A program made the position numbers and the translations under genes. A stretch of DNA of 22,742 nucleotides from a virus. The number at the start of each line of letters is the position of its first letter. Within the stretch, counting starts at the first letter, position 1. Below, piece by piece: positions 1 to 22,742 of the stretch. The DNA is taken from positions 1 to 22,742 of IMG/VR virus record IMGVR_UViG_3300006919_000496. One strand, 5' to 3'. The notes beneath the pieces are model-generated. The model was not told the DNA's origin. It did not search any database and saw nothing but the letters and a program-made list of their open reading frames with translations.

Positions 1-2290
1 ACTCGCTATGAATTGAGCTGGTTGAGTCGTAGAAGCCTGTAATCCCTTGCCGTCCGCTGGATTACCATCTGCGCCCGTGTACCAGACCTGTCCTTTCTTG
101 TGTAATATCTTGATCTGCGTGCCCGAAGCGGGTGCGGCGCTCAACGTAACTGCCGTTGTGCTTCCGTCCACAGAGTAGTTTATGGTTGACCCATCCTCGC
201 TGGTGAGCAACAATCGTTGGCCACCAATGAATATGTCTAACTCTCCAGCGTTGGATGGTGTTTGTGATAGTGCGAACGTCACAGTACTACCATCACCAGT
301 GAAGGTGTTGGTGTACACTGTGTCCGCGTAAGGGACGGTTTGAGTACCAGACGCGTCTACCACTTCTGTGCCTGATCCGTGCTCCTTAATTCCTGTTCCT
401 AAAGTTCCACGCCTTAGTTGTCCCAGCGTGTTGCCTGATTTAGTGAAGTATTCTATTCTTTCCTTGTCTATGAAGATAACGCCCGGCGTGTTGCTGGCTA
501 TGTCTGGTGTTCCCAGCACTGAACCGTCTTCCACTGTAATGGTTTGTGTGCCTTCGATCATGTCGATGGTCAATTTAGTCGTCGCCGTCTTACTGATGCG
601 TTTGTAGAAGGTCCTGTTCAGCATGTCCTTGAATATCCTGAATCCCGTGGCACCCACCGCTGACTCCAGTGCGAAGTACATCACGTCAATCCTGTCCGAC
701 GCAGTTATAGTTTTTCCTGTAATTGTCAGTGTTGTGTCTGACACGGTGTAGTCGTACTGCTGTGTCAACTGTTCACCGTTCAGCCACACGTAGGTGTATG
801 TGGCGTTGAGTGGGGCGAATCTCAAGGCGAACACACCTCCCGGTCTGCCCTCCAGCACCTCACGCCTCTGTTTCATTCCCAGTGCGTTGTTGAATGTTGT
901 GACCGATATGACGTCTCCTGCGGTCAATGAGTATGGTGAAGTTATGGCACTTGGTTTCAAGATTATGTCCGTGCCCTCGTTGTAGTAGTGATTGTCCACC
1001 AGCGTTGATATGCAGATCACGTCAGTGGCCGTTGGCACGGCACCTGACACGAATTCAACGTTCTGGTTTCCAATGTCCACAGTGTAATCAGTGTTGAGAT
1101 CTTTCTTGGTTCCGTTGACGTATACTTCCACTTGTGCGGCAGATGTGATTGTCTTGGCAGGATCAACCGTTGACCCATCTCCCAGACCAGATGCCACACC
1201 GTAGGTGTATGTGCTACCATCGCCCAGGTAGTATGTGTTGTCTGGACCTCGCAACATCCTGCCGTTGACTTCCACCATTGTGAGACCAGAGAATGGTCCT
1301 ATCGCTCCCGGTGGGTATGTCAGCGTGTGCCTGTTTGTTGATCCATCATAGGTGATTGTGTCATTCCTGATCGAAGCATAACTCCTAGTGGAGGTGGTGG
1401 ATTTGTTGAAGCCTGCGATCTGTATGTACTCACCGGAGGCCGGTGCTGTAGTGAATGTCACAGTGATCGTGTTTGCCGTGGTTGTGGTGGTGTAGGCGGT
1501 TGTTGGCACTCCGTCTATGGTTATGTACATGTCGCTCGAAGTTGAGTCTAGATTGAACTCTCCCCTCGTAGATGTCGTGAACACAGCAGTTGACCCATCA
1601 CCTGTGAACGTGTCGAGAACCCTGTAGTTCTCACCGGATATCGCGAACACTTTAGTTGATATAACGGACAGCGCCGCGGGTGCCGTGGTGAACGTTATGG
1701 TCTTATTGGCAACATCAACAGTGTAGTCCGTGGTCAGTTTCTTTATAACACCGTCTACGGTTACCGTCACTGATCCCAGTGTGCCTGGGAAGTCTCCTAT
1801 GGCGTACTCAGTGGTGTTGCCGTCACCCCTGTAGTTCTTCTCTGTGATGAAAGGCACACCCGACTCAGGTGACGTGTAGACCTTTATGTCCAAGGTGTCG
1901 AACAGTTGTCCCGGCACCGTCTCCTCTGGTGCGTAACTGGTGTCTGGGTTGACGAAGTCGTCACCCTCCAAGATGATGTCGCTTGGCGCGTAGCCCAGCG
2001 CTGATCCAAACAGTCCGCCCTGTATGATGCTCTCCAGTGTCCTGTCGTCCGTTGGCGTGAGAACTCCGTCGTCATCGAAAGGTATGAATTCCACCAACGC
2101 GTTGGCGTCTGGGGTCTCGCTGATAGTGAATGCTGTGGTCGACCCGTCACCCCTTATTACGTCATCCAGTTTCCTCCTAGTGCTGTCGTCTGCCGTGATG
2201 TAGACCTGGTAAACGTCTGACGTGGACGGTGCTGTGTCAAAAGTGTATGTGGCTGTTGAGCCGTCCGCCCTGAAAGCCTTGACCCTTGAA
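1..2290 (-). repeat. C-terminal array of DGST-containing beta modules in the giant protein
   Basis: From residue about 3512 to the window edge, a loose unit of roughly 70-90 residues recurs: an F-x-G-D-G-S-T turn, a strand, a pattern like VTVTVDGVIKKLTTDYTVD, then T-I-x-F-x-x-A-P. Examples of the turn are RADGSTATYTF, RGDGSTTAFTI, TGDGSTAVFTT, LGDGSTYTYGV and TGDGSTVTFAL. By hand I count about 18 DGST tetrapeptides in the whole giant protein, most of them in the propeller and here. Short direct similarity is visible in the DNA too (GTTGACCCATC and close variants on the plus strand). Such arrays usually form stacked beta domains in tail fibres. Confidence 0.7.
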
Positions 2291-5200
2291 TCTCCGTAGT
2301 TGTCCCATGGGAAGTCGTACCATCCTGACCTGTCCCAACCCTGTTCCTGTGAGAACAGCAGTCCTGTTACCATAGTGCCACCATAATCGACACCGGTCAT
2401 GACCTGGTCCAGCTCGTTGCCTGGCATGCCAGAACCTGGTGTGTAGAAACCCTTGGTCCTGTCCGCCGCGGTCAAACCTGTCTCATCTCCGTATACCTTG
2501 TAGACATCTCCGATGTTGTCGTCGAAGTCGGTGGTCGATGTGAAAGCACTCGTGGCCTTGTATAATTCGTTGTTGTATCTGATCAAGTCGTTGTAGGCAT
2601 ATGCCGTTGATGCGGTCCAATCTTGTACCCTAGATGTGCTGGAAACCCTATCAAATTTAATGGTTGTGTCGAAATCTCTCACAAGGTCATTGTTGAGATT
2701 AGCATAGGCTTTGGCCGTGTCTGCGGGAGTTGATCCGTCTGTTCTCCCTCCGGTTATCACAACAGTCGGAGTTGTGGTGTAGTTTGCTCCAATTCCAGTA
2801 ACAGTAATTCTGGTCACAGCGCCGTTCTGGATAGTCGCTGTGGCAGTGGCCGCCGTAGTATTTGGTGTGATGTACATCTTGAATGCAGTTGATTTAGTGC
2901 CCTGTGCTTCGCTTACCGATGCCGTTGGTCCATAGAACGTTCCAGAGTATCCATCGAATGTGTAGGAATTGGTCGCACCAGATCCACCATTCTGCGAGTC
3001 ATATATCTCTGCCTGCTTCTCGCTGGTGAACAACGGGTAGTAGTATCCAAACCATCCACTGGTCGCACCCGATGAACTTGTGGCCTGTATCTGGAAAGGA
3101 CCAGTGGATCCCACAGTGCCTCCAAGTATCGTGACTGTTGGTGTGGTCTGATAACCAGACCCTCCGTGTGTGACAGTGATTGACTGCACATATTTCTTAT
3201 GGTAGTCGTACCACATCTGCCATGGCAACTGCGTGAGTTTGTCAGTGTCAGAGGAAACATTCAGTGATCTTATCTTACCTGTTGTGTCGTCATAAAACGC
3301 AGGATTATCAAAATCAGTGAACAGGCCATCCTGGGTGTCAGTGCCCGTGTATCCAAGTTTGTAGTCTCTGATCTTGCTGTGGAAAGGTTTGACCTCATTG
3401 ATGTATTCCTCTATCCACGTGTCTACTCCCGTGGTGTATGATTTTCTCTGATCAAGTGGTCTTACACTGTTTTTCGCACTTATGAAACTGGTCTTGAACA
3501 TCCAATCAACATAGGTCTGTTCTGACAACACACGTCTAAGTCCAGTGAAGAACAGTGTGTTGTACTCTACCGCTAAATCATTGATGAACAGATCGTCTCT
3601 GAGCGCTGTCAGGACTTTCCTGGTCTCAATTCTAGGTTCCTGGTCAAACCTGTTGTCGTCGAACGTATCCTCACCCGCGAAACCAGTTGCGTCCTGGCTA
3701 TAATCATACAGTTTGGTGCTCAATCTTATTGTGCCATTTTCTGTTCCGACCAACTCCCACCCCGATGCTGTCCTCATAAACAGTTTCCAACCACCGGTAT
3801 CCGCGCTGGTGACTTTGACATGTGATCCTATCGGCAATTCTAGTGACTCTAGCTCATACTGAAAAGTCACCTGCTTGTCTATCACGGTGTTCTCATCATG
3901 CACCATGTCACCGTCTGTTTTGTACCAATCAGTGTAATTCCAGTAGCTAGATGTGTTGTAGGTCTGTATCCTGGTCCTAGTGAACTCCGTACCGTCCCAT
4001 TGATATATCGACCAGAAGCCGTTGGCGGTCTCGTCTGACCTAACCAGGTAGTTGACGGTGCCTGAAAGGTCAGCGGTGTTGACATATGTCAGTTCGGCGT
4101 ATGTGTCCACTGACGCGTCCCATTCGCCACTGCCCACAGTTGGTTCTGGCTCTTTTGAATCTAGGTTTGTGAGATTTATCTGTCCAACCAGTTGGTTGCG
4201 TTTCAGCACCAGGTTGGCATAGTCTATGATCTCTTTAAGCGCTCCGAATCTATCAACGTACCAACTCTGCCTAGGCCTAATGTTGTTACCGTAACGCTGG
4301 TTGACGGGTAGTGTGATGTCAGGGACCAAGTCACCAGATTCGTTGGAACCTATGAGTGAGTCCCACCATCTTTGTTCTATCTGCGTGCCGGGCCTGTACT
4401 CTTTGTCCCCTTCTCTCGCCAGTTTCCAGACACTGTGCGCATCTCCATCGAAGTCGTTGGTCCTGATGTCAACGTTAAGCACTATGTCGTCGTTGCTAAG
4501 ATCATCGACGTTGTTGATCAATAATTTGTTGGTGTCCGTCACCGAATAGTATTTTTTGTCAAACCTCTCCGGGTTGGCTATCATGTTGGCGACCAAAGCG
4601 GTGGAATTTTTCCTACTTACAACACCGTTTACCGGCACCGTGGCTTTGTTCCTTACCCAGTAGTAGTAGAAGTTTACAAATCTATCTAGCCTAGAATTGT
4701 ACTTCTGCACCACTGTGTATGTCGAATCGTCGCCGTATGCGGCTGTGCCTGATATGCCTTCTGATGCACCTTGTGGTGTGCCGGACCTTGTGTTCCATTG
4801 GCTTGGCAGTAACGTAGATTCCGTCCATTCGTACACATCTATGCTCGATCCTGGGAAAGTTTTACCCCAATTGTTTGTCTTGTATTCCTGGCTGTCCTGC
4901 TCGTACCAGATCCACTTGACCGTGCTTAGGTCCCACCAAGTTTCTCCAACATGGTCATCAGTCCATGCTGTCTTGGAATTGGAAACAGGACCGAAGTTGT
5001 AAGTGGCCGGATCCCATGTGGTCTTGATGTTGATCTCTCTATCTGCCAAACCAAGTATCCTGCCCTTGATCGGATCGTAGAGATCATAGTAGTCTCGTAT
5101 CTGCTTGGTCTTTCTGTTGAAGTCAAACACCTTGCCCAGTTTGTCGACATCTACCAATGCTTCTTCGGTGACCAAATTCTTCCAGGCATATTCTCCCCTC

Positions 5201-8200
5201 ACTGTAAGGTCATACCAGGCCACAGTTCCATCATTGGACACACGTGTGCTTCCGTCTGCAGTGGTGTTGCCATCGTCGGCCGGAGCGCCAACGAACACTG
5301 CGTCATCTATCATGCACAGACCACGTGCAAAATCATCATTTGACGTGACACTGTCAAAGTTTAACCTGTCATCCACAACGAACCTAGTGTTGTACACAGT
5401 GGCCGTGTATGCCGCACCTGAATCTGTGTTTAGGTCCACTATAGTGGTGTCCTGTAAGTCAAATGTGGTTTCACCTGAATCAAATTTCATCTCCCTGGCG
5501 TTCGCAAACTTCTCAGCACCTATCACTATCCTCGTGCCGGACTGGTTTATGTCTAGTGTAGTTCCGAATTTCATGTTGTCTTGTGTGTCTGGTGCCGTTA
5601 TGGTCTGCTGTAATGTGTAGGTGTTTGTAGACCCGTCTGCGTTCCATTTGTAGTAGTATATCGCGCCGCCGTCTGTCTGTTCCGCTCCATCAACCCCAGG
5701 TGCACCTATGATCAACGTTGCACCGTCCTTGCTCATCGCAACGGATTCACCGAAAGCGGTGTTGATGCTTGATCCATCACTGTCTACGCCCGTGATTGTT
5801 TGAACCAGTGTGAATGAATTCTGTGTGCTTCCGTCATTGCTCTGTGATGTCCTAACGAATATCTCCACCTTACCAGCATTGCCTGGAGCCACTGAGCTGA
5901 CTGCGAGTATGTCGCCATTGTCGTTGGCGGCGATCCTGTGGCCGAACCTCTGTCCAGATCCCCCGTCGGGTGCTTCCAGTGTGTAATCTTGTGTCCAGGT
6001 GTCGTAAGTGGAACCGTCGAGTCCTACCCCCCATGTGTAAAGGTAAACACGTCCCGTGTCGTTGTCGTGTCCTGGCGCCGATACGAAAAGGTATTTCTGT
6101 GCCGTTTGCCTTGTGCTTAGTAATGTGGGCTCTGCAATCTTGTGGGCCCAACCAAAATTCTGTGATGCAAGGTCGACCGGTGAAGTCAGTGTGCTCAGTA
6201 TTCCGTATTTGAATGTGTCTGGATCCCAGACATAAATTTTGACCAACCCAGCATCTGAAAATCTTGTGCTTCCATCAGAGCCAAGTGCGTTTGTGTAAGG
6301 CGCTCCCGCCACAACGAAGTTCTCGTCTGTGCTGATGGACAATGACTCTCCCAACCTGCTGGTGTTGTCGTCGCCCTCCGTCATAGTGCCTATGGATTGT
6401 GAAGTGAACAGTGTGCCCGGGTCATGTGACTGTCTGAACAGGAAGTGTAGCTCTCCTTGGTTCTTGCCCGGGGCAGATATAACGAGCGTCCTGCCGTCGT
6501 TCCTCGCCACTATCCTGTGTCCAAACTCTTGGTCAGCGGTGGCCGTGTCAGGTGACAGAATGAGGCCATCTGTGTAGGGGTCCTGCTTCTCGTACACTCG
6601 CCACAGTCCTGTACTGTCCGCGTCCGCGAAAACCTTGTCTCCCTCTCGGCCTATTGCGTCGTCCTTGTCGGTGTAATCCGAGTAGCTCAGCCTATCATTG
6701 ACGTTGTCCATTGATGACAGCCTAACGGACACAAACTTGTAGATGTTGCCGTAACTGTCCGCAGTCGAACCGTCTTCCAGTGTGGGTATGAACGCCGTGT
6801 TGCCCGAGTAGTCTATTATGACCGTCTTGTGGTCTGGTGTGCTGGCGACCTGGTACACCGCGTTGAGTGTTGGTTCCTCGCTGTTGCTGATAGCGAAGAA
6901 GTCGGCCTCCGCCGTTGGTGAGGCTCCAGACAGACCGTGTGATCCGGTGAACGTTATCTCCAACTGTGATGCGTTGTTTATGGTGCGCAGTGTGGCTATC
7001 TTGAAGTCGGCCACCGTCAATCTGAACACGTCCCAGTCCCTGTTGGACTTGTTGGCCACCCAAATCAGATCATTGGCCGTAACTGCGTTGACGTCAAGGT
7101 TGAACAGGTCCGTGATATTGAATGCGGTGTGCTGTACCTGTCGCAGTTGTGGATATCCTGCGGTCTTGTAAACCTGTGCGGTGTCCCTATCCACGCCCGG
7201 TTTTGTGTAATCCAATCTACTGAACGTGGAGGCCGCTGTGTATTCCACTGGTCTATTGTACAGCTCATCTTTGGCTATGTACTCGGATCTAGCGTATTGG
7301 ACACTATCGTTGCTGGAGTCGTACAGCTCTATACTCTGTGGATCGGCGTTTATCTCGTCATCTCGTAATGTGATCTGAATGCTCTCCGTCGAGTCCGTGT
7401 TTCCGAACCTACCAGTCCTTATCATCCATTCCGGATACAGTTGCAGGTCAATATCAGAATTTTCGTACCTGGCCTTCAGTATCTTGTCAATGGCATTCTT
7501 AGTTCCCTTTTCCCGTATGTAGCCCTGATAGAACTTGTACTGTGACACGTCGTTCACGAATAGGTTCTCGAGGTAGTCCCTGCTCTGGTACCCTATCAAC
7601 CTCTGTGCCAACTGTTGCTGTGACTCATCGAAGTTGTTGGACTCTAGGTTATAGAAATCATTGAACTGGGCAATCTTGTAGTCGAAGTTGGGTATCAGTT
7701 GTGGTGCTGGTTTTTCTGCCTTGATCGTCCAGTTTGTTGCATCAAACACCGAACCCGAATTATGGTTCACCTTCGCCACGTAGAACTTGCCTTGGTGCTC
7801 AATCGAATCTCCCAACCTGTAGTCAGTGTGGGCCAACCAGTAAGTGACCTGTGCGGCGTCGAACACGAATCCCGGTGCGTAGTAGTCGCCGTTCCATCCC
7901 GCGGTCTTCCAACCCACCAACTTGAGTCTGGGTTGCCTGAAGCCAGTGAATGGATCATATATTATATCTGAGAACACAGTGGTGTTGTCAAACAACAGTA
8001 TGTGTTCTTTCTGCACTGTGTTTAGAGCTATGTTATACAGTCCCACATCCGCTGACTTGATCGCCAGCTCAAACGTCTTGCCTATGCGCTTGGTTGATAT
8101 CTCCCTGATGTCTATCTTCCTTCCGCCCGCATCCAACAGTGAGTAATCTCCCGCCAGGTTCCTCAATCTTCCAACTATGCTGTTGTCTGTGTCCAGTTCA

Positions 8201-11200
8201 AAACCATCCGCGGCCGGTGAAACTGTCACGGCAGATCCTGGTGTCCACTCCTGTGTTGTCCAGAACAGGAACTCCCTGACTGCATTGGCCCAGTTGAGCG
8301 TTTCTTTTAGTTCATTCGAGAACTTGTTGAACTTGAATCCTTGACCTTCTAACCAGTGACCATACCCGAATAGGAAGTCCGCAACGTCTTGTATAGTGTC
8401 AAAAACATATCCGTACGGTATGGTCTGCACTGTCTCTTGGTAGGCGTTGTATTGTGCCACCGTCTGTGATCCTGTAACGGACACTGCCTTGGATGTTGTG
8501 GTTTTAACTGGATAGTTGAACTTGAAATAAGGTTTGGTGGTCGAATACCCCAAGACCTTGTAACCACCCAGGAGCGTTGAACCATCCTGGCTGACGTCTG
8601 TGTTCTTCTCTATCAGCACTCCAGAGTACTGGAAGCTGTCCACTGGGTTAGAGGTCCTAAATAGTATCTTGTAGTTCTCATCAGGTATGAATTTGGATCC
8701 TGACGTCGATCCTGGAGATACCGAATCCGTCAACACCTTGATGTTGTCCTTATCGGTGAAGCCACCCAGTTTGTAGGCCAGTTGTACCGAAAGAGCCTTC
8801 ATCTTGTCATAGTAGAAAGTCTTTGGATCTTGGTTCTTGGATATCAAGTGATTGACCACGAAGGGTTGATAGCCAGCAGTCTGGTATCTGGTGGTTATAC
8901 CGGTGTTGTTGTCAGTTTCCGTCTCTAGGTGGTACTTGGCTGTGGACAGAGTCTTCCTAATACCCGTAAGTGTGTAAATCTGGTTGCCCGCTGTGTTTGT
9001 GGTCAGGCGTGATGGATCAAACAGATTGCTGAAGAATTTTGCGGGTTTGGTCAGAGCAACTGTCTTCATAACCGTGAATGGATACGCACTAGATCTCCTC
9101 CAGGCGGTCTCTGCTGGTGCTTGGTCTCCAAACTTCCAGGCCGCCTGTCTGCCCGGTATGTCAAAGTTATCGATCAGTCCTGCCGCTATGGGATCCAATA
9201 GGTTCCCCGACGCGTCCACGGGTAGATAACTCCTGATCTCTGGTTTACCGTATCTCCCTGGTTCCGTGGCTATCCTGTTCCATAAAACATCATTACCTGA
9301 CGTGTAGGGTGCAGTGCCGTATGTGGCTTCCCAATCTGAAGGTTTTTCTGAATGACCCAACATCTCCCATGGTCTCACATGTGGTGCGTCTGTGTCATAG
9401 AAATACTTGTATATTGCCCTCCAGTGTCCTGGTAGTCTCTCGCCGGTAAGCCTATCGGTGGAGTTTGCGTAGTTGTAAGTGAAGGGTGATCCCTCTGAGA
9501 AAGTTGTGTTGTTGATGTACTGAACGTTGTTCCTTCCTGCCCAAACATAGAAGTCCGGCGACATCACGCTTTCTATCTCGCCACGTGAGTAATCTGTGGC
9601 AGTGAAGGCACTTGGAAGCACATCGTGTAGGTCCACGTATGTGGCATCATATTCGGTTTTGAGATTGTTATAGATCCTCTTTTCCAGTTCCAATATGAGA
9701 TCATCTCGCTCGTCGCCGTATGCCTTTATTATTGAACCATCATGCTTCCTGATCACCGTGGTGTCGTTGAGGTATGTGTCGTCCGTGAACAACTCGGGCT
9801 TGAATTTTGGATACATTCCCATCTTGGTCGGGGTCACAGGCATGAAACTGCCCGTAGTGTCTCCGTAGTCTTTTATGACGATTTTGTCTCCTTCTGCGAG
9901 AGTGGTCAATATCGTGATACTGTCATCTGTGGTGCTGAACGTGTAGTCTGTGCCCACCAGCAACTGCTCGTCATTCAAGTACACGTAGACAGCACGGTTA
10001 CTCGGTGTGGTTATGTCATGCTGTGAGTCTATGGCGTATTCGGTCTGTGAAACACCCTGCACTGTGTATGATCTTGTTGAAACATTTTCTCCCCATCCTA
10101 CCATGTCCTCGTAGAAGAATGGGAAAGACGAGTTACGACCTTTTGTGATATTAGATATAATCTCATCAACCCTGTCTGCGGCCACACCTTCGTAGGCGGT
10201 GCCCATAGCGTGGGTAAGGAACGCGTTATACCATTTCTCGTACTCCTGGTTCACGTAATCCACGGAGGTGATGACATTGGTGTCTTGGTCTATGAGGCCA
10301 AACACAGCAGGAAGAAGTGGTCCCTCATGCTGGTGTATTGTACCTCCCTTCAACCTCGCATCGGGCTTATCCCTGAGGTTAGACACACCCGGTATTGCTC
10401 CTGTGATATCTTGGTTCTTGTCGAAAATGTCTCTGACGTGATCTAAAACCTGTCCCAGCGTGAAAGTTCCCAACTGTTGGTTGAGGCTGTTGGTGGCTAG
10501 GTTCTCCGGCACTTCGTATATGCCCTTTCCTGTCACTTTTGTGGCGGTGCTGTAGGTTGCCAACCTTAGTTGATCATTTACCGCGAGCTCATTGACGAAC
10601 CTCACGTACCTGTTGGTCGTGCCATCGACTAGTGTGTAGTCAGTGCCCTGCGTCATCCTGTTGCCGTTCACAGACACGGATACCTCTAGGTCAGTCAGCG
10701 CGGCGGAATTCTCGTAAACGTCTATGGGAAACAATCTCTTCTCCGTGTCGTCCACTATGCGGGTCCTTATCACCCTCTGTCGACTCTCGTTGGTCCTCTG
10801 TATCCATGCACTGCGTGAGTTGTGAGTCTGCCTGCCCGTGGTGTAGTGCAGGTGTCCCTCCGCCAGTTTCTTGGTCACGGTCCTTGAACCACTCTTGTAG
10901 GTGAACGTGCCTGAAGTGTGGTCTGACTCGAAAACTATGTCCCCCACGTTGTTGATGGTGTTGTACTTGACCCTTATGCCAAGCTCTGTGTCCACTGTTG
11001 CAGTGTCACTTGTGGCATATTTGAACACTGTGGCTCCCTGGAATGAGCTGTTAGGATACGTTGTCTCGTCATCAAAGGGGGTGTGGTCGTTGTCCCACAT
11101 TCCGAACAGAGGCTGTTGATTGACTCCGTTCTTCTGCTGTGCTTCGGTCCAGGCCTCCGCATTACCATCGTAAAAAAACGTCTTGCCCTGGTTTACTGTG

Positions 11201-12822
11201 CCAAACTCTATGAACACGCTTTCCTTGTCTGCTGGCGTGGCGTCGGTCGCCTGGGTGAGTGCTATCTTCTGTGTGGAGTCTCCCGCGGTCACGAAACTGA
11301 CGTCGTAGATCTTGTTGCGCACTATGGGGTCCGTGTCCACGGCGAATATCACCCGCATGCCGTCCGCCAGTGCTATTCCATCTATGATGTAGCCTCCAGC
11401 GTTGACCACCGTGCTGAAAGCATCTGTGGTGATGGTGTCATACAGCGTCACCGAACTCTTGGCCACTGTGCCGTGGTTGTAAAGTGCCAGTCCCGAATCA
11501 AATTCTATTATGGGCCTTTTCGCCCTAGCATCCTCGTCCAACACCGGGGTGAACCCACCTATCCTGGCGGTCTCGTCTATCACGCTCCTGTGGAACCATC
11601 TGTTGTATCTGGACCAGGCGTTTTGATCTTGGCTGTCACGCTTGATGGTTATGTAGTCCTTGACGTCTGGTGTGTAGTAGGCCAAGGCGTAAGGACGGGT
11701 GTCATAGGCCACTGAATCATACAGTATGGTGGTCTCTGTCGCGTAACTGGCGGGAGTGATCAGGTCCTGCACGTCAGTGAGTGTGATTGCGTCTCCCACT
11801 CCCTCCACGTAGTATTCCTTGCCCTGGTACGCTGTAGGCACCAGACTGCTTGTGAATTTTATCTTCATCCCATTCGAGAGATCTAAAGTCCTCAGACTGT
11901 AATTTTTTACTCCTATTATGTCATTTTCAACATCTATTGCTGTCGTGACGTCAGCGTCCTTGATCTGTAGTATTCCATACATGGCGTCATGGTTTCCACA
12001 CTGGTAGTACAGCGTGTCTGGCGCACCTGTGGTGGGCACAGTGAATGTGACCACGCCTTCGTCCGCGCCATTGTTAGTGACACCCGTTGAATAGATTGTT
12101 GAGGTTGATCCGTCCTCTGCCACCTTGCTCTTGTAGGGCTCCGTCATGATCCAGAATGGATGTCCCTTGGCGTTGACGTTGAATTTGTAGGTGTTGCCCC
12201 TGTACAGTGTCAGGATGGGATTGTTCTCGTTCTCTCTGTGTCTGAACTCATATGCAGATTGTCCCACGTTGGTCACTGTGTACTCCGCCACCGCGCTTGG
12301 CCCCACCGAGTCGATCTCGATAGATGATGGTCCTTCCGGTATCCAGTAGTACTCCCTGTAGTTGACCAACTTGTCATAATCGATGGCTGGATTCCAACTG
12401 TAAACCACTTCCTTGTTGAGACGATCGTGGTTGTCGATCTTCCCGCCCAGGTATTTGATCTGATTGATGTAATCATCATATGTGCCGGTGAATTTGACCT
12501 GGTCCTCTGGATTCACAGATGTGGTGTCCCTGTCGGTGTAGGTCACGGCAGGTTCCAACTGGTACGCGAAACGGTCCCTGTTGGTTGCGGGAATGTATCT
12601 GTCGTTGATTTCCCTGGTATAGGCGTCCTGCCTGCCTATGAAACCATCTAATCTCTCCAGTTCGCCCTTCTGAACTAGTGGGTCTAGTGTGCTGGCCAGA
12701 AATCGCTGGTTGGTGTCCGTCCTGTAGAATGCCGGAAGGTGCTGTACCGTCCTGCGATACTCGTTAGTGCCCTGTTGCACAACCTCGTTATTCGTTAATG
12801 CGTTTGTGGGATTGTCGGCCAT
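1..12822 (-). CDS. Giant modular baseplate protein, probable gp7-position wedge protein (C-terminus beyond window)
   Basis: The frame is open from the ATG at 12822-12820 to base 1: 4274 codons with no stop, so the real protein is longer. The start overlaps the gp6 stop as TAATG, with a weak AGG upstream. Seen in order: a conserved-looking N-terminus with LPAFYRTDTNQRFLASTLD (about residues 28-46); a cupredoxin-like domain (177-288); beta modules with an NG...DYT pattern (about 685-755 and 915-985); a carbohydrate-binding-like module (about 1657-1700); a gp7-like segment with EKGTKNAIDKIL (about 1770); seven FG-GAP repeats (2080-2535); W/Y-rich stretches; two GGSGY-type repeats (3215 and 3337); a second carbohydrate-binding-like module (3400-3434); and a DGST beta-repeat array (3512-4274). 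No signal peptide or membrane segment is visible. I counted only three cysteines. The position directly after gp6 is that of gp7 in T4-like phages, but T4 gp7 is only 1032 aa. Structural/baseplate role is fairly sure; the exact equivalence is inference. Confidence 0.88.
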   Translation of the reverse strand, partial: MADNPTNALTNNEVVQQGTNEYRRTVQHLPAFYRTDTNQRFLASTLDPLVQKGELERLDGFIGRQDAYTREINDRYIPATNRDRFAYQLEPAVTYTDRDTTSVNPEDQVKFTGTYDDYINQIKYLGGKIDNHDRLNKEVVYSWNPAIDYDKLVNYREYYWIPEGPSSIEIDSVGPSAVAEYTVTNVGQSAYEFRHRENENNPILTLYRGNTYKFNVNAKGHPFWIMTEPYKSKVAEDGSTSTIYSTGVTNNGADEGVVTFTVPTTGAPDTLYYQCGNHDAMYGILQIKDADVTTAIDVENDIIGVKNYSLRTLDLSNGMKIKFTSSLVPTAYQGKEYYVEGVGDAITLTDVQDLITPASYATETTILYDSVAYDTRPYALAYYTPDVKDYITIKRDSQDQNAWSRYNRWFHRSVIDETARIGGFTPVLDEDARAKRPIIEFDSGLALYNHGTVAKSSVTLYDTITTDAFSTVVNAGGYIIDGIALADGMRVIFAVDTDPIVRNKIYDVSFVTAGDSTQKIALTQATDATPADKESVFIEFGTVNQGKTFFYDGNAEAWTEAQQKNGVNQQPLFGMWDNDHTPFDDETTYPNSSFQGATVFKYATSDTATVDTELGIRVKYNTINNVGDIVFESDHTSGTFTYKSGSRTVTKKLAEGHLHYTTGRQTHNSRSAWIQRTNESRQRVIRTRIVDDTEKRLFPIDVYENSAALTDLEVSVSVNGNRMTQGTDYTLVDGTTNRYVRFVNELAVNDQLRLATYSTATKVTGKGIYEVPENLATNSLNQQLGTFTLGQVLDHVRDIFDKNQDITGAIPGVSNLRDKPDARLKGGTIHQHEGPLLPAVFGLIDQDTNVITSVDYVNQEYEKWYNAFLTHAMGTAYEGVAADRVDEIISNITKGRNSSFPFFYEDMVGWGENVSTRSYTVQGVSQTEYAIDSQHDITTPSNRAVYVYLNDEQLLVGTDYTFSTTDDSITILTTLAEGDKIVIKDYGDTTGSFMPVTPTKMGMYPKFKPELFTDDTYLNDTTVIRKHDGSIIKAYGDERDDLILELEKRIYNNLKTEYDATYVDLHDVLPSAFTATDYSRGEIESVMSPDFYVWAGRNNVQYINNTTFSEGSPFTYNYANSTDRLTGERLPGHWRAIYKYFYDTDAPHVRPWEMLGHSEKPSDWEATYGTAPYTSGNDVLWNRIATEPGRYGKPEIRSYLPVDASGNLLDPIAAGLIDNFDIPGRQAAWKFGDQAPAETAWRRSSAYPFTVMKTVALTKPAKFFSNLFDPSRLTTNTAGNQIYTLTGIRKTLSTAKYHLETETDNNTGITTRYQTAGYQPFVVNHLISKNQDPKTFYYDKMKALSVQLAYKLGGFTDKDNIKVLTDSVSPGSTSGSKFIPDENYKILFRTSNPVDSFQYSGVLIEKNTDVSQDGSTLLGGYKVLGYSTTKPYFKFNYPVKTTTSKAVSVTGSQTVAQYNAYQETVQTIPYGYVFDTIQDVADFLFGYGHWLEGQGFKFNKFSNELKETLNWANAVREFLFWTTQEWTPGSAVTVSPAADGFELDTDNSIVGRLRNLAGDYSLLDAGGRKIDIREISTKRIGKTFELAIKSADVGLYNIALNTVQKEHILLFDNTTVFSDIIYDPFTGFRQPRLKLVGWKTAGWNGDYYAPGFVFDAAQVTYWLAHTDYRLGDSIEHQGKFYVAKVNHNSGSVFDATNWTIKAEKPAPQLIPNFDYKIAQFNDFYNLESNNFDESQQQLAQRLIGYQSRDYLENLFVNDVSQYKFYQGYIREKGTKNAIDKILKARYENSDIDLQLYPEWMIRTGRFGNTDSTESIQITLRDDEINADPQSIELYDSSNDSVQYARSEYIAKDELYNRPVEYTAASTFSRLDYTKPGVDRDTAQVYKTAGYPQLRQVQHTAFNITDLFNLDVNAVTANDLIWVANKSNRDWDVFRLTVADFKIATLRTINNASQLEITFTGSHGLSGASPTAEADFFAISNSEEPTLNAVYQVASTPDHKTVIIDYSGNTAFIPTLEDGSTADSYGNIYKFVSVRLSSMDNVNDRLSYSDYTDKDDAIGREGDKVFADADSTGLWRVYEKQDPYTDGLILSPDTATADQEFGHRIVARNDGRTLVISAPGKNQGELHFLFRQSHDPGTLFTSQSIGTMTEGDDNTSRLGESLSISTDENFVVAGAPYTNALGSDGSTRFSDAGLVKIYVWDPDTFKYGILSTLTSPVDLASQNFGWAHKIAEPTLLSTRQTAQKYLFVSAPGHDNDTGRVYLYTWGVGLDGSTYDTWTQDYTLEAPDGGSGQRFGHRIAANDNGDILAVSSVAPGNAGKVEIFVRTSQSNDGSTQNSFTLVQTITGVDSDGSSINTAFGESVAMSKDGATLIIGAPGVDGAEQTDGGAIYYYKWNADGSTNTYTLQQTITAPDTQDNMKFGTTLDINQSGTRIVIGAEKFANAREMKFDSGETTFDLQDTTIVDLNTDSGAAYTATVYNTRFVVDDRLNFDSVTSNDDFARGLCMIDDAVFVGAPADDGNTTADGSTRVSNDGTVAWYDLTVRGEYAWKNLVTEEALVDVDKLGKVFDFNRKTKQIRDYYDLYDPIKGRILGLADREINIKTTWDPATYNFGPVSNSKTAWTDDHVGETWWDLSTVKWIWYEQDSQEYKTNNWGKTFPGSSIDVYEWTESTLLPSQWNTRSGTPQGASEGISGTAAYGDDSTYTVVQKYNSRLDRFVNFYYYWVRNKATVPVNGVVSRKNSTALVANMIANPERFDKKYYSVTDTNKLLINNVDDLSNDDIVLNVDIRTNDFDGDAHSVWKLAREGDKEYRPGTQIEQRWWDSLIGSNESGDLVPDITLPVNQRYGNNIRPRQSWYVDRFGALKEIIDYANLVLKRNQLVGQINLTNLDSKEPEPTVGSGEWDASVDTYAELTYVNTADLSGTVNYLVRSDETANGFWSIYQWDGTEFTRTRIQTYNTSSYWNYTDWYKTDGDMVHDENTVIDKQVTFQYELESLELPIGSHVKVTSADTGGWKLFMRTASGWELVGTENGTIRLSTKLYDYSQDATGFAGEDTFDDNRFDQEPRIETRKVLTALRDDLFINDLAVEYNTLFFTGLRRVLSEQTYVDWMFKTSFISAKNSVRPLDQRKSYTTGVDTWIEEYINEVKPFHSKIRDYKLGYTGTDTQDGLFTDFDNPAFYDDTTGKIRSLNVSSDTDKLTQLPWQMWYDYHKKYVQSITVTHGGSGYQTTPTVTILGGTVGSTGPFQIQATSSSGATSGWFGYYYPLFTSEKQAEIYDSQNGGSGATNSYTFDGYSGTFYGPTASVSEAQGTKSTAFKMYITPNTTAATATATIQNGAVTRITVTGIGANYTTTPTVVITGGRTDGSTPADTAKAYANLNNDLVRDFDTTIKFDRVSSTSRVQDWTASTAYAYNDLIRYNNELYKATSAFTSTTDFDDNIGDVYKVYGDETGLTAADRTKGFYTPGSGMPGNELDQVMTGVDYGGTMVTGLLFSQEQGWDRSGWYDFPWDNYGDSRVKAFRADGSTATYTFDTAPSTSDVYQVYITADDSTRRKLDDVIRGDGSTTAFTISETPDANALVEFIPFDDDGVLTPTDDRTLESIIQGGLFGSALGYAPSDIILEGDDFVNPDTSYAPEETVPGQLFDTLDIKVYTSPESGVPFITEKNYRGDGNTTEYAIGDFPGTLGSVTVTVDGVIKKLTTDYTVDVANKTITFTTAPAALSVISTKVFAISGENYRVLDTFTGDGSTAVFTTSTRGEFNLDSTSSDMYITIDGVPTTAYTTTTTANTITVTFTTAPASGEYIQIAGFNKSTTSTRSYASIRNDTITYDGSTNRHTLTYPPGAIGPFSGLTMVEVNGRMLRGPDNTYYLGDGSTYTYGVASGLGDGSTVDPAKTITSAAQVEVYVNGTKKDLNTDYTVDIGNQNVEFVSGAVPTATDVICISTLVDNHYYNEGTDIILKPSAITSPYSLTAGDVISVTTFNNALGMKQRREVLEGRPGGVFALRFAPLNATYTYVWLNGEQLTQQYDYTVSDTTLTITGKTITASDRIDVMYFALESAVGATGFRIFKDMLNRTFYKRISKTATTKLTIDMIEGTQTITVEDGSVLGTPDIASNTPGVIFIDKERIEYFTKSGNTLGQLRRGTLGTGIKEHGSGTEVVDASGTQTVPYADTVYTNTFTGDGSTVTFALSQTPSNAGELDIFIGGQRLLLTSEDGSTINYSVDGSTTAVTLSAAPASGTQIKILHKKGQVWYTGADGNPADGKGLQASTTQPAQFIAS
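345..495 (-). other. IDKERIEYF...RRGTLGT...HGSGTEV motif in the giant protein
   Basis: Residues about 4110-4158 read GVIFIDKERIEYFTKSGNTL, then LRRGTLGTGIKEHGSGTEV. The order 'Ile/Asp/Glu-Tyr, Ser-Gly-Asn-Thr-Leu, Arg-Gly-x-x-Gly-Thr, His-x-x-Gly-Thr-x-Val' is a small beta motif I know from many phage tail and fibre proteins. It sits between two DGST modules. Function is not established. Confidence 0.45.
2515..2630 (-). other. Carbohydrate-binding-like module 2 (CBM5/12-like) in the giant protein
   Basis: Residues about 3400-3434 read VQDWTASTAYAYNDLIRY followed by NNELYKATSAFTS. The pattern W.....Y...D.....N..Y.A is a good match to the core of family 5/12-type modules, clearer than the first copy at 7720-7855. 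I infer glycan binding; sequence shows only the aromatic pattern. Confidence 0.55.
2750..3185 (-). repeat. Paired GGSGY-type repeats flanking an inserted segment
   Basis: Two copies of one motif lie about 120 residues apart in the giant protein. Copy 1 is ITVTHGGSGYQTTPTVTILG (from residue about 3215), copy 2 is ITVTGIGANYTTTPTVVITG (from about 3337). Between them is a segment rich in Gly, Ser, Tyr and Thr. This motif is frequent in marine phage structural proteins. It forms short beta hairpins, and function is unknown. Confidence 0.6.
5215..6590 (-). other. Seven-repeat FG-GAP (integrin-alpha-like) beta-propeller in the giant protein
   Basis: Seven repeats start at residues about 2100 (FGHRIVARNDGR), 2157 (LGESLSISTDEN), 2223 (FGWAHKIAEP), 2293 (FGHRIAANDNGD), 2357 (FGESVAMSKDGA), 2419 (FGTTLDINQSGT) and 2498 (FARGLCMIDDA). 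Most continue into a V-x-x-A-P or I-G-A-P strand and an aromatic strand such as GELHFLFR, GRVYLYTW or GAIYYYKW. Spacing is 57 to 79 residues. Seven repeats of this type are what a closed seven-bladed propeller needs. Such propellers bind proteins or sugars, often with calcium; several loops here are Asp/Gly/Asn-rich but I do not see a canonical DxDxDG in every blade. Confidence 0.8.
7410..7625 (-). other. gp7-like segment of the giant protein
   Basis: Residues about 1734-1805 contain SRDYLENLFV, then YKFYQGYIREKGTKNAIDKI and DIDLQLYPEWMIRTG. T4 gp7 has a comparable local arrangement, in which an FYSTKG motif is followed by a helix and then by acidic beta strands. The resemblance is short and remembered, not aligned, but it fits the gene's place directly after gp6. 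Confidence 0.4.
7720..7855 (-). other. Carbohydrate-binding-like module 1 (CBM5/12-like) in the giant protein
   Basis: Residues about 1657-1700 read W-L-A-H-T-D-Y-R-L-G-D, then HQGKFYVAKVNHNSGS and end in DATNW. The spacing W...Y..GD....G..Y.A.......W matches the short aromatic module of chitinases (CBM family 5/12 and relatives), which binds polysaccharide through exposed aromatic residues. In a baseplate protein it would suit contact with cell-surface glycans. The call rests on pattern only and ligand is unknown. Confidence 0.5.
9870..10775 (-). other. Two isolated NG...DYT beta modules in the N-terminal half of the giant protein
   Basis: Two stretches share a pattern of beta-strand, NG or ND, Leu/Met, then G-T-D-Y-T. 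One reads VSVSVNGNRMTQGTDYTLVD (about 10690-10610), the other VYVYLNDEQLLVGTDYTF (about 9995-9940). Between them lie helical and aromatic segments without a recognised fold. The same pattern is repeated many times at the C-terminus, so these look like dispersed copies of one beta module, as seen in phage fibre and baseplate proteins. Confidence 0.45.
11960..12300 (-). other. Cupredoxin-like domain within the giant protein
   Basis: Residues about 177-288 look like a small blue-copper-protein fold. A strand-rich stretch (LTLYRGNTYKFNV) leads to GHPFWIM with His221. It ends in TLYYQCGNHDAMYGILQI, giving Cys275, His278 and Met281. The C-x2-H-x2-M spacing with an upstream histidine equals the type-1 copper ligand pattern of amicyanin. 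Cys275 is one of only three cysteines I see in 4274 residues, so its placement here is notable. Copper binding is inferred; a structural domain retaining the ligands by descent is also possible. Confidence 0.7.
12300..12822 (-). other. N-terminal module of the giant protein
   Basis: Residues 1 to about 174. The segment carries LPAFYRTDTNQRFLAS, ELERLDGFIGRQDAYTREI, FTGTYDDYINQIKYLGGKI and a W/Y-rich end with YREYYWIPEGP. From memory this kind of start is typical of very large structural proteins encoded after gp6 in marine T4-like phages. It is mostly polar and helical at first, and I infer it docks the protein onto the baseplate wedge. No enzymatic motif is seen. Confidence 0.55.
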
Positions 12823-15800
12823 TAGTAACCTGCCCCACTACTGCCGGTCGTTGAACCGGAACCTGTTGTAGTAGAGCCTGATACCGCTGATCCTGTGGTG
12901 GTGTTGGTAGTGGCAGTTGATGTGGATGTGACAACAGTGCCAGAGGCCGCCAATTGGTTGGCTCCCAGTGCACTAATGATTGTGACATCATCAACGGTGG
13001 CCCCACTGATGAAAATCTCGTCTGCCGCCGAGTCTATCTGGAACAAGGACCCAAAACCCTGTCCCGACTGGTTTGGAACTATGACTGCGGTCAGTAGGTC
13101 CGGTGCCAGCTGGTTGTGTATGTAGGCGGCAAGTTCCGTGAAGTAAAAAGTATCTCCGAAATCCCAGTTGTCCAATGCGAAGAATTCGTTTATGGCGGCT
13201 ATTACCCTGGTCTTGATAACAGAATCCGTGACATTGGTTTTAGGATTTTTGACTACCTTGAACGTGGCCTGCAGTTCCTCGTCGGCTTGTGTCCCGAACA
13301 ATATCTTGTATTTGACCGGATGGTATATTATCTGGTCAGAAAGTGATTTGAGTGGATTCAACACGCCTGAATAGTTTATCCTCAACTGGTCCTGTGTAGA
13401 AGTTGCTGGTTTCGTGCCACCATCCTGTAGCCATATCCTGAATAGGTTATCGTATGTCCTCTCCAGAAGATAAATGTCCACGATGTTGCTGACGCTTGGG
13501 TCTATACGAGTCTCCTGTCCTGCGAAATGCTTGTATTGGAAACTGATCGAGCTCCTGCCGCGCCTTGCTATGTAATCTGTTGTAGTGGAAAGAGTATTGG
13601 TTGTGGCGCTGTATACTTTTATCACATCCTCGTCTGAGGCGTAGAAGTAGAACAACTGTCCGTCCGTGTAGGTGGCAGTGTTTAGGTCGATGTCCGTTTC
13701 GTTCTCAGTGACCACGAAGTTTGTGGCGGCGTATGGTCTGAATCTCTCAATGTTGTCGTAGGAAGTGTACTTCTCAAAGAACACGAACTTGGTGCTCTCG
13801 GACAGCGTGGGTTCCACCACTATGTCAAATATGTCAGGGTTGTCGACCACTCCGTCATCGTCGTCATCATAGAATCCCACTTTGACCTTCCTGTTGTCCT
13901 GGAAGCCGTCCGCTTCTGTGACGGTGTCCACCACCTGCCAGGTTATGGGATAGCCTATGCTGTTGCCCGTTGACACGATGCTGTTTGTCTTCAAGATCTT
14001 CACTGTGTCCTTAACGCTACGTCCTGTCTGGTAGTCGTATATCCTCTCCTGCGCATCAAAGTGGAACTTGTTCTGAGATTCTGATTCAAAGATGTAATCC
14101 AGTCGCCTGTAGGTCACCGTGTAGGTGTTACCATCGTTCGTGAATTTGAACCACCAGCTGGCGTCAAGATTTGTGCCAGATGCGCTACCGGTGTTTGTCA
14201 GACTGAACACAGCACTGGTGCTTAGGTTGGTTGATGTTATCACCTTCCAGGTCTCTGTGTCCACGTCATATCTCAGACCAAACTCCTCGTAGGCCTCGAT
14301 CCTGTCGATGATGTCCGCTTCTAACGTTGCCGAGAATGAAGTTGTGAAATTGGGTATGACCGCATTGAGCACTGCGCCGTTTGGTATTATGTCGTTTAGA
14401 GTGATCGGCCCCTGTCCTGATTCTAAATTTCCCAGTCCGCCGTTGGCACCGTCCAGTACCACCGCGCCTATCTTGGCCCATGCCCTGTCTTCTGCGTTGT
14501 CAGTGCCTGCCGTGACCAGTGTTCCATTTAGGAATTTCCTGCTGTCTGGTGACGTGAATTTTATCAGCGCACCTGGCTTGGCGAATTTCAAATTTGATGT
14601 GGCGTAGTCACCCACGACCAAAGCACCACCCGAAGTAAAGTATCCGGTGTTGGTGTTGGTTGAAGTTGTGGTGGAATTCCACGTGGCGGTCAAAGTGCTC
14701 AGGTCCTTGGTACCGTACTTGAGATAGTAGAACTGCCTGGCGTATGCTTCTTTCAACTTGGCCTCAACGGAAGTGTCTATCGTGGTTTGGATCTCGCTCC
14801 TGTTGTTGAACGTGAATGTGAACTGCTGGGTGCTCTCCTCCCTGTACAGTATGCCGTCCTCTGCGAACACCGAAACGTTTGAGTACGCACCAGTGGGGTC
14901 TAAAATTTCTTTGGCCCTCGAAATACCCGACGCTGACCTGTTGACCGATCTCACTTTCACTATCTCCTGTGATGCACTCAAAGGTACCACTTGGTAGTCC
15001 TCCGCTGTGATCATCCTGTTCTGTGAGTAGTACACCTGTGCGGCCTTTTCCCTGATACTGTCGTTGGATTCAGTGGCCGCCGCGTTGTACACGCTGGCCT
15101 TGAGGCTCATCGCTATGGTCAGGGTCTGTTGTGCGCCGTTGGCGTCCGTGTATGGAACCGCGACCTGAATGTTCTGCATGTCAGACGGCTGTATGGCGTA
15201 CTTGGCATTGTCACTGATCCTGTGGTAGGTCCTGAAAGAACCCAGTGGTAGGTTAGAGAAATTTCCGTCACCGAACACTAGGTCCACGGCGTCGTTGTTC
15301 TTTGTGACCACGTTGTAGATGTTTCTCTCCGATTCCGCCAGTGAGTTGTAGATGGCGTTGTTGCCTGAGAGTGCGGGCACCTTGGCCCACTTTTCCGCTA
15401 TCTGGCCGAACTGGTCTAACTTATAAAGCCACACGTCTGAGTCGTTGATGTTGGATGCGGCTATGGATCTCACGTAGTTGGTCACCGCCGTGTCCACCGT
15501 GAAGTCCGCGTACTGCATCGTGCCCTGTTTGAACAGGAAGAAGAATCCAGTGTTGTTGCTACTGTCGCCCGCACCGTCTGACCTGTAGGTGTAGGTGAGC
15601 CCCGTGCCCGGTATGGGATCTGACTCGTAGATGGAATCTGAATTGTTTATGGTCGAAGGCACTATCTCGAATGTCCTGCTGATGCCACCCACTGACTTGA
15701 CATACTTGAACAGGGGTAGGTCCGTCTGATTGGAACTGAGCGTGTACACCTCCGTGTCTATGCCGCCTATGGATCCCGACTCCCTGGGATTGCCGAACAG

Positions 15801-16304
15801 TTGTCCGGTCTGGTTCGCGGCGTTCAGTACGGCCGTGAACTGTTCTCTGTAGTTGGAGTTGGCGGAATCATTCCACACTATTGTCTGTGTGGCCAGGTTT
15901 GTTCCTGTGCTGTCTAATACGTCCTGTGTGGTTGATATTGAATCAATTTTAAGGAGTCCGGTTGCTGGTTTGTTTCTTTTGGCGTTGTAGTTGATCAACC
16001 TCGCCAACCTAAGGACTGAATTTCTCCTCTCCGCGGTCTCTAGGAAGTTCTCCCTGGCGTTTAGGTCCACCCTGAAACTTAATGCCTGTGCTATGTAGGC
16101 TATTAGGTCTATGAGGGCAACGTACTCCGAGCTCTCAACGAAGTCGTTGAAATCATCTGGATAGTTCTCCCTTAAATAGGCCACCATGGTCCTTCTCAGC
16201 GTCTCGAAGTCGTAGGATTTGAAATCTGCCTGTTGGAATGCCTGGTAGATCTTCCTCCAATCTTCCGCGACTAGTAATCTATTTTGTCTGTCTGTAGTGG
16301 CCAT
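12822..16304 (-). CDS. 6: Baseplate wedge protein gp6, enlarged
   Basis: 1160 aa. In T4, gp6 forms the continuous ring that joins the wedges of the baseplate and controls sheath contraction. The helical N-terminus (residues 1-110, with SSEYVALIDLIAYIAQALSF and ARENFLETAERRNSVLRLAR) is typical of marine T4-like gp6. The C-terminal part (about 1030-1090, with NWDFGDTFYFTELAAYIHNQ) matches the baseplate-J-like end of the family. T4 gp6 is 660 aa, so this version carries several hundred extra residues, mainly beta-rich Ser/Thr/Asn stretches in the middle. A Ser/Thr/Gly tail ends the protein at about 1115-1160. The start follows a 42-base gap with no Shine-Dalgarno sequence that I can see, and the stop overlaps the next ATG (TAATG). 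No cysteines are visible. Confidence 0.9.
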   Translation of the reverse strand: MATTDRQNRLLVAEDWRKIYQAFQQADFKSYDFETLRRTMVAYLRENYPDDFNDFVESSEYVALIDLIAYIAQALSFRVDLNARENFLETAERRNSVLRLARLINYNAKRNKPATGLLKIDSISTTQDVLDSTGTNLATQTIVWNDSANSNYREQFTAVLNAANQTGQLFGNPRESGSIGGIDTEVYTLSSNQTDLPLFKYVKSVGGISRTFEIVPSTINNSDSIYESDPIPGTGLTYTYRSDGAGDSSNNTGFFFLFKQGTMQYADFTVDTAVTNYVRSIAASNINDSDVWLYKLDQFGQIAEKWAKVPALSGNNAIYNSLAESERNIYNVVTKNNDAVDLVFGDGNFSNLPLGSFRTYHRISDNAKYAIQPSDMQNIQVAVPYTDANGAQQTLTIAMSLKASVYNAAATESNDSIREKAAQVYYSQNRMITAEDYQVVPLSASQEIVKVRSVNRSASGISRAKEILDPTGAYSNVSVFAEDGILYREESTQQFTFTFNNRSEIQTTIDTSVEAKLKEAYARQFYYLKYGTKDLSTLTATWNSTTTSTNTNTGYFTSGGALVVGDYATSNLKFAKPGALIKFTSPDSRKFLNGTLVTAGTDNAEDRAWAKIGAVVLDGANGGLGNLESGQGPITLNDIIPNGAVLNAVIPNFTTSFSATLEADIIDRIEAYEEFGLRYDVDTETWKVITSTNLSTSAVFSLTNTGSASGTNLDASWWFKFTNDGNTYTVTYRRLDYIFESESQNKFHFDAQERIYDYQTGRSVKDTVKILKTNSIVSTGNSIGYPITWQVVDTVTEADGFQDNRKVKVGFYDDDDDGVVDNPDIFDIVVEPTLSESTKFVFFEKYTSYDNIERFRPYAATNFVVTENETDIDLNTATYTDGQLFYFYASDEDVIKVYSATTNTLSTTTDYIARRGRSSISFQYKHFAGQETRIDPSVSNIVDIYLLERTYDNLFRIWLQDGGTKPATSTQDQLRINYSGVLNPLKSLSDQIIYHPVKYKILFGTQADEELQATFKVVKNPKTNVTDSVIKTRVIAAINEFFALDNWDFGDTFYFTELAAYIHNQLAPDLLTAVIVPNQSGQGFGSLFQIDSAADEIFISGATVDDVTIISALGANQLAASGTVVTSTSTATTNTTTGSAVSGSTTTGSGSTTGSSGAGY

Positions 16305-16318
16305 ACTGTTTGTACGGA

Positions 16319-16326
16319 TATTTATG
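16319..16326 (-). promoter_or_regulatory. Putative late promoter CATAAATA upstream of gp6
   Basis: The minus strand reads CATAAATA in the only real gap inside the cluster. T4 late promoters have TATAAATA, and the cyanophage late motif is usually given as NATAAATA, which fits exactly. Transcription would start about six bases after it, near 16313, leaving a leader of only about nine bases before the gp6 ATG at 16304. One octamer in an AT-rich gap can occur by chance. Confidence 0.45.
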
Positions 16327-16346
16327 TGATAGATTATCTACGTATA

Positions 16347-16762
16347 TTAAGATAGACGAAGCAGTGAGTTCTCGTCGAAACTGAACCTCAGTTTCTCCGT
16401 GATGTTGAGTGGCACGTAGGTTATAGTGGCCTGTATGGCTATGCCCTTGTCCGCCTCTGTGACCGTGATGTCCTGCGTTGAGATCCTGGGATCCGCGTTG
16501 AGATTCTGCGTGATGTCCTCCACAATGGCATCCTTGAGTGCCTCCGTGAACGGCTCGAAAAGGGCATCGTATATTATGGTTCCGAACTCGGGATTCTCCA
16601 CCGCTCGCCCTTGCGCACTGACAGCCTGTTGATCAGATCCTGTTTGGCCACCTCGAAGTCGTACAGTTTGAAGTTCTGACGGTCTGCGCGACTGCTGAAA
16701 CCCTTGAAGGTCACTGTCTTGTTGCTCAATCCGTTGTCTGATCCGTTGTCCCCGTATGCCAT
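16347..16762 (-). CDS. 25: Baseplate wedge protein gp25, disrupted by a one-base frameshift
   Basis: gp25 is a small sheath-initiator and wedge-core protein of contractile tails. The start at 16762 (MAYGDNG...) is set by AGGAGG at 16771-16776 eight bases upstream and by the TAATG overlap with the gp5 stop. This frame gives FKGFSSRADRQNFKLYDFEV and NRLSVRKGER for 54 codons, then reads WRIPSSEP and stops at 16574. The expected continuation VENPEFGTIIYDALFEP lies in the -1 frame from 16601 to the TAA at 16347. Adding one G near 16601-16603 restores GER-VENPEFGT and an unbroken protein of 138 aa, close to the 132 aa of T4 gp25. The R-K-G-x-R...P-E-F-G core is the family signature. The in-frame ATG at 16805 lies inside gp5 and gives an unrelated N-terminus, so I reject it. 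An assembly or sequencing error is the likeliest cause. Confidence 0.85.
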
Positions 16763-16968
16763 TAGTGTATCCTCCTGAACTCCACGTCGACCTTGCTGTA
16801 GTCAACCATGTAGTACCCCGTGTCGGTCATTGTGCTGGCCCATGGCACCTCCTGTGCCATAACACCCTGCCACGTGCCCGACGTGTGCTTGTATTTAAAC
16901 TCGTAGATGTTGATTCCCGATGGGGACTTACCAATCAATCTGATGTCTTCCTTCAATCTCACGTCACT
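16762..16968 (-). other. Peptidase S74-like intramolecular chaperone segment at the gp5 C-terminus
   Basis: The last 68 residues begin SDVRLKEDIRLIGKSPSGIN and continue with IYEFKY and WQGVMAQEV, then YYMVDYSKVDVEF. The SDxRLKxxI start and the GVMAQEV motif define the endosialidase-type chaperone (peptidase S74) family, which trimerises beta-helical fibres and in many proteins cuts itself off before the conserved Ser-Asp. This copy is short compared with the usual length of about 100 residues or more, so cleavage is uncertain. Confidence 0.8.
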
Positions 16969-19344
16969 GAATCCACTGAAGAAATTTCCTATGGCCTTGC
17001 CCACGGATGAGCCTGCTATTGATTTGAACACTGTGGACTGTCCTATCTTGATGCCCAGGTTGGTGAATGCGCCCACGGTTCCGCCACCCCTTACGATGTC
17101 CTGCGCACTGGCGCCACCCAGTCCCGCAAGGAAACCAGATGCGCGTCCTTTGAGTGCGGATATGGCAGTGGACTGTATAGATGATGTGACCTGTCCCGCC
17201 ACCACGTTCTTGAACACGTTGGTAGTGGCCTTGAGGTCACCCGCCGATGCGATGTTGGCGATGTTGATGTTGCCCGTGATTCCAGATATGTCTATGCCAC
17301 CGATGTTTTTGACGGTGCCCTGTCCTCTGGCCAAATCTCTGGCGGACAGATTACCTGTTGATAGTTTGTTCAGTGCGCTCTTGGCCGTGTTGGCCAGTGA
17401 TTGACTGCCCACGTCTGTGGCAAATCCCTTGAAGTCACCTGAGAACAACTTGGTTTTGTTACCTAAGGCGAACAGTTCTCCAGCCTGGTTCACGAACACG
17501 TTGTCCTTGAACAGTTCAGCCACGTCAGATCCTGTGACAGTGTCTATGACCTGGTCCGCCAGTTTCTTGGTCTGGTTGTTGAGCACATCCGACACGGAGT
17601 CAGACACTTCGAATCCCTTGAACTGGTTGCTGATGCTGGCCGCGGTGTCCCACTTGCCCCTGGCCCCGTTTAATATGTCATAGTCCTTGTCATAATTCTT
17701 GACAACTTCCGCCAGTATCTGTCTGGCCTTGACCGGGTCAGTGGATGTGCCCATCCCTTCCTTAAGTTCTCTCTCCATGTCTGCCTGTGCCTGTGCCTTT
17801 CTTGTGGGAGGATGCGGCGAAAGCCTGTTTCTCTGTTCCATGTACTCCACTGTGCCTGGGGTATTGGCCAGCCTATACCAGGCCTTCCTGTTGTCCGCAC
17901 CGCCTGTGGGCAGTGCGCCCTCCGAAGAAAATCCCCGGAACCGCGGCATTGGCTCGTGTGTAACGAACCTGTAAACTGTCGTGGAAGTCTGTGCGGTGAA
18001 AGGCCTCAGTGGCTCTATGCCCTTCTTGACCAACTCCACGTCGCCCTCCTGTCTCTCAGTCATACCCGCGGCGTCCGTGTCCAACCACTTAGGTCCCCAG
18101 GTGTCGCTGGCTCCTGTTGAGTTAAAGTGCACCTGTGCGCCCGCCAGGTGTATCTGTCCCGCCGCGCCGTGCAACTGCTGTCCGTCCGTGTATGAGGTCA
18201 ATCCGTCCCTGGCGTAGTCCCTTATGCTTCCTTTCTGTGAGCTGTTGAACATGCCCTTCTCTGCCAGGTTCAACATGTAGGTGCCCGCCGACTTGACAAT
18301 CTCGTTGGTGGCGCTCATCCTGATCTGGCCCGAGGCGTGCATGTTGATGTTGGCGTCCGAGTGCAGGTTGAAGTCACCCTGCGTCCTCATGTTGATTCCG
18401 CCAATGCCGGAGTACACGTCTATCCTGCCCTCGCGGTCCATCTCTATCCAGGCGTTTCCCGATCCGTTGGCTATGTACACCACACCTTCCGTGTCGTGCA
18501 TCAGCAGTTGGTGTCCTGAAGCGGTCCTCAATCTGGTAAGTTGATTTGTGCCGTCCGCGGCACCGTCGTCCATCACGAACGTGTGACCTGACAGCCTGTC
18601 CACTATAGCCGTTGCCTCGGCGTCGTCTGTGCTGACCTTCTGTGGGGTTGAACCAGGATTCAACCTACCAGGGGTGCTCATGCCGAAAACTTGGCTGGGC
18701 GCTTCCCTTTGCGCTGAGGACGTGGTGTTTCCCCTGACATCATCCGCACTCAGACCTTGTCTGAGCAAGGTGTCCGCCAATGGGTGTATCGGCTTGTTTT
18801 TGTTTTTATAATTGATCTCGTCTACTCCGGAAAACCTGTTGACCTCACCCGCGGGGAGGTTGCTAGAACCATAATCCTCTGTGGGGTCTTGGTTAAGATC
18901 GTCTTTGACTTTGTTTGAAGACGCTATGCCCGGTGTCATGTGGTTTGTCAGTGGTTCCTGAACACAACCTATCCAGAATGCCTGTTCCATCTTGCCCTCT
19001 GCCAGTATCACTAGTACCCTGGTCTCTAGGTCAGGTGGCACCGCCCAGAAGCCGTAAGAGAACTGTGAGTCCGTGTGCTTGGTCCCTGGCTTGACGTGCC
19101 TCAATCCCTTGTTGCCATAGAACGGTGACAGGTAGTCGCAGTCGATGAGACCATCGAACTCGGACTTGTACGTGCCCCTCAGTGACGGGATCAGCACCTT
19201 GAGCCTACCGGCGCGCAGTGGATCCTTGTTGCCCTTCACTATGCCCACGTAGGGTCCGGGGAATATGTTACCCCAGTCCTGATTGATCTTGGGTGACCTG
19301 GGTGTTGAAGCATCTCCTTTGAGGTAATCGTGCAGTCCCGCCAT
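16762..19344 (-). CDS. 5: Baseplate hub/central spike protein gp5 without visible lysozyme domain
   Basis: 860 aa. In T4, gp5 forms the trimeric membrane-piercing spike under the tail tube. Residues about 27-133 (FPGPYVGIVKGNKDPLRAGR, VLIPSLRG, FWAVPPDLETRVLVILAEG, WIGCVQEP) form the OB-fold typical of gp5/VgrG spikes. A linker of about 120 residues follows. Residues about 275-360 (GNAWIEMDREGRIDVYSG, INMRTQGDFNLHSDANINMH) are the repetitive strands of the spike beta-helix. An Ala/Gly-rich half contains two related stretches (RDLARGQGTV and QDIVRGGGTV). The end is a peptidase S74-like segment. T4 gp5 has a lysozyme domain between OB fold and helix; here the space is too short and I see no Glu-Asp-Thr catalytic pattern. 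The start overlaps the upstream stop (TAATG) and has AGGAAGGA as ribosome site. Confidence 0.88.
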   Translation of the reverse strand: MAGLHDYLKGDASTPRSPKINQDWGNIFPGPYVGIVKGNKDPLRAGRLKVLIPSLRGTYKSEFDGLIDCDYLSPFYGNKGLRHVKPGTKHTDSQFSYGFWAVPPDLETRVLVILAEGKMEQAFWIGCVQEPLTNHMTPGIASSNKVKDDLNQDPTEDYGSSNLPAGEVNRFSGVDEINYKNKNKPIHPLADTLLRQGLSADDVRGNTTSSAQREAPSQVFGMSTPGRLNPGSTPQKVSTDDAEATAIVDRLSGHTFVMDDGAADGTNQLTRLRTASGHQLLMHDTEGVVYIANGSGNAWIEMDREGRIDVYSGIGGINMRTQGDFNLHSDANINMHASGQIRMSATNEIVKSAGTYMLNLAEKGMFNSSQKGSIRDYARDGLTSYTDGQQLHGAAGQIHLAGAQVHFNSTGASDTWGPKWLDTDAAGMTERQEGDVELVKKGIEPLRPFTAQTSTTVYRFVTHEPMPRFRGFSSEGALPTGGADNRKAWYRLANTPGTVEYMEQRNRLSPHPPTRKAQAQADMERELKEGMGTSTDPVKARQILAEVVKNYDKDYDILNGARGKWDTAASISNQFKGFEVSDSVSDVLNNQTKKLADQVIDTVTGSDVAELFKDNVFVNQAGELFALGNKTKLFSGDFKGFATDVGSQSLANTAKSALNKLSTGNLSARDLARGQGTVKNIGGIDISGITGNINIANIASAGDLKATTNVFKNVVAGQVTSSIQSTAISALKGRASGFLAGLGGASAQDIVRGGGTVGAFTNLGIKIGQSTVFKSIAGSSVGKAIGNFFSGFSDVRLKEDIRLIGKSPSGINIYEFKYKHTSGTWQGVMAQEVPWASTMTDTGYYMVDYSKVDVEFRRIH
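16771..16776 (-). promoter_or_regulatory. Strong ribosome binding site of gp25
   Basis: AGGAGG on the minus strand lies inside the end of gp5, eight bases before the ATG at 16762. It is the best Shine-Dalgarno match in the window and fixes the gp25 start. Confidence 0.75.
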
Positions 19345-21527
19345 TAGTTCCTTCCTATGTTAAATTTTGCTTTTAATAGTTTTATCTTGCCTTCGAGATA
19401 TGATGAAAATTTTTCTTTGATCAACGACACCTCATTGACGTACTCCGCCTTGGGCACCAGTTTGTCAAACGTGTCCACGTGTGGGTTTGGCCTCACGAAA
19501 GTGGCGGCCTGCGGTGCGTAAGGCTTGTCGCCTTGGTTGTTGAATCTGACCAACTGTAGTTCCTGTATGAACTTACCGTCCTCGAACATGTTGTCCACCT
19601 GCACGACACGGTAAAGTCCGGAGAACGCTATCTGCTCGTCCTTGGCCAGCTCGTACACTCCGGTCTTGTCGTTGATGTCTGTTGGTGATCTGAAATTGAG
19701 TTTGATTATGGGATCACCGAATCCCATGTTGAAGTTGCCGTATATCTCGTTCCAAACATCACGGTTCCCCTGTGAGAACGCCAGTTTCTTGCGATTGCTC
19801 TCCAGCACGTTTCCACGCCTAGCGGTCGTTGGTATGAACTGAGACTGTCCCAGGTATGCGGGATCTCCCAGTATGCTCATCCTCACGAACACCATGTCCG
19901 CGGTTGGGTTGGATAAAGCGTCCAATCTTTGATCCAGTTCCGTGGCGTTGCCCTTGTTGATACCACTGGTCACTGATGTGGTTGTCCCCACTTCAGACTG
20001 GTGTATGAATGATGGATCCCTGAATGCGTCCTTGGTCGCGGGATCGTCCACTTCCACGTCAGGCTCATTCTCTCCCAGCGTCTTGGAGAACCTGTCCGAT
20101 GCACTCTTGCCCTGTATGTCCTTGAGTCGTGTCTGGAAGTAGGCCACCCTGTAGTTGATGTTGAGGTCCAGTATGTCCAGGTTGTCGCCGGTGAAGATGT
20201 AGTTGTAGGTCTTCTTGACGAACTGCTCGAAGTTGGTGCCTGTGCTGGATCCTGGATCGGCGAGAGCGTAGGCGTGTATCTTGTAGGGCACGATGTTGTA
20301 TATAATCTTCCTAGGGTGTTTGCCCCTGATCCTGTCGAATCTGGACGAGTCTGGTATCACGCTGGATTCTATGAAGAAATAGTTGAAGTACATGTCCTCG
20401 GGTTTGATGTTCTTGCCTGATTTCTTGATCTTGTTGTCGAACTCCTCCAGTGAGCGTTGCCTTTGGAACCGAGGAAGTGATTTCATCAGTTCCGTCATTA
20501 TGGTCAGCAGGCTGTCGTTCTGTTTGACCTGACCGGCCTTCTTGAGTATGGCGTTCTCCCTGGCGTCACTCTGTCCACCCACACCTATGTCACCCATGCC
20601 CAGTCCCTGTGCGGTGGCCTGCTCCTGAGCGAATTCTGGGTCAACGATGATCTCGTATGTGTCCGGTATCTCCACCAAGGACTGCTTGGATTCGTCCTCC
20701 GTCTGCCTGTTCATTATGGCGGCCAGGCTGTCCATGGTGTCCTGGATGCTGTTGCCCTGCTTGATCACACCCGAAGTCCTCAGGTATATGTGGTGGTTCA
20801 CAAAGCCGTGCTCGTTCATGGGCACTGCCTTGACCGAATAGGTGGTGCCACCCTTGTTGACGTCCAGTTCCATGTTGACCAGTTTTATCGGTATCTTCCT
20901 CTTCAGCATCTGTTGGTCCGCTTCCGGTATCGGCTTGCCGAACTCATCAAATCCCCTGAATTCCATTGTGAGCATGTAGGGTGCGCTGATGTGGTCCAGG
21001 TAGTTGCAGTTGGCGGCGGCGCCGCGTATCTTGTCCAGTAGGCTGATGCCCATAGGCTCCACTATGTCCATCTCTATGGTTGTGACTGATGTCAGCCTAC
21101 GCTGTGCGTTGAGGCTGGGCACGTTCAACATCCTTACCTTGGAGAAGTACAGGTCCCTGCCCCTGCGCAGGTTCTCCCGTGCGTCTCGCAAAGATTCGGT
21201 GGCCCTGTCTGACTTCAGTATCGCCTTGTTCTCCGCGGATAGGTTATCCGTGGGGTTGGGATTGCCTATGCCCGAGCTCCTGACGATGATGTCGTGCTCG
21301 GTGCCTTTCAGCAGTGTCTGTGGATCCTCCAGTTCCGCCTGCGTGAGCGCACTCAGTGTGAATATAACATTGTAACTGGCGTACTTGAACAGGGGGTTTG
21401 GCACGTTGTTGGGATAGTCCTCCACGCTGGGTTTCTTAGTCGTCTTCTTGCTGGCGAAGGTGTCGTCGTAGTCGTAGGCGGGACTGTAGGTCACGTGTGG
21501 ATTGTTGCTATAGACTTTGTTGGCCAT
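19344..21527 (-). CDS. Structural protein of the baseplate, possibly hub-related (gp27-like role)
   Basis: 727 aa, no confident family assignment. It sits between gp53 and gp5 and is co-translated with both: ATG follows the gp53 stop by one base (TAACATG) and its stop overlaps gp5 (TAATG). Visible features: a strand-rich start (FKYASYNVIFTLSALTQAEL), a charged helix at about 110-128 (ESLRDARENLRRGRDLYF), MDIVEPMGISLLDKIRGAAA, YMLTMEFRGFDEFGKPIPEA, and FSGLYRVVQVDNMFEDGKFI near residue 655. The last 30 residues are Lys-rich. No signal peptide, membrane span or enzyme motif. Adjacent position and size would suit a partner that receives gp5, the role of gp27 in T4 (391 aa), but that is inference. 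Large unassigned virion proteins at this place are common in marine T4-like phages. Confidence 0.75.
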   Translation of the reverse strand: MANKVYSNNPHVTYSPAYDYDDTFASKKTTKKPSVEDYPNNVPNPLFKYASYNVIFTLSALTQAELEDPQTLLKGTEHDIIVRSSGIGNPNPTDNLSAENKAILKSDRATESLRDARENLRRGRDLYFSKVRMLNVPSLNAQRRLTSVTTIEMDIVEPMGISLLDKIRGAAANCNYLDHISAPYMLTMEFRGFDEFGKPIPEADQQMLKRKIPIKLVNMELDVNKGGTTYSVKAVPMNEHGFVNHHIYLRTSGVIKQGNSIQDTMDSLAAIMNRQTEDESKQSLVEIPDTYEIIVDPEFAQEQATAQGLGMGDIGVGGQSDARENAILKKAGQVKQNDSLLTIMTELMKSLPRFQRQRSLEEFDNKIKKSGKNIKPEDMYFNYFFIESSVIPDSSRFDRIRGKHPRKIIYNIVPYKIHAYALADPGSSTGTNFEQFVKKTYNYIFTGDNLDILDLNINYRVAYFQTRLKDIQGKSASDRFSKTLGENEPDVEVDDPATKDAFRDPSFIHQSEVGTTTSVTSGINKGNATELDQRLDALSNPTADMVFVRMSILGDPAYLGQSQFIPTTARRGNVLESNRKKLAFSQGNRDVWNEIYGNFNMGFGDPIIKLNFRSPTDINDKTGVYELAKDEQIAFSGLYRVVQVDNMFEDGKFIQELQLVRFNNQGDKPYAPQAATFVRPNPHVDTFDKLVPKAEYVNEVSLIKEKFSSYLEGKIKLLKAKFNIGRN

Positions 21528-21528
21528 G

Positions 21529-21828
21529 TTACAATCCTAGGTCTCTAAGCACGTTCTCCTTCTTGGGCAACTGGACAGTAACCCCTGGACGGAAATCGTA
21601 TATAGGATCCTCTATCTGATCTGGGTTACGCTGTGCGAACACCCACCACAGCCTTGGCGTGCCGTAGAGGTCATAGGCCAACAGATCAGGCCTGTAGGCG
21701 TATGTTCGTTCTATTGTGTATGATTGGTCGTCGTCCTCAGCCGTGATGGTCCTGGGATTGAGCACGTCCAGGTACTCAGACTGCTCCTGTGTTTCAAAGT
21801 AAGGTGAGGTGTTGGAATATTTTGCCAT
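21529..21828 (-). CDS. 53: Baseplate wedge protein gp53
   Basis: 99 aa, about half the length of T4 gp53 (196 aa). gp53 links neighbouring wedges around the hub in the T4 baseplate. The conserved core is in the C-terminal half: AYRPDLLAYDLYGTPRLWWV, then FAQRNPDQIEDPIYDFRPG and VTVQLPKKENV. This 'platform: small beta unit with Y-G-x-x-R-L-W-W and P-x-x-D-F-R-P-G' pattern is the gp53 family signature and resembles LysM-like folds in other tail proteins. The start overlaps the upstream stop as TAATG, with a purine-rich GAGGTAGGG before it. Confidence 0.8.
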   Translation of the reverse strand: MAKYSNTSPYFETQEQSEYLDVLNPRTITAEDDDQSYTIERTYAYRPDLLAYDLYGTPRLWWVFAQRNPDQIEDPIYDFRPGVTVQLPKKENVLRDLGL

Positions 21829-22673
21829 TAGATGAACCCTACCTCGTTGGTGCCCTTGCCGTTGAGTTCACCCCTGACGAATTTCTTCATTGAGAAGTTC
21901 TTCACAGATTCCCTGCTGTAGATCGGAGTAACCAGTACCGATATGTTGGACAGCGTGGGCGCCCAGGTCTGGTCTATGCTGTTGGGGTCAAAGTTGATCT
22001 GGTTCCTCACAGGACTTGGCCTGAACTTTCCGGTATCCTGGTACACAGAATCCTGTTTGGTTGATATGTAGTCGATGCCGGGTCGCAGTTCCACGTTGAA
22101 GGTGTTGATCACAACCGGAACCTTCTGGAACATGTGATCCCCGTAACCTGATAGGTGCAGTATTGGCGGAGGATTACCTTTTAATCCATTGAGCCCTTCG
22201 TCTGAGCCAAAGAACATCTTGGTCGCTGTCCTCAGGAAGTTTACCGTGGCCACCCAGTGCGCCGCGTCCTGTTGGTTCTGTACTGGGAACTCACCTATGA
22301 TGTTCATTGAGTCCACCTGCGAGGCACTGTAGGCCTGGTGTGGATAGTTGCTGTGCGTCATTGACATGGCGTCATAGTTGGCCGAATGCTGGATCACCAC
22401 AGCCGGAGTCAGTGGCCAGAATATACCTTCTGCATCCTTCAATGGTGCCAGTATCGGATTGTTGGTGAAGTCAAAGAACTGTCTCAGCGGCCCGTCCGGT
22501 ACCTGTAGCCTCACGCGCCAATCACGCTTGTCGTTCCTGCCTGACCACTTGGCCCTGGCGTTGACTATTCTCGAATCTGTGGAGATTCCTGCACCGAGTA
22601 ATCTTCCCAGGGTACGGTTGAATATGCCCTGTCCGACATCTTTTATCACGTTACCAATCGTGCGTTCAGCCAT
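21828..22673 (-). CDS. 48: Baseplate tail-tube cap protein, gp48-like
   Basis: 281 aa. In T4, gp48 and gp54 form the cap that joins the hub to the first ring of the tail tube (gp48 is 364 aa). Visible stretches: WRVRLQVPDGPLRQFF (about 52-67), FWPLTPAVVIQHSANYDAMS, AHWVATVNFLRTATKMFFGS, GNPPPILHLSGYG and VPVVINTFNVELRPGIDYI. The pattern of an N-terminal tube-like beta domain, a helix and a GNPPP loop is what I know from proteins annotated gp48 next to gp53 in marine T4-like phages. gp54 is the alternative. The ATG at 22673 has no clear Shine-Dalgarno; GGAAAG lies about 14 bases upstream. It is the first gene after the late promoter at 22720-22727. Confidence 0.65.
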   Translation of the reverse strand: MAERTIGNVIKDVGQGIFNRTLGRLLGAGISTDSRIVNARAKWSGRNDKRDWRVRLQVPDGPLRQFFDFTNNPILAPLKDAEGIFWPLTPAVVIQHSANYDAMSMTHSNYPHQAYSASQVDSMNIIGEFPVQNQQDAAHWVATVNFLRTATKMFFGSDEGLNGLKGNPPPILHLSGYGDHMFQKVPVVINTFNVELRPGIDYISTKQDSVYQDTGKFRPSPVRNQINFDPNSIDQTWAPTLSNISVLVTPIYSRESVKNFSMKKFVRGELNGKGTNEVGFI

Positions 22674-22719
22674 GTGTTATAGGTTGCTTTCCATAGTAAA
22701 ATTCTGTATACTTAGACTA

Positions 22720-22727
22720 TATTTATA
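22720..22727 (-). promoter_or_regulatory. T4-type late promoter TATAAATA
   Basis: The minus strand carries a perfect TATAAATA, the sigma-gp55 recognised late promoter element of T4-like phages. It lies about 47 bases before the ATG of the first gene, so the leader would be about 40 bases. All genes to the left could be transcribed from it. No -35 element is needed for this class. Confidence 0.75.
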
Positions 22728-22742
22728 GGCACAATTTTAGGC

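Follow-up and report, generated by a model that had tools for sequence, protein, structure and literature searches.

A predicted cupredoxin domain with copper-type ligands in a variable slot of a giant phage baseplate protein

The window analysed here is the whole 22,742-nucleotide stretch of the IMG/VR virus record IMGVR_UViG_3300006919_000496 (positions 1 to 22,742), which comes from an uncultured phage. It encodes a giant virion protein and several baseplate-like proteins; residue numbers below refer to the giant protein:

1..12822, minus strand: giant baseplate/virion protein in the gp7 position, 4274 aa in the window (ORF; phrog_10938)
11776..11922, minus strand: conserved stretch after the slot, residues 301-349 (DIIGVKNYS...VEGVG; alignment with jumbo-phage relatives)
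11956..12285, minus strand: predicted cupredoxin domain, residues 180-289, modelled as 168-295 (phrog_677, AF2 model, fold matches, Pfam PF25489)
11980..11982, minus strand: Met281, putative axial ligand (kept in 82/82 tree rows of its group)
11989..11991, minus strand: His278, putative second His ligand (82/82 rows)
11998..12000, minus strand: Cys275, putative thiolate ligand (82/82 rows)
12160..12162, minus strand: His221, putative first ligand, in GHPF (81/82 rows)
12325..12765, minus strand: N-terminal flank of the slot, residues 20-166, common to jumbo phages without the domain
12822..16304, minus strand: gp6-like baseplate wedge protein (phrog_10646, E 1.6e-296)
16347..16805, minus strand: gp25-like baseplate wedge protein (phrog_261, E 1.6e-10; start codon uncertain)
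16762..19344, minus strand: gp5-like baseplate hub protein with an S74-like C-terminus (phrog_13211, E 1.6e-37)
21529..21828, minus strand: gp53-like baseplate wedge protein (phrog_7145, E 1e-30; Pfam Phage_gp53, 22.2 bits, cut-off 21)

The reading frame of the giant protein was open at the window start, so that the 4274 residues are the part inside the window and more lies beyond. The virion structural protein family phrog_10938 matched residues 23-695 (E 6e-102) and further stretches. In T4-type baseplate gene order, gp7 stands beside gp6, with gp25, gp5 and gp53 near. The giant protein occupied the gp7 position: it adjoined the gp6-like gene, and gp25-, gp5- and gp53-like genes were near. 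The Pfam matches of the gp25-like protein (GPW_gp25, E 1.6e-5, 25.1 bits, cut-off 27.2) and of the hub C-terminus (Peptidase_S74, E 0.002) were under cut-off. A sequence-only reading of this DNA had assigned the domain to a baseplate protein, and the adjoining gp6-, gp25-, gp53- and hub-like genes agree with that assignment. No PDB sequence was matched at E 1 by a profile built from the giant protein's first 740 residues together with five relatives. Other parts of the giant protein gave FG-GAP repeats and weak matches to CBM_5_12.

The last 110 positions of phrog_677 matched the window domain (E 1e-22), and tblastn found the domain in 324 of 50,697 phage records (E 1e-3). A family profile matched it at E 3e-37, a value inflated because the window domain itself was in the profile build; no other window segment of at least 50 aa was matched by this profile at E up to 1. 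PF25489 (At5g54830-like) was the only Pfam family above cut-off for the domain, scoring 27.3 bits for the 133-aa domain (cut-off 27) and 24.5 bits in a 1000-aa piece. Among 49 family members, PF25489 matched 20 at E 0.01; Copper-bind matched 20 and Cupredoxin_1 nine at E up to 0.01. At the same threshold the NCBIfam matches were: plastocyanin 19, amicyanin 13, and rusticyanin 11. No NCBIfam family matched the window domain itself at E 0.01, amicyanin TIGR02657 included.

The putative ligand loop reads C275-GN-H278-DA-M281. The spacing C-x2-H-x2-M is that of the amicyanin ligand loop, and it also occurs in the matched nitrite reductase 6hbe. The earlier proposal of a copper-type set, made of His221 and Cys275-x2-His278-x2-Met281 at 11960-12300, held up: all four residues lie in the domain, the profile match (residues 180-289) corresponds to 11956-12285, and Cys275 is, as had been noted, one of only three cysteines in the 4274 residues (275, 2503, 3937). 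CxxHxxM occurred once in the giant protein, where its composition predicts 0.0003 occurrences, and 3 of 2000 shuffled giant proteins contained one. The phrog_677 match and the tblastn recurrence are independent evidence that the motif is no chance occurrence.

The AF2 model of the domain had eight strands (pLDDT 87.2, pTM 0.82). Among the Foldseek PDB matches listed, 50/50 were cupredoxin-fold copper proteins. In VIA-align the model was superposed over 98 aligned residues each on nitrite reductase 2dv6 (Z 10.0, rmsd 3.9) and rusticyanin 2cal (Z 9.8, rmsd 2.3). Against solved proteins, the family profile matched plastocyanin 1b3i (E 3.7e-5), rusticyanin (4.9e-5), and amicyanin (0.0027); in the profile alignments all four ligands paired with those of plastocyanin 1b3i and rusticyanin. 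The model thus supports a cupredoxin-type Greek-key beta sandwich, as had been anticipated from the letters, and the alignments support placing the His...Cys-His-Met set at type-1 copper positions. That the domain is a copper-binding cupredoxin appears highly probable.

The domain behaves as a module and occupies a variable slot close to the giant protein's N-terminus. The N-terminal flank (residues 20-166) was found by tblastn in 52 of 50,697 phage records, and the stretch after the slot was matched by a loose profile in 201 of 207 unique rows. In all five jumbo-phage relatives fetched, the flanks were present and the domain absent. The same domain was found elsewhere at the C-terminus of cyanophage gp9-type connectors, in tail-fibre proteins, between collagen-like repeats, and in podophage proteins. 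Most of the cyanophages with the domain in their tail proteins were marine.

Relatives for the ligand count were collected by flanking sequence alone, and 154 unique domains were fully read. Four ligands were kept in 103 of these, three in one, two in none, one in three, and none in 47, although these last domains matched the family. On a tree computed without the domain, ligand-bearing and ligand-free relatives formed two groups, one change apart; because the change is single, the split counts as one natural experiment. The window's group has 82 rows in the tree, and 81 of these have all four ligands. The four ligand columns changed 1/0/0/0 times in this copper group, over a branch length of 10.4, versus 10/6/5/9 times in the sister group, where these columns changed about as often as or below the median column (10) and the replacing residues were fairly steady, mostly Asn-Ser-Asp-Leu. 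Such invariance is not unique to the ligands in the copper group, since 20 of its 95 columns never change. GHP and CxxHxxM were kept in 78 of the 80 nearest flank-found loci, the remaining two being cut by contig ends. Ligand codons showed silent CAT/CAC and TGT/TGC changes (59 distinct sequences), and all four ligands were present in 23/23 hand-picked domains from 22 named records (cyanophage gp9 connectors, tail fibres). The residues N201, P202, G209, T211, Y212, F214, P222, P268, L271, Y273, and G283 hardly vary in either group, and one ligand-free slot domain modelled as a cupredoxin (pLDDT 82.5). Because the ligands split by group while the fold core is found in both, copper binding is unnecessary for the fold and, judging from these sequence patterns, very likely in the window's lineage. 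The expected constancy of the ligands among homologues stood for that lineage and failed for the sister lineage.

We favour, with modest confidence, the reading that a type-1 cupredoxin sits in the slot of the gp7-position protein as a copper-stiffened, exchangeable host-contact module. The domain would be made metal-free in the cytoplasm, and each copy would take up one copper ion on lysis or in seawater. It would be an exposed module of the host-contact apparatus on the baseplate, in which bound copper may stiffen the loops that carry the ligands on one end of the sandwich, giving a stable recognition surface; the FG-GAP repeats and weak CBM_5_12 matches were counted as its host-contact setting. 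In the sister lineage the domain could act as a metal-free spacer or binding module. The particular function, a copper-stiffened recognition module, is offered tentatively. That the weak axial Met is almost always retained, however, suggests that the copper chemistry is tuned and that stiffening is not the whole of its role.

Retention of that Met together with the other ligands (82/82 rows of the group; 81 for His221) would also suit a redox trigger, in which the copper changes state at the host surface or periplasm and contributes to triggering contraction of the sheath or rearrangement of the baseplate. Most relatives with solved structures are electron carriers or copper enzymes, which also fits. 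Such a trigger is nevertheless unlikely: in the part of the giant protein that lies in the window, Pfam recognised no redox partner domain; ligands are missing from the domain in the sister group; and podophages, which lack a contractile sheath, also carry the domain in some of their proteins. The ligand-free domains, 47 of 154, one of them with its cupredoxin model, are what would be expected if the domain were a beta-sandwich spacer that binds no metal and the ligands were relics. Relic sites should sometimes be replaced, however, and the 1/0/0/0 changes in the window's group, with ligand codons changing silently, make this very improbable.

By analogy with the iron in tail fibres and the receptor hypothesis for marine phages (PMC11705849), a host copper-uptake receptor might take the loaded domain for a copper carrier. 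The recurrence of the domain in cyanophage tail proteins, mostly from marine phages, fits this idea. Type-1 sites bury their copper, however, and such a disguise seems rather unlikely. Alternatively, virion cupredoxins might merely soak up copper, shielding particles or lysate, or another metal might fill the site. Its absence from the whole sister group, and hence its dispensability there, is in line with this; yet the few copies per virion expected from baseplate symmetry would buffer little, and the window's group retains the ligands with hardly an exception, so there is only a slim chance that buffering is the role.

Blue copper proteins are cellular electron carriers. Among the papers listed by literature searches on cupredoxins in phages or virions, no account of a cupredoxin domain in phage virions was found. 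The near-constant site in the window's lineage, missing in the sister lineage, points to copper in the tails of some phages. A broader reading, more speculative than the function proposed above, is that many aquatic phage tails or baseplates carry functional type-1 copper centres, gained after lysis and tuning host contact; phage lineages would have the site whole or not at all, and copper would therefore be an interchangeable part of the tail. If true, a retained blue-copper site in abundant marine phage tails would add copper to virion metals, and phage infectivity could be tied to marine copper chemistry. The two sister groups share domain and slot, but only one of them has the site; they provide a ready-made test.

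Plastocyanin, rusticyanin, and amicyanin share the predicted fold and profile matches, the ligands having been paired with plastocyanin and rusticyanin. Unlike single-domain blue copper proteins, the window domain is internal to a virion protein with no known electron partner, and His221 is followed by Pro, whereas the first His ligand of those proteins is followed by Asn. PF25489, which matched marginally, is named from a plant protein. The cyanophage gp9-type connectors (phrog_677 and others) carry the same domain at their C-terminus in another carrier protein, and no cupredoxin annotation appeared among the phage matches listed. Bacterial cupredoxin proteins also have it, several of these copies lying in ORFs 130-170 aa long or closing longer ORFs, with signal-like starts; they are probably secreted and, by their look, free or membrane-anchored rather than virion parts. 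Phage tail fibres with iron in HxH motifs, the basis of the Trojan or Ferrojan horse hypothesis, are a case of a transition metal bound in the tail, like the copper proposed here, although the relevant passages of that account concern HxH iron motifs and not copper cupredoxins (PMC11705849). Cyanophages also encode a blue copper protein, the petE plastocyanin, described as a host-like electron-transport gene for the infected cell and thus distinct from a domain built into the virion (PMC3037559).

The IMG/VR record, of 22,742 bases, corresponded to the window in full, and the open reading frame of the giant protein extended past the window start. The features of the window were as follows:

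1..12822, minus strand: giant baseplate protein, 4274 aa in the window
4822-7320, minus strand: FG-GAP repeats, an adhesin-like region of the giant baseplate protein (E 8e-20)
12822-16304: gp6-like, from a neighbouring-gene match
16347-16805: gp25-like, from a neighbouring-gene match
16762-19344, minus strand: gp5-like hub, whose C-terminus weakly matched Peptidase_S74 (intramolecular chaperone), below cut-off
21529-21828: gp53-like, from a neighbouring-gene match

By gene order, the giant protein occupied the position of gp7 in T4-type phages. Several of its stretches matched phrog_10938, a virion structural protein, and weak CBM_5_12 matches fell below cut-off. A PDB search with a profile of its N-terminus returned no match.

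The three cysteines of the giant protein (4274 aa in the window) lay at positions 275, 2503 and 3937, and its single CxxHxxM motif was C275-G-N-H278-D-A-M281; His221 was part of a GHPFWI motif. All of the ligand set named in the sequence-only reading (i.e., His221 with Cys275-x2-His278-x2-Met281, Cys275 being one of only three cysteines) was present in the reading frame. The expectation for CxxHxxM in such a protein was 0.0003, and the motif occurred in 3 of 2000 shuffles. A chance motif was ruled out by a phrog_677 match together with tblastn matches of the domain.

The AlphaFold2 (AF2) model of the window domain, built from an alignment (A1) with 48 relatives taken from viral contigs, contained eight strands (pLDDT 87.2, pTM 0.82). 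Among the best 50 of 187 Foldseek matches against the PDB at E 0.001, all 50 were cupredoxin-fold copper proteins, bearing out the cupredoxin fold that had been suspected for residues 170-295. The top match among those listed was rusticyanin 1rcy (E 1.2e-5); TM-scores were modest, about 0.5, and rmsd was large. VIA-align 2 aligned 98 residues with both nitrite reductase 2dv6 (Z 10.0, rmsd 3.9) and rusticyanin 2cal (Z 9.8, rmsd 2.3). Searched against PDB sequences, the A1 profile matched plastocyanin (3.7e-5), rusticyanin (4.9e-5) and further blue copper proteins, and all four ligands were paired in the printed alignments with plastocyanin and rusticyanin. The sequence link to copper proteins rests on the family, because the window domain by itself matched no copper protein among PDB sequences with phmmer (one chance hit) and no NCBIfam model. 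Matches to the model in BFVD also included short beta-sandwich proteins in Pithovirus and Marseillevirus records, so that the fold extends to giant viruses infecting eukaryotes.

Within the giant protein the cupredoxin domain was bounded by NYREYYWIPEGP and IIGVKNYS. Using the N-terminal flank of this slot as a tblastn query, 52 phage records were matched, the best 40 of which were mostly jumbo phages (e.g., Phosso, Atu_ph07, PA5oct relatives, SCTP-2 and RaK2). In all five jumbo relatives fetched, the flanks aligned and the cupredoxin was absent. In Phosso and Atu_ph07 this position was occupied by a different insert, about 70 aa long, so the slot seems to exchange domains.

In a first count, four ligands were found in 389 of 405 aligned rows and in 87 of 87 representatives, a result biased because some search patterns held ligand residues and because rows gapped at a ligand column had been dropped before representatives were picked. 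The other 16 rows comprised 11 partial or cut matches and five diverged extra copies, the latter from two contigs each seen twice (L298/L355 and L340/L266) and from locus L179. On those two viral contigs the diverged second copies without ligands stood beside a full four-ligand copy. Universal ligands were ruled out by flank-only searches, which exposed a group without them.

The slot set comprised 381 sequences, i.e., the window and 380 of 381 loci (L573 was cut), and gave 207 unique flank-plus-slot rows. A cupredoxin match was found in 187 of these; the 20 rows without one included one cut short (L565). In seven of the 187 the site was incomplete or could not be aligned, and three were gapped at the first ligand column with the other three ligands replaced. 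The remaining 177 fully read rows had four ligands in 126 cases, three in one, two in none, only His221 in three and none in 47. The three-ligand row, L502 (IMGVR_UViG_3300031519_000089), had Met for His221 and kept Cys-His-Met, possibly an altered copper site as judged from sequence. Since 80 loci came from the domain search and three from the bacterial-relative search, the count was repeated on flank-search rows only. These numbered 180 unique rows, 154 of them fully read, with three ligands in one, two in none and one in three. Conservation of the ligands across homologues held in part: all four were kept in 103 of the 154 flank-found domains, and none in 47. The proportions 126/177 and 103/154 are not frequencies in nature, because the queries were chosen (for one search from the group without ligands, for another from the group with them) and only the 80 closest hits of any search were retained. 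A literature search on the habitats of six sample numbers found nothing.

A tree of the flanks, with the domain left out, contained 144 rows after near-copies and nine incomplete or unplaceable rows were dropped. The 126 cupredoxin rows grouped together (SH-aLRT 95) and divided into a with-site group of 82 rows (81 with four ligands plus L502; support 91) and a without-site group of 44 rows (support 89), His221 being kept in three of the latter. Presence or absence of the site was one change on this tree, which was a quick search without bootstrap, with moderate support for the split and a long-branch warning among rows without the domain. In the with-site group the four ligand columns changed 1, 0, 0 and 0 times over a branch length of 10.4, and in the without-site group 10, 6, 5 and 9 times over 14.2; median changes over 95 columns were 5 and 10, respectively. 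The with-site ligand columns are not unique in their constancy, because 20 of the 95 columns never change there, and in the without-site group the ligand columns were not wild, their change rate being at or below the median. Fold-core residues N201, P202, G209, T211, Y212, F214, P222, P268, L271, Y273 and G283 hardly changed in either group. The ligand columns stand out by being retained in the with-site group but replaced in the without-site group, whereas the core is steady in both.

Ligand-free domains still matched the family profile strongly (e.g., L464, 69 bits). The replacing set was most often Asn-Ser-Asp-Leu, which recurred in 24 of the 187 unique cupredoxin rows and was fairly steady in the slot domains of this group (e.g., L461, L464 and L479), as if a hydrogen-bond network took the place of copper. 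The AF2 model of ligand-free L479, made with 26 others of its group, was a cupredoxin (pLDDT 82.5, pTM 0.74); its Foldseek matches consisted for the most part of multicopper oxidases (laccases among them), nitrite reductases and rusticyanin, and it aligned with 2dv6 over 107 residues (Z 11.1, rmsd 3.4).

Beyond the slot, tblastn with the domain (E 1e-3) matched 324 of 50,697 phage records, and 318 of these had Synechococcus, Prochlorococcus or Cyanophage in their names. The domain formed the end of gp9-type connectors in S-ShM2 and P-SSM4 and lay between collagen-like repeats in P-SSM2_028; S-RIM2 also has a gp9 cupredoxin domain. Pelagibacter phage Baldr carried the domain in a putative tail fibre, and podophages P-GSP1 and P-SCSP2 carried it in proteins that have no annotation. 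HP and CxxHxxM were present in 23 of 23 such phage domains from 22 records, a sample hand-picked from hit lists rather than random. For 19 of them the window domain had served as the query, a choice that could enrich for copies with the ligands; the other four were hits to a ligand-free query. One protein of cyanophage S-H9-1, annotated as a subtilisin-like serine protease, ended in a cupredoxin domain, and an ACG-2014e peptidase S8/S53 protein was among the BFVD matches to the window model. In its running text, section 26 of PMC3037559 reports 41 S-SM1 virion proteins and does not name gp9. In bacteria, the domain was found in short, probably secreted reading frames; one relative (L406) had Asn in place of the first His, and the ligand state of bacterial relatives is no evidence, because their search pattern held C, H and M. 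The Pelagibacter and Betaproteobacteria assemblies with close copies (L389-L391) looked like binned phage contigs and give no evidence of the host.

On a domain-only tree, each giant-protein group formed one clade (support 99/98 and 99/96), and a single clade of both was not rejected (p-AU 0.19). The domain may have entered the slot in one insertion or in two separate ones. Loss of the ligands is favoured over gain, because the sampled phage relatives outside carry them. Survival of the fold in ligand-free copies indicates a role of the domain that is independent of copper, probably that of a spacer or binding module exposed on the particle; retention of the ligands elsewhere indicates that copper adds something. 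The predicted copper would stiffen a recognition surface, a role we infer ahead of redox signalling because no redox partner is in sight. Among the papers listed by one open-access library, which lacks most subscription papers, for cupredoxin or plastocyanin-like domains in phages, virions and phage tails and for wider terms, no title or abstract start described phage tails with a copper-protein domain. The simplest account is a predicted copper-binding cupredoxin, shared by the window's lineage and the tails of cyanophages, whose site was lost in one sister lineage.
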